Positions 1 through 64,000 of a stretch of 64,000 bases of DNA are shown piece after piece (position 1 is the stretch's first letter; every line of letters begins with the position of its first letter). The notes under the pieces were generated by a model that searched no databases, was not told where the DNA came from, and was given only the letters and a program-made list of their open reading frames with translations. The stretch is from Amphibalanus amphitrite (Eukaryota > Arthropoda > Thecostraca > Balanomorpha > Balanidae). The position numbers were made by a program, and so were the translations under genes. The stretch lies in the NCBI RefSeq assembly GCF_019059575.1, contig NW_024883405.1, positions 28,807 through 92,806 on the forward strand, read 5' to 3'.

Positions 1-184
1 TATGGCAACTAGGTATTTGCTGACATGTCGGTAACTGAACGGGGGAACTAATGGGCGATGCAAAAAATAGTGACAATGTCACAATTTAGCATAATGAGAT
101 GTCTACCAAAGCACTGTGGAACTCGATTCACCCAACCAGCCGTTCTGGCACCATTCTCTCACACATCTAACACCCACTGCTCAC

Positions 185-1513
185 CAGTTTGCGGAAGTAC
201 TGCTCCTCGTGGGCGAACTCCATTTTGCCGAAGGAGCCGCCGGCCTCGCGGATCGAGCCGCCGCCGCCGCCGCCCTTACCGGCGCCGGAGCCGGGCTCTC
301 CGCTGGACATCATCCTCGCCTGCCTGAGGACGCAAACAGGGGAGGATTAGCGGCCTATACGGTATCCTGCTTGGATGGTAAGACGGGGGCCTGTCACCTA
401 TATTATGAACTCGAATTGCCATAGGCTGCAGCTTAAAGTTGACATTATGATGTTGCATAGCATTCAGCAAGCACTTGTGGATAAATTCCAAGTTGATTGT
501 GAAACAATAAATGAAAAACAATGAAATGACATTAATAGTGTATGAGCAAGGTTAAAAACTTTTTGCCTGGGTACCACTCAGCTGACCTGATAAAGCAGGG
601 CCAATAAATGTTTGCAAATCATACCCTGAACCTGCATCAATTAAATAGGTGATCAATGAAGAACACCCACTAATAGACACTTTCACCTTCCTAAACCTTC
701 AAATTGTGTCATATTCATCTACGAGACAACTGACCCATCTACCAAGTCAGACACTGGTGGATCCAGACAGGCTGTCTTTGATGCTGGGGGGGGGGGGGGG
801 GCATGGTCATCTACCAAGTCTTCAAATTCCAAAAATTCATTGGATTTTGATTCCTTACACACTACTGTGCAGTTTAAAATGCTCTTCTTCTCATTAAAAA
901 TGTAATTTTTGTCATATTCTCAGAAAAACTCAAGATTTATATCTAGGGTACTGTGGGGGTACCATGGGAGAGGGTAAAATGCCCCCTGGATCAGCCAATG
1001 AAATTACACAGTACAGCAAATAGGTAGGCCAAGGCGGCGGAACGGGGAGGGCACAGTGCCCCCTTTGGTTTTGGCATTTTAACATTGGCCCTATGGACAT
1101 TGCATGGAAAGAATGGGACCAAAAGTCGGCAGTGCTGCCGCTACTGGTACAGCACATGAACACTGGCTCAAAATAGCAAAAACATTTAGCAAAATTGCCA
1201 AATATTTAGATTTATATATTAAAAAACTGTAGCTTAAAAATTAACTATGGCTCCTAAAAAGCGGCACAAATCAAAATGCAAATGTCAAATCACTCTTGAA
1301 AATCAACTTATTCATTACAGTTAAATCTGATGTACCAACCCCCTCCCAAAAAAAAACAATCTGCCACATACATAACTTTAATGGTTTAACCAAACTACCC
1401 GGTTCAGGTTGTCCAGCTCTGCATGTTCAACAATTCCTTGTAAAATTAGACTAGTACCTGAACATGGGGATGCTTGCACGTAGACCAGACGAGGCGCGAG
1501 GCAAAAACGCCAT
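185..1513 (-). CDS. ATP5IF1: Mitochondrial F1-ATPase inhibitor IF1, 5' part (exons 1 and 2)
   Basis: IF1 binds the mitochondrial F1 ATPase and blocks ATP hydrolysis when the membrane potential collapses. Exon 1 (1513 down to 1458) starts ATG and gives [18 protein letters not shown], a basic, acid-free leader typical of mitochondrial import, and ends AG|GTACTA. Exon 2 (323 down to 185) follows a CAG acceptor and restores the split Arg codon. It encodes [12 protein letters not shown], then [18 protein letters not shown], the family hallmark, then EEQYFRKL, and ends CTG|GTGAGC. The two exons give 65 codons with compatible phases. The remaining C-terminal coiled-coil half, rich in His, Lys and Glu in known IF1, must lie left of position 1. 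The 1.1-kb intron contains a G run at 786-800. Seen: motif, splice borders and phase. Known: family role. Inferred: expression. Confidence 0.88.
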
Positions 1514-4500
1514 TTTGGAAACACTTTTATATAATAAACTACCTAAAATAAGCCTATGGCCCAACAAATATCACACAACAAAAAGCGGACTGGGAGCACC
1601 CGGCAATGCGATTATAGAAGGCCTCGACGGCCTCGAGTTTGTTCTTATCTTTGCAGCGCCTCTACCGGTGAAAATAACTTAGCTTAGATATGCCTCTAAA
1701 TCTCTCCTTAGAATAAAAGTATTTTGTTTCAGAGCATTTTTTGTACCCATTTTATTTTAAAATAATAAAATAAAAAGGTATTTTGAGATGACACATTCGA
1801 TCATTATTTCTATAAAGACGCATTACCCTCTTATACCGCTAGGGGCAGGAAAATTACCAAACAAAACACTGGAAAGCTAGCTCTAGCTTGTATTGAGACA
1901 CTAATGACGCATGAGACGCTTATGTGCTCGAAACTTCCCGAAAAACTCAGCAGATGTCCTTGCAGTCGCAATAAACCAATTCCTGCAGTGGCGCCATCTG
2001 GATCAGAAGGAGCACCCGTCGCCCGATTTCGTGGCGGCGTGGACCGACGTCAGGTAACCCGTGAGAGTGAGTTTGAGAAGCTCATAGTAGAATGGGGTGG
2101 GACTAAATGCTTACTTCGAAATCTAAGCTACGTTGCGGCATTGGCGGTTATGTGCGGCGTATATGCCGCATGATTAGTAAGCGGCGACCACTAAATTAAA
2201 GGGACCCTCCCACCTTCAAAAAAGTTAATAAATTGGTATGAAAGTGATGTCGCTCGGTTCAGAAAGAGCAAAAACGAATATTTACCAAATTTCACCGAAA
2301 AATATTCACCGGTTTTCAAGATATTAGACTTTTACTTTTGTTTACTTTTTGGGGATCTCCGCTGTTTCTAGCGACTTTATTTTAGAAGTGCGGCGTTTGC
2401 GGCAGATGTTGCGCGCAAACAGCATACAGGGTATATTGAATTAGGGGGTAGGACCAAGTTTAGTAGGCATGATATCAGCAATTATTTTGTTTTATATGGC
2501 GGTTTTCATTATCACAATATTATTTTTGATATCATGAAGTTTGTATATCTCGGTTTTACGAAAAATAGTAGGGCAACAAAGATAAATTTCGCGAAAAATT
2601 AATTTTAGTTGGAAACATCCATTCTGGTATGCAAAATTCAGTATGAAGCCCAGTATGGTGGCATATTTACGTCTGGACAACGAGTTGCGTTGGAGAGGCC
2701 GGAAATAGTGGCGATTTCAGGACCGCAAGAATGGACCGTCATTGGAATGATTCTTTTTTAAACCGTGCACTGTTTTCGGCCGGAATTTAATAGTTACTAC
2801 AAAATATTTTGTAATTACGTTTCCACCAAGAATGAATGCCATCAGGGCTAAATTTTTAATACTATTGCATTTTGTCAAGAAGCATATAGTGCTGTTATAT
2901 TGCAGTTTTAGCGCGTTTGTTACAAAATATGAAGCGAATAAGCGTCAGTGTAATTCATCAACGGTGCCAGAAGTTAACTTGAGGGAAAGCTATGCTAATT
3001 GCTCTTGTCCATCCACTAAAATTTATTAAATATTTTGCTTTGTGTATTCCAAAAGGAGAGGGAACTATTTCATTTGCGCCTTCACGTCAGAATTGAAGGT
3101 GGATCATTAAATTTTCAACGCAGTTTACAAACAAGCATTTGGTCTCTCTCGTTTATAAGCAGTGGCTAAGAAAAGGTTGATCAATCCTGAAGTTCAGTCA
3201 TCGTACCTCAACTTGGCAGCAAGATCCCCCAAGGACAGAGGATATATTGTATACATGTCCTGTAAATCAAAACAAACAAGCATGTGGTCTTTCTCGTATA
3301 TAAGCAGTGGCTAAGAAAAGGTTGATCAATCCTGAAATTCAGTCATCATACCTCAACTTGGCAGCAAGATCCCCCAAGGACAGAGGATATATTGTAAACC
3401 TGTCCTGTTAATCAAAACATTTTTGTGCCTTCAAACTAGCCTTAAGTAATCTGTGGTGTGTTCGGAGTTAGGCTATATGGCCGTTTTTGTTGTATGTTTA
3501 TGTGGAGATTGAATATAACTGTGACCCTGTGCTTGTTTGTATACTTACGGTCAAACAGGGAACAGCACATTCACATACCATACTCTACTCACCTAGCACC
3601 TAACTCATAGCTGTACCCTGCAGGATCTGTACTTGTCCATGTCTCGAGCATTAACAAAGCACTAAAGTAGCTTAGTAATCATTTCCCACATTTTCTGAGC
3701 ATCTAACATGACATACAGCAGTGCAGAGCAGCTTCAGAGAAGAAACACTTTAAATGCACAGACTCACACCAGCCACCCAATGAGCCAGTTCCTCAGTTGA
3801 CTGTTTCCCTGGACACAGCTTGGCAATGTGAGCTAACTTTTGGCAAGTTGAAGGTTAGCAGGTAAGATTGAGTTAGGGTGAGTACCTACCTATAACTGGG
3901 TGCTACTGCCATGCAGGTCTTGGGTAGGCTGCAAATATGTGTGATGATTGAGGTTAGGTCAGCTGTCAGGTTAGTCAGGTTCAGGTATCAGGTCACATTT
4001 TTATGGACATTTGGCAAATTCAAAAACTAACAATCTGATCTAAGCTAACCCGACTAAACATACACAACTACTGACTATAGGAACTGAGCACCTACCTATT
4101 TGTGCCTACATCTCATACCATGTCAAAGTAGAGTTCCTTGGTGGAAGATTACCCTCAGTACTTTTTATCCCAGCCCTGTGAAGAAAACTAATAACTTCTA
4201 ATACTATAATAATATACTTCTAAGCTCTGAGTCACTGCTGGCCATCCACAGGAAGAAATGCTGAGACTGAGAGCTTTGCCATTGTATATTGGACCATTAA
4301 TGACTATCAAGAATGACTATGAACACATAATATGATCACATCGTTGCATGGATTGTCACATTGACAATTTTACTACAATCCTTTTTTAAAGAAATACAGT
4401 GATGATGATTAACATCAAAATCAACATAAAGTGGATTTAGTGATCCAAGCTTTCTCCTGGCCAGTAGCAATGGAATGATCGCATGTTTCATTTGCCAGAC

Positions 4501-4679
4501 ACTGAGTACCTGATGCACATTACAATCTGCATAGCATCTAAGCATAGTAAAACTGCCCAAGTCCATTCATTCTAGATTTTAACTTGATAGTTAGCACTAA
4601 TTTATCTTGCTGTTGTAAGTTATCGTTCAATATTCATACCAATACATCAACATTTTCTGGCATGATCCTGCTCAGCGTG
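1514..4679. other. Non-coding spacer upstream of IF1
   Basis: No convincing coding region. The part next to 1513 should hold the IF1 promoter on the minus strand, but I see no clear TATA box. It contains the tandem duplication at 3129-3418 and one arm of a 29-bp inverted pair (2661-2689) that matches 6519-6547. Confidence 0.5.
3129..3418. repeat. Tandem duplication, two copies of a 145-bp unit
   Basis: Units start at 3129 and 3274, both opening AAACAAGCAT and both containing GCAGTGGCTAAGAAAAGG, then GGCAGCAAGATCCCCCAAGG. They differ at only a few bases. No ORF or known RNA gene matches. I compared mentally with U1, U2, U4, U5, U6 and 7SK signatures and saw no fit. Confidence 0.85.
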
Positions 4680-5957
4680 CTCTTCAGCAGAGCTGGGCAA
4701 GTGCGTTCCTTTATTGCGTTCCTGCGTTCTTCCGTACGTACGCACCGCCCTTTTTAGGAACGCAAGAACGCAGGAACGCAAAGTTTTTCAAAGGAACGCA
4801 AGTAAGAGGAACGCACCACCCGAAATTTTGAAGCGTTCCTGCGTTCTTGCGGAACCACCCGAAAAATCATATTGCTGCCAATGACCTCTGTGTCAAATGT
4901 TTGAATCTCGAGTACGTGTGTTTGCCGGTAGAGGCGCCACTTGTCGGTCGAATCGAGGAAGGCTTGTTTAGATTTAGTGGTGATGTTCACTATTCGATTC
5001 GGTTTCAGGCATTAAATGCGTAAAGTAAATATGATAACTTTTACTTAGATACATCTTTCAACTTAACTATTGTTTTTAAGCAGGTCGTATTTTTGTTGAA
5101 AACCCTACGGATGATATTGGTAAAACGTATTTCAGATATTCGATTCGGAAAAGAGATGTCGAGTTGCTTTTCGGCCCCGCGTCGCCATTCTGGGTATTCT
5201 GTGATCGATTCGCCCCGGGCCCTGTTTCACCGGTGATAGCAGCAAGCTACTATCAAATTGCGCGAGCTGACGTAATGTGATGACGTCATACTGCTGACGT
5301 AAGGGGCAATTCTGGCGCACGATTGCCGCAATATTGTTTTACGTCATCAGCTAAATGTTCGAAGTTAATGTCAAAATTTTTCCTAAACCCAACTTCTTTT
5401 AAATACATCATATTGAAAAAAATATATATCAAAAATATATATACTATCATGACTGCGTAAACTCTTACTTTTAGGCTCATACGTCACTTAATGCCGCCGC
5501 CAAGGTCGCGGCAATCGTGCGCCGGAACTACCCATTACGACAACAGTATGGCGTCACGACATGACGTCAGCTCGCGAAACGTGATAGCAGCTTGCTGCTA
5601 TCACCGGTGAAACAGGGCTCCGTGTTTGGTTGGGCCCGCGCCGCGTGGTTCGGCGGTATTTCTTTGTCCACGACTTCGGTTGTGAAGAACACGCCTGTGG
5701 TGTTGGACTGGCGCGATTTGCCTACTTTGTCCGCTACAGTGTTGCGTTGCACTGATTTTGGTATGATTTGCTGCTTGGTAGAGCCAGAATACAATACGGG
5801 TTAATAGTTTGGGACGCAGGAACGCAGGAACGCTAACGCACCGAGCGAAAAAAATTGAGGAACGCTATTCCAGGAACGCACTAACCGCGGCCGGAGGAAC
5901 GCAGGAACGCTAACGCACTACCGAAAATCGAGGAACGCGCCCAGCTCTGCTCTTCAG
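4680..5957. mobile_element. hAT-type non-autonomous transposon, 1,262 bp
   Basis: The element at 4688-5949 begins CAGAGCTGGGCAAGTG and ends with the inverse of CAGAGCTGGGCGCG. It is flanked by 8-bp direct repeats CTCTTCAG (4680-4687 and 5950-5957). A TIR starting CAG and an 8-bp TSD are diagnostic of hAT elements. Subterminal regions are packed with GGAACGC repeats in both orientations, likely transposase binding sites. There is no transposase ORF. A second inverted-repeat unit (5219-5618) sits inside. Confidence 0.88.
5219..5618. mobile_element. Nested inverted-repeat MITE
   Basis: The ends are inverted copies of GCCCTGTTTCACCGGTGATA followed by GCAGCAAGCT, about 30 bp. The interior has further inverted pieces (GGCAATTCTGGCGCACGATT against its inverse around 5500-5530). 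I found no clear target duplication. The GGTGAAACAGGGC motif recurs near 22640, 35230, 37680 and 40630. Confidence 0.65.
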
Positions 5958-6687
5958 TATTGCTCCAAGGTCTGCAATATTATAGCTTGTTTTTGGACAA
6001 TAAGCTCTTTTAATTTTACTTTTCCTTGCTGATATATGAGCCCGATCAACTTGCGTTTATCAATCAAAATTTCATAACTTGTTCAACTTGATATTGATAT
6101 TGCTCAGTAGTCAGGACCTCTGTCAGCCTCCTGGATACTTCAGATTGTTTTCAGTCAACATGCTTCTTAAATATGATATAAGTCAATCTTAAGGGATTCA
6201 AAACAATCCAACAAAACGACGTACAAGAAAACCACCAGATAAACTAAAAAATGGCCTTGGAACAGAGCCAAGTTGTGTGCTCCATTTGTTTGTTTACAAT
6301 GATTGTAGTGCTGATGTATTTTTAGGAATCTGAACGTCGGCTTACAAAAAAAATAAAACGTTTTTACAAAAGTTGTAAGGCAAGTAATATTTATCTGAAA
6401 GAACTAAAATATTCAAAAACCAAACACTATGAAATACATGAATCGGAACGAAAAAGTAACCAAAAAATCCAGCCTAATCACCGGCTCCTAAAACTGCAAC
6501 ACAATCAGCACTTTTCCCCGCAACTCGTTGTCCAGACGTAAATATGCAGTATGGTGACCGTCTAGTGTGCTTCCAAGGCTGAGTACCTGATATCAACAGG
6601 AGTTGTTTACTATTTTGCCTTACGTTGCTAGGTGGTTGCTAGGGGGCTAAGGATACTCTCTTGCGCGATCATTTGCACTTATTTTTC
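5958..6687. other. Spacer without recognisable gene
   Basis: AT-rich sequence. The only feature noted is the right arm of the 29-bp inverted pair (6519-6547). Confidence 0.5.
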
Positions 6688-6999
6688 CTCATTACAGGGC
6701 CTCCTCTAAGGATTTTTCACTGGGTGGGCAGAATTTTCGCTACTCCCCTGCCCAAGGGCGAATCCAGCCACTGTTTTGGGGTTCAACCAATTTCAAAACC
6801 TGTTACGGGGGGGGGGGGTGTTTTTTTTTTGTTTTGGGGGGGTGGTGAGGCGAAATAAGCAGTGCCGTTATTGGAAATAAGATGATAGTTTGCAAAGTTA
6901 ACGTTTGTCGTATGTTTTATGGTTAGCGATGCTCGAGCGATTCGTTCCCGAGTTACATGTACAGCCCTCCGCAAACTGCGTGGTAGGTATTCTTATTCG

Positions 7000-7393
7000 G
7001 TATTCTTGCTATTTTGACAATGTACCAGTTTTTGTGACCTTGTGACCTGGCCTCGGATCACTGGAACCTAAAACTCCAAGGCCAAGTGACAAACAGATGC
7101 TCCGAGTTGTGTCTTAAATTTGGTAGCGCTACGTGCTATAGAACTCACGCTATCAACGAAAAACTCTGGCATTCGGTTGCCGCTAAACTAGTCCAATTTT
7201 TCCCTGACCTTGTACGGGGTTTGTGACCTGGTGACCTGACCTGAAAAGACTAGAGATCTGAAATTTTCAGGACAAGTGCCAAAAGGTTGCCCCAGAGGGT
7301 ATGCCAAATTTGGGCGCCGCCGTTTTTACGTTATTTGTGAAAACCTTAGGGGGGTGCATCAACCCCCCTCACCGGGCGAGGGCTAACTAACAT
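7000..7393. mobile_element. Right half of a TTAA-family element (T6)
   Basis: It has the same layout as the other family members: repeated GACCTGGTGACCTGACC blocks, an AAATTTGGGCGCCGCCG block, then a G-tract/C-tract hairpin (GGGGGGTGCATCAACCCCCC) and the terminus CGGGCGAGGGCTAA. The expected TTAA is mutated to CTAA. No left end was found, so this copy is truncated. Confidence 0.6.
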
Positions 7394-7493
7394 AATACAT
7401 TGTAGTAAAGGCTACCCGAACCGGTAATGATTCTTGCTTATTTGTTGAGCTCAGCCGTATTTAGAGATTTAGCTGGCTTTGTCCATGAATAAC

Positions 7494-8660
7494 AATATCG
7501 GCACGGGCGTAGCCAAGGGGGAGGGGCCACGGGGGCAATGGCCTCCTCCCTTGAGCGCAAAACGCGCCATGGGGGAGCCCCTCAGGCCCCGGGATATTTA
7601 TTTTTTCGAACACTGGATAAAACGTCTTTTACTCGGAAGAAAATTGACATCGAAGTTTCATTTCTGTGGCGCTCTGATGACCCAATGGGCCCCTGCACTC
7701 ATCCGATGACCCCCGGTTTCCTGGGGCCCCTGGGCGCCTAGAGGGCCCCGGTCGCTTGGGGGCTAGTCGCCTGGGGGCCCCTGGTCGCCTGGGGGCCTGG
7801 TCGCCTGGCCCCTGCCCCCTGGTCGCCTGGAAGAACGCTTGTCACCTGCAGTGGCATAGCCAAGGAGGGGGCCAAAGGGACCATGCCCCCCCCCCCGGAA
7901 GCCAGGGGTCCTTATTCTATAGGGGCCCCTGGCTGACACAGTGGGCCCTTGGCGACGCAAAGGCCCCTGCGGCAGATCCTTTGACACAGCTGAGTAGTTA
8001 TACTTTGGCCAAGAGAGCCCCAATTTTAGAGCCTTTGGGCCCTATTGAAACCAGGGGGTCAGTTGGATGGGATGGGTCCAACTTGGGTCCAACGGTGTGT
8101 AAACAGAATCAATGCGTTCCGACTGTTGGTCTGACCCTATATCGGTTTGAGGGAGCTCGGATCGGATCCACTGTCGATCTGAGGGGCCCCTATCGGTTTG
8201 AGGAAGCCCTCAAATGCCCTGAACGGGTCTTTAGTTTGTCTGAGAGGGCCCTCCGTCGGCCTGACTGGGCCTCTGCAAGTGCAAGGAGGGCTTTTGTCGG
8301 TCTTAGTGGCCCTTAGGCGGCTTATATGACCCTCAGACGGCTTACGAGGCTCTCATGCACTGTAGGGGCCTGTGACAGTCTGAAGAACCCTCATCCGACC
8401 TGCGGGCTCTCAGACCGCCCTCAAAACCGGCTGGCGACTCTATGAAGCTATTCGTGGGCCTATCTAACAGGGCCCATGGACTGCTTACCCCCTCAGTTCT
8501 AATATTTTTTGTTAATAAATATTTTTCTATTTATTTGGGCCCCCTCCAAAAAATATTGGATCCAACCAGATGGCTTTTTGGATTTTGAGGGGGTTATTTT
8601 GGGTCCCTGTGCGTTTAGCCCGCTCCTTGAGGAAATTCTGACTACGCCCCTGAATATCGG
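7494..8660. mobile_element. hAT-type MITE nested in the outer hAT, 1,151 bp
   Basis: The element at 7502-8652 begins CACGGGCGTAGCCAAGG and ends with the inverse of CAGGGGCGTAGTCAGAAT. Perfect 8-bp TSDs AATATCGG lie at 7494-7501 and 8653-8660. The interior holds a GGTCGCCTGGGGGCC minisatellite (about 7745-7835). Open frames here come from GC-rich repeats and are not genes. Confidence 0.88.
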
Positions 8661-8865
8661 GCAACCAGAAAACTTTTTTTTTGACCTTCAAACAGCATCC
8701 AGTTTGTTTAAGACCAGAAAGGTAGTACCGGACGTCCGGCCGGACCAGAATTTTTGCATTTGCTTCTGGGTGGGCAAATCGACGCCACTGGGTGGGCAAT
8801 TGTGGCGACTGGGTGGGCATTTGCCCACCCAGTGGGTATGTTAGAGGAGGCCCTGCGGCTCATTA

Positions 8866-9438
8866 TATCGACATGTTGCTATTTCTGAGACCTAACTCAT
8901 GGTAAGAAAAAAAAAACAGTTTTCTTAAAATGTATATTTAAGTGCCGTAGTATTAACACAGCTCTGCAATTCTGCTTAAATATCTGCAAAATCCTGACTT
9001 CCCGGAAAATTGTTGGTGGTGATGGGGATCGAGCCCGTCGATGAAAAGTAAGTCAATATTCAAAGGCTTCAAAACGTTATTTCTTGTTGTTCTGTGGAAT
9101 AGCAATGCAAAGACCGATGATAGTGTCAGTGTTGAGCTTTCCAATGAAGCACTGCAATTAGTAGTAAGGTGATTATCATCTAAGATATCTTCCATCAAAT
9201 ATTAGAATTCTGCCATTGGCTTGCTGTAGAACAGGGTAACTTTCAGTCTCTTGGGAACACGATTTGCCGGTCTCAGGTCGAAAAACACTTCAAAAAGCGG
9301 TAATAGACAATGAAATTTCCCACCTGATAGCATCTCGGGTTTTTGTATATCCTGTCTAGAATTTTCATAAATCCGACGTAAAAATGGCTAATTTCGTCAG
9401 ATTCCGAATTTTTGCAATTGGGTCTAATGTAAAGCATG
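8866..9438. other. Spacer with a 27-bp direct repeat
   Basis: No gene recognised. A 27-bp sequence starting ACTTTCAGTCTCTTGGGAAC occurs at 9239-9265 and again at 9442-9468, where it lies at the broken end of the Jockey-like LINE. Confidence 0.6.
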
Positions 9439-10169
9439 GATACTTTCAGTCTCTTGGGAACACGATTTCCGTACCGTATTTGGTGTATGTCAGAGTCCAC
9501 GGACCATTCGAATAGGGTGGCTATTTGTGGAGAGCAAATTGACAAATCAATTGCTGTTTCGCTGTTATGTGAAAGTGAAAAATGCGTATTATCTCCTTTA
9601 TTAAGCAGAACAAGATAATGGTGATCCAAAACCCGTTCAATGATATCGCCTCGCTGGTCTGCGGCAGCAATACCAAGTCCCCACAGAGGGCTGTGGGCGT
9701 TGAAATCGCCGACTAAGAGAAAAGGATGAGTAAACTGTGCTATGAGATTGTTGAGATTTCTTTCGAGTGTGCTATTGTCTGTGTTTGGCGGTAAATAGAT
9801 AGAGCAAATATCTATTTCTCGACCATTCAAGCGGATAGTACAAGCTACGGCTTGTAGTGGTGTATGGAGTATAATTTGTTGGTGAACAAAATCATTACTA
9901 ATATATAGAGCTGTGCCGCCGTGACGGCGCTCACCGTCAGTCTCGTCATGGCGGTATAGCGAATAATTGAACAGTGAAAAGTTGTAAGGGTCTGTTGGAA
10001 GAAGCCAGGTTTCTTGCAAAGCAATGACGATTGGAGCTAAGAGTAAGAAAAGCATCTTGCTTTCGGCCCAGTTAGAAACTAGGCCTCGGCAGTTCCACTG
10101 GAGTATGGTACTTATTGTTTGTTGGAAAAGGAGTTTTTGTTTGTCGTACCACGACGGGGCGAAGCCCAA
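9273..10169 (-). pseudogene. LINE ORF2 fragment, APE-type endonuclease
   Basis: This is a 298-aa open frame. Residues 24-29 read QWNCRG, 52-55 QETW and 154-159 GDFNAH, the standard order of the exonuclease-endonuclease-phosphatase fold that nicks target DNA for reverse transcription. Around residues 225-235 the usual SDH motif is disrupted and the last 70 or so residues do not look like endonuclease, so the frame runs into flanking sequence. The start overlaps the end of ORF1 by about 58 bases, as in Jockey-type elements. Not functional without a reverse transcriptase. Confidence 0.8.
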
Positions 10170-11840
10170 CTAGCCGAGCGGTTGTGGCCCATAGACACTC
10201 GAACCGTTGGTCGTGACACTCGAGGGGTTGGTGTTTGTCCGTCCTCTGCTGGAGGCTGGGGGCGGGGTCCTTTTGACCGCTGGACTCTCATCCAGCCTGC
10301 GGTGGAGCGACCAGCTCCGACAGAGGGTTTTGGCTGCTGAGCGATCTCCTGGGAGACCTCGGGCTGCGAGTTTGGAGGGGAGGAGGGCATCGGATCACCA
10401 AATATGGTCTCGGTCGCGTTACTGGTGTTCGTGGACGCAGACGTGGACATGGTCAGAGGCTTCAGACACTGGAGAGGGGGTAGTGCTGCAATGGGGTCCG
10501 TCTGGGTACTGCACGAAGAAGTCTGGGTGGTGGCGGCTTTTGCATACGACCGACCGGGAGCTGGAGTGGCTGTCTCTGCTTCTACGCGTCGGCGGGCATC
10601 TGGATAGGAACAGCCGGTTTTTGCTTTTACCTCACAGATCCGTTTTTCTTTTTGCCACATGGGACACTGAGAGGAAGAGACTGAATGTTCCGAGCTACCA
10701 CAACTGAGACAAGTAACTGGTTTGGTGCAAGCGGAGTCCGCATGAGGGGCTTCACCACACTTCTGGCAGCGGGCAGCCTGACGGCAGGTGGCACTGCCGT
10801 GACCGAATCGTTGACATTTGAAACAGCGGAGCGGATTGGGAATGAAAACTCGGACGTCTTTCTTGAGCCAGCCGATGGCGATCTTCTCGGGCAGGGTGGT
10901 GGAATCGAAAGTCAGAACGAGCAAACTAGTGTCCCGTCGCTGACCATCGCGGAAGGTAGTCAGCCGTCTGACGTGTGTTACTCCCTCTCCTCTCAGGTCT
11001 GACTGGATCTCATCCTCGGTCATGTGGCGGATCTCGGGGGCGAAAATCGTGCCTTTGCAAGAGTTGCGACTCTGGTGGAGAGGAGACCGTCACCTGTTTG
11101 CCACAGAACATGGTTGTCTTCAGGAGTGCTTTGGTGTCCCTACGATTGTGAGTTTTGATGACGAGAGTGCCGTTAGCTGGAGCTTCGATGTCGGGGCCAT
11201 GCTGTCCATAGATAGCAGCGATCTGCTTCTGAGGCCAGAAAACGTTAATCTTCCGGAAAGAGAAGTCGCTATCGGTAGCCTTAACAACCAGAAAGGAGCC
11301 GTCGAGAGACAAGTACGGTTCGAGTGGAGAGCGATCAACCGAATCACAGGCAGGTGCGTTGGCCAAGTTCGTGCGTGGGTCAGAGCTCCGGGAGTGGTCG
11401 GTGGACGGGCGAGGGTCATGGCTCCGGGCGAGGTCGGTAGACGAGCGAGGGTCAGAGTGCCGGGCGGGGTCAGAGGTCAGGTCAGCGGTCAGGGCGTGGT
11501 CAGTGGACGAGCGAGGGTCGGTACCGGGTAGATCAGTCGAAGGGTGGGTAGAGGAGGGAGGGTTGACGGTCGGGCGGGAGTCGGTATCCATGGCAGAGGG
11601 AGGAGTCGGATTCAGAGGGGAATCAGAGTCGGAATCGGATAAGGAATCGGATAGCGGGCGCTGACGGCGCCGCTTCCCCATCGTGGGGCAACTGGATGCG
11701 GTTGTGGGCAGTGAAGGAGAGTGAGTGGAACAACTGGTAAAAGGTTGGATGTGAGGGGTGCGGACGCGCGTAGGAGAGCTCTCAAAACAAACCCGTGAAA
11801 TGCCAACTGCCGAAGCACGTTAACGATCACCTTAGCCTGT
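9440..11840 (-). mobile_element. Jockey-like non-LTR retrotransposon, 3' truncated
   Basis: The minus strand carries a gag-like ORF1 (11681 to 10112, frameshifted) followed by an overlapping ORF2 whose N-terminal endonuclease is present. The reverse transcriptase that should follow is missing, because the element breaks near 9440-9468. Loss of the 3' part is unusual, since LINE insertions normally lose the 5' end. It suggests a later deletion or rearrangement at the repeated 27-mer. Confidence 0.82.
10112..11681 (-). pseudogene. LINE ORF1 (gag-like, three zinc knuckles), frameshifted
   Basis: The N-terminal piece (11681-11010, 223 aa) is rich in Ser, Pro and Asp, then has an RRM-like segment. 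The second piece (start 11023, 303 aa) continues the domain and carries three CCHC-type knuckles at residues 67-80 (CFKCQRFGHGSATC), 86-99 and 105-120. The reading frame shifts by one base around 11050-11090: the sequence upstream of the second ATG is open in the second frame and matches the family, so the intact gene was one ORF. ORF1 proteins bind the element RNA. C-terminal residues overlap the ORF2 start. Confidence 0.8.
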
Positions 11841-12514
11841 GTCAAAACTTACGGCCACCGATTTTTCAAATATATCCTATATAGACGGAGGAGTTTCTTC
11901 CTCCAAGCAGACGTTAATTAGCTATGCTTCAGCTTGCACTTAATGTAATCAGCGCATATTGCTCTAGACAATTTATCATGTATCGACTCCCTCGGCTGTA
12001 TTGTGCATTTTGACCTTTCTCAAAACACTTTGACAAATTTTTACAAAAACCCAGCATAAAAGTCGATGCTCGAAAAACGCCCTCTCTTATCCCCATTTGA
12101 AGTTAAGGTTCAGAGGTCGCTCACTGGTGGATGGCACGGTGTATTTGTGCAAGGGTACACTCCTACCATATCCGACAACACATGATTTCGATACACTGAT
12201 GCATTACATTCGTCCAGCGTGCTTAACACGATAAAATTGTGTCATTATTCTGCTTTATGTGTTATCAAACGTGTCGAAGGTCCCGCCAAGCGTGAAAATA
12301 CTCAGCCATATTGTGTTTTGGGTGCGATTAACACATGCCTGATGTGTTACCAGTACCTACAGAACATGCCCTCACTGTGTCCATTTGTTTTCAGTGTACC
12401 GAGACATGCTGTTCCGATGATTTGCGGTGCAGTCGGTGGAATAACGTTACCTGTCATATCAATTATGACGGTAACATTATCGATATTAACCAGTATAGCG
12501 CCTTTTGGGGCGAC
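11841..12514. other. Spacer without recognisable gene
   Basis: Short open frames around 12219-12578 have no recognisable motif. I see no gene. Confidence 0.45.
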
Positions 12515-13215
12515 TAACGGAGCGAGCGAGGGGGTGAGTCTTGCACGTGCGAAATTTCGAGGGGGTACCTCCGACTGACTTGTGCACGGCACCCTACTGA
12601 CTGGTTTCTAGCGATGTGCCAAATTTGAGCACAATCGACCTAGCCGTTCTCGAGATCTGGGAGCGGCACCCTGCACGTGCGCACGTGCAAAATGGGTCCC
12701 AACTGACGTGTGCACGGCACCCTACTAACTGGTCCCTAACCGTGTACCAAATTTGACCGCCATCGGTCCAGCCGTTCTCGAGATCTGGAAACGACCCCTG
12801 CACGTGCGCACGTGCAGCAGCACCCCAACTCTGGCACATGGATATGCAGTGCCTAGTGGGTGCCTACCTACATGCCAACTTTCAGCGCAATCAGCCATGT
12901 AGTTACCGAGATATTGCAACAATTACAAAACGGACACCTCTTCGTTTTGCACGTGGCACGTGCATAAGGGGTCACCCACATGCATCGGGAATAGTCCAAT
13001 ACTTGGTAGAAGGAATGAAGCTACCCTACAAAAATTACCGCATGCAAATCGGTCAAGTGGTTGCTGAGATATAAGCGTCGCAGAATCGTGACCACGGCCG
13101 GCCGTCCGGCCGGCCGGCCGCTCATACTCAGAAATTTCCGTTATTCTACGGAAGTTATTCTACGGAAGTTATTCTACGTTATTCTAAGACTCCGCTCGCT
13201 TCGCTCGCTCCGTAA
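12515..13215. mobile_element. TAA-flanked MITE (PIF/Harbinger-like TSD), 695 bp
   Basis: The element at 12518-13212 starts CGGAGCGAGCGAG and ends with CTCGCTCCG. TAA is duplicated at 12515-12517 and 13213-13215, the 3-bp target typical of PIF/Harbinger. The interior is built from degenerate repeats of about 120 bp, each with a block like CCAAATTTGAGCACAATCG followed by CAGCCGTTCTCGAGATCTGG and then TGCACGTGCGCACGTGCA. No transposase. Confidence 0.7.
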
Positions 13216-13970
13216 TTATAGGTATGCCGTATGCCATCGAAGTTCAACTCATTTTTAGGTGTTCCTTGGTTTTTATTAGGATGACGATTCGTTGGGCTCA
13301 CCGCAAGCGGGGAGGTCGGGTTTCTGTAAGTATGCACATAAAATATTTGACTTACTGAATACCTACATACCTACCTACTTTTGCATTAGCCAAACGAACA
13401 ATATTCGATGAACATGAAGTTCACAAGTAACCACCAATTGGCCTTGCCTATCGATTGATATGATTACAATAGGTAATTCACCTGAGCTAATTGTTAAACG
13501 GAAATCCTTTGCAACTTTAGCTCGGCTTCGGTCCAAAGAAAAGTAAACTCTGACCATGCAATCATATTTATTTATTTCAATATCTGTTTGTTTCATGCAA
13601 CCTCGTTTAGTAAATCAAGTCTTGCTAACATTCTAGTCGCAACTCGCTGAAAAAAGTCGGATGAACCCTCGCCAGACATACCTTCCATTGTTCAGACAGT
13701 CTTACACAATACACATTACATGCAATCCCTGAAGAAATACCCGTGATCGCCACTTTCTAAGAAAATATTGATTAGTCCTACACCAGCTAGTTAATAAATG
13801 TACGAGTTGATTGGTTGTTTTAACACAAACATAACAAAACCAAAAAGGAAATGTGAATAGCTGCATTATGCTGACACGGGAAACAGATTCTCTTTCATTT
13901 GCAAAAAAGAAGAAGAAGAAAACGCCCAGTGACCACGTATAAAAACGTAACAGCAGAACGATACGAGCAC
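13216..13970. other. Region 3' of the DM4/DM12 gene
   Basis: No coding region recognised. It should contain the 3' UTR and poly(A) site of the minus-strand gene ending at 13971. Candidate signals such as AATAAA on the minus strand are not clear-cut. Confidence 0.4.
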
Positions 13971-16900
13971 TCACACCTCCGTCGGGGGTCGAGTATTCAC
14001 AAAATCCAGCAGCGCCCTAGCCAAGTCCTGCGCTCCGCTCTTCATGTTGAACATGGAGACGGGGCACCGCTCGATGTACGGCACACAACCGGCGGTGCCT
14101 GCCTCCCAGCCCCTCCTCTCGGCCTCCAGTAGGGGGGCCAGCTGGACGGCCGAGGCGCCGGAGGTGACGGGCTCACGGGACGGCGACAGGGTCAGAGTGA
14201 CCAGGTCACCGAGCAGGCCGTCAGAGTGGCGCGGGGCGGCCGCCGTCTGCCGGGGGGGGGGGGAGGGGGGTCAGTGCAGTCAGGTCAGTAGGGAGGGGAG
14301 GGGACAGCGTCAGAGTGACCAGGTCACCGAGCAGGCCGTCAGAGTGGCGCGGGGCGGCCGCCGTCTGTGGGGGGAGGGGAGAGGAGGCGAGTCATTAGCC
14401 GTCAATATGGAGGGGTCAAGGGGTTGTCAGTGCAGTCAGGTGTATGGGGACGGGACAGGGGACACTGTCAGTGTGATCAGGTCACCGAGCAGGCCGTCAG
14501 AGTGGCGCGGGGCGGCCGCCGTCTGCCGAGAGGAGAACAGGCGGGTCAGTGAAGTCAGGTCAGTATTCCGGGGGACAGGGGATTGTCAGTGCAGTCAGGT
14601 GTATGGGGACGGGACAGGGGACACGGTCAGTGTGATCAGGTCACCGAGAAGGCCGTCAGAGTGGCGTGGGGCGGCCGCCGTCTGCCGGGGGGAGAGGGGG
14701 CGGGTCAGTGCAGTCAGGTCAGTATTCCGGGGGACGGGGGGAGGGTCAGTGCAGTCAGGTCAGTAGGGAGGGGAGGTGACAGGGTCAGAGTGGCGCGGGG
14801 CGGCCGCCGTCTGCCGGGGGGAGGGGACAGGGGTGGGGTTCATCAGCCGTCTATAGGGGGTCAGGGGACGGTGACAAGGGTCAGCGTGACCAGGGCCCAA
14901 TCTTACCAACGCGGTGAATAGGATCTAGCAGCACTGGCTGAAGTTACCGCTACCGGCAATCTTATGAAATGTATTCTTTTACGTCCACCTAATCTCGCCG
15001 AATGTGTTTAACCCTCGCCCTGGCAGGACCTTTTTCATAACACGGCCTGGCAGGGGGGGGGGGGGTCGATGCGACCCCCCCCCCCTCGCGATTGGCTCCT
15101 ATGGCACCTAGAAACACCAAATTTGGTAGGTAGGTGGGCCCCCTGGAGTTCTCGTCCCTGTGCAAAGTTGGTTGCTCTAGGTCAATATTTAGGGGGGTTT
15201 TGGGGGGTATAAATGTAAAAATTTCGCTAAAAACAGGTCAAAAGTTTTTCGCTTATAACTTTTGATCTAATTAAGATAGAGCAAAAAGAAAAGCACCAGT
15301 GAACTCAGCACGTCAAGGCGCGTCGAATGATATACTTGTTAGCTTGCTTAAGTGTACTTAAAGTTTTTCTGAAATTTTTAAGTAAACTTAAATTAATAAA
15401 TTAAGTTCAAGTTAACCAAATTGCATCATATCGCATATCATTCGATTCGGCTGATCACCAGGAACACAATGATACCATTTTTTAAGCTCTAGCGTCATTA
15501 TGTGCCAAGTTATTGGCAAAAACGTCATTTGACCTCAGTTGACCTCATTTGACCTGACCCATGGATAAGTACACCAAACAAAGAAGCACCAAGTGACCTG
15601 CTGTTAAGTACCGTGGTTTCAAAGCACAAAAGTGATAGAACGAAGCGGATATCTCCAGTATTTTCCGAATTTAGTATTTTCCCATAGGCTTAAAATTACG
15701 ACGTAATGACCTCTAACTGACCTCAGGTCAGTGACCTCAAAAAAGCCGGACTATATGTTATACAACTCGGTGAACTTAGCACATCCTGAAAGTTTGAAGG
15801 AAATCAGTAAAAAAATGTGAGTTGGACAGGTGCAAAAAGAAAATTGAAATTTGACCATGACCTTGCACCGGTTTTTCTGACCTGGTGACCTGACCCAAGG
15901 TCACCCGGACCTGAAATTTTCAGGTCATATGTAAAAAGGTTGCTCCATAGGCTGTGCAAAATTTGGCGGCGCTGAGCGCCACCGTTTTTACGCTATCTTC
16001 GAAAAACCTTAGGGGGTGGGTCGCATCGACCCCCCCTGCCAGGGCGAGGGTTAATGGCGTGAACGATTATGAATATTGCCTGAATGAATGAATGAATGAA
16101 TGAATGAATGAATGAATGAATGAATGAATGAATGAATGAATGAATGAATGAATGAATGAATGTTGAATAATTATGCATGCTACCAAATGCCGTGAATGTG
16201 CATTCACGGCATTTGGTAAGAATAGACCCAGGTCACTGACGAAGACCGTCTGAGTGGCGAGGAAGAGGGGCGGGGTCAGTGAAGTAAGGCCTGCAAGGAA
16301 GGGGTGAGGGGCAGAGACGGGTCAGCGTGACTGTCAGTGAAGTCAGGTCTGTTAGAAGGGGGGAATTCATGGTACGAGAAGGATTAGGAGAAGACGGAAA
16401 AGAATTCATGGCAATCTGAGGTCCACTCATCAGCTTCTCCGCATAACCTGCTTAGAAACACATGGCTCATAATGGCTTGTCAGTTGTCTAATTTACTTTT
16501 GGTTTTACATAAATGTTACTCATACGTAAAATAATTCATGCGTTTCACGGATTACTTCGTACCGACGGGGGGGGGGAGGTGTGGATGACCGCCCTCCCCT
16601 GAGATCTCGAGAACGAAGCAAGATAGCGACAAGCGGTAAACGGCATCGGATAGGCACGGTCAAGGTCTACAATTTTTATTCAGGTCATTTTCAGGTCAGG
16701 TCAAAGATGACGTCACAGGGGTCGAAAAAGTCAAAATGGCGGCGCTAGATATGGAGACAGTTTTTCTCGAACTTTCGAATTAGTCAAGATAGGAACAAAC
16801 AAAGGGCATCATCGTGATCCTCTCGTCAATCCGCATCGAATGATATATATGTTGACCTCGAAAGGTCAAGGTCAAAGGTTGACCTCAGGTCACGTGACCT

Positions 16901-17990
16901 CGAGGTCATCATGTATATCATTCGATGCGTCTTGACGAGCTGAACACAATGAGACCATCCGCGCGGCTGTATCTTGTTCCTGTACGAAGTTATTGGCAAA
17001 AAACCTTTGGTGACCTTTGATGACGTCACATGACCTTACAGCTGCCCAACAGCAAAACTGACCTCAAGGTAGTGAAGGTGATCGTATAATGAAGTCATGT
17101 ATGGTATATGGGGCCATTCCGACCCGTTTTAGTGGTAAAAACAGGGAGTTGATTTTTCCCCCATTGACTTATAATGGGGAGGTCGCGAAATTGACCTGAC
17201 CTTAGGTCACCGATATCAAAATTCCGAGATAAACAAATTGTAGCTAAAATAGAATAGTTTTACTAATTACCTAATAACATCCTGCGACTTTCAAAGGCCT
17301 CCGACATCTACTGCAGCTCTGGCACGGTGACAAAGTTGCAAAAAAGTGACTTGAGGTTGGGTCATTCAAAGTGACCTGGTGACCTGACCTTAAAAGTTAG
17401 GAGGTTCAAACTTGCACACCATGTGTAAAATTGATGATGAAACAGTCGTACCAAATTTTGCGGCGCTACGCGCCGCGGTTTTCCCGCTATTCGCGAAAAA
17501 TCTCAGGGGGGCGGATATCCGCCCCCCCGTCGGTGCGCGTGTTATGAATTGAGTCCATCTCACGAATGGAACCCATCTAATGGATTTGACTCATCTCATT
17601 AACTGAACTCATCTGATGGATCTAACTCACCTCACAGACGGCCCTCTGCAGGCAGGCGGTGCCGTCCAGGCCAAACTGGGCGAACGCGGCGCGGATAGAC
17701 GAGAACACAGATGACCTCTCCATCAGCTGGCGCGCCTGTCTACCCGTGGCCCCCGCCGGAGGCGTGTACTGGAACTCGAGCCGCGACTGAAGGCGCATCC
17801 GGCCCGACTCGTCCGAGTTCCACAGGTTGAACAGGATCTTGGGCTCCAGCGCCATCGCGAACCCGTCCGGTAGACGAAGCTGGCGCTCCTGAGACGCTGG
17901 GAACGGGCTGGAGCCGCAGCACCTCGGCTCCGGGGATGCTGAGACAATGGCGGTGCTCAAGGCGAGGTAGATGCATACTGATAAACGCAT
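13971..17990 (-). CDS. DM4/DM12-family secreted protein, two exons
   Basis: Exon 1 (17990-17631) encodes a signal peptide MRLSVCIYLALSTAIVSA, an FNLWNSDESGRMRLQSRLEF segment and a final DGTACLQRAVCE. The last follows the DM4/DM12 pattern G-x-D-G-x-x-C-x-x-R-A-x-C-E. It ends GAG|GTGAGT. Exon 2 (14246-13971) starts after a CAG acceptor in phase 0 and opens TAAAPRHSDGLLGDLVTL, then CVPYIERCPVSMFN, the usual DM4/DM12 ending, and stops TGA. The spliced length is 636 bp, 211 aa. The family is known from arthropods, and its members are secreted with an undefined role. The 3.4-kb intron holds tandem copies of the exon 2 border and two nested transposons. Conserved Cys residues suggest disulphides. 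Confidence 0.85.
14201..14815. repeat. Tandem copies of the intron/exon 2 border of the DM4/DM12 gene
   Basis: The true exon 2 5' end (about 14201-14250) is repeated at about 14311-14367, 14470-14525, 14634-14690 and 14785-14815. Each copy contains GGCGGCCGCCGTCTG, which on the minus strand is a CAG acceptor followed by the first codons of exon 2. Spacers carry GTCAGTGCAGTCAGG repeats. A sixth, diverged copy near 16229-16275 is split by the insertion at 14894-16228. The copies are 80-100 percent alike by eye. Confidence 0.82.
15008..16054. mobile_element. TTAA-family element T1, 1,039 bp
   Basis: TTAA at 15008-15011 and 16051-16054 flanks an element starting CCCTCGCCCTGGCAGG and ending with its exact inverse. 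Next to each end is a hairpin of a G tract, GTCGATGCGAC or its inverse, and a C tract. The TTAA target and CCC ends match piggyBac-type elements. No transposase. The interior has GACCTGACC blocks and an ATCGAATGATATA-type dyad (around 15326 and 15440). Confidence 0.85.
16080..16161. repeat. TGAA tetranucleotide microsatellite
   Basis: About 20 uninterrupted TGAA units. Confidence 0.97.
16560..17545. mobile_element. Diverged TTAA-family element (T2)
   Basis: The left end near 16560 reads ACCGACGGGGGGGG and the right end is its inverse at about 17523-17532, with a GCGGATATCCGC hairpin between G and C tracts. The interior shares the family blocks: GACCTGGTGACCTGACC, AAATTTTGCGGCGCTACGCG and the ATCGAATGATATA dyad (16847 and 16915). 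No intact TTAA flanks remain. It lies in the DM4/DM12 intron close to exon 1. Confidence 0.62.
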
Positions 17991-18010
17991 GATGAAGGAA
18001 GGCTCCGATG

Positions 18011-19933
18011 ACGATAAAAGAACTCAATGCAGATGGCCTCAGTTTTCGACTTTTTGTTTTTCCCCAGCAGACTAGCGCAGAAAAACCCGTCAGCTGAGTC
18101 GGACTTCTTCAAGCAATTAACGGAGAGCTGTGCGGAATCTGTCCGAAATAGTTTATTAAAGTGTCAACTCTTGCCTGTCTTGATACTGTCCGGTGCGATC
18201 CTCAGTGCCCTTCTCCGTCCTCTCTCGTCTTCTGCCGTTTGCCGTCCGTCTTCCACCGTCCACCGACCGTCCACCGTCAACCGTCCACCGTCTGCCGTTC
18301 ACTTCTGCCGTCCACCGTCCACCGTGCGCCGTCCGCCGCTCTGAGATCGGTCGCGGCCCGACAGTGACTGTAGTGGGAGCCGACAGTGGCCGCCTGTTTT
18401 GACCTGCCGGTGACAGGGCACGGCGGCCCCTGTTTCTCCGTGATTGATCGTGTGTTGTCGTCCCCAGTCGCGGCCCCAGCGCCACCCGCGCCGTCGCCGA
18501 CACATTATGCTAATACGGGAGGCGGAAGGGTTGGCGGACTCATGTTCTGCCGTTGGTCCAACGACTGCACCCTAGGGAGAACGGCATATTTTCCGCGAGT
18601 GGATGAATGCTGGTGGGCCCCGATCGGCATGGTCACCGGTCCAGTAACCCATTAACAATGGTAGGGCGCAGACAGCAAAAAAGAGATGACTGGCAACTCA
18701 TGAGTTTCGTCAGATTTCTCCCGGCTGGTCCATCGCGACAAGTCAAATAGGGAAATACATTTGATGGGACTCACTTATTTTAGCTATTCTGGCCTTTAGA
18801 TAAATTACTTTACCTGGGATGATTGATGCATTTACTCAAATCTAGACTGGGCGTACCCACCTATGCCAACCACTAACCATTCACCATCAAGCATATGTTT
18901 CACATGTGTCATGCATCGGAAACTAAGAGAATGGCCACAGATTGCGCGCTGGATTCTCTTTCAAACCTAAAAGCGCTTCTCGAAACTCCTATCCTGCCCC
19001 GTCCATAGAGATCGTATAGGTAAGTACATCGTAAAGGTCAGAAAACACGTTATTTGTGACAGAGCTAAGTCACACGAATATTCTTTATGCCAACCAAATC
19101 ATTATTTGATTTTTCATCACAGAAGTTCTATGAGCTGCTTGGACGATGCATGATGAAAACATACATATGCTTTGGACTCTGAATGCACCTCCGAATCTGT
19201 AAGGGTTAAGGTATCGCATTATGGCATGAATTTGGCTTCGTCACGCTGCTGTATCACATAGCTCCTTGTACTTCAGCCATTCGACACGCATAGTTAGACA
19301 ACGTGGCGAAACGGACCTACGCGTTCGCCAAAACCTGCTTTACAGTTTAACGCGAAGATGACTATGCAGCCCACGGCCACTCAATGGAACGTATAACTGT
19401 AAACAGGTGATCAAAGAGACTAGAAGTGGTCGATGCGCTTCAGATGCAATGCGCGTGGTTATGGCCGGGTGCGTATTGCCACGTAGCGCCATTTAGTGAA
19501 TCAATGTTACCGTCCGGCCAGGGGTCGGTACTGGCAGTTAGTCTGACACTTTTGTCGTGAGCTGTCCTGTAAAATGCCTGAAGCCGATCTCTGAGCTACT
19601 TTGACACGTAATAACATCAAGTGTTCGCTAGTCTGTGAGTATTCGCCCGCAGCTTTTGGAGAAGCACTCCAGGCACAGGCCAGAAAATCCTCACATCAAG
19701 GATTTTAGCTGGCGAAGAGTACATAGTCTGACCTTTTGGGAAGTCACCAGTCATCTATCTGTTGTCATTTCTTACGACAGCTGTCCAAAAAGGATTTTCC
19801 GCAAGTATTTGTTGAATGACAAGGAAACAGAACACACTGTAGCTGGAGATCTGTGGCGCCCATCTTCAAGTACTTTAGTGACCTGTTTCAGGCCGCACCA
19901 TCCGACTCTCACGGCTCACTTCTGACACCAGCA
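18011..19933. other. Spacer between divergent genes; CCGTCCACCGT minisatellite
   Basis: This spacer separates the minus-strand DM4/DM12 gene from the plus-strand mucin-like gene, so promoters for both should lie here. A CCGTCCACCGT minisatellite with variants spans about 18236-18345. GC-rich sequence at 18400-18520 could belong to the DM4/DM12 promoter. No other gene seen. Confidence 0.5.
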
Positions 19934-21361
19934 ATGCAGCCCTCTCGGTGGAGAACCCGCCTTCTGCTGCTGCTCGTACTGAGTATGACCTGTCCCCCCT
20001 CTTACGGCACCATGTACAAAGCTGCTCTTCACCGGGGTCATCCGTACAGTACTTTGAAGAAGGTGGCCAATATGAGAGCCACGCAGTGTGCCGTGCTGTG
20101 CCACAAGAACAGCGCCTGCATACAATGGAGGGTGGTCGATGCCAACGGCCTCTGCAAGCTTTGGCCGGCGCCTAGCGATCAATATCCACTCTCATCAAGG
20201 AAGCACGACTTGTACGAGGTAGTTGGCGGCTCCACGTCGTCCACAGCGTCCACCGGGGTCTCAACATCTGTCGTTAGCTCTTCCACATCTACTTCAGGCT
20301 CTTCTTCATCTCCTTCTAGCTCTTCGTCATCTTCATCCAGCTCTTCGTCCAGTTCTTCTTCATCCTTTTATGGATATTCTTCGGTTTCCGTGGGCAATGC
20401 TGTAACTGTCACAAATCCACCTTGCGTCGCAGCTGCACCTACAACTGTGCCTCCAGCAGCTACTACGAACCTCACAACGCCTTCTACCAGCCTCACCACA
20501 TTTGCCAGCGATACCTCGATTCTTTCCGGGAACCTTACGACCCCCAGTACCAACCTAACGACACCGTCTACTGACCTTACATCTCCCAATAATTTCACGT
20601 CACCTGCCATGAGCATCGAGACACTCACCATCTGTCCCACGGCATCCCCTGACCTGACTACATCGCCTACTACTGGCTCCACAACACCTCCGACCACAGA
20701 ACCTAGTACACATTCCGCTCCAACCACACAGACTACGCCTCCCCCTCCAACCACGCAAGCCACGTCGAGCGCTCCAACCACGCAACCTACAACTCCCCCT
20801 CCAACCACTCAAACTACGTCAAGCCCTTCAACCACGAAACCTACAACTACGAAGCTTACAACTCACTCTCCAACCACGCCACCTCCTTCTCCAACCACGA
20901 AAGCTACAACTGCTCCTCCAACCACTCCTGCGCCCATCTTCCCGTCTGGTTTCATCCCCATCAGCAACCCGCACATCGCCTACAAGGCCAAACCCCAGCA
21001 GCTGTACGGATCCAAAATCGCCATCATCAGCATGTGTCTCTCGCTGCACGTCAACTCCACTCCGGCCTTCCCGCTGACCAGCCAGGAAGCAGACGACATC
21101 AACACCCTCTCCGACGGCAAGTACTACTTCATCGGCGCTTGGAGGGCGTTCGGCGACACCAAGTTCACCGACATGAGCAGCGGCAGGCGGGCCTCCATTC
21201 ACGGGGCGAGGTTCTGGAATGAGACCGCTTCGCTGTACCCGGGAGAGAGCTGCCTGCTGTCCGGATACAAGTCGTTCATCATTCTGCCGTGTGTAGGATG
21301 GTGGATGGATGGAGTGATCTGCCAGATGGAGCGGCCGATCGATGATACCATTGGCAAGTGA
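19934..21361 (+). CDS. Secreted mucin-like protein with Apple/PAN-like and lectin-like ends
   Basis: I chose the ATG at 19934 (475 aa) rather than the in-frame ATG at 19853, because it is followed at once by a signal peptide with a Leu-rich core (RLLLLLVLSMTC). The first module (about residues 26-95) has four Cys at about 52, 56, 62 and 74 in an Apple/PAN-like arrangement (CAVLCHKNSAC). Then come a Ser-rich run and about 160 residues rich in Thr and Pro, interrupted by sequons such as NLTT, expected to be heavily O-glycosylated. The C-terminal 140 residues (SDGKYYFIGAWRAFGD, WNETASLYPGESC, WWMDGVICQ) resemble a C-type lectin fold with shortened loops. A role in matrix, cuticle or recognition is inference. 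Single exon, neighbours unrelated. Confidence 0.75.
   Translation: MQPSRWRTRLLLLLVLSMTCPPSYGTMYKAALHRGHPYSTLKKVANMRATQCAVLCHKNSACIQWRVVDANGLCKLWPAPSDQYPLSSRKHDLYEVVGGSTSSTASTGVSTSVVSSSTSTSGSSSSPSSSSSSSSSSSSSSSSSFYGYSSVSVGNAVTVTNPPCVAAAPTTVPPAATTNLTTPSTSLTTFASDTSILSGNLTTPSTNLTTPSTDLTSPNNFTSPAMSIETLTICPTASPDLTTSPTTGSTTPPTTEPSTHSAPTTQTTPPPPTTQATSSAPTTQPTTPPPTTQTTSSPSTTKPTTTKLTTHSPTTPPPSPTTKATTAPPTTPAPIFPSGFIPISNPHIAYKAKPQQLYGSKIAIISMCLSLHVNSTPAFPLTSQEADDINTLSDGKYYFIGAWRAFGDTKFTDMSSGRRASIHGARFWNETASLYPGESCLLSGYKSFIILPCVGWWMDGVICQMERPIDDTIGK
20281..20375. repeat. Ser-codon repeat inside the mucin-like gene
   Basis: Degenerate TCTTCATCN triplets encode an almost pure Ser run. Codon variety argues for selection at protein level rather than a fresh microsatellite. 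Confidence 0.75.
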
Positions 21362-22613
21362 AGGTCTTAAATCATACCTCGCTGATACCCAGTGGCGAGA
21401 GACGAGCCACTTTGGTTTCCATCCCATGGCACTGGGTAACAGAGTAGGTAATTAAAAACTCGCACTAACAAGCACAAGCGCCTTGTTTAGAGCACGTCCG
21501 CGACACAATGCGCTGTTAGACAGACAATAGCAACAGTTTTTGGTGATGTTTTCGGAGAGTGTTACATGTTGAAGACAACGGCTGCACTACCCTAATATCA
21601 TTTTTGTTTCAACACTGCTTGAAATGCTTCGGGCATCTTGCTCTTGTTTTTGCCTGCACACATGACACAGAGAACAGACATCATTTCACAAACAAGGTTT
21701 ACCTCAGACACACCAGCACAATGAATTAGGCATTTCCTTTGAGCGTTTTAATTAAATTATTTTACTTTTCAATTATTACTTAATGTTCAAGTTAGGAATT
21801 CAATAACAATTGTATCCGTATAATGATGAAGGAAAACCGAAGCCTCATAATAATGAATGTATTCTAAATTATGACCGAGAAAAAAGAGAACAGTTTCGGG
21901 CATAGCCCATCATCAGATCTCCTAAAAGATACATTTTGAAAATTGTGATCTCGCCTTTTAACACATCCTGACACAATTGTAATCCTATTTATGGCCAGGG
22001 CATTGTATGCTGCAATTATAATCCTATAATTTGACTTTAGAATGCACTTGCACACGAACAATAAAGAGCGACAGTGTAATTCGCTCTCTTTCACTGCCAA
22101 ACTTTCTCTCTCTCCCTCCCTCTCTCTCTCTCTCTCTATCTCTCCCTCTCTTCTCTCTTTCTTCCTCTCTCCCCCTCTCTCGTTGACTCACCCGCTCTCT
22201 GAATCGTTTGATCGTTATGCGTGAAATAAATGGCACATCAGCATGACGCATTGTGTTTCTTTTCAATAATGTGTTCAAAACAAAATTGTGTTTTTATTTT
22301 TTTCTAACCATGGTCCGAGACATCAACGAATCAAGGTATGCTGGTCAAGACACCGCAAATTTGCATGACTTTTGGCCGATTTGCAGGACACCATGGATGG
22401 GATAACAAGAATCACTCGCACGTAAAGTCCATGCCCGCTATAGCGAAAGAGCATTAATTGCCAAAAAAAAAAAAACTACTGCGTCATTGCGTTAGCAGAG
22501 GCTGATAAAGGGGTATCAGAATAGCCGCCATCTTAAGTGGTACGATGTAGCTATCGTATGGGAAAGTAGCAAAATGCCTTGAAACGCCAGTTGACGGCAA
22601 CGCCGCATCATTG
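21362..22613. other. AT-rich spacer with TC microsatellite
   Basis: No gene seen. A TC/TCCC microsatellite lies at about 22104-22200. Confidence 0.6.
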
Positions 22614-22783
22614 CTCAAAACGGTGGAATTTGAATACAGGGCGCCTGGGGCGATTTGATTAAGGATCTTGAAACTGTCACGTGACAATTGACCTGTTAGA
22701 GGCATTGAAAGGGAGAGGACTTTTCAGTAATCACGTGACTAAATGTCCTCCGGCGCCCTGTTTTCAGATTCCACCCTCAAAAC
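22614..22783. mobile_element. Short MITE with 8-bp TSD, 154 bp
   Basis: The element at 22622-22775 has ends GGTGGAATTTGAATACAGGG and the inverse of GGTGGAATCTGAAAACAGGG, each followed by CGCC. CTCAAAAC is duplicated at 22614-22621 and 22776-22783. It is related to the 158-bp element at 40622-40779 through the shared CAGGGCGCC core and a CACGTGAC interior. Confidence 0.82.
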
Positions 22784-22945
22784 GTGTATATACCCGCGGC
22801 TGACCTTTAGAGCCACGCCGGCCGGCCCTGGCGCGCGGTGTCCCGACCTGATCTCGCCGGAGGGACCGTGACGTCACCGGCGGGCGCTGCGAGCGAGACG
22901 GCTGAGGAGGCCCGGGCTCACTCCACGCAGCTCGAGCGAGCCACG
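22784..22945. other. GC-rich, CpG-dense island
   Basis: It stands out from AT-rich surroundings and contains GTGACGTCACC (a CRE-like site near 22869) and GTATATAGAG near 22947. It may be a promoter, but I see no clear coding exon next to it. Confidence 0.35.
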
Positions 22946-24198
22946 GTATATAGAGAACTAGGTAAAACCGGTTCGAAATTACAACACTAAGGTATTTTGA
23001 CCACTATTTTCAGTCTAAAAAAGAGAACCAAGCAACAAATTTCGATGAGTTTTATGATTTGTATATATATTTTTGATTTATGATCACAGAGCAACGTCAT
23101 GTATGAACCTGTGAAGCATTAACAAAAATAAATTGTTGGCTATCTCCGCCATTTCAAAAATTATATATCTTAAAACGCAAAGCTTGCTCATGGACAAAAT
23201 TAATTTTTCACAATCAAAAATTAAAATTGAAGGAGAAAAAGTAATATCAAAGGCCGACACTCTTTCATTCAATTTCGAAATTATCATGGTTCTGAGCTGT
23301 TCAGCCTACCGGACCTGCCAATGCTCTACCCTGAATTGTCGAGTAATTTCAGTGATGTGGGGATTCAATCAAGGTCAATAAATATCAAAATTAAATTTTC
23401 TTTCAGATTTTGTCAGTTTTGTTGCTTTTTAAGCGTTGGAAACTGCATTTAGTTGATCTTGAATGCACCACCGCCATTGGTGTCTTTGGTCACCCTGTTC
23501 CACTAAATGTAATATTTTTACAAAACTAGACTATGTCGGTGTCTAAAACATTTACCAAAATTTACAAAATTGTTAACGCTACTACCTATAAAAATGTTGA
23601 AGCGCTATGATCTTGGGAAATTTTAGAAATGTATTTACGAATCTCGAACTTATATTTTTTGGAACCGATTACTCCTGAGCAAAAACATCTATATTTGGTA
23701 AACTTGTTAGGCATATGCTCTTAAAACGTCTATATCAAAATGGAAATTCAATTTTCTTTTAAAGTCCGCATATCTCATTGCAGTTTCGAAGATGTAAGGT
23801 ATATTTTTTTGGTCTAGAATGAATGATCTTCCATTCTGCTGAAGGTAACACTATGACAATTAATGGAATATTACCAAAAAACAAGACAATGTCGGTGTCT
23901 AATTCAAGCTTAATAATCAACATAAAAGAATTCTCTATCTTTTGGTATGAGTTATAAAACAAGATGAAGTTGGGAAATTTACGAATTTCGGTATTGAAAA
24001 CCGCAGACCACCCTCAGTTGTGCTTTGTCCACTGTACTGTAAATACTGCTAATATACCTCTGTCGCTAGCAGACGCATGTCTTTGCATTCGATTGGTTGA
24101 ACGGCATTTCGTTTGCTGATGGAGAACACCTTTGTTTTAATTTGTATTTTGTCATCGGTTATGTTATTTGTTTTGTCTGTTACACTGAAGTCTATTAT
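22946..24198. other. AT-rich spacer
   Basis: No gene recognised. ATGTCGGTGTCTAA occurs twice (about 23532 and 23888), the only repeated motif seen. Confidence 0.5.
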
Positions 24199-25564
24199 CG
24201 GGGTTACATGAGCACAGTAAATACGTATTTAGCCGCTAATTCGAATTAGGAACGCATTACCGACTCATGTAGCCACCTGCTAGTACGAATCGGCAATCCG
24301 ATCCGCGGTTACATGAGCAAAGCAAATACGTATCACGATCGGATTCACCGCTAATGCGAATCAGGAGCGTACTACCGACTCATGTATCCACCTGCTAATA
24401 CGAATCGGCGGTCGGAACAAAATCCGCTGGGAAAGAGGCTTAGAAGCGAATAGGACCAAAGACGCGTTTACATAGGGTTTGTTGCAAGCTTATATCTCCG
24501 TCCGTGATGTTGCAAAAGATGTCAATGGTGCTTAACAATTTACAAAATGATCCCCTCTAAATATTTGAAGACCACTGCATCGAAATTATCGCCAAATTAA
24601 CGAGCTAGAGCCTCGTCAAATATGCTATGTAAACCGGGTTCAAGATACGTATCACAGGAACTATTTCTTCGCAAAGAGAAACATTAAAATGCAAAATAAT
24701 TGGTATTTTTTTCATTTTCTTCTTTTGAAATAATTTTTAAAAAATATGTCGGTATTTTGTCAAGTTTTCAACAATAAATATAGTGAAAACCAAATAGTAA
24801 ATATCCACATAATTTCAGTTTAAACATTTTTCTGACAGCACTACAGACAAATCAAGAGAGGCAATTGCCCAATGAGTCAAAACAAGACAACTTTATGTTC
24901 AACTTTTTTTTTTTAAGTTAATTGAGAATGTTTTGAGCAGATTAAATGCAAAAAAGACATAAGATAATAAATTTTTAATTTAGTCACCTCTATTGCTACG
25001 GAAGTGCGCCACATTTGTATGCTATTCCGTTTGTAATGCGCATCGGGCCGAGAGCCAAACTAGATCCGTTTGACGTCACTGATACGAATTTGCTCATGTA
25101 GTCGGTGCACTGAATGCGTTCTTGGGGAGCTGATGCGAATTAGCGTAGTGCGTATTTGGAATGTAACGGAAGTTAGCAGGGATTCAGCAGGGGTTCAGCA
25201 GGGATTCAGCAGGGATCGACGGCCCCTACGATTTCGCTGAATTTTGGTGGAGAGGTGCAGAATGGTGTCCTCTATCGAAAATCCTTGTGCCAAAATGCGG
25301 GGAATCCATCAGGGGGGCCACAAATCCCAAAAAACAGTATGCCCTCAGGGCACAATCGACGAACTTTGAAAACCATACTTCTAGCCGTCAAAACAGCTAA
25401 AAATGCACGTCATTCGAAAGAGGACAAAATTTTACATGCAACGGTACCAAATTTAGGGGGCTAGCGCCCCCCTGAACCGAACAATACAGCTTCAAATATA
25501 TGGGCCCGGGAGTATGCCCTCGGGGCATAAATAAACGTTTTCAACAATTTCAGGCCTATAACAT

Positions 25565-28172
25565 CGACAAAATCCAGCAATATGCACATCATTGGAAAGA
25601 GCGTAATTTCCCAAACAAAAAACCCAAGTAACATTTTTCGATGGGGCCCACCTGGGGCCCACGGGACCCAATTGAAATTTGGGGCCCAATGGGGCGGCCC
25701 CTACGATTTTCTTCAAAATTTGCACAGACACTCTCCTGGGCCCCCTCTTCAATCTGGCTGAAGAAACCTACCGGGGAATCCAAAGGAAGGGGCCCAAAGA
25801 GGGCCCCAAAGAAACCCCTTCTAAGTATTGCCCCTAATTTCGCGACCAACCCCGGCAATATGCACATCATTGGAAAGAGCGTAATTTCCCAAACAAAAAA
25901 CCCAAGTAACATTTTTCGATGGGGCCCACCTGGGGCCCACGGGACCCAATTGAAATTTGGGGCCCAATGGGGCGGCCCCTACGATTTTCTTCAAAATTTG
26001 CACAGACACTCTCCTGGGCCCCCTCTTCAATCTGGCTGAAGAAACCTACCGGGGAATCCAAAGGAAGGGGCCCAAAGAGGGCCCCAAAGAGGCCCTTTCT
26101 AAGTATTGCCCCTAATTTCGCGACCAACCCCGGCAATATGCACATCATTGGAAAGACCGTAATTTCCCAAACAAAAAACCCAAGTAACATTTTTCGATGG
26201 GGCCCACCTGGGGCCCACGGGACCCAATTGAAATTTGGGGCCCAATGGGGCGGCCCCTACGATTTTCTTCAAAATTTGCACAGACACTCTCCTGGGCCCC
26301 CTCTTCAATCTGGCTGAAGAAACCTACCGGGGAATCCAAAGGAAGGGGCCCAAAGAGGGCCCCAAAGAGGCCCTTTCTAAGTATTGCCCCTAATTTCGCG
26401 ACCAACCCCGGCAATATGCATATCATTGGAAAGAGCGTAATTTCCCAAACAAAAAACCCAAGTAACATTTTTCGATGGGGCCCACCTGGGGCCCACGGGA
26501 CCCAATTGAAATTTGGGGCCCAATGGGGCGGCCCCTACGATTTTCTTCAAAATTTGCACAGACACTCTCCTGGGCCCCCTCTTCAATCTGGCTGAAGAAA
26601 CCTACCGGGGAATCCAAAGGAAGGGGCCCAAAGAGGGCCCCAAAGAGGCCCTTTCTAAGTATTGCCCCTAACTTTGCGACCAACCCCGGCAATATGCACA
26701 TCATTGGAAAGAGCGTAATTTCCCAAACAAAAAACCCAAGTAACATTTTTCGATGGGGCCCACCTGGGGCCCACGGGACCCAATTGATATTTGGGGCCCA
26801 ACGGGGCGGCCCCTACGATTTTCTTCAAAATTTGCACAGACACTCTCCTGGGCACCCTCTTCAATCTGGCTGAAGAAACCTACCGGGGAATCCAAAGGAA
26901 GGGGCCCAAAGAGGGCCCCAAAGAGGCCCTTTCTAAATATTGCCCCTAATTTCGCGACCAACCCCGGCAATATGCACATCATTGGAAAGAGCGTAACTTC
27001 CCAAACAAAAAACCCAAGTAACATTTTTCGATGGGGCCCACCTGGGGCCCACGGGACCCAATTGAAATTTGGGGCCCAATGGGGCGGCCCCTACGATTTT
27101 CTTCAAAATTTGCACAGACACTCTCCTGGGCCCCCTCTTCAATCTGGCTGAAGAAACCTACCGGGGAATCCAAAGCAAGGGGCCCAAAGAGGGCCCCAAA
27201 GAGGCCCCTTCTAAGTATTGCCCCTAATTTCGCGACCAACCCCGGCAATATGCACATCATTGGAAAGAGCGTAATTTCCCAAACAAAAAACCCAGGTAAC
27301 ATTTTTCGATGGGGCCCACCTGGGGCCCACGGGACCCAATTGAAATTTGGGGGACAATGGGGCGGCCCCTACGATTTTCTTCAAAATTTGCACAGACACT
27401 CTCCTGGGCCCCCTCTTCAATCTGGCGGAAGAAACCTACCGGGGAATCCAAAGGAAGGGGCCCAAAGAGGGCCCCAAAGAGGCCCTTTCTAAGTATTGCC
27501 CCTAATTTCGCGACCAACCCCGGCAATATGCACATCATTGGAAAGAGCGTAATTTCCCAAACAAAAAACCCAAGTAACATTTTTCGATGGGGCCCACCTG
27601 GGGCCCACGGGACCCAATTGAAATTTGGGGCCCAATGGGGCGGCCCCTACGATTTTCTTCAAAATTTGCACGGACACTCTCCTGGGCCCCCTCTTCAATC
27701 TGGCTGAAGAAACCTACCGGGGAATCCAAAGGAAGGGGCCCAAAGAGGGCCCCAAAGAGGCCCTTTCTAAGTATTGCCCCTAATTTCGCGACCAACCCCG
27801 GCAATATGCATATCATTGGAAAGAGCGTAATTTCCCAAACAAAAACCCAAGTAACATTTTTCGATGGGGCCCACCTGGGGCCCACGGGACCCAATTGAAA
27901 TTTGGGGCCCAATGGGGCGGCCCCTACGATTTTCTTCAAAATTTGCACACACTCTCCTGGGCCCCCTCTTCAATCTGGCTGAAGAAACCTACCGGGGAAT
28001 CCAAAGGAAGGGGCCCAAAGAGGGCCCCAAAGACGCCCTTTCTAAGTATTGCCCCTAATTTCGCGACCAACCCCGGCAATATGCACATCATTGGAAAGAG
28101 CGTAATTTCCCAAACAAAAAACCCAAGTAACATTTTTCGATGGGGCCCACCTGGGGCCCACGGGACCCAATT
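25565..28172 (+). repeat. 278-bp tandem array, forward arm (about 10 units)
   Basis: Unit phase is marked by GGGGCCCACCTGGGGCCCAC, starting near 25641 and then every 278 bp (25919, 26197, 26475, 26753, 27031, 27309, 27587, 27864, 28140). The two short steps at the end reflect 1-2 bp deletions. Units differ at only a few positions. Open frames inside are a by-product of composition. Confidence 0.96.
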
Positions 28173-28179
28173 CAATTGA

Positions 28180-31100
28180 AATTGAAATTGCCGGGGTTGG
28201 TCGCAAAATTAGGGGCAATACTTAGAAAGGGCCTCTTTGGGGCCCTCTTTGGGCCCCTTCCTTTGGATTCCCCGGTAGGTTTCTTCAGCCAGATTGAAGA
28301 GGGGGCCCAGGAGAGTGTCTGTGCAAATTTTGAAGAAAATCGTAGGGGCCGCCCCATTGGGCCCCAAATTTCAATTGGGTCCCGTGGGCCCCAGGTGGGC
28401 CCCATCGAAAAATGTTACTTGGGTTTTTTCTTTGGGAAATTACGCTCTTTCCAAAGATGTGCATATTGCCGGGGTTGGTCGCGAAATTAGGGGCAATACT
28501 TAGAAAGGGCCTCTTTGGGGCCCTCTTTGGGCCCCTTCCTTTGGATTCCCCGGTAGGTTTCTTCAGCCAGATTGAAGAGGGGGCCCAGGAGAGTGTCTGT
28601 GCAAATTTTGAAGAAAATCGTAGGGGCCGCCCCATTGGGCCCCAAATTTCAATTGGGTCCCGTGGGCCCCAGGTGGGCCCCATCGAAAAATGTTACTTGG
28701 GTTTTTTGTTTGGGAAATTACGCTCTTTCCAATGATGTGCATATTGCCGGGGTTGGTCGCAAAATTAGGGGCAATACTTAGAAAGGGCCTCTTTGGGGCC
28801 CTCTTTGGGCCCCTTCCTTTGGATTCCCCGGTAGGTTTCTTCAGCCAGATTGAAGAGGGGGCCCAGGAGAGTGTCTGTGCAAATTTTGAAGAAAATCGTA
28901 GGGGCCGCCCCATTGGGCCCCAAATTTCAATTGGGTCCCGTGGGCCCCAGGTGGGCCCCATCGAAAAATGTTACTTGGGTTTTTTGTTTGGGAAATTACG
29001 CTCTTTCCAATGATGTGCATATTGCCGGGGTTGGTTGCGAAATTAGGGGCAATACTTAGAAAGGGCCTCTTTGGGGCCCTCTTTGGGCCCCTTCCTTTGG
29101 ATTCCCCGGTAGGTTTCTTCAGCCAGATTGAAGAGGGGGCCCAGGAGAGTGTCTGTGCAAATTTTGAAGAAAATCGTAGGGGCCGCCCCATTGGGCCCCA
29201 AATTTCAATTGGGTCCCGTGGGCCCCAGGTGGGCCCCATCGAAAAATATTACTTGGGTTTTTTGTTTGGGAAATTACGCTCTTTCCAATGATGTGCATAT
29301 TGCCGGGGTTGGTCGCGAAATTAGGGGCAATACTTAGAAAGGGCCTCTTTGGGGCCCAATTTGGGCCCCTTCCTTTGGATTCCCCGGTAGGTTTCTTCAG
29401 CCAGATTGAAGAGGGGGCCCAGGAGAGTGTCTGTGCAAATTTTGAAGAAAATCGTAGGGGCCGCCCCATTGGGCCCCAAATTTCAATTGGGTCCCGTGGG
29501 CCCCAGGTGGGCCCCATCGAAAAATGTTACTTGGGTTTTTTGTTTGGGAAATTACGCTCTTTCCAATGATGTGCATATTGCCGGGGTTGGTCGCGAAATT
29601 AGGGGCAATACTTAGAAAGGGCCTCTTTGGGGCCCTCTATGGGCCCCTTCCTTTGGATTCCCCGGTAGGTTTCTTCAGCCAGATTGAAGAGAGGGCCCAG
29701 GAGAGTGTCTGTGCAAATTTTGAAGAAAATCGTAGGGGCCGCCCCATTGGGCCCCAAATTTCAATTGGGTCCGGTGGGCCCCAGGTGGGCCCCATCGAAA
29801 AATGTTACTTGGGTTTTTTGTTTGGGAAATTACGCTCTTTCCAATGATGTGCATATTGCCGGGGTTGGTTGCGAAATTAGGGGCAATACTTAGAAAGGGC
29901 CTCTTTGGGGCCCTCTTTGGGCCCCTTCCTTTGGATTCCCCGGTAGGTTTCTTCAGCCAGATTGAAGAGGGGGCCCAGGAGAGTGTCTGTGCAAATTTTG
30001 AAGAAAATCGTAGGGGCCGCCCCATTGGGCCCCAAATTTCAATTGGGTCCCGTGGGCCCCAGGTGGGCCCCATCGAAAAATGTTACTTGGGTTTTTTGTT
30101 TGGGAAATTACGCTCTTTCCAATGATGTGCATATTGCCGGGGTTGGTCGCGAAATTAGGGGCAATACTTAGAAAGGGCCTCTTTGGGGCCCTCTTTGGGC
30201 CCCTTCCTTTGGATTCCCCGGTAGGTTTCTTCAGCCAGATTGAAGAGGGGGCCCAGGAGAGTGTCTGTGCAAATTTTGAAGAAAATCGTAGGGGCCGCCC
30301 CATTGGGCCCCAAATTTCAATTGGGTCCCGTGGGCCCCAGGTGGGCCCCATCGAAAAATGTTACTTGGGTTTTTTGTTTGGGAAATTACGCTCTTTCCAA
30401 TGATGTGCATATTGCCGGGGTTGGTCGCGAAATTAGGGGCAATACTTAGAAAGGGCCTCTTTGGGGCCCTCTTTGGGCCCCTTCCTTTGGATTCCCCGGT
30501 AGGTTTCTTCAGCCAGATTGAAGAGGGGGCCCAGGAGAGTGTCTGTGCAAATTTTGAAGAAAATCGTAGGGGCCGCCCCATTGGGCCCCAAATTTCAATT
30601 GGGTCCCGTGGGCCCCAGGTGGGCCCCATCGAAAAATGTTACCTGGGTTTTTTGTTTGGGAAATTACGCTCTTTCCAATGATGTGCATATTCCCGGGGTT
30701 GGTCGCGAAATTAGGGGCAATACTTAGAAAGGGCCTCTTTGGGGCCCTCTTTGGGCCCCTTCCTTTGGATTCCCCGGTAGGTCTCTTCAGCCAGATTGAA
30801 GAGGGGGCCCAGGAGAGTGTCTGTGCAAATTTTGAAGAAAATCGTAGGGGCCGCCCCATTGGGCCCCAAATTTCAATTGGGTCCCGTGGGCCCCAGGTGG
30901 GCCCCATCGAAAAATGTTACTTGGGTTTTTTGTTTGAGAAATTACGCTCTTTCCAATGATGTGCATATTGCCGGGGTTGGTCGCGAAATTAGGGGCAATA
31001 CTTAGAAAGGGCCTCTTTGGGGCCCTCTTTTGGCCCCTTCCTTTGGGTTCCCCGGTAGGTTTCTTCAGCCAGATTGAAGAGGGGGCCCAGGAGAGTGTTT

Positions 31101-33195
31101 GTGCAAATTTTGAAGAAAATCGTAGGGGCCGCCCCATTGGGCCCCAAATTTCAATTGGGTCCCGTGGGCCCCAGGTAGGCCCCATCGAAAAATGTTACTT
31201 GGGTTTTTTGTTTGGGAAATTACGCTTTTTCCAATGATGTGCATATTGCCGGGGTTGGTCGCAAAATTAGGGGCAATACTTAGAAAGGGCCTCTTTGGGG
31301 CCCTCTTTGGGCCCCTTCCTTTGGATTCCCCGGTAGGTTTCTTCAGCCAGATTGAAGAGGGGGCCCAGGAGAGTGTCTGTGCAAATTTTGAAGAAAATCG
31401 TAGGGGCCGCCCCATTGGGCCCCAAATTTCAATTGGGTCCCGTGGGCCCCAGGTGGGCCCCATCGAAAAATGTTACTTGGGTTTTTTGTTTGGGAAATTA
31501 CGCTCTTTCCAATGATGTGCATATTGCCGGGGTTGGTCGCGAAATTAGGGGCAATACTTAGAAAGGGCCTCTTTGGGGCCCTCTTTGGGCCCCTTCCTTT
31601 GGATTCCCCGGTAGGTTTCTTCAGCCAGATTGAAGAGGGGGCCCAGGAGAGTGTCTGTGCAAATTTTGAAGAAAATCGTAGGGGCCGCCCCATTGGGCCC
31701 CAAATTTCAATTGGGTCCCGTGGGCCCCAGGTGGGCCCCATCGAAAAATATTACTTGGGTTTTTTGTTTGGGAAATTACGCTCTTTCCAATGATGTGCAT
31801 ATTGCCGGGGTTGGTCGCGAAATTAGGGGCAATACTTAGAAAGGGCCTCTTTGGGGCCCTCTTTGGGCCCCTTCCTTTGGATTCCCCGGTAGGTTTCTTC
31901 AGCCAGATTGAAGAGGGGGCCCAGGAGAGTGTCTGTGCAAATTTTGAAGAAAATCGTAGGGGCCGCCCCATTGGGCCCCAAATTTCAATTGGGTCCCGTG
32001 GGCCCCAGGTGGGCCCCATCGAAAAATGTTACTTGGGTTTTTTGTTTGGGAAATTACGCTCTTTCCAATGATGTGCATATTGCCGGGGTTGGTCGCGAAA
32101 TTAGGGGCAATACTTAGAAAGGGCCTCTTTGGGGCCCTCTTTGGGCCCCTTCCTTTGGATTCCCCGGTAGGTTTCTTCAGCCAGATTGAAGAGGGGGCCC
32201 AGGAGAGTGTCTGTGCAAATTTTGAAGAAAATCGTAGGGGCCGCCCCATTGGGCCCCAAATTTCAATTGGGTCCCGTGGGCCCCAGGTGGGCCCCATCGA
32301 AAAATGTTACTTGGGTTTTTTGTTTGGGAAATTACGCTCTTTCCAATGATGTGCATATTGCCGGGGTTGATCGCAAAGTTAGGGGCAATACTTAGAAAGG
32401 GCCTCTTTGGGGCCCTCTTTGGGCCCCTTCCTTTGGATTCCCCGGTAGGTTTCTTCAGCCAGATTGAAGAGGGGGCCCAGGAGAGTGTCTGTGCAAATTT
32501 TGAAGAAAATCGTAGGGGCCGCCCCATTGGGCCCCAAATTTCAATTGGGTCCCGTGGGCCCCAGGTGGGCCCCATCGAAAAATGTTACTTGGGTTTTTTG
32601 TTTGGGAAATTACGCTCTTTCCAATGATGTGCATATTGCCGGGGTTGGTCGCGAAATTAGGGGCAATACTTAGAAAGGGCCTCTTTGGGGCCCTCTTTGG
32701 GCCCCTTCCTTTGGATTCCCCGGTAGGTCTCTTCAGCCAGATTGAAGAGGGGGCCCAGGAGAGTGTCTGTGCAAATTTTGAAGAAAATCGTAGGGGCCGC
32801 CCCATTGGGCCCCAAATTTCAATTGGGTCCCGTGGGCCCCAGGTGGGCCCCATCGAAAAATGTTACTTGGGTTTTTTGTTTGGGAAATTACGCTCTTTCC
32901 AATGATGTGCATATTGCCGGGGTTGGTCGCGAAATTAGGGGCAATACTTAGAAAGGGCCTCTTTGGGGCCCTCTTTGGGCCCCTTCCTTTGGATTCCCCG
33001 GTAGGTCTCTTCAGCCAGATTGAAGAGGGGGCCCAGGAGAGTGTCTGTGCAAATTTTGAAGAAAATCGTAGGGGCCGCCCCATTGGGCCCCAAATTTCAA
33101 TTGGGTCCCGTGGGCCCCAGGTGGGCCCCATCGAAAAATGTTACTTGGGTTTTTTGTTTGGGAAATTACGCTCTTTCCAATGATGTGCATATTGC
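28180..33195 (-). repeat. 278-bp tandem array, inverted arm (about 18 units)
   Basis: Same unit in opposite orientation, with phase marks from 28412 to 33138 every 278 bp. Variants such as CAAAATTAGG for CGAAATTAGG recur in several non-adjacent units, suggesting exchange between units. Confidence 0.96.
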
Positions 33196-33880
33196 TGGAT
33201 TTTGTCGATGTTATAGGCCTGAAATTGTTGAAAACGTTTATTTATGCCCCGAGGGCATACTCCCGGGCCCATATATTTGAAGCTGTTTTGTTCGGTTCAG
33301 GGGGGCGCTAGCCCCCTTAATTTGGTACCGTTGCATGTAAAATTTTGTCCTCTTTCGAATGACGTGCATTTTTAGCTGTTTTGACGGCTAGAAGTAGGGT
33401 TTTCAAAGTTCGTCGATTGTGCCCTGAGGGCATACTGTTTTTTGGGATTTGTGGCCCCCCTGATGGATTCCCCGCATTTTGGCACTAGGATTTTCGATAG
33501 AGGACACCATTCTGCACCTCTCCACCAAAATTCAGCGAAATCGTAGGGGCCGTCGATCCCTGCTGAATCCCTGCTGAACCCCTGCTGAATCCCTGCTAAC
33601 TTCCGTTACATGTATTTGGAACGGATCGCTCATGTAACCGAAACGTCCGAGGCACACGATTCGGGCCGTATTTCACAAGAACTATTCTTTGCTGACTGGA
33701 AGCGTCAAAATGCAAAATACTAAGCATTTTTTTTATTGGCTGCCTCGTAGAAAATAGCAAAAAAAATGTTGGTATTTTGGTTTAGTCTTTGGATGTGAAA
33801 TAAAATGAATGAAATATTTTGATACATAATTTTTTCTGACCACCCTGCTGTCGCTGCATGGCGAATCAGTGCCCACTGAC

Positions 33881-34437
33881 TTAAAGGAAATAGTTCACTT
33901 TCACGAAATTATTTTTTTTTGCAACGATTTATGATTTTTTATGTTCAAAATAATCAGCAAAGAAAATAAAACCTTTTTATAACAAAAGATTTTTTTTCTA
34001 TATTTTGATATAGGAAGAACTTTTCAGTTTCTGTAAGGCACAGGCGATCCAGTATGAAAAGAGCATGGGTCCCGAAAATTCTTCAGAAACAGAGAAATTA
34101 TCGCAGCCACCGGCATTTGGGCGATCTGCTCGATCTGAAAATGTTCCCCTGAATGTCCTAATTGATCAGTACGAGAATTTCTCTAGAGTTCTCGTAGATA
34201 ATTTCTCTAGTTTCTGAATAATTTTCGGGACCCATGCTCTTTTCATACTGGATGGAAATATATGCAAGGCACACATCCTCAACGCAAGACACCTTTTTCG
34301 GGACGAGAAATAGAATATCTTTGCCTAGGGTGATCATTGGGCTGTAAAATCTCCTGATTTATGCTCGTCTCAGCCTAAGCTACAGAACTGCTATTCCAGT
34401 TCAAAACCCATGTTAAAAAGTGAACTATTTCCTTTAA
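33881..34437. mobile_element. TTAA-flanked MITE with internal hairpin, 549 bp
   Basis: TTAA at 33881-33884 and 34434-34437 flanks ends AGGAAATAGTTCACTT and its inverse. The interior has a second inverted pair of about 50 bp (34049-34105 against 34190-34245) containing TCCAGTATGAAAAGAGCATG. It is distinct from the CCCTCGCC family. No ORF. Confidence 0.8.
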
Positions 34438-34758
34438 AACAAGAAAACTTTGTTTTCATTTTTTGATTTCATGTTAATTTTAAATGTTTTTGAGACTATC
34501 AAATGATATAACTATTTAAAATTTAGTTCAGTCGTCCCGGTAAATGCCGCAACTGCGCCATGACTGTACGCTAATCCTATTCCGTTTGTGATACGAATTA
34601 CCGGCCGTCGAGGAGTCAGCCCGGGTGAGCCAAACAAGATCCGTTTGACGTAGATAAAACGAATTAGTCTCATGTAACCGGTGCCGTAGATACGTTCGTG
34701 GGGAGCTGATGCGCATTAGCGTAGTGCGTATTTGGAACGGATCGCTCATGTAACCCCG

Positions 34759-35037
34759 GTATATAATGGGGTCTGTTATTTGATTTGATTTTGTTAGGTG
34801 AAGATGGAGATGGCCTTGGAAATATGCGGAAGGCACTGTGACTATAAATAATGGAAGGTAGGTGTTGGTTATACTTTTCCTGAGATTTTGCCTGTGCGAG
34901 CACCAGGCTGGGTGAATTTGTGTTTTAGATCCTTTGACCTTTTCTGAATTATGTGGTTCAGTTGAGATTCAAATCAAAATAGGTAAAAGGTAACTAGGCA
35001 AAGGCCAAAGGTAGTTGATGTTTTGATTGATTTGTCT
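34759..35037. other. Spacer
   Basis: No gene seen. Confidence 0.4.
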
Positions 35038-35151
35038 TGTAGTTGTGGTAATTATCCTACCAAGTATGTAGTCTGCTCTACCCCCAACGACCAGTTGACG
35101 AAGCATGGCAATTTCGACGAGATGTTGTCATCGTGGGGTTGTTCAGCTGGT
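35038..35151 (+). CDS. Weak candidate exon
   Basis: A good acceptor (TTGATTTGTCTTGTAG) precedes an open stretch encoding CGNYPTKYVVCSTPNDQL and then HGNFDEMLSSWGCSA, ending at a weak donor CTG|GTGTGG. I do not recognise the protein. It could be part of the same gene as 36867-37213, or chance. Confidence 0.2.
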
Positions 35152-35219
35152 GTGGGTTTGGTGCATTGCGGATTTGGCTTGGTGCAGCGCAGATTTAGTG
35201 TATCGTGGTGCGAGTTTGG

Positions 35220-35396
35220 CCTGGGTGGTGTTTCACCGGTGATAGTGATAGCAGCACGCTGCTATTAGGTACATGTGTCAAATTAGGTTTCCATGGAGAC
35301 ATCAACAAGCCCCATTCACATTGCTCCAACACAACCACAAGTGTGACGTCAGCAGAATAGCAGCGTGCTGCTATCACCGGTGAAACACCACCCTGG
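35220..35396. mobile_element. Short MITE, 167 bp, 5-bp TSD
   Basis: The element at 35225-35391 has inverted ends GTGGTGTTTCACCGGTGATA, then CAGCACGCTGCTA repeats. CCTGG flanks both sides (35220-35224 and 35392-35396). Related in its ends to the unit at 5219-5618. Confidence 0.75.
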
Positions 35397-35479
35397 TGAC
35401 GGACTTGACGGGGTGTCAATAAGGCTGGAGTCACCTTCAGCGCTAGCCAGTAAATGTGTAGATAAAAGGAAGCTGAAAT

Positions 35480-35640
35480 TTAAAAACAATCTAACCTTAC
35501 CTAACCTTACCTATTGGCTATTAACATACTAACCTATACCCTACACCCTACCAACTGACGGTGATGCCAGCTTTACCATAAACCGTAGGTTGTAGTTAAG
35601 TAGGTAAGGTTAGGTCAGGTTAGATAATGGTTTCTTCTCT
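35480..35640. repeat. AGGTTAG-rich degenerate repeat
   Basis: CCTAACCTTACC runs at about 35490-35520 and inverse AGGTTAGG runs at about 35600-35630. The motif resembles but does not equal the arthropod telomere unit TTAGG, and similar motifs occur near 3850-4000. Confidence 0.45.
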
Positions 35641-35734
35641 TAGACTAGGTAGGTATTTGATTAGATTTAAAAGCAAATTTTGTGTAAATGTCTCAAGAAC
35701 TGGAGAGTCTAGCGACTTCACAAATGGGTGGCAT

Positions 35735-36025
35735 CATGTGAGATGCCTGCTATATGAATACCAGAAATCCTTCTCTATGCCTCAACCCCCTGTTCTGGGC
35801 TGGGCAGACACTTTCATCCCATGTGGGAAGCTCCCCTAGGAGCATACACGGAGCCAGGTGCAGTGTCAGGGGCTGGGTGCCCTGTCCACTGGATTGGCTC
35901 AGCCCCAATGACTTGTACTAGGGTGCTTGCCCATACCAATAGCTCCCCCTAATTCCTATCATTCCTCCAACTCTGTAGTCTTTTTGGGCCAAAACCTGAA
36001 AGAGCCCAACCCAACAAAACTTTAA
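35735..36025 (-). repeat. Dispersed ~310-bp repeat, copy 3 (inverted)
   Basis: On the minus strand it matches the copies at 39601-40080 and 46698-47020. Shared blocks are GTTGGGTTGGGCTCTTTC, GGAATGATAGGAATTAGGGG, GGGGCTGAGCC and GGGATGAAAGTGTCTGCCCAG. More diverged than the other two. Possibly a SINE, but no head or tail is certain. Confidence 0.7.
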
Positions 36026-36319
36026 ATTGATTTTGTAACTTGTGGCATAGTACTTAGTAAGTATTTTGCCAGTCTGGCAACATCCCATTACTGCCTTGAC
36101 TGGCTTTCTTCTCTCTCATGCTGATCCTGTGTCACAGAGCCACATAGATGAGCAGCTACCCATCGTAGGATGCACACTCAACCTCCTGCTAGTTTCTGAG
36201 CCAAGTCAGCTTGACAGAGGGGTCTGCTAATGCACAGCCACCTAGCCACTGCTAACAGATGCTGGCTGGGACAGACGCTCATCAAAGGTGTGCCACACGA
36301 CATGGGCATTCTCGTTCTG

Positions 36320-36363
36320 CATCAAGCCTCAAGGTGCCTCGCATCAAGCCTCAAGGTGCCTCA
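36320..36363. repeat. 22-bp tandem duplication
   Basis: GCATCAAGCCTCAAGGTGCC plus TC is repeated twice head to tail. Confidence 0.9.
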
Positions 36364-36622
36364 GCCAAATGACAGTGAGAAATAAGGGTTGGAGTAAAAG
36401 AAGAGGACTGATTAGAAAATCCATTTACCACAATTTTATCACTGTGGACCATCGCGAATGCGTAGTGTAATATTAACCTAGCAGCCCAGCACGCTCAAAA
36501 GATCTTGGAAACTGGACCCCAGATCAGTAGATGCAGACATGCACATGCAGACGAAACACCAGCGCCATGCATGGGGCCCAATCTCACCATAGAAATGCCA
36601 AAGCATTTCTGTGGTGCCATTT

Positions 36623-36662
36623 TGTGGATGGCAGCATGGCTCAAGCCATGCTGCCATCCACA
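36623..36662. repeat. Near-perfect palindrome
   Basis: The arm GTGGATGGCAGCATGGCT is followed by CA and its inverse. No flanking duplication was identified. Confidence 0.85.
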
Positions 36663-36866
36663 TGACGTGCGGCCAGGTATCCATTATCAGACTAGATATG
36701 TGATATCTGAGTTTTTTTTTATAACACAGCCATTTGCAATCTTCTGTGGCGATGGAACTTTCTTAGCATAAAAGACCGCCGTTGTGTACCGTGCCTGTGG
36801 CCAGCTTAGTCGTTTCCATTGTATGCTTTGTGGTTTTTTAGTTCTGAGCATGTTATCTTTCAACAG

Positions 36867-37213
36867 GCTCGTTGCTGTCGGCGGTTCTGAAGTCAGCGGT
36901 TCGATCCAGCTGAAGGACGTCACCTGGCAGGAAGTTGCAGAGTGTGGTGGCCAGTATCAAGCCACATTGTCCAGAAACCATCACATTATCTCCAGGTCAG
37001 TAATTGTGTGAACCGGGGGGGGGGGGGGCGCAGCTGCGCCTTGGTCACCACTGTGTCGAGTTGTGGACGCCCATGGGCCACTGTGTCGAGTTGTGATAGG
37101 AAAATCCTGCGAAATTCCTCCCACTTCCCCGTAGGTCTTTGCTGCTTTAACACAGGTGTCCAGTCCGTGTCGGTGAGCTGCCAGTTGAACTGGTCAGGAT
37201 CGACCCGCTGTAA
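36867..37213 (+). CDS. Candidate last exons of an unrecognised gene
   Basis: The first exon (36867-36995) has a good acceptor (TTATCTTTCAACAG) and donor (CCAG|GTCAG). Its only open frame reads VAVGGSEVSGSIQLKDVTWQ, then CGGQYQATLSRNHHIIS, which looks like real protein. The phase fits a second segment after CACAG at 37156 that reads CPVRVGELPVELVRIDPL and stops TAA at 37211-37213. A donor CT|GTAAGC just before that stop means the exon could instead splice onward. I do not recognise the protein. Upstream exons would lie left, beyond repeats. A GC-rich segment at 37580-37690 may hold another exon. Confidence 0.4.
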
Positions 37214-38271
37214 GCACCGGCGTTGAACCGTCGGGCCGGTCGCCGCACGCCACCAAACCGCAGCCCCACGCGGGTAATAATCGGGCTTGGACTTCTTGGA
37301 TGAGATGTTTATGCACAGGCTAATGTACTGTAATTATGACTGAGTGTGCGACAGAAGACGTTGTGACTATGAGTCATACTCGCCGTGGCTGGTATTTGAT
37401 GACCGTCGTGACCTGTGACGGTCGCCGTGACTGCTGTGTGACGATCACCGTGACTGTAATGTGACGGTCGCCGTGGCTGGTACGTGATGTTCTCAGTAAC
37501 TGTTTATATAACGGCCGTCGCGACTGAAAGGTGACGACGTGACGTGACGTGACGCGACTCGCTCTGTTACAGGTCACTAGTCGCCGGTGCTCGAGCTGAC
37601 GGCGTCGTTCAAGGGCTCCACGGTGACAAGCGCCGTCACCGTTGCCGCCGCCGCCGAGACCATCCGACTCCTGGGCCCTGTTTCACGGCAGCGTACTGCA
37701 GCGCGCTACGCAGCGCTGCTGTGCTAGTGCGGCGATTGAGACGAATTCGGCTCGACGCTCCAGCGTTGCGAAACACCCGTGTCTATGAAGGATACGCCGA
37801 TACGTGCCCCAGCTTCAAGCCCTTCCCTCCCCCCCCCCCGTCCCGTCCCATCCCAACGGTGTTGGCCGAGATTGGGGTTTGGTATTTTAACGGGCTCTCC
37901 GATGACGTCCCGCAATTTGTGTTATGTAATTTGACGATTATGTCGTAGTCTCATTCTGTCTCGATATGCTAATAAATGATAAATGGGACGGAGGTTGGAA
38001 GTAAGGTGTGAGTGGCTGTAACCGGCAGGTTTTGGCGAGCGCGATATTAGTTATCGTGAGCGCGCCAGCTGCAATCAATCGCGCGCTTCTGGCGAGAAAA
38101 TACTTGCTCTGGAACCTAGAAGTTTGTCGTGAAATCTATGTACCTTTGGATTGAATTATTAGGACATAATGTACTTTCGGTGTCCAGCACTGCAGCTCTG
38201 GAAACAGAAATATGGATGTTGGCTGTTTGATTTAGCAAGGGCTAACAATCCGCGTCAAGAATCAAAAGCTG
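37214..38271. other. Spacer with GTGACGGTCGCC repeats
   Basis: Degenerate GTGACGGTCGCCGTGACT repeats lie at about 37405-37560. A GGGCCCTGTTTCAC motif at 37674-37687 matches the MITE ends seen elsewhere, but no partner end is clear. Confidence 0.5.
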
Positions 38272-39242
38272 TATGTGTTCGGACGCGCATTCACCGGCAA
38301 ACACCTCGGCTCAGCTGATTAGTATATTTACAGTGATCGTACGGTACACGTTAATTCAGTTAACAACTCTGTGCTGATTCCCCGTGCCTTCCGGCCTCTT
38401 GTCCTCCGCCGCCTCAAGCCCCCGTGCTGAGCCACCCGCTCAGCCCCGAGCCCCTCTCGCCGAGCGCACCGCTCAGCGACTGCCCGCCGCAGTGATGCCA
38501 TCCACATTTTTGCTCCATCCCAAGATCTCGACCAGAATTTCCCAAGATTCTCGTCTCAAATCCCAAGACTACCCATCGAATATCCTTAGGAGTACCCCAA
38601 GTAAATCCATAGCTTATTTTGGACATATTAGTGTGTTTAGTATTCAACTTTCTCTTCTTCGGGTCCACCCTTGTCCTTATTGGCGTATATACAGCAGCTA
38701 ATGTACCTAGAGGCCGGGGGGAGGGGGAGGGGGTCGATCGGACTCCTACAGCTGATCGGTTCCTGACCGAGTATAAGAGCTTCACGAAAAATGAAGATGC
38801 TGGCCTAGACAACATGAAGCCGGTGGTATCTGATATTATGGTCAGGTCATTCGTCGACCGTCAATGGTGGGTCAAGGACTTAAAACACATAGTCCGAATC
38901 TGTTAGAACTTCTTGGAAACGAAGTCTGTGGCATTTTGGATTTATTTCAAAATTTGTCTCGTGACACATTTGGAGAAGCTAGGGTCAGGTGAGGTCAGGC
39001 TGATTTTAAGTGTTTTCCACCACTGAGTTTTGAAATATGGGCTCCAAAACAAGCTCTTAAAAGCTTATGTGAATCCTGAAATCGAAAAGCCTATGCTGTG
39101 AATCTGCGCGTAAGCCAGTGCCCGCTGGGGCCCATGAATTTTCAAGCCGGCGATGGCGAGGGGGTCTAAACGAGGACCTAACTCGTCCCCTGGACTATAT
39201 AGTTACAAGACGTCAGCAGTGTTGTGAAGGTCGCAATATTAC

Positions 39243-39500
39243 CCCAGTAAACATGACGACGTCGGCCCGACATCGGCTGGACGTCGGATATGCCCGCATG
39301 TTCCGACGTCCAGCCGAAGTCCAGCCGACGTCGAGCCGACGTCGGGCCGCGATCGTTTGCCGAGGTTGACGAGATCGTTCGTCGTTGGACCGACGGGGCC
39401 GACGTCGGCATGTTTATTGGGACAACGCGCCAAAAATATCAACCGGCGGCGGGATTCGAGCCCCCCAGTCGCCGACGTCGGCATGTTTATTGGGACAACA
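39243..39500. repeat. GACGTCGGC-rich repeat unit with CAGTAAACATG ends
   Basis: It opens CCCAGTAAACATG (39243-39255) and has the inverse CATGTTTATTGGG at 39409-39421, repeated again near 39483. Between lie degenerate CCGACGTCGG dyads. A second such array is at 40142-40402, also ending CATGTTTACTGGG. Confidence 0.7.
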
Positions 39501-39514
39501 CGCCAAAAGAATCA

Positions 39515-39590
39515 GCCGGCGATGGGATTCGAACCCCGTGTCATTCGAACGCGAGGTTAGTGCGCTAACCACTACACCACGCAGCCAACT
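39515..39590 (-). repeat. tRNA-derived sequence (SINE head or tRNA pseudogene)
   Basis: On the minus strand it has an A-box-like TGGTGTAGTGGTTAGCGC and a B-box-like GGGTTCGAATCCC at tRNA spacing. The acceptor stem does not pair and the anticodon arm is degenerate, so it is not a functional tRNA. Downstream on that strand lies CCAATAAACATGCCGACG, linking it to the GACGTCGGC repeats. It may be a SINE whose body contains that repeat. Confidence 0.6.
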
Positions 39591-39600
39591 AATAAATTTG

Positions 39601-40080
39601 GTTTGTTTTGTTGGGTTATGCCCTTTCGGTCTGACAAGACCATTTCAGAGCCAGAAGGATGAGAGGATGGAGACATCTGACATTGGTCTTCTTGGCGAGC
39701 ACCCTGGGTCCAGTTCATATAGAGTCCCTGGTCCCATTGCTGTTACGTGACACTTATTGGAAAGGGCGACCCCACAATGGATTCATATAGCCCCTCTTAA
39801 CACACCTGCACCAACGTTTCCCAAAGTGTCCCTTTGATAAGTGGCACTTTGGCAAAGTGACACTTGCCGACTGGCCTTTCTATATGAACTGGACCCGGCC
39901 CTGGTGAGTTGCCGGGGCTGAGCCTGACCAAAGGATAGGCCGAGCAGCCCCCAAGCACTCACCGCACCCGGCTACGGGCGAGCTCGGCTTACGGGCAATC
40001 CCAAATGGGATAAAGTTTCCCGTCCAGTCCGGATCAGGGGGTTGCGGCGTGGAGGAAGATTTGAGTCTCCTGAGGATATT
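39601..40080 (+). repeat. Dispersed ~310-bp repeat, copy 2, interrupted
   Basis: It matches 46698-47020 through GTTTGTTTTGTTGGGTTA, CCGGGGCTGAGCC, CGCACCCGGCTACGGG and TGAGTCTCCTGAGGATA. It is split by the 193-bp MITE at 39706-39898. Confidence 0.8.
39702..39902. mobile_element. MITE with GGGTCCAGTTCATATAGA ends
   Basis: The ends at 39706 and 39898 are inverted copies of GGGTCCAGTTCATATAGA. CCCT flanks both sides. Removing it restores the dispersed repeat. Confidence 0.78.
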
Positions 40081-40141
40081 TTGAATACAGAAGCTCTTAA
40101 TGAAACATTAAACATGTATTTTATATTATTTTAACGGTCAA

Positions 40142-40402
40142 AAAAGCGGCCGATGTCGGTCCGACGTCGCCCCGACGTCGGCCCGACGTCGGCTGGACCT
40201 CAGCAATTGATCTCGGTCCGACGTCGGCCCAACGTCGGCTGGACCTCGGCTGGACGTCGGAACATGCGGGCATATCCGACATCCAGCCGACGTCGTGCCG
40301 AGGTTGGACCGACGTCGGGCCGACGTCGGCATGCCGATGCCGAGTTGCCGACGTCACCCCGACGTCGGCCGACGTCGGGCCGACGTCGGCATGTTTACTG
40401 GG
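40142..40402. repeat. GACGTCGGC array, second copy
   Basis: Degenerate GTCGGNCCGACGTCGGC dyads end in CATGTTTACTGGG at 40390-40402; the left end lacks the matching terminus. Confidence 0.75.
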
Positions 40403-40614
40403 TACGCTTTGATTATTTTTGGTCCAGCAGAGCCCAGAGGTCAGGTGACCAGACACTTTTCCGAGGTCAAAGACAAATTGCCCTTATTTTGGTTCGCGGT
40501 CAACGGATAAGCCTCCATAGAGCAAAACCGTAAAATGAAACGCTTTGTGCGGGAGCCGCTTTCTGAAATATTTTTTAGGCATAATGTTTGTAAAAGCTTT
40601 TCATAGCCACCCAA

Positions 40615-40786
40615 CATCATGGACGCCGGTGAAACAGGGCGCCGGAGGGCATATTAGTCACGTGACATTTGTAGCTTCTCTCCCTTCGTGTGCCTTCTAC
40701 AATCTACATGCTAAACGTCACGTGTAAATTTCACGAACCTTGATCAAATCACCCCAGGCGCCCTGTTTTCACCGTCGTCCATCATG
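40615..40786. mobile_element. Short MITE, 158 bp, 7-bp TSD
   Basis: The element at 40622-40779 has ends GACGCCGGTGAAACAGGGCG and the inverse of GACGACGGTGAAAACAGGGC. CATCATG lies at 40615-40621 and 40780-40786. The interior holds CACGTGAC, as in the 22622-22775 element. Confidence 0.78.
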
Positions 40787-41333
40787 CCGCCAAACCACCC
40801 ATCCCCGTTGATAGGTAGTTGGAAATTAAACAAATGAGCGCCAGTTGCGAACAGAGACTGAAAGCTGCTACTATACCCATAACAAGTAATGGTACAAAAA
40901 TAATCCTGCGATCTCGGGAAGATAATGCCGGCTAGAAACATCGCAAGCTTCGTCCGTTACTTCAATATGTTTGATTAACCGTCCGTAGTGCAAATCCATC
41001 CTAAATCTATTATCGACCAAGGAAAAAGCATTCGACAGCATGAGAAGACAAAGTGAAATCAGCTTCTGCCAGATCCCAAGATATGCAGTGCAAATCACAA
41101 GATCCCAATGTTAATGTTCAAATCCCAAGATCTTGGGACAAATCCCAAGGAATGGCATCGCTGGCCCGCCGCCGGCGATGCACCGCGTTATATAGGGGGG
41201 CTGGGCGCCCGCCGACCAATCAGCGGCCCCCCGCGCCACCGACGTCATCACCGCCGGCAGAGCTGCAGGTTTGGCGGCCGGCGCCCGCCGCCAGCCGCCG
41301 GCCGGCCGGGCGGCCGTGCGTCGCTCCCCAACA

Positions 41334-41350
41334 CACACCCCCCCTACACA
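41334..41350 (-). promoter_or_regulatory. Candidate polypurine tract
   Basis: On the minus strand a GTGTAGGGGGGGTGTG run abuts the 3' LTR start. Position fits a plus-strand primer, though the tract is not pure purine. Confidence 0.45.
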
Positions 41351-41412
41351 CAGGAGAGGAGCACGGCCGCTCACTCACGCACATACACTATAGCGCTCAC
41401 AATGCACGCGGT

Positions 41413-42930
41413 TCACGGACCCCGCCTGATACTGTACCGGGGGCGGTTGAGACGCCCGTACGTCGTTCGGTACGGCGCAGGCGGACCGAGGGCGGCAGGG
41501 GGCGGTTCGGGTCCCGCGCCGCGATCTGGGCGATGCTGCGCGCACCATTTAGCGGTCGGTGGTCTCACTCTGCCACCAGGTACGCGCTCGAGGGGACGTG
41601 TGACCAGTTCCGTCTGTGTCGGGACTCTTGGCGGCGGTGCGATCTTGTTCCGCCTCTGGCAGAGGGTACACGCCCTGCAGTGCTCCTTGATGTCTTTGTA
41701 CATCCCGGGCCACACGAAGTTTTGCTTCACCCCTAGCGTGGTGTGGCGGTGTCCCATGTGCCCGCTCGTCGGCGGCTCGTGTGCAAGCTGCATCACGTGG
41801 GTGTGCAGGGAAGGCGGCACCGCTGCCCTGAACCCACTCGCCGTGGTAATGCCGACGAGGTCGTCCACCACCTGAACCTGGTGAGCTCCTGGTCCTAAGA
41901 CCTTGCCCCACTCTCCCAGCATCAAGCTGTCGGGGGACGTCTGATGGCTGAAGCACCGTCGGGCGTAGTTGAGCGGTGGGCTCTCGTCTTGCGCCCTACG
42001 CATGTCGCCCCGCTCCACCGAGCTGGTGTCGCCTGCGTCGCCGTCGGCACCTGGACGGCTGCTGGCCTGTGCGCCTCTGCCCGCCACCAGTAGTGCTTCG
42101 CTGGCCGAGTCGACCTCACTGCTGGCCTGGACGGTCAGCCTGTCTGTTTGGCCTGCGTTGCCGCTGCTGGGCGACCCGCCCTCGCAGCGGCCCGCGCTCT
42201 CCGGCTCTGGTTCATTTGAGGTCACCATGACCTCGACGTAGCCGCTGCTGGGCTGCCCGCCCCCGCAGCGACTCGTCCCGGACCCGTGGGGCTCGACGGG
42301 GACCCCACATGGGGTCGCTTGGGTCGAACCGTGTCGTTGTCGGTTGAACCCTGCCGACTGGAAGACGGCGCGAGCAGTGCACATCACTAGAGCCACTGCC
42401 CGCTCGCAGGCCTGTGCGCAGCGCCTTGCCAGACCCGCGTTCTCGACCCCCGAACGTTCGCAGCGCCTGGACCCCTGCAGCCTCACCTCCGCGTGGCTCG
42501 GTAGGGGGAGTGTCAGGCTCCCGAGCCTGATCACCCCGTTCCCGTCGTCGATGACCGTCTTCTCGCGGCAGCAGAAGTCTCTTCCGAGCACAATGTCGTA
42601 CAGCAGGCCCCCAACTATTTCCACCTCTGGACAGACGAATGCCTTCTGCTGTATCTCGAGCCCCAAATTGTGCACCACGCCTAGCATCTGTAGCTCGTTA
42701 CCTCCGGCCCCCCTTGCGGGCCGCGTGCTTGGTGAGGACTGGAGGTGCAAACTTCCCCTGATCGTGTCCCAGAAATCCCCCCTTATCATGGAAAAGTCGG
42801 CCCCGGTATCCACCAGAGCCCAAGCCTGGTGACCTGCGACCCGCACCTCTACGGCTGACGCCGTCAACCCCGTACTGTGGGACTCTGATGGATTACGTAC
42901 CGGCACTGGTCCCGTCGCACCGGTACTCAC
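41413..42930 (-). CDS. Gypsy-type protease with integrase zinc-finger, RT deleted in frame
   Basis: This 505-aa open frame opens at a GTG codon and is entered by frameshift rather than by initiation. Residues 41-45 read DTGAD, the catalytic aspartate of a retropepsin, and 115-119 LGRDF-type flap sequence follows. From about residue 360 it matches the integrase N-terminal zinc finger: His residues in HEPPTSGH, then WPGMYKDIKEHC and CTLC. No reverse transcriptase, RNase H or DDE core lies between or after, yet the frame is unbroken, so the deletions kept the frame. The last 60 residues are out-of-family sequence. Such an element would depend on enzymes from an intact relative. Confidence 0.8.
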   Translation of the reverse strand: MSTGATGPVPVRNPSESHSTGLTASAVEVRVAGHQAWALVDTGADFSMIRGDFWDTIRGSLHLQSSPSTRPARGAGGNELQMLGVVHNLGLEIQQKAFVCPEVEIVGGLLYDIVLGRDFCCREKTVIDDGNGVIRLGSLTLPLPSHAEVRLQGSRRCERSGVENAGLARRCAQACERAVALVMCTARAVFQSAGFNRQRHGSTQATPCGVPVEPHGSGTSRCGGGQPSSGYVEVMVTSNEPEPESAGRCEGGSPSSGNAGQTDRLTVQASSEVDSASEALLVAGRGAQASSRPGADGDAGDTSSVERGDMRRAQDESPPLNYARRCFSHQTSPDSLMLGEWGKVLGPGAHQVQVVDDLVGITTASGFRAAVPPSLHTHVMQLAHEPPTSGHMGHRHTTLGVKQNFVWPGMYKDIKEHCRACTLCQRRNKIAPPPRVPTQTELVTRPLERVPGGRVRPPTAKWCAQHRPDRGAGPEPPPAALGPPAPYRTTYGRLNRPRYSIRRGP

Positions 42931-42932
42931 TC

Positions 42933-42939
42933 GTTTCCC
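42933..42939 (-). promoter_or_regulatory. Candidate -1 ribosomal frameshift site GGGAAAC
   Basis: In the gag frame the codons are CAG GGA AAC GAG TGA, giving the canonical slippery pattern G GGA AAC two codons before the gag stop (42927-42929). Shifting back one base enters the protease frame, which is open from there. The same heptamer is used by some retroviruses and retroelements. I did not model a downstream pseudoknot. Confidence 0.6.
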
Positions 42940-43897
42940 TGTGGCTGACCCACCGCAGCTACGTGAGTGCCCCTATGCATGAGCGCGGGATCGGGAGGGC
43001 ACGCTTGTCCCTGACGTGTGGGCTGCCCCGCAGCGGGTGTGCCGTAGGGGGCAGGTGGGTAATCCACCCTCCGCTGCCCTTCACGGTCGCACCCCGCTGC
43101 CTGTGCATCTCCCCGCTGCCAGTGTCCCGTGTGTGTGGCGGGGCCCTCCATCGACGGGATATCAGGCGTGCCTATGGCTGCAGTCGCGGGGGCAGGCGGG
43201 CACCCCGCCCATCGCTGTCCCCCACGGCTGCACCCGGGACAGAACGGCGCCCATCCGCCGGCCTCCTCAGGCGGACCACGGCACTATGGTTGGAAACGGC
43301 CTCACGGATGGCCGTGGGCAATCTCGGAATATATGTATATTTGGGGTGTCATTCTGTTGGAAATTGATGAAATGTTTTGAATTGGGCAGAAAAAATTATT
43401 TAGTTGCGCATTTAGTCTCCATTATTGTACGTGGAATCGGGAGTTTCTGAGAGTGGCTTTTTTGGTGCGCCGTCAAAGGTTTAAACAACCGCGCTGGTGA
43501 TAGCATGTGGAGTACCTCCATGACGTTGTAAAACTGGATTATTATATATCAAAATAATCCTTGTTATGTTGGCTATCGAGTGGAGTGACTCTTTTTCCCA
43601 TGCGTGTTCAAAATCAGGAACGGCATTGCATTCTGTTTGCAGTGTCACCACAGCAATATTTGCAAAATTACGTTTATGTTTCATTGGACATACAAAAAGT
43701 TCTCCATCGACCTCCATTGAGCTTTTTGGCAGAATAAGTCTCTGTTCAATTCTGCGTAAGGGGAACGTAAAAGCAGACTGCGCACTTGTGCGCAAAATCG
43801 TCCGTGAAGCTTCATCTCCCGAGGCGTACCTACCCGTCGCTTCGTTAGCACCAGGTCGGCTCGTCAGTCTTGCAATCGCTTATCCTTATAAATGATG

Positions 43898-44197
43898 GTA
43901 AGAAGCAGGGTTGCGGAGTCGTGGTGGAGCCAAATCCGACTCCGACTACGACTCCGACTCCTGACTCGTTGCCATGACTCCGGCCGACTCTGTCTCCGAC
44001 TCCGGACCCCTGCCAGTGTTTCGGAGTCGTGATGGAGCTGTTCCGATTCGGACCGACTCCGACTTCCACTGCGGGCTCCTGACCGACCCCGACTCCGACT
44101 CCGACTCCTGGCTCGTTGCCACGACTCTGGGCGACTCTGGCTCCGACTCCGACTCTGACTCCGACTCTGACTTCGACTCCGCACCCCTCGTAAGAAG
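43898..44197. mobile_element. hAT-like MITE made of GGAGTC hexamers, 284 bp
   Basis: The element at 43906-44189 starts CAGGGTTGCGGAGTC and ends GACTCCGCACCCCTC. The 8-bp TSD GTAAGAAG lies at 43898-43905 and 44190-44197. The interior is almost entirely GACTCC hexamers in both orientations. The Ser/Arg-rich open frames read across it are artefacts. Confidence 0.82.
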
Positions 44198-44599
44198 TAA
44201 CTGCTCGCCGCTGCACCTGGAGTATGGATATCGTGCAAACGTGTATGGATATCCTGGAGTATGGATATGGATATCCACCGACAGAGCAGACATACAGACA
44301 TGCTGTAAACGCCATTACACTGCCAATACCATGGCAAATCAAATGGCTATCTATGGTTTTTGATCATCGTTCTACATTTCCCAAAATCTTGAACTGAATG
44401 TTGGCAATTTCTCGTGACTACTTCACGACCATGATGCATGCATTTCTGAAATTGATCTTTTTTCAACCAGCTACGTACTCGTATGATAAAATGAATGTCA
44501 CCATCGTGTTCTACGCCCAAAAGTACCCATAAAACATGTGTCATGCATGGGCTGCGAATAGGTACCAGTTTTAATTTTCGGGGTTATGTGCTTACCTGA

Positions 44600-45036
44600 T
44601 TGACCTGACTTTGACCCTGGCCAGTGGCCTATGTTTGACTGACCCCTACATTGATCTGACACTCTTTTAGCACTTATATGAAGGGTTGTGACAGTTGTGA
44701 CAGATTGTTTAGGACCAACTGATGACTGAATTTATTTAGGACCAACTGATGACGATATAATCGAAACGCGAAACGCGAGGCACCGATTGCGAGGTTCTAA
44801 AGTCCATGCTACTGAAAACCCGATTTCAAGTGTTTGACCTGACCTTGACCCGACCTGTGACCTCGAAATTCAACTTTAAAGTATTCATGTGAATCGTCTC
44901 GTCGCGTTCTTCTTTCGTTTGCCGCGCCTCGTGCGCTTCGCTGCGCCTATTTGTTCGCGAGTTATCGGCTGGGGGCGTTGAACGCCCCCCCCCCCCCGGG
45001 CAAACGGCGGATGGGGAAATACCCCAGCAACTGCCG
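44600..45036. mobile_element. TTAA-family right end (T5), truncated
   Basis: Family blocks (GACCTGACCTTGACC, TTTGTTCGCGAGTTATCGG) run into a GGGGGCGTTGAACGCCCCC hairpin with an extended C tract, then CTGCCGGG and TTAA at 45033-45036. No left end found inside the Transib-like element. Confidence 0.55.
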
Positions 45037-46460
45037 GGTTAATCTGACGCATGTTTTGTCATTTGATCGTCATTTTATTTCTTACTTTTTTGCCCAATCT
45101 AAAAAAAAATCATAAATACTCTTTCTCCAAATTTTTGACCGTTTATGACCAATAGTAAGACACTGTGCGTCACTACGTTGATATGTCTTGCCCTAAAGCA
45201 TAACAACAATATCCATTCAGTAATAGCAGTATTCAAAACATGTTCAAAATGCCTCGCGATATCGATAACATAACGAAAGACATAGGCGACTTATAACATA
45301 CTTGCAATGATGACGTCACACACGCGTGACGTGACGTGACCTCGTCATTTCTGAGTTACTGTATGATGCACGAAAGACACTGGTATACCTATGCAAAGTT
45401 TCATCGCAGTCGGTCTACGCATTAACAAGTTATGGGCAAAACATTTTTTCGCGTTGACCCCCGGCCATCCGTGAGGCCGTTTCCAACCATAGTGCACGGG
45501 GGCGTTCCGCCCACTCCAGGCCCGCCTGCTGGTAACCGGGTGGAAAGGGCCGCCCCGCCCGCTCGTTGGCCTGCGCCTGCCGCGCCGGACAGTTGCGGAT
45601 CAGGTGGTCCGGGCTATTGCAATGGAAACAGCGTCACCCCGGGCCCTGCCTGTTCGGGTTCGGTCGCCCTCGTTGGGGGTTCCTCGCCCCCGCCCCGTGC
45701 CCCGTTGTGTCAAGGCGCTGCAGGGCGCGCTGCAGGTCCCCTATGCCCCTCTCCAGCGCGTCTAGGCGATCTGTGCCCGGCGCGTCCCGGTCTCGGACTG
45801 CCAACGCCTCACCGCTCTCGTTGGGAGGGCGCATCGCTCGGAGTGCGTCCTGCTGTTGTTGGAATTTAGCGGCGACATCCATGGCCTCCATGAGGCTGGC
45901 CGGGTCCTTTGTCAGCACCCGCATCCGCAGCTGTTCGTCGCGGAGGCCGCACACGAAGCGGCTGACGATAGTCGCCTCCACGGACGGGTCACCGGCTGCC
46001 GCCCCCGGGTACGCCTCCCGGCTGGCCTGGCGCACCCTGTCCGCGAAGTCGCGAGTCGCCTCGCCGGGCTGCTGTCGGATGCTCGCCAGTTCAGCTTGTG
46101 CCTGCATTGCGTTCTTTGCCGTGCCGAAACGGGCTTCCAGTGCGGCTACCGTTTGTTGCAGGTTGCCTTGGATGTCGTCCGACAGCGAGGCGAAGTAATC
46201 CAGAGCGCTGCCTTGCAGAAGGCTGAGTAGGCTCTGCAGCCTTTTTTCTTCCGAGAAGGCGACCGTCTTTGCCCGGAATCGTCGGTACCATCGACCCCAT
46301 GCCTGTTTGCTCTCCCCCGTGAAATTTTCAAAGTTGGTCAAGAGTAGAAATTCTCTCTCCATCTTACGATGCTACACTGAGGTCAATTAAAAAAACTAGA
46401 TTTAAATTTACTTAAGAAATGGTGTAAGCCAACGAATGCGCGTCCGCTTGTGTCCGAACA

Positions 46461-46478
46461 GTCCTACCGACCGCGCCA
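46461..46478 (-). promoter_or_regulatory. Candidate tRNA primer-binding site
   Basis: It starts TGGCGCGGTCGGTAGGAC on the minus strand, 2 bases after the 5' LTR, the expected place and first three bases for pairing with a tRNA 3' CCA end. I could not assign the tRNA. Confidence 0.6.
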
Positions 46479-46697
46479 GTTGTTCGGACGCGCATTCACC
46501 GGCAAACACCTCGGCTCAGCTGATTAGTATATTTACAGTGATCGTACGGTACACGTTAATTCAGTTAACAACTCTGTGCTGATTCCCCGTGCCTTCCGGC
46601 CTCTTGTCCTCCGCCGCCTCAAGCCCCCGTGCTGAGCCACCCGCTCAGCCCCGAGCCCCTCTCGCCGAGCGCACCGCTCAGCGACTGCCCGCCGCCG

Positions 46698-47020
46698 TTT
46701 TGTTTTGTTGGGTTAGGCCCTTTCGGTTGACAAGACCATTGCAGAGCCGGAAGGATGATAGGAATTAGGGGGAGACATTGGTCTGGGCAGGCACCCTAGT
46801 GAGTCGCCGGGGCTGAGCCCGTCCAGAGGACAGGCCACCCAGCCCCAAGGCACTCACTGCACCCGGCTACGGGGTGCGCTCCCTCGGAAGCAGCGGTGCC
46901 GCTCCAAGGGAGCAGCCCGCATGAGATAAAGTTGCCTGTCCAGCCCGGAGGGGGGTTGTGGCGTGGAGGAGAAGGATTTCAGTATCCTGAGGATAGAAGC
47001 ACGGATAGGTGGATAGGCAC
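46698..47020 (+). repeat. Dispersed ~310-bp repeat, copy 1, in the 5' LTR
   Basis: Inserted between LTR bases CCG and GCGATG with at most a 2-bp CG duplication. It opens TTTTGTTTTGTTGGGTTAGG and ends in GATAGG-like tail repeats. Closely related to copy 2. Confidence 0.8.
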
Positions 47021-47036
47021 GGCGATGCACCGCGTT

Positions 47037-48272
47037 ATATCCTCTTGGTTCTTTTTGTATACTGGGGTATACATCGTCTCAAGTCGATCTCTACGGAATT
47101 CACTAATGGCTAGGCTGTTTCATGGCCATGCGTTGCATTCTTCATGCCATGGTCCGCCACCTGGTGGCTGAATTTATATCCTCAAGTTGAATTTGTTGAC
47201 GCCTCAGCGCTTCAATCTTCCCGGTATCTCGGCGGTCGCAGCATAGAGGTACGTCTCTTAATTATTTTCCTGTTATTTCTTTTTAAGAGTATGACTCATT
47301 GAAAACTGTTGTTTTGCTAACATAACCATTCGTTGTTGATCATTGCTGCAGGTTTTGTAAACAAAATTGTGTGTTTAAACTTTTCCAGAAAGAATTAAAG
47401 TTCATGTATACTGAGGTATACTAATGTCCTTGGTCCGAAAATTTTTGAGACGTGCTTAAGAAGTAGCACTACAATTATTGGGAGGAATTGGCCTCTGAAA
47501 AAATAAATGTACACCCGAGTGACCAACGGGATCCTGCACGACGGAGAAATGTAAACGTCAGTATACAACGGACTGTGCCTAGGACTGGTCATGTATACTG
47601 TAGTATACATCGTCGCTGGGTTAGTTAAAGCCATTTTTTGTGGCTCACACACAACATTATGCCTTCAAGTAGCTCTGTAGTTGAGCGTTGACATTCTTCG
47701 AATCGTTGGTGACCTCAATGACCGTAGATCCTCACTCAAAGTTTGATAAATCACCCGATGAATTAGAATCCGACCCCTAAGCACAATGACATAGGCAATC
47801 ACCTCTCTAAAACACACCGTACGGCGATTTTTTAGAGATGTCGCTTCAGATTATGCTGCAGGGTCTTCCTCTACTGCTTATCGATTCGCAACAGGTGCTA
47901 CAAGTTCCATATCTTCAAAGGAAATGGCAACTTAAGACCTAAGAGCAGTGGGCAAGGGGCAGAAGAAGCGGAAGTTATTGGCGAGCGGTGTTGATAATTA
48001 AACGTGTCAATACTATTAGCCATTTTACGCCCTAAACAAACGAAAAAATACACTTTGGTGTTTGTATGGAGGTTTTCATGGGTTGCACTTCAGTCATATT
48101 TTATAGGTTTTGGGTATTTTTGTATATCTCAGTATACATGTCATTGCGCATGCGCGATGACCTTCATGGCTGAAATGTCACAAATATGGTCATTATTGGC
48201 ACCAAAGCTCTCAGCCAAACAAGTTTCGTTGCTCTCCATTCATAGGCTAATTGGCGGGACTCAAGAGGATAT
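47037..48272. mobile_element. 1,228-bp element with ATAT TSD and GTATAC dyads
   Basis: The element at 47041-48268 begins CCTCTTGG and ends CAAGAGG. ATAT is duplicated at 47037-47040 and 48269-48272. Inside, TGTATACTGNNGTATACA dyads recur at about 47056, 47405 and 47592, with partial ones at 47558 and 48122. No ORF recognised and no known superfamily assigned. Confidence 0.75.
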
Positions 48273-48420
48273 AGGGGGGCTGGGCGCCCGCCGACCAATC
48301 AGCGGCCCCCCGCGCCACCGACGTCATCACCGCCGGCAGAGCTGCAGGTTTGGCGGCCGGCGCCCGCCGCCAGCCGCCGGCCGGCCGGGCGGCCGTGCGT
48401 CGCTCCCCAACATATGCAAA

Positions 48421-49339
48421 TTAACCCTCGCCCGCACATGCCATTTTCCCATCCTAGAACGCACATGGGGGGGGGGGGGTGGTTGCCACCCCCCCCCGCG
48501 CCATTTCGTTCCTGTTGGAGATAGAGCTTAGCGGTAAAGACCAAAAAGATTCTTTGGGAAGAGACGAATCCAATGATACCCAGTTTTACCTTCTCAGGTC
48601 AGTCATTGACCTTCCAGGTCAGGTCAAACTAAAAAATGTTGCTGTTTTGGGTCACCGTTGGATATCAAGTGCGCTGCTTATCATATACCGATAACGATGC
48701 CGTTTTCTGGTGCCAAGCCAGCTAGAACCTCTTTCTCACACTACCCGACCAGGTTTTTGCTGCTGAGGTCATTTCAGGTCAAGTTAGGTCAAGGTCAATT
48801 ATATGTGTTTGTATGTCTGTGTGTGTCTGTGTGTATACTGATGTGTGCACCGATTGTTTATGTGTCCATATTACATGAAATCATGATCTGAGAAGCTTTT
48901 ACCAAAAATGCAGTCAAAAAACTTCACAAAAAGTAAATTCCGCTTGCCTAAAACGCAATTATCTTAGATGACCTAGGTTGACCTTGACCTTGACCTTGAC
49001 ATCTGTACATCGTCGACCAACATGTTCCATGATGGGTGGGAGGTAAGACTGGTAAAAAAGGCCGAAATCAAGGTGTCAAAAGCTCACAAGGGCCATAGCC
49101 AACGCAAGATGTCGAGAATTGGCCATTTGGGTCATGACATGACCTGAAAAACAAGGTCATATCTCCGAAACCAAAGGTCACAGAAACTTGAAATTTTCAG
49201 TGGACATCAAGAAAGGATAGAGGAGCAGCTATACGAAAAATCAGCCTTCTAGCTCTAAAAATGTTGAGTGCAGAGCAGAAAGACTACCTGGGGGGGGGGG
49301 TGGCAACCACCCCCCCCCCCATGTGCGGGCGAGGGTTAA
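48421..49339. mobile_element. TTAA-family element T3, 911 bp
   Basis: TTAA at 48421-48424 and 49336-49339 flanks CCCTCGCCCGCACATG and its exact inverse. Hairpins GTGGTTGCCAC (left) and GTGGCAACCAC (right) sit between G and C tracts. It contains TGACCTTGACC blocks and no ORF. It inserted 4 bp beyond the Gypsy TSD. Confidence 0.87.
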
Positions 49340-50500
49340 AGTGAATATATTTCAATGAATTTTTAAATTTTGTGATACAAAATATACATGTGTCAACTAC
49401 TGATTACACCCGGCTGCAAACACTGTAACCCTGGCAATGCTGTACGGCAAATAGATAATATAGATTCTCTGGCGGCCGACTGGCGCGATCCGAGGCTGCT
49501 GACAGTTGTTGTATAGGACAACACGGCTGAATGGCTACGATCGAGAGTACGGAACGGTGCTGGTGACTAGCGGACCAGCGAAAACAGGAAAGGAGATGAA
49601 TAGCTCTAGCTCCCGTCTGCGCGCGGAAGGGCGCTGATTGACGCCGCTCGCAGACTCCATTGGCTCATCAGACTGTTGTTGGTTTTCCTCCTCCCCTCCC
49701 ACAGGCGTAGCCAGGTAGCTTAGTTGTGCGCGGAAGCGAGCGGCCAGAGCGGCGCTAGGTGTCGCCCTCCCAGCGCACTGTAGGCCGGCAGCCTGAAAAA
49801 GCGCTAGAAATTCCCCCAAACTGACTGTCCGCAATATGAACAAAATAGGTATCATTTAATCCCAAATTGATCGAAGAATACGATTCCGATGCTAGTTTTG
49901 CCCTAAGGTCAAAATTGAGGTCGTCAGTTGTCACCAAACACAAGACAATTTAGACTCTCTATAGGGCACCACATTTACCGATTTTAATGATGAACTTTAG
50001 TGGTAATTTATTAGTTGACCAATCGTCGTTTTGAACGAAATTTCCTGTCAGACTAGTTCAAGGCACTGTTGTTCACTGTGCCAACATCATTCTGACATAT
50101 TGCATTGCTTTTCTGCAAGATAAGCTAGCAGTTTGCAAGCAGCTGCAAGACGTAATTTAAAATCATATCCAATTTTTTGATTAGACTTTTATAAAAACGT
50201 TATTTCGAGCGGCTAAAAATGAACATTTTATACCAGCCTCTGATTACTCATCTTTTGTTCCATATAGGTGCTTTGCTGCTTTTCCCTGCTACTTTTCGAG
50301 ATATGCGCCAGTAAACCACATGATGTAGGGGCAATTGTCACCTCGCCGCTCTACTGAAGGCCCGACGCTCTTTAAAACGCTGGAAGTTGTGAAAAACAAA
50401 CGCTTATAATCTAAATAAAATATATGTCCCTGAGCTCAGAATTGATCAACGCACACAATGCTGTCAACATTTCCGGGCCAAACTAAAAAATTCAGTCATT
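49340..50500. other. Spacer, partly GC-rich
   Basis: A GC-rich stretch (49465-49800) includes CCATTGGCTCATC and GGCGTAGCCAGGTAG. It could be a promoter or a degraded hAT end. No gene recognised. Confidence 0.35.
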
Positions 50501-51363
50501 TTTAACCCCTAAACACAAGTCGGTGATAATTAACAACAACTTGCTCTTTAGTTAGACTTTTTGAGAAATGTTATTTCGAGCCGCTAAAAATGGCCATGCC
50601 ATACAAACCACCAATCATCTTTCTGTCATGCCCTACTCGCAATTTTTGTTAATGCCTGCTACTCTTCGAGGTCACGTGACCTCACCATTAAAAGTGAATG
50701 GGGAAATAAGGAAACTGTTGTTTTTGCGCATGGAATGATTTCAAACTATCTAAAGCACACGGAATCGTGATTTCGTGCACTCCTTGCAAGATCCGATGCT
50801 TTACTTTTGCATTTTTGACCTTCCGTGACGTCATTTATGACGTCACACCGGTCATAGGAGTTTCTCGTCAATAACTCATGATCAAATTGAGCCAGCGACT
50901 CGGGAAAGCCACCAATGGACTCGGGAAGACCTCCCGAATCGAATGATATGCGATACGACCTCCTTCGATTAAGTTCGTGGCTTGATGGGCTCTGAACTGA
51001 CCTTGACTCGAGGTCAATACCTTAAGTTGACCTCACCCGAACAAAAAGTATACCATTCGACGCACCTAAGCCAGGCGAACACGATGGTGCCAAAATCGCT
51101 GCTCTGCGGCCATTTTTTGCGAAATTATTTGCCAAAAACCAAACCCTACCTTGGGCTTTTTGACTTCACCTCAGAGGTTACCGGTTGACCTGGGACCTTA
51201 AAATCGGGTATCAATCGTTCCGCCTTGAAACGGCGCACACGTTGTTTTTTCCGCGAGGCTCTAGCTCCATTAGGGGCGAAACGGCAAAAAGGGGTCGTAC
51301 CAACCCTCCCCCCTCGGCCGGCCGAGGGGGTGGGGGTCCGACAATAGGTCCGGCGAGGGTTAA
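50500..51363. mobile_element. TTAA-family element (T4), left end unclear
   Basis: The right end reads CTCGGCCGGCCGAGGGGG hairpin, then GGTCCGGCGAGGG and TTAA (51360-51363). Internal ATCGAATGATATGCGATACG and ACCATTCGACGCACC dyad halves match the family. The left boundary is a guess. Confidence 0.55.
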
Positions 51364-51966
51364 GCAGCCCCACTTCGTTTTTAGCATGTTTGCTTGTCAC
51401 TGAGATCAACAACTCAATCACAAATAATTTCTAGCACTTTTCCGGACCCCCGGCCCAGTGTGCAGCGACCGGGCAGTGCAGCTGGACGTGCCGCGGATGG
51501 TCCGCCTCTGATCTCGGCACACTCGGAAGAGTGCGGCCGGACACTCCATGGAGTTCCATAGCGTCGATAGGCCGTATGGTGTCGCTGTCGTAATTATAAA
51601 AGCGTAAGTAGAAGGTTGAAGCAAGATATAGAATGTTTTTCTTTACATTTAATATCGCAAAGCACAGCTTTATGCGCTGGCTACGATATGTGCGCGTCGG
51701 TTGCGGCAGTAATCATCGAAGAAATATATGGTTTATGAACGTTTCTTGATCATAAAATGATAAAACATTGCGATGTTTGCCTGTTGTGAAGAAAACTCCT
51801 ATACTGCCGCTCTATCGTCCGGAATTATTTGTGTTTGATTACGGCGATTCCGCCACTCTATCAGCTGATTTTTGTTTCCGAGTCACGTGACCAGCCGGTG
51901 TCTCCCTGGAGAACTGAGCGAGCGGTGTGGAACTTGGTGTGGAACAGGAGCGGCTGCAGTTGAAGT
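51364..51966. other. Spacer with an E-box
   Basis: GAGTCACGTGACC (51880-51892) is a CLEAR-type E-box ahead of GC-richer sequence that was interrupted by the hAT element at 51975. It could be a promoter for the candidate first exon at 54498, but this is speculative. Confidence 0.3.
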
Positions 51967-53985
51967 AGCTTCGCCATGGGTGGAGAATGTTTGAAAAAGT
52001 TACCCCGGCCGGCGACTGGTAGTCATGGGAAAGACGACATGCTCAAATAGTATTTGTAAACGGTTATCAACAAACCCATTTTCCGTTTAATGTAATAATG
52101 GATGTTGTGTTTGCTCAAGGATGAACATTTTATCCTAACTCAGCTCATTCAAGTCAGGCCAACAGGTCACATCAAGTGAACTCGTCTCATTTCACTAAGT
52201 TTCACGATAGTGTTGGGGGCCGGAGGCGTTGCTAGCCTTAGTCCCCAGTTGATTTTACGTGTGTAGGTGAAACCGCGGCAAGCATTTGTGTGAAATTCAG
52301 CTAAGGTCATAATAAATCAGTTTCGCATCGTGGTTCTGAATTTCGCTCCCAGGTCACCTAGGGTCAGGACATCAGGTCGAATTTGCTAGATAACCATACC
52401 GTAAAGTGGGGCTATTTGAGACAGTGGGGCTATTTGAGACAGTATTTAAAATCGCTATAAAATGAAGATCGTTTGATTTTTGTGTGATATTTTTGCTCAG
52501 GGAGGTGTGGAATCGAGCAGTAAATCGCCTGAGCAAAAAATTAAGCATAAATTTTAAGTGGTTTTTATTTCGATAGGCTTTATCACAAGTGTATTCGCGG
52601 CCATTGGGGCGACGTAAGAAAAGAAGAAATCATCTGGCCCCAAGAGCTTTAAATTATCAGTTAGCATGCAGCTTTTCCTTTATGGGTAAAGAATCTACCA
52701 TTAATTGTTAGATAAAATTGCATTTAAAATCTTCCTATTATGTTTTTCCATCGTTTGCACAACATATTTTTAAGCTAGAAACACTAATTATAAATTCCAG
52801 CACCATCGTCAAGAACAATAAGGAGGGCCTCAAGTGAATACAATAATCTAAACGGCCTTGCAAGATGTGAAGATCACTTCTAAAATTGCCTGTAGAAATA
52901 TTGAAGGCAAAAGTTCAACTTTTTCACAAGATGGATGTCTATAAACCTATTCAACGTGTGACAACTCAGCCGGTATTTCGTCGCCTACAGCCCAGCTTTT
53001 CCTAGTGACCGATAGAGGCGCTGCTATCGATGTCCACCCGTGCCGCCTAACGTTATAGCAATTTTAAATACTGTCTCAAATAGCCCCACTGTCTCAAATA
53101 GCCCCACCTTACGGTACTTTAAAAGTCTGCGTTCATGTCATTTGCAGAGCTTGGGTATTTCCTAGAACGACGAAACTTTTTTTCCACACAAAAATTTTAA
53201 TTTTGAGTTGTGGCCCTCTTGAAGACAAGCGATTGGTTTTCATGTTCACCTGAAATGTTACTCGCGAGCGAGTCCTAAAAAAGCTATCAAATGTTTTGTT
53301 TGCAGTGTTCTAGGTCCTCTAAATCACAAGCTGGAAGAAAAGTTGTCAAAGCGCGCTATAAAAGGGAAAATTTGACTTTTAAGGTCCTGTGGTGACTTTA
53401 TTTTTGTGCTGGCCTAAAATATGACGAAATTTCTCTTATTACGTTTAGCGCTCTTTCAAACGGCGTTGCCACTCCCCGCCACGCAGCCCAGCAGCCGAGT
53501 TTAAAAGGGCGTATAACGCCTACTCTACCTCCCGCCACAACGTTTTCGATAGCGCCGCCATCCTGGTGCCGGTTTAGTTAGGGGAGCCTTAAGCCCCGCA
53601 GATATTCTTCGATGCTACCCATTTTGTCTCACTGATATTACCCTAGACCTGTTTTCTTTTGTGATATTATTGTAAGGTGATCTTACGATAGCGACCCTTG
53701 AATACCGTTTTATGTTGCATGTTGATCAAACTTATCGGGCTCAGCGATGCAAATATTTGCCGAGAAGTCCCAAACTCAAAATAAATAAATCTTCAAAAAC
53801 TTTTAGAGGTAGATAAGTGTAAAGAGAGACACTTTTGTAGGCAGCACTCAGCTTTTTCTCGGCTGAAGACAGGTTTTAGGATTTATAAGAGTGAAAAAGT
53901 TACCCCGGCCGCGCCGGGGTTGGCTGAAAGTTACCCCGGCCACGGCCGGGGTGGCCGGGGTAGGTTCTCCACCCATGAGCTTCGC
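51967..53985. mobile_element. hAT-type element, 2,003 bp, with nested mariner-like MITE
   Basis: The element at 51975-53977 starts CATGGGTGGAGAA and ends with its inverse. The 8-bp TSD AGCTTCGC lies at 51967-51974 and 53978-53985. Subterminal GTTACCCCGGCC repeats occur at both ends. No transposase frame. Confidence 0.83.
52397..53116. mobile_element. Tc1/mariner-like MITE, 716 bp
   Basis: TA flanks both sides (52397-52398, 53115-53116). The ends are inverted copies of about 60 bp, starting CCGTAARGTGGGGC and holding GTGGGGCTATTTGAGACA twice. No transposase. Confidence 0.85.
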
Positions 53986-54100
53986 TGCTTGAAAACGCGT
54001 TTCCTTCACCCATCCCATCCAACCAACTGCGAAGCTTTTATTTATTTCCAATTCGACCGGGTTTTCTCTTTATGCTTGCCTGAAAGGTGAATATGATTAT

Positions 54101-54238
54101 ATATTACTGAACGGCTCTGGGAAAGAAAAATGGAAACCGAGGTCTTTAAAAAATTGTAGGCGCGAGGCGTAGCCGAGTGCCGGAGATTTTTTGAAGACCG
54201 AGGTTTCCATTTTTCTTCCCAGAGCAAGTTCAGTAAGA
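54101..54238. mobile_element. Short hairpin MITE
   Basis: Inverted ends TTACTGAAC with NNGCTCTGGGAA and then AAAAATGGAAACC, about 45 bp per arm, surround GGCGCGAGGCGTAGCCGAGT. Target duplication unclear. Confidence 0.65.
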
Positions 54239-54497
54239 TATTTCCCATACGTCGTTTAATATCTATTCAGATACTCACAATTTAATTATTGAAATCACCT
54301 TTTTTTAAGATTTTTATCAAAAAATCACCAGAACTGTAGGTCATCAACCCGTGCCGGAAAACAGTGCAGGAAAGATCACGTGCAAATGTTTCCCGCACGG
54401 CTAGGATAATGCTAAAGGGATATCTCGGCGTATGGGAAATAAAGGAAAGAGAGACGGCCGGTCGATAAGCAGCCAACACGTAGTTGTGGAGCACAGG

Positions 54498-54600
54498 ATG
54501 GCGGCAGCAATACCTACGGGAGTTAACGCCAGTTTTCAGGAGCTGTTTTATGGTGGGGAAGAGACACCTAGAGACCTGGCAAAAATGGCTTCGGTAAACA
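54498..54600 (+). CDS. Candidate first exon of an unrecognised gene
   Basis: The ATG at 54498 opens MAAAIPTGVNASFQELFYGG, then EETPRDLAKMAS, ending at TCG|GTAAAC. An upstream in-frame ATG at 54432 would add 22 residues. The coding look and a first-exon donor suggest a real 5' exon, but I recognise neither the protein nor a downstream exon. Confidence 0.3.
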
Positions 54601-54620
54601 GGGATTATCATTTTCCCTAA

Positions 54621-55255
54621 ATTTCGGAGTTAAGCAGCGAAATGTGTAGAAAAGGTGTCTGTTGCCCCAATCCGAAGTCATTCGTGTTATCAGCCGGGGG
54701 AGGTTTGCCGACCGTCAATCCTTATCATTTTTAGCACATGCTATTTTTGACACACATGTGCCAAAAATGACGACGATTTTGCTATTTTTGGCAACGGCTT
54801 AGCCGATTTCACTGCTCAAGAGGAAAACACGATTTTTGAAATACAAGCACAGTTTTATTTCGGAAAAGAAGTGCTGGCACCTGGCGCAAGAAGAAGACAC
54901 CAGTAATAGTTAATATGGCCGTTGTTTGTAATAGTCAAACGTTGATGTGTGAAGCATACCTTTTTTCGGCCTGAAGTTGGAACCAGGAACTTAAAACTGA
55001 AGCATCCGAGAATGATCTATATTGTATCAAAAACATAATTTTGATGAAAAAAAATAATTTGTTAAGTTGAAAGAGGCCATTTTATCTAGATGCAGTGGTT
55101 TATTTCTTTAAAAATATGTTTGCTAAACAAAATCGTTCCGGCCAAATTACCCCAATACCTCATCCTCCCCTATACCCTTGCGTCAAAAAAAGGCAACGAT
55201 GCCTACCTCTCCTCCTCGATGGCAAACTCTATCGGTCCGTGTTGAGTGTTGAGTC
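54621..55255. other. AT-rich spacer
   Basis: No gene seen. Confidence 0.45.
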
Positions 55256-55259
55256 TTGA

Positions 55260-57340
55260 GGTGAGCAAGTATATGTATATGTATGTATATGTATGTATAT
55301 GTATGTATATTGTATTAGCGAAGCATTCCAATGATGGATTAGTGTCAGCTTCTAGTCAATGACAATAGTAAAAACATATAAAACACAAGCACACACACGC
55401 ATACACATTGTACTAAAATACCAAAACGCTAGTCACATGTCGAGTTTAAAAGTCGTAAAAACTCTGCTCTAGTTCGAGAGCCGGTGGTGGCAGGCGGCAG
55501 GCGATTCCAGGACGAGGCCGCTCGGTACGACAAGGCCCGGCGCGACATAGACAGCCGGTAAGCCGGCAGCTCCAGCACACCGGCACACGTTGCCCGCGTT
55601 GAGCGCTGCGATACAGCGGCTCGCCGAGTGAATAGGGAGCGGATCGCCTCCGGAGCGCAAGGGTCACTCAGCGCCCTGAACACAGTGGAGCAGTCACGGT
55701 GGACGACAAGATCAGCAATGTCATGCCAGCCGAGGGCTCTCAACACCGGTGAAATATGTTCAGAAACCCGCGCTCCGGAGACGACCCTAGCACCAAAATT
55801 CAGGACCTTCTGCACCTTATGTAAATGACAGCGAGCGGCCCCGCCCCAGACGGAGAGGCAGTAAAGGATGTGGGGGAAAACATGGCACTGGATAAGGAGC
55901 TTACGGGTCTCGGGGGTAAGATGATGACGAATTTTATACAAACATAGAAGGATGGAATTGCACTTTTTGACAACATTTGAAATGTGCTTTTCCCAGGATA
56001 GGGTTGAGTCGACCGTCACTCCCAGCATCTTCACAAAAGGGGATGGTTGTAGTGTGTGACCGGATATGGTAAGGGAAAAGGATGAGGTTTTCTTGAGGTT
56101 CTGGCCAGTACCCACAAGAAGCAGGGTGGTCTTACTAGGATTCATTTTCAAGGAATTGGATGTGTAATAGGACTGGACAGCGAGCAAGGTGTCTTCCTGT
56201 TGTTTTTTAAGGACAGGTAAGTCAGTGGGAAGAGCGGAATCGAGGAGTTGGGTATCGTCTGCATAGGAAATGAGCCGTCCATGAGGAAGGTAGGAAGGTA
56301 GGTCATTTGTGAAGATGCTGAAGAGGATTGGGCCGACCAGGGAGCCCTGCGGAACGCCATGGGACATAGGAAAGGATAGGGAGCCGCCTCTCACCACCTG
56401 CCGCCGGCCACCGAGGTAACTCGCGAACCACCCGGGGTCAACACCGTACCAGCTCAACTTGGACAATAAAATACCATGGTCAACACTATCAAAGGCGCGA
56501 CTGAGGTCCACCGACGTGATGGCAACAATGTGACCCTTGTCGACGCGGCGCGTCACCCACTCAACAGCGTCGGTGAGAGCATCCTCCGTTGAGTGATATC
56601 GGCGGTACGCATACTGAGATGGTGATAAAATAGAGGACGTATCAAGATAAGAAGCGAGCTGATTGCAAACCACCTTTTCACATACTTTCGATAACACTGG
56701 TAAAATTGATATAGGTCTAAAATTAACAGCGCTGTCACGGGAACCAGACTTATGAAGCGGCACGACAGAAGCAAGCTTCCAAGATGAGGGAAACGTACGT
56801 AAAGAAAATGAGGCATTGACTAGATGGAGAATGTGGGGTCCAATCACAGGAAAACACTGGCGAATAGCAAACAGTGGTACACCGTCATGTCCCACCGCAC
56901 GGGAGGACGACAACTGCCGCAGGGCCACAGACAACTCCGGGAGTGTCGCCGGCCGCAGACACATGCTGGCCGTGGTGACACAGGGCGGCCTCGGCGGGAG
57001 TGGCGGGGGGTTGCCGGCTGCCAGTTCAGCGGCAATACGCGGACCGACTGTCGCGAAGTGTCGGTTGAACTCATCCGCCCGGGCCTGCGATAGGCCCTCG
57101 CGGGAGTTACCACCCCCGCCCCTCCCCGGACGCAAGGCGAACTCGCGCACGTTTCGCCAGAAACCACGGCGGTCCGACAGCATACCGTCACACAGAAAAG
57201 CACGCTTACATTCCGCCAGGCACGATTTCACTCGGTTTCTGAGTCGCCGGTAGCTGTTTCTGTCGCAAGTGATTCTCACCTACCAGAGATTACGAAGGTG
57301 TCTACGCATCGCCTCCATAAGTTACTGGGTATGGGAGCGA
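55260..57340 (-). mobile_element. CR1/Jockey-clade LINE, 5' truncated
   Basis: Reverse transcriptase (57279-55429), then a short 3' UTR ending in ATACATATAC tandem repeats (55268-55312), the usual microsatellite tail of such LINEs. The 5' end stops near a GA microsatellite, with the endonuclease missing, as expected from incomplete reverse transcription. Confidence 0.85.
55429..57279 (-). pseudogene. LINE reverse transcriptase ORF2, 5' truncated
   Basis: This 616-codon open frame copies element RNA at the target site. DLSRAFD (residues 258-264), GVPQGS (308-313) and YADD (339-342) are all intact. The C-terminal segment ends in the ASSWNRLPP-type motif common in Jockey and CR1 clades. The codon at 57279 is GTG; upstream the same frame meets a TAG at 57280-57282, so the full-length frame is broken. 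No endonuclease precedes it. The RT itself has no internal stops, which points to a fairly young copy. Confidence 0.86.
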
Positions 57341-57354
57341 TTGCAGAGACAGGG

Positions 57355-57483
<129 letters not shown>

Positions 57484-57489
57484 AAATTT

Positions 57490-58430
57490 CGCTGGTGGAT
57501 TTCATAAGCACATAATCATACTTTGAATAATCGCAATATCTATAACGTATCTGCAGTACAAATAATTGGAGATAACTGAAACCTGTAATATATTGAAGAT
57601 GTCACGCGAGGCTTTCTGGAAAGCATCGAACATTTTCCAGTGGAAAGGGGAATAATGTGAGGGTACATAGCGATGAAAAATGCTCAGCTATGTTAGAAAC
57701 ACCGCTAGACTTCAAAAATAGCATCAGACCTGCTGCAACAAACAAAATTGAGTGAATGACTGGGTGAAGCGTTTTATACTGGAGACATGAGGTGATGTAA
57801 GAATAAATTAATTCTAGAAAGAATGTCTGGAAATGGCACAGTGCAGATGTCTAGAACGTTCGACGTTATATGTATACGACGTCCATACTCCACATGCAGC
57901 TGGGACACGCTGGAAGAAACAAGATGCTCGCGGAGAGTCAGCGTCGATACTATAGTGTGCATCGGGTGGCCATCGAGATGTAGGTACGTACTTGCAAACG
58001 TTTAAAAGCTGTGAGCTCAAAAGAGCACGGCCAAGGGACAAGACGGTCACTCAGCCCACTCTAACTGATGACGTTTTAAGACGTGCGCAGACGTCATAGA
58101 ATGGATCAGTAAACGATCAGCTGGATTTGGGTACATCTTAAACTTCCAAGACCACTTGTCAAAATTTGTAATTTTGCGTCCACTGAAGAAGACAGACCAA
58201 GAAGTTGCATATCATCTGGACATTTTTTCTGTTTGATCGGTGCACCAAACACTATGCATAGCAAGTAAGCCATGCTGTGGGGCTCAACTGGCAGAGGAGT
58301 TCAGTTTAAATGACTAATGTACTTAAACAATTACGTAATTCAACTCATTGTCACGTAACTGTTTATTGCCCATTGCTACCAACTATTGTATCAACTATTG
58401 TAACGTTACTGTCAGGTTTGTAAAGCAACT
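57490..58430. other. Spacer
   Basis: No gene recognised. Confidence 0.4.
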
Positions 58431-58646
58431 ATGTATATTGCATGCCTTTGTCCGGGAATGTTTCAAATGTTCCCGGATTTATTCCAGTCTGACAACGGCA
58501 CAGAGCTCCGGAACGCCCTGCTGGACGGCCTGAAGCTGATGTGGTTACACCTGATGCTAGTGCATGGAAGGCCTAGACATTCAGGTTGGCCTAGACATAA
58601 CAGGCTGGTGCCCGAGCACACCGTTCTTCTTGTCGATGAACTATAA
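58431..58646 (+). pseudogene. Integrase core relic
   Basis: The frame reads FQSDNGTELRNALLDGLKLM, then LMLVHGRPRHSG. SDNG with a following VHGRPRHS is the signature of rve-type integrase cores found in KRBA2-like and Gypsy-derived genes. The other catalytic residues are missing, so this is a fragment. Confidence 0.6.
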
Positions 58647-58839
58647 ATGGGATAGTCATTTCTTCAACTGGCATTTCCTCTTTTCGACGTAGTACATAGA
58701 AATTGACTTGGGTGTAAAAAGCACAAGATTTCATTCGGTTGAAGGGATTCATTTATTTTGAATTATGATTTTTCGTTATCTTTATTAGTCTTTAGCATTT
58801 GCATGTAACGGCGTTTTCCTCTCCATAGGGATCCGGCGC

Positions 58840-59980
58840 TTTGCAACATCCTGCATGTGGCATGTTGCTTTTTAACTCTCTGTGACTAGAGACACAGAAT
58901 AGCCACGCCCATGTGGAGTTGTCTGCCTTTGTCAATACAATACAATACAATGCTGCTGACAGTGTCTACGCCGGCCCGAAGCCCACACTACATGTCGGGG
59001 CAATACGACCATGTGGGCAGTGCGACTTTGATTTCATGAACGTGGAAAAATGCGACATCAACTTGCCGTTCTGCTCTGACGGCAGAACGGCAACAGAGGG
59101 CGAATAAACCCTGAACTGTCTGACAGCACGACAGTTCCGTGGAAGCATGAATTGTCGTGATCGTGACTGATTTCCGAAATGGAAAACCGCTACAACCGCT
59201 TTGTAAAGATGTTCGTTCTTGCAAAGAGGGCTCACTGGCAGGAGATAGGCGATGCCATTAGGGTATCTTCAGGTTTTCCGTAACTCCAGTGGAACTCATT
59301 GACGAGAAGCTACGGAAGGGTGAAATACAACGCTGGTCGAAACGCGAGCGGCAGGGGGTCAACTCATTACCATCCTGGCCGTACTTCGAACACATCCAGA
59401 CAACCATGGAGAGAAACCCCGTTACCTCTCCCGATGGTCTACAAGGAATGTCTCGGTGCACCCCCCTCCCAGTAGCACTGCTACAGACCAGCAGCAGGTA
59501 GCCACAACGGTAACGCCGGGGACAACCCGACGGAATTTCATCCCGTGACTACAGCGCTGCTCACCGTGACAGCATGGTCCCTCGACCGAACCGTCCACTA
59601 GCTCCGCAGGAAGCTCAATGAGGGATGTGCACATCAAGAACGTCTGAGGCCCTCGCTGAATGGGTGCGTCAGAAGACGGACGTTGAAAAGACGAAGGCAG
59701 AGAACTACGCAAAAAGGGTCGCGACGTTGAATCGGCTAGTCTCTGGCCAGCAAGCGCCAGCAATGAGTGAAAACGACAAGGCGGATATAGCCCCAAAATC
59801 AATCCCTGAGGAAACTGGCTCAACAGTTTAAAATGAAAGCACGCGAGACATGGACCATGACTTCAGCAACAAGAGAATGTTCAAACTGTTCAAACTGTGC
59901 TTGGAAAGCGACTCAAGCGAAAGCGAGGACGACCTATGGAGCCTGCCGTTAAGAAGTGATTATCCGATTGTGATCATAAT
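58840..59980 (+). pseudogene. Decayed coding relic of unknown kind
   Basis: Short frames look protein-like, for example VELIDEKLRKGEIQRWSKRE near 59290 and LAEWVRQKTDVEKTKAENYA near 59655, but stops and frameshifts separate them. No family recognised. A CAATA repeat is at 58935-58952. Confidence 0.3.
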
Positions 59981-60007
59981 GGTAATGTCACAGGGATAGG
60001 TACACTC

Positions 60008-60214
60008 GGGGGCAGATTGATGTTCCACCACTCCCTACCCATCGGGCCCCCATGGCTCAGCACTGGCTGCTGCCAGTGTTGCCTGCCCTCAGCACTGCTC
60101 AGCACTGCCTGCCAGTGCCAGTGCTGCCAGTGCTGCCACTGGCAGCAGCCAGTGCTGAGCCATGGGAGCCCGATGGGTAGGGAGTGGTGGAACATCAATC
60201 TGCCCTCGAGTGTA
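60008..60214. repeat. Long near-perfect palindrome (foldback MITE)
   Basis: Arms of about 80-90 bp open GGGGGCAGATTGATGTTCCA, with flanking GTACACTC and its inverse, around a CAGTGCTGCC-rich loop. Arms differ at only one or two bases. No coding potential. Confidence 0.9.
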
Positions 60215-60355
60215 CAAAGATGACACATTGGGACGTGCCTCAAAGGGGACCATGTCGGGGTGGCTGCTTGAAGCCGGGATAATTAGTGAGAATAATGGTT
60301 TCAAACTGGTCTGCACGTCGATGAGGCGGGACTAAACAGCACATCAGCCGCTCTC

Positions 60356-60615
60356 ATGGGCTGGCCGCGGTGTGTGAATAGTCAGCGTGACACCTGCAAC
60401 CAGACTGGCATGCTCTACTACGAGGTGGTGTGGGGCGGAGTCCCCTCTGAGGCCTTCGGTGACTTCCTCACCAGCCTGAATGTGGTCCTGGGGGACGAGC
60501 ACAATCTTCATGGACAACGCGCCGGCACACCGCAGAGCCCAGCTAGCCGACCATGATTATCGTCTAACGCACTGATTAAAGTAAGAATAATTTGGAATCT
60601 TGAAATTAGCGAGTT
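60356..60615 (+). pseudogene. DDE transposase relic A (second catalytic Asp)
   Basis: It reads GMLYYEVVWGGVPSEAFGDF, and one base out of frame IFMDNAPAHRRAQLADH. VWGGV...F and FMDNAPAHR are the middle block of Tc1/IS630-type DDE enzymes. A frameshift lies near 60500. Confidence 0.6.
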
Positions 60616-60840
60616 TTTGAACAAGTCTGCTAGTGAACCGACAGATCTCATGCGGTTGACGTTACTTGCCACCACCTACAATACTACTACTAAAAACACT
60701 TCAGAATTCAGGAACCGTCCGAATTATGCATGATAGGTATATGAATTCAGTACCTACCTACCTAAAAGACTTCCAAGCTGAAAAGTGAGTCAGGAAGGAA
60801 ACTTCAGATGTTATATGCCAACAAAAAAAAAAAAGCTCCA

Positions 60841-61379
60841 GCGTCCCCGAGAGTGAGGGCGAAACCGTCTACATTGACGAGACATGGTTCACAACGAGAA
60901 TGAAGCATTCAGTGGGATGGGCAGACTGCACGCAGTCCATCGCAAACATGCCTTCAGCCTTCTACTACTTCCGCCTTCAGCCTTCTCCGGCGGCTGACTA
61001 CCATTTCCCATTTCTGAACGAGCCATCGGTGATAATCATGAAGGGTTTCGTACCATACGCAGCAGACTGAAGCCACTAGCTGTCAGAACACACCAACCAG
61101 GAAAGCAGAAATGAGCTGGCTGTTAAAAGATGCACTTCCTTCCGGCTGTTGCCACGAGGTTGGAGCTGTTGGACCTCAGTCAGCGGAGCACAGTTCAGCG
61201 GAGTGTCTGGTGGATATTTAATCGGCGGATGGAGTGAAGTGGTTCGCTTACCACCCAGACATTCAGAGCTCAACGCAATAGAGCAGATGTGGGGCATCAT
61301 GAAGCACCACGCTCGCCATCGCTATCGCCGTAAATTACGTTTTCACGAGCAGTTGAAAAGACTTGGTCGAGAGTCGTGA
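60841..61379 (+). pseudogene. DDE transposase relic B (first and third catalytic residues)
   Basis: Around 60870-60940 it reads VYIDETWFTTRMKHSVGWAD, the first-Asp block. At 61240-61370 it reads RLPPRHSELNAIEQMW, the third acidic block. The middle block is missing here and lies instead in relic A, upstream, so either two copies have decayed differently or one was rearranged. Confidence 0.6.
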
Positions 61380-61489
61380 CCGAAGAGCGAAGGTATGAAA
61401 TAATTTATGGAGTATCGCCTGTGCTTCCATTTCAGATTCCTATATACCTACTGCCTGAGTGTGAATGACTCCAGCACAAACGAGACACC

Positions 61490-62000
61490 GAGCGGACATC
61501 GCACACCGCAGTTGGAATTCAGTCCTTCCATCCGAATAGACCGACCGACGACCATGAAAAGTAAGCGATTCTCGGCGAAAATCTCCTTGAAGGAGCTCTA
61601 GAACTTTTGGTTCTGCCGGAAGGCACTAAACAGTCCTCCTGGGCCTACCGGTGATGGTAAAGTAGTTACAAAAGCTGCAGTTGAAAAAGAACGGGAAAGA
61701 ACGGGAGCAACAGCCGAAGAAGCGGCAGTGTCGGAGGCGGTGGCCAGTGAAAGATAAATGGCCAGTTGGTCGTCGGAGCTGAGACGATGGACCGGTGTTC
61801 ATGATGAGGGAGGTCGCTCCCGGTTCTGCTGGTGACAGCCCTTCCATTCGACCGACAGCCATGAAGAACGAGTGGTTGCTGGCAGAAGCCTCCCTGAAGG
61901 AGCTCCAAAAACTGTGGGATCTGCCGGCAGCCACTCAGCAGTCCTGGGCAGGACCGGTGAAAACAAGGAGGAGGCTGCGGAAGTCGGAGACGAAGAAAGA
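61490..62000 (+). repeat. Two diverged copies of a coding-like segment
   Basis: 61510-61670 and 61835-61990 share CTTCCATYCGA, GACCATGAA-like and CTSAAGGAGCTC blocks spaced alike. The second is open (MKNEWLLAEASLKELQKLWD), the first has stops. Unidentified, possibly from the same relic. Confidence 0.45.
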
Positions 62001-62109
62001 GGAATCGCGGGAGGAAGAACCAAAGAAGTGGCAGTGCCAGGGGCGTTTGCAAGTTGAAAAGAGAAGTGGGAGCTTTATTACCACCAGCAATGGCTTCTGA
62101 AAAGCAGCT

Positions 62110-63180
62110 CCAACTTGCGTGATCCAATATGACGTGGCTAGTGCTCGCGGTGCGGCGGCCAATCCCGGGTCTTTCCTTCGCAAATTAAATACATTTTGAC
62201 ACACTCCAGTAAGGCCAGGCATGAATGGTATTTTTTTTTTTGGCTCACATTAGTCCAAGTATATTTTATGTCTATCAGGATTATGACTATCTCGCCAACG
62301 CGCACGCGCACACGGACACACACGCACCCATATCGTGCGGAGGCGGTCGGGGCTGTACCACCGCCGGTGCCGCTCAGACCGTGCTCCCTGGCGCGGCGGT
62401 CACAGCGCCCTGCCGGTTCCCTCCTCTGGTTCGCTCTACGCTCGGCTGGCCACTTGGTTGCACAGGTCTTTGTGGAGGTAAGAATATGTTGGTCACAAAC
62501 AATTATGATTACCATGCTGTCTATGCTTACAACAGCATGCAAAACAAGATAATCGACATAACGGTGGCTATAGAACCGTAGGAGAGCCAAGGGGCCAACC
62601 AAATATTCAACATACTGATTGTACCTATTGCAGTGCATGCAGGATATAAACGAGCGCCCGACCACAGCTTTAGACAACTTTCAATCCATGCGGAGCCCTT
62701 GCCGATCAAGGAATGACTAACCGCCCCCTTCCCAATTTGCAGTAAACGCTGTCGACCAACTATCGTAATTCGTACTTGATTTGCACTCTCCTAACATGCA
62801 TGACTAAATTCGATCATGCAGTGGACAGCGTACAGCTGACGAACCAAGGCCATATAACCAGGTATGGTCATCAGGCTTTTTTTTACCGTCCCCTACCGGG
62901 CCCGAATGACGTCACTGGGATGGTAACTCGCCGGCCGCCGTCCGTAGCCATTATGGAGGACGGACGTTTAAATACGTTTTCAGCGGATTTTAGTGCAGTT
63001 TTGATGTCCGATGCAAGGCAGAACGGTGTGATGTTTCCTCAGTGAAGCAAATCAGGACCAGCTGTTACTCGAACCAAAGATTTGGCGACATTATTGGGAT
63101 CGGACCGAGCCAACGTGCGCCCCGCCGGATATCCGGCCAGCACATCGGCGTCTATCTCGGAGATGAAAATCGCCATAGTT
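62110..63180. other. Spacer with CA-rich stretch and promoter-like segment
   Basis: A GCACGCGCACACGGACACAC run is near 62300. At 62905-62990 GAATGACGTCACTGG (CRE-like) and GTAGCCATTATGGAGG (YY1-like) suggest a promoter, but no downstream ORF is recognised. Confidence 0.35.
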
Positions 63181-63189
63181 TGCGCGAGG

Positions 63190-63690
63190 CTTCGGAGTCA
63201 ATGGATTTCTGGTGACTCTGACTCCAACCGCGACTTCCAAAAAACAACTCCGACTCCGACGGGCTGGGTAATCAACTCCTACCGACTCTAACTCCGACTC
63301 CGCAGCCCTGCCAGATCTGCGGAGCGGCCAGAGCTGCGGAGCCGGAGTCGGAGTCGATTTTAGAAACCCGAGCCGGAGTCGGAGTCGGAGTCATCGAAAA
63401 TATGTCGACTCCGCAGCTCTGCTAGGTCTGCGGAGTCGGAGTCGGGAGTTGGAGTCGGTCGGAGTCTACAATTCTGCCCGGATTTGTCGACTCGGTGGCT
63501 GTCGGTGGTCGGAGCTGGTTTTTTAAAGCCGGAGTCGGAGTCGGAGTCGGAGTCGCCGAAAATCCATCGACTCCGCAGCCCTGGCGGAGCCGATGGATTT
63601 TCGGTGACCCCGACTCCGACTCGGTTTCCAAAATCGACTCCGAGTCCGGTCAGAACTGTCGACCCTGACTCCGACTCCGCAGCCCTGGTT
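63190..63690. repeat. GGAGTC hexamer arrays with CAGGGCTGCGGAGTC ends
   Basis: Several short blocks of GGAGTC or GACTCC lie in alternating orientation, each bounded by CTGCGGAGTC and GACTCCGCAGCCCTG. They look like adjacent or nested copies of the hAT-like MITE at 43906-44189. Confidence 0.75.
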
Positions 63691-64000
63691 TTGCGTCTAT
63701 TTCGCCCCATAATTAAGAGAGGTTGTGTGAACTGCACAAACCGAAATTGTACCGTAACACGTATATGTACACATTCCAAACTTCTGACTGGAACGAACCA
63801 AATGCGTACACAATATACCGGTTTATGTCATACCATAAATCGTAGTTAAAAAAACCACATTGGACAGATTGGTAGAGGACAAATAAGGCACAAGCCTAAT
63901 CTCTTACGACTTGAGTAGGTACAATAAAATGCTCCGAACTGTCGGAAAGTTGTACAAGATGTCGCCTCTCCAAACACAATGTGCCGATTGACTCCGCGAC
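63691..64000. other. Spacer to window end
   Basis: No gene seen. Confidence 0.4.

What the first reader, a model, noticed from the sequence alone, without database searches (positions are those of the whole stretch)
25152..33620. 8.45-kb foldback element built from a 278-bp satellite, with a 9-bp target duplication
Unique 400-bp inverted ends, about 10 and 18 tandem units in opposite orientation, a near-zero spacer and GTATTTGGA on both sides show that the whole satellite palindrome moved, or was made, as one insertion. Units are nearly identical and share sporadic variants, implying recent amplification or gene conversion. The 10:18 imbalance means arms can grow independently. An encoded transposase is absent, so an unlinked enzyme is needed. 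This is the best candidate for a new element type.
Basis: partly seen in the sequence, partly recalled or inferred. Interest (0 to 1): 0.88.

Follow-up and report, generated by a model that had tools for sequence, protein, structure and literature searches.

The report
Young foldback transposon made of satellite
This 8.45-kb stretch is one copy of a young family of DNA transposons built almost wholly of two opposing tandem-repeat arrays; the whole palindrome jumps as one piece, and comparing copies shows how its arms get rewritten.

Summary
An 8,451-bp element (25161-33611) has 415-bp inverted ends, head-on arrays of 9.36 and 18.00 units of 278 bp, a 14-bp centre and an exact 9-bp duplication. 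A paralogous empty site at 34627-34755 carries one GTATTTGGA.

The ends are not unique: the genome holds 197 tips and 2,868 units. Of 12 copies read at both ends, 11 have 9-bp duplications and one 10 bp. In 14 of 14 centres seen, array meets array with no middle domain. They form nine junction types, two of them shared by four and three separate insertions that differ in arm length. So the palindrome moves whole and its arms then change separately. In some copies, runs of variant units recur in opposite arms (not in the window copy). This, with the centre scars, fits abortive gap repair closed by alternative end joining (inferred).

Best filed as a nonautonomous foldback element, probably Mutator-like; no transposase with matching tips was found. 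The closest published element is Tetris. New variant of a known kind.

The parts
25152..25160 (.). left copy of the 9-bp target-site duplication GTATTTGGA
25161..25575 (+). left terminal inverted repeat, 415 bp; tip ATGTAACGGAAG
   Evidence: alignment of the two ends, 4 substitutions; 34 ends from 22 loci compared
25175..25216 (+). subterminal tandem repeat, 3.8 copies of 11 bp (AGCAGGGATTC)
   Evidence: Tandem Repeats Finder
25576..28172 (+). left satellite array, 9.36 units of 278 bp
28173..28186 (.). centre junction insert CAATTGAAATTGAA (centre type 1); 11 of its 14 bases match unit position 94 on
28187..33196 (-). right satellite array, 18.00 units of 278 bp in opposite orientation
33197..33611 (-). 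right terminal inverted repeat, 415 bp
33556..33597 (-). subterminal 11-bp tandem repeat, 3.8 copies, mirror of 25175-25216
33612..33620 (.). right copy of the target-site duplication GTATTTGGA
34627..34755 (+). paralogous empty site with a single GTATTTGGA at 34728-34736
   Evidence: joined flanks align through the join, 112 of 129 bases; positions of the 9-mer

Best explanation
A nonautonomous foldback DNA transposon, most likely of the Mutator (MULE) superfamily, from a young family with roughly a hundred or more copies in its genome. SHOWN: the whole palindrome, ends plus both satellite arrays plus centre scar, inserts as one unit and duplicates 9 bp of target. Copies that share one centre junction differ in the length of each arm separately. 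INFERRED (my odds about 0.75 for MULE): a transposase made elsewhere recognises the 415-bp ends (tip ATGTAACGGAAG plus 11-bp subterminal repeats) and moves the element by cut and paste. INFERRED (about 0.5): the satellite arms are rewritten when the gap left by excision is refilled from a sister or homologous copy. Repair strands slip or re-enter at the wrong unit, adding or losing blocks of units; they sometimes copy the opposite arm; and when synthesis aborts, the two ends are closed by alternative end joining. That step would leave microhomology or templated inserts at a new centre and remove any former middle domain.
For: Target duplications in 12 of 12 copies read at both ends: 9 bp in 11, 10 bp in one. 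Empty-site paralog with one 9-mer. 197 tips genome-wide, control 0; 33 inward-facing pairs 2.1-15.8 kb long among the 100 listed. In 14 of 14 centres seen, array joins array. Centre type 1 in four insertions (window, C329, C615, C340) with four different target duplications; in all four, the arm ending at unit position 98 carries end variant 216A and the other arm 295A. Variant run 263C.266T / 250A / 211C.243C / 52G.184G in the same order in the window, C329 and C340. Arm lengths within one centre type: 9.36:18.00, 18.36:24.99, 8.36:8.00, 12.36:8.00 (position-98 arm first). C340 and C615 differ by a four-unit block in one arm only. Block duplications of 2-5 units, different in the two arms of C10a. 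Ordered variant blocks shared by opposite arms: C818 8 units and C132 5 units (0 of 500 shuffles each), C114 4 units (5 of 500), C340 and C615 3 units (7 and 15 of 500). Arm variant profiles correlate within elements, mean r 0.49 in 14 elements, 0 of 2,000 permutations. Centre inserts of types 1 and 2 templated from the unit, 11 of 14 bases, 0 of 1,000 shuffles. Microhomology at six other junctions sums to 13 bp, P about 0.011 against random unit phases. MULE-like anatomy: long inverted ends with short subterminal repeats and 8-10 bp duplications, as in Muta1 and Tm1 (passages). The genome holds 111 MULE-domain and 36 FLYWCH matches.
Against: No transposase with matching tips found: none of 111 MULE hits lies within 110 kb of the tips checked (100 of 197 listed, plus 15 positions); three MULE loci that I read have other ends. 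The window copy itself shows no inter-arm sharing, and 9 of 14 elements show no ordered inter-arm block with fewer than 20 of 500 shuffles reaching it. Ends of one element are no more alike than ends of different elements (mean 1.9 against 2.06 differences), so conversion does not reach the ends. The 30-bp centre insert of C1379 is not templated (524 of 1,000 shuffles). Block changes and inter-arm copying could also arise in ordinary replication or recombination, without excision. Two copies (C104b, C1379b) have one arm that ends in unrelated DNA.
Confidence: 0.75

Rival explanations
1. Same element, but the arms and centres are remodelled by ordinary replication slippage, unequal exchange and breakage of the extruded palindrome, without any link to excision.
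For: Block duplications of 2-5 units are typical of tandem arrays. Eight of nine centre types are asymmetric by 50-133 bp in unit phase and one (C10b) by 8 bp, as central deletions of a palindrome would also give.
Against: It does not by itself explain why no copy seen keeps a middle domain (14 of 14 centres). Not excluded by any search.
Confidence: 0.4
2. The mobilising enzyme is not a MULE but belongs to another 8-9 bp superfamily (P/Galileo-like, Merlin or hAT).
For: Galileo is a P-superfamily element with internally repeated long ends (PMC3573991). No matching MULE was found.
Against: Galileo duplications in D. willistoni are 7-8 bp (PMC4168063 passages), against 9-10 bp here in 12 of 12. 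I did not search the genome for P, Merlin or hAT domains.
Confidence: 0.15
3. An independent satellite was captured between transposon ends, rather than grown inside the element.
For: The 278-bp unit shares only short stretches with the ends (23 bp at 87%, 15 bp exact; best score reached by 3 of 500 shuffles). Exact-unit arrays without a listed exact tip exist at C1:362907-366824 and C12:1597969-1601885.
Against: Genome-wide there are 2,868 units for 197 tips, 14.6 per tip, close to 13.1 per arm in 12 complete copies, so no large free satellite is needed.
Confidence: 0.15
4. Assembly artefact: the inverted half is a mirrored misassembly.
For: Long palindromes are hard to assemble; several copies run off contig ends.
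Against: The ends differ at 4 positions and the arms differ in length and variant order; flanks are different unique DNA with a 9-bp duplication; the same architecture recurs at 14 centres with nine junctions.
Confidence: 0.02

Closest known systems
Tetris, foldback transposon of Drosophila virilis (PMC4079207; I read parts 1, 3 and 4 of 6 and passages)
   Same: Long inverted ends with an outer flanking domain and inner tandem repeats of about 220 bp; 8-10 bp duplications; no transposase found; the repeats expand into satellite-like arrays; one allelic pair differs by one repeat.
   Different: Tetris has a middle domain, and only three structurally complete copies were found; its long arrays are described as disrupting the element. 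Here arms of 4 to 33 units sit in 12 complete insertions, no middle domain is seen at 14 centres, and centres can be used as lineage markers. No sequence comparison with Tetris was made.
Galileo (PMC3573991, outline and sections 7 and 10; PMC4168063, passages)
   Same: Long, internally repeated inverted ends; copies with ends only; arms that vary separately; abortive, slipping or template-switching gap repair proposed by its authors; one D. willistoni copy of 9.0 kb with 2 to 9 repeats per region.
   Different: P superfamily, 7-8 bp duplications; tandem expansion limited to subfamily F (2-3 repeats) in D. mojavensis and to one copy in D. willistoni.
Muta1 of Aedes aegypti (PMC5225508, passages)
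   Same: MULE with a short terminal motif followed by short subterminal tandem repeats; 8-9 bp duplications; many nonautonomous derivatives; described as a type 2 foldback element.
   Different: 12-bp repeats, no 278-bp satellite arms; the active transposase is known.
Tm1 of root-knot nematodes and the Phantom/Rehavkus groups of MULEs (PMC3169594 and PMC6446971, passages)
   Same: Composite foldback-like ends and 9-bp duplications; Phantom listed from Crustacea and Arthropoda; minisatellites noted in Rehavkus and in aphid Phantom.
   Different: Repeats of about 14 bp in Tm1; coding elements known; no pure satellite palindromes in the passages I saw.
Drosophila FB and Arabidopsis FARE (recalled, and named in the papers above)
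   Same: Arms of variable length made of short tandem repeats, 9-bp duplications.
   Different: Short repeat periods; details recalled, not checked here.

Membership tests
Foldback (FB-like) transposons | long inverted ends containing tandem repeats, of different length in the two arms | tested here: met
Foldback (FB-like) transposons | target duplication of 8-10 bp | tested here: met
   12 of 12 complete copies, 9 or 10 bp; empty-site paralog
Foldback (FB-like) transposons | middle domain between the arms, as in Tetris | tested here: not met
   array joins array at 14 of 14 centres seen. A middle domain describes Tetris; I recall that loopless FB copies exist, so I do not treat it as defining for the class
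Mutator (MULE) superfamily | 8-11 bp target duplication | tested here: met
   range from PMC6446971 passages
Mutator (MULE) superfamily | long ends, often with short subterminal tandem repeats | tested here: met
   415 bp, 11-bp repeat of 3.8 copies at each tip; compared with Muta1 passages
Mutator (MULE) superfamily | MULE transposase encoded between the same ends in an autonomous member | tested here: inconclusive
   111 MULE, 36 FLYWCH and 7 PF20700 matches in the genome; none of the 111 MULE hits within 110 kb of 115 tip positions checked; 97 of 197 tips were not listed
Tetris family | sequence relationship of ends or repeat | not tested
   no Tetris sequence was at hand
P superfamily (Galileo) | 7-8 bp target duplication | tested here: not met
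   9 bp in 11 and 10 bp in 1 of 12
Helitron carrying satellite repeats | no target duplication and no long inverted ends | tested here: not met
   duplication and 415-bp inverted ends

The most novel reading that the evidence does not exclude
A transposon whose cargo is nothing but satellite: transposition disperses ready-made satellite palindromes, and each failed gap repair rewrites the arms from each other and seals a new centre, so the cycle of excision and repair is itself the engine that makes, lengthens and spreads satellite arrays.
Probability: 0.35. Interest if true: 0.75.

Novelty: new variant of a known kind. Interest (0 to 1): 0.52.

Why it matters
How tandem satellites grow and how they reach scattered chromosomal sites are long-standing questions. 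Here arrays of 4-33 units per arm sit inside complete, very young insertions with clean target duplications. The centre junction works as a lineage tag, so growth, loss and copying between arms can be read unit by unit in insertions of common descent. This makes the idea that transposon repair builds satellite arrays directly testable. Perfectly mirrored kilobase arms are also strong sources of hairpin RNA and of chromosome breakage (general knowledge).

Tried and rejected
Rejected: chance (control 0; 12 of 12 duplications); assembly mirror (see rivals); Helitron; a free satellite carrying the ends by accident. Led nowhere: viral contigs held no exact 21-bp tip, phage records no similar DNA, Rfam and tRNA scans no hit. 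Three MULE loci chosen for intact frames have other ends. The C10a insert of 5.35 kb, first suspected to be a middle domain, encodes a 1,525-aa frame that by eye is a Gypsy-type polyprotein and lies inside one arm. The 1.18-kb insert of C104b also lies inside an arm. Two tip pairs, C1:2668948-2675981 and C3:295863-305845, show no exact unit 30-mer. They may hold units with a variant there or a different interior. No MULE, FLYWCH or PF20700 hit lies in them. A second unit pattern that would decide did not complete.

Rows left out: of the 40 end matches, 29 lie in loci that I read and 11 do not. Of 197 tips, 100 were listed. Units with under about 95% of their length matched were left out of the 521. 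C1379 has an error-rich stretch at the contig start (identity down to 89.9%). The C818 and C1379 left arms are cut by the edge of what I held.
Full report
What is there. The element runs from 25161 to 33611 (8,451 bp). Its 415-bp ends are inverted copies with four substitutions. Each tip reads ATGTAACGGAAG and continues into 3.8 copies of an 11-bp repeat. Inside lie 9.36 units of 278 bp on the plus strand and 18.00 on the minus strand, separated by 14 bp at 28173-28186. GTATTTGGA flanks it on both sides. I joined the two flanks with one copy of the 9-mer and searched the window: an uninterrupted paralog at 34627-34755 aligns straight through the join, 55 of the last 56 bases alike, with a single GTATTTGGA.

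Genome-wide context. The window lies in an unnamed assembly of 807.6 Mb in 2,644 contigs. A DM4/DM12 domain suggests an arthropod; that reading is recalled, not tested. The 416-bp end query gave 40 scored matches of 215 candidates, all printed as 99-100% identical. A 30-bp tip pattern with up to two mismatches gives 94 plus 103 places, control 0. The listed 100 contain 33 inward-facing pairs 2,128-15,835 bp apart, median 7,441. A unit 30-mer gives 1,556 plus 1,312 places, control 0. That is 14.6 per tip, against 13.1 units per arm in the 12 complete copies, so nearly all units can be accounted for by elements. This is a ratio argument, not a census.

Copies compared. I read 22 loci with an end, covering 29 of the 40 matches. 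Twelve are complete. All 12 carry direct repeats: 9 bp in 11 and 10 bp in C545. Arm lengths are 7.63:6.88, 10.43:11.87, 5.88:25.63, 32.89:4.37, 14.88:24.63, 18.36:24.99, 8.00:8.36, 8.00:12.36, 10.00:5.59, 12.96:11.72, 7.36:15.00 and, in the window, 9.36:18.00. C10a carries a 5.35-kb nested insert within one arm, so its length is not all array.

Centres as lineage tags. Fourteen centres were seen and in each the arrays meet directly. They fall into nine types. Type 1 is identical, in one orientation or the other, in the window, C329, C615 and C340; type 2 recurs in C545, C132 and C104a (one substitution apart); seven are single. The four type 1 insertions have four different target duplications. 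In all four, the arm that ends at unit position 98 carries 216A in its end and the other arm carries 295A. The run 263C.266T, 250A, 211C.243C, 52G.184G appears in the same order in the same arm of the window, C329 and C340. So ends, array order and centre travelled together. Type 2 copies have no such arm-specific end variants, but variant 273G is found in them alone, 51 of 51 occurrences, in both arms of all three.

Arms change separately. C340 and C615 have the same eight-unit arm on one side and differ on the other by a block of four units, which the window and C329 partly retain. C132 repeats a block of five units, and C329 blocks of three and four. In C10a one arm is a three-unit pattern repeated three times, while the other alternates every second unit.

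Arms are copied from each other in some elements. Variant profiles of the two arms correlate within elements (mean r 0.49, 14 elements, 0 of 2,000 permutations). Pairs of arms from different elements of one centre type give 0.40 on average, other pairs -0.06, with a maximum of 0.92 among those, so some elements with unseen centres are probably kin. Ordered blocks shared by opposite arms reach eight units in C818 and five in C132 (0 of 500 shuffles each), four in C114 (5 of 500) and three in the sister copies C340 and C615 (7 and 15 of 500). The other nine elements, the window copy among them, show no such block at that level. The ends themselves are not homogenised.

Age. Thirteen substitutions are private to one end among 34 ends of 415 bp, by my count, about 0.09%. 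Consensus-identical units remain in both arms of the window copy. The family is young; no clock was calibrated.

How it probably works. The duplication length, the long ends and the short subterminal repeats fit a Mutator-like transposase acting in trans. Among published relatives I saw passages on Muta1, Tm1, Phantom and Rehavkus and most of the text on Tetris and Galileo. The genome has MULE transposases with open frames near 470-510 aa, some with FLYWCH fingers. None of the 111 MULE hits lies within 110 kb of the tips checked, and the three loci that I read have other ends. Three near-complete PF20700 loci and one partial lie on contigs without a listed exact tip.

For the arms, gap repair after excision is my preferred engine. 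It predicts unit-block gain and loss on either side, copying from the opposite arm, loss of any middle domain, and end-joining scars at the centre. The scars are there: two centre inserts are templated from the unit (11 of 14 bases, 0 of 1,000 shuffles), and six other junctions hold 13 bp of microhomology in all, more than random phases give (P about 0.011). The latter comparison mixes a local-alignment measure with an exact one and should be taken lightly. The C1379 insert is not templated. Gap repair with slippage and template switching is proposed for Galileo in PMC4168063 (passage). Papers on polymerase theta were seen only as a listing. That the scars formed at excision, rather than at broken palindromes, is not shown.

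Known or new. It works like, and meets the tested features of, foldback transposons; Tetris is nearest. What I did not find in print in nine searches (open-access library only) is a family whose complete, still-dispersing copies consist of inverted ends and large satellite arrays alone, with centres that tag lineages. That is a new variant, not a new kind.

Noticed in passing
33877-34437: Small inverted-repeat element with 21-bp ends TTAAAGGAAATAGTTCACTTT, bounded by TTAA on both sides, between the foldback element and its empty-site paralog; it contains a second inverted pair (34047-34253).
   Followed up: partly
52397-53116: 720-bp element with 64-bp inverted ends (97%) that contain about two copies of an 18-bp tandem repeat: another small element with repeated ends.
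   Followed up: no
24205-24379, 25093, 33629, 34669, 34745: The host sequence around the insertion carries the motif CTCATGTA eight times in both orientations, and ATGTAACCGAAA, two mismatches from the element tip, sits 21 bp outside the right end; two-mismatch matches to the tip are expected by chance in the window.
   Followed up: partly
25161-25575: The end holds a degenerate internal repeat (176-195 and 351-370, 90%) and two short stretches like the 278-bp unit (23 bp at 87%, 15 bp exact), hinting that the satellite grew from the end.
   Followed up: partly
9273-11819 and 55429-57279: LINE-type retrotransposon pieces: endonuclease domain in the first, reverse transcriptase in the second (closest relative 92% identical).
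   Followed up: no
41413-46371: LTR retrotransposon pieces with gag, aspartic protease and integrase zinc-binding domains.
   Followed up: no
17625-18023: Frame with the first third of a DM4/DM12 domain at its end, probably an exon of a host gene.
   Followed up: no
39243-40402: Inverted clusters of the near-palindromic 11-mer CCGACGTCGGC, about 21 degenerate copies.
   Followed up: no
L029 1-8600 with L030 1-3668 (G000:C104:749000-761267): One array of a foldback copy stops without an opposite arm and abuts another tandem repeat with a period near 3.6 kb.
   Followed up: partly
L042 1426-3535 (G000:C44): MULE with FLYWCH finger (491-aa frame) between its own repeated, foldback-like inverted ends of other sequence.
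   Followed up: partly
G000:C6:1028669-1032354, C188:165226-168803, C2571:10238-13916: Three loci with near-equal scores for the rare PF20700 Mutator domain in two stretches about 2-3 kb apart, plus one partial on C148.
   Followed up: no
G000:C13:2041502-2054849: One array arm spans at least 48 units next to a tip, longer than any arm that I read in full.
   Followed up: no
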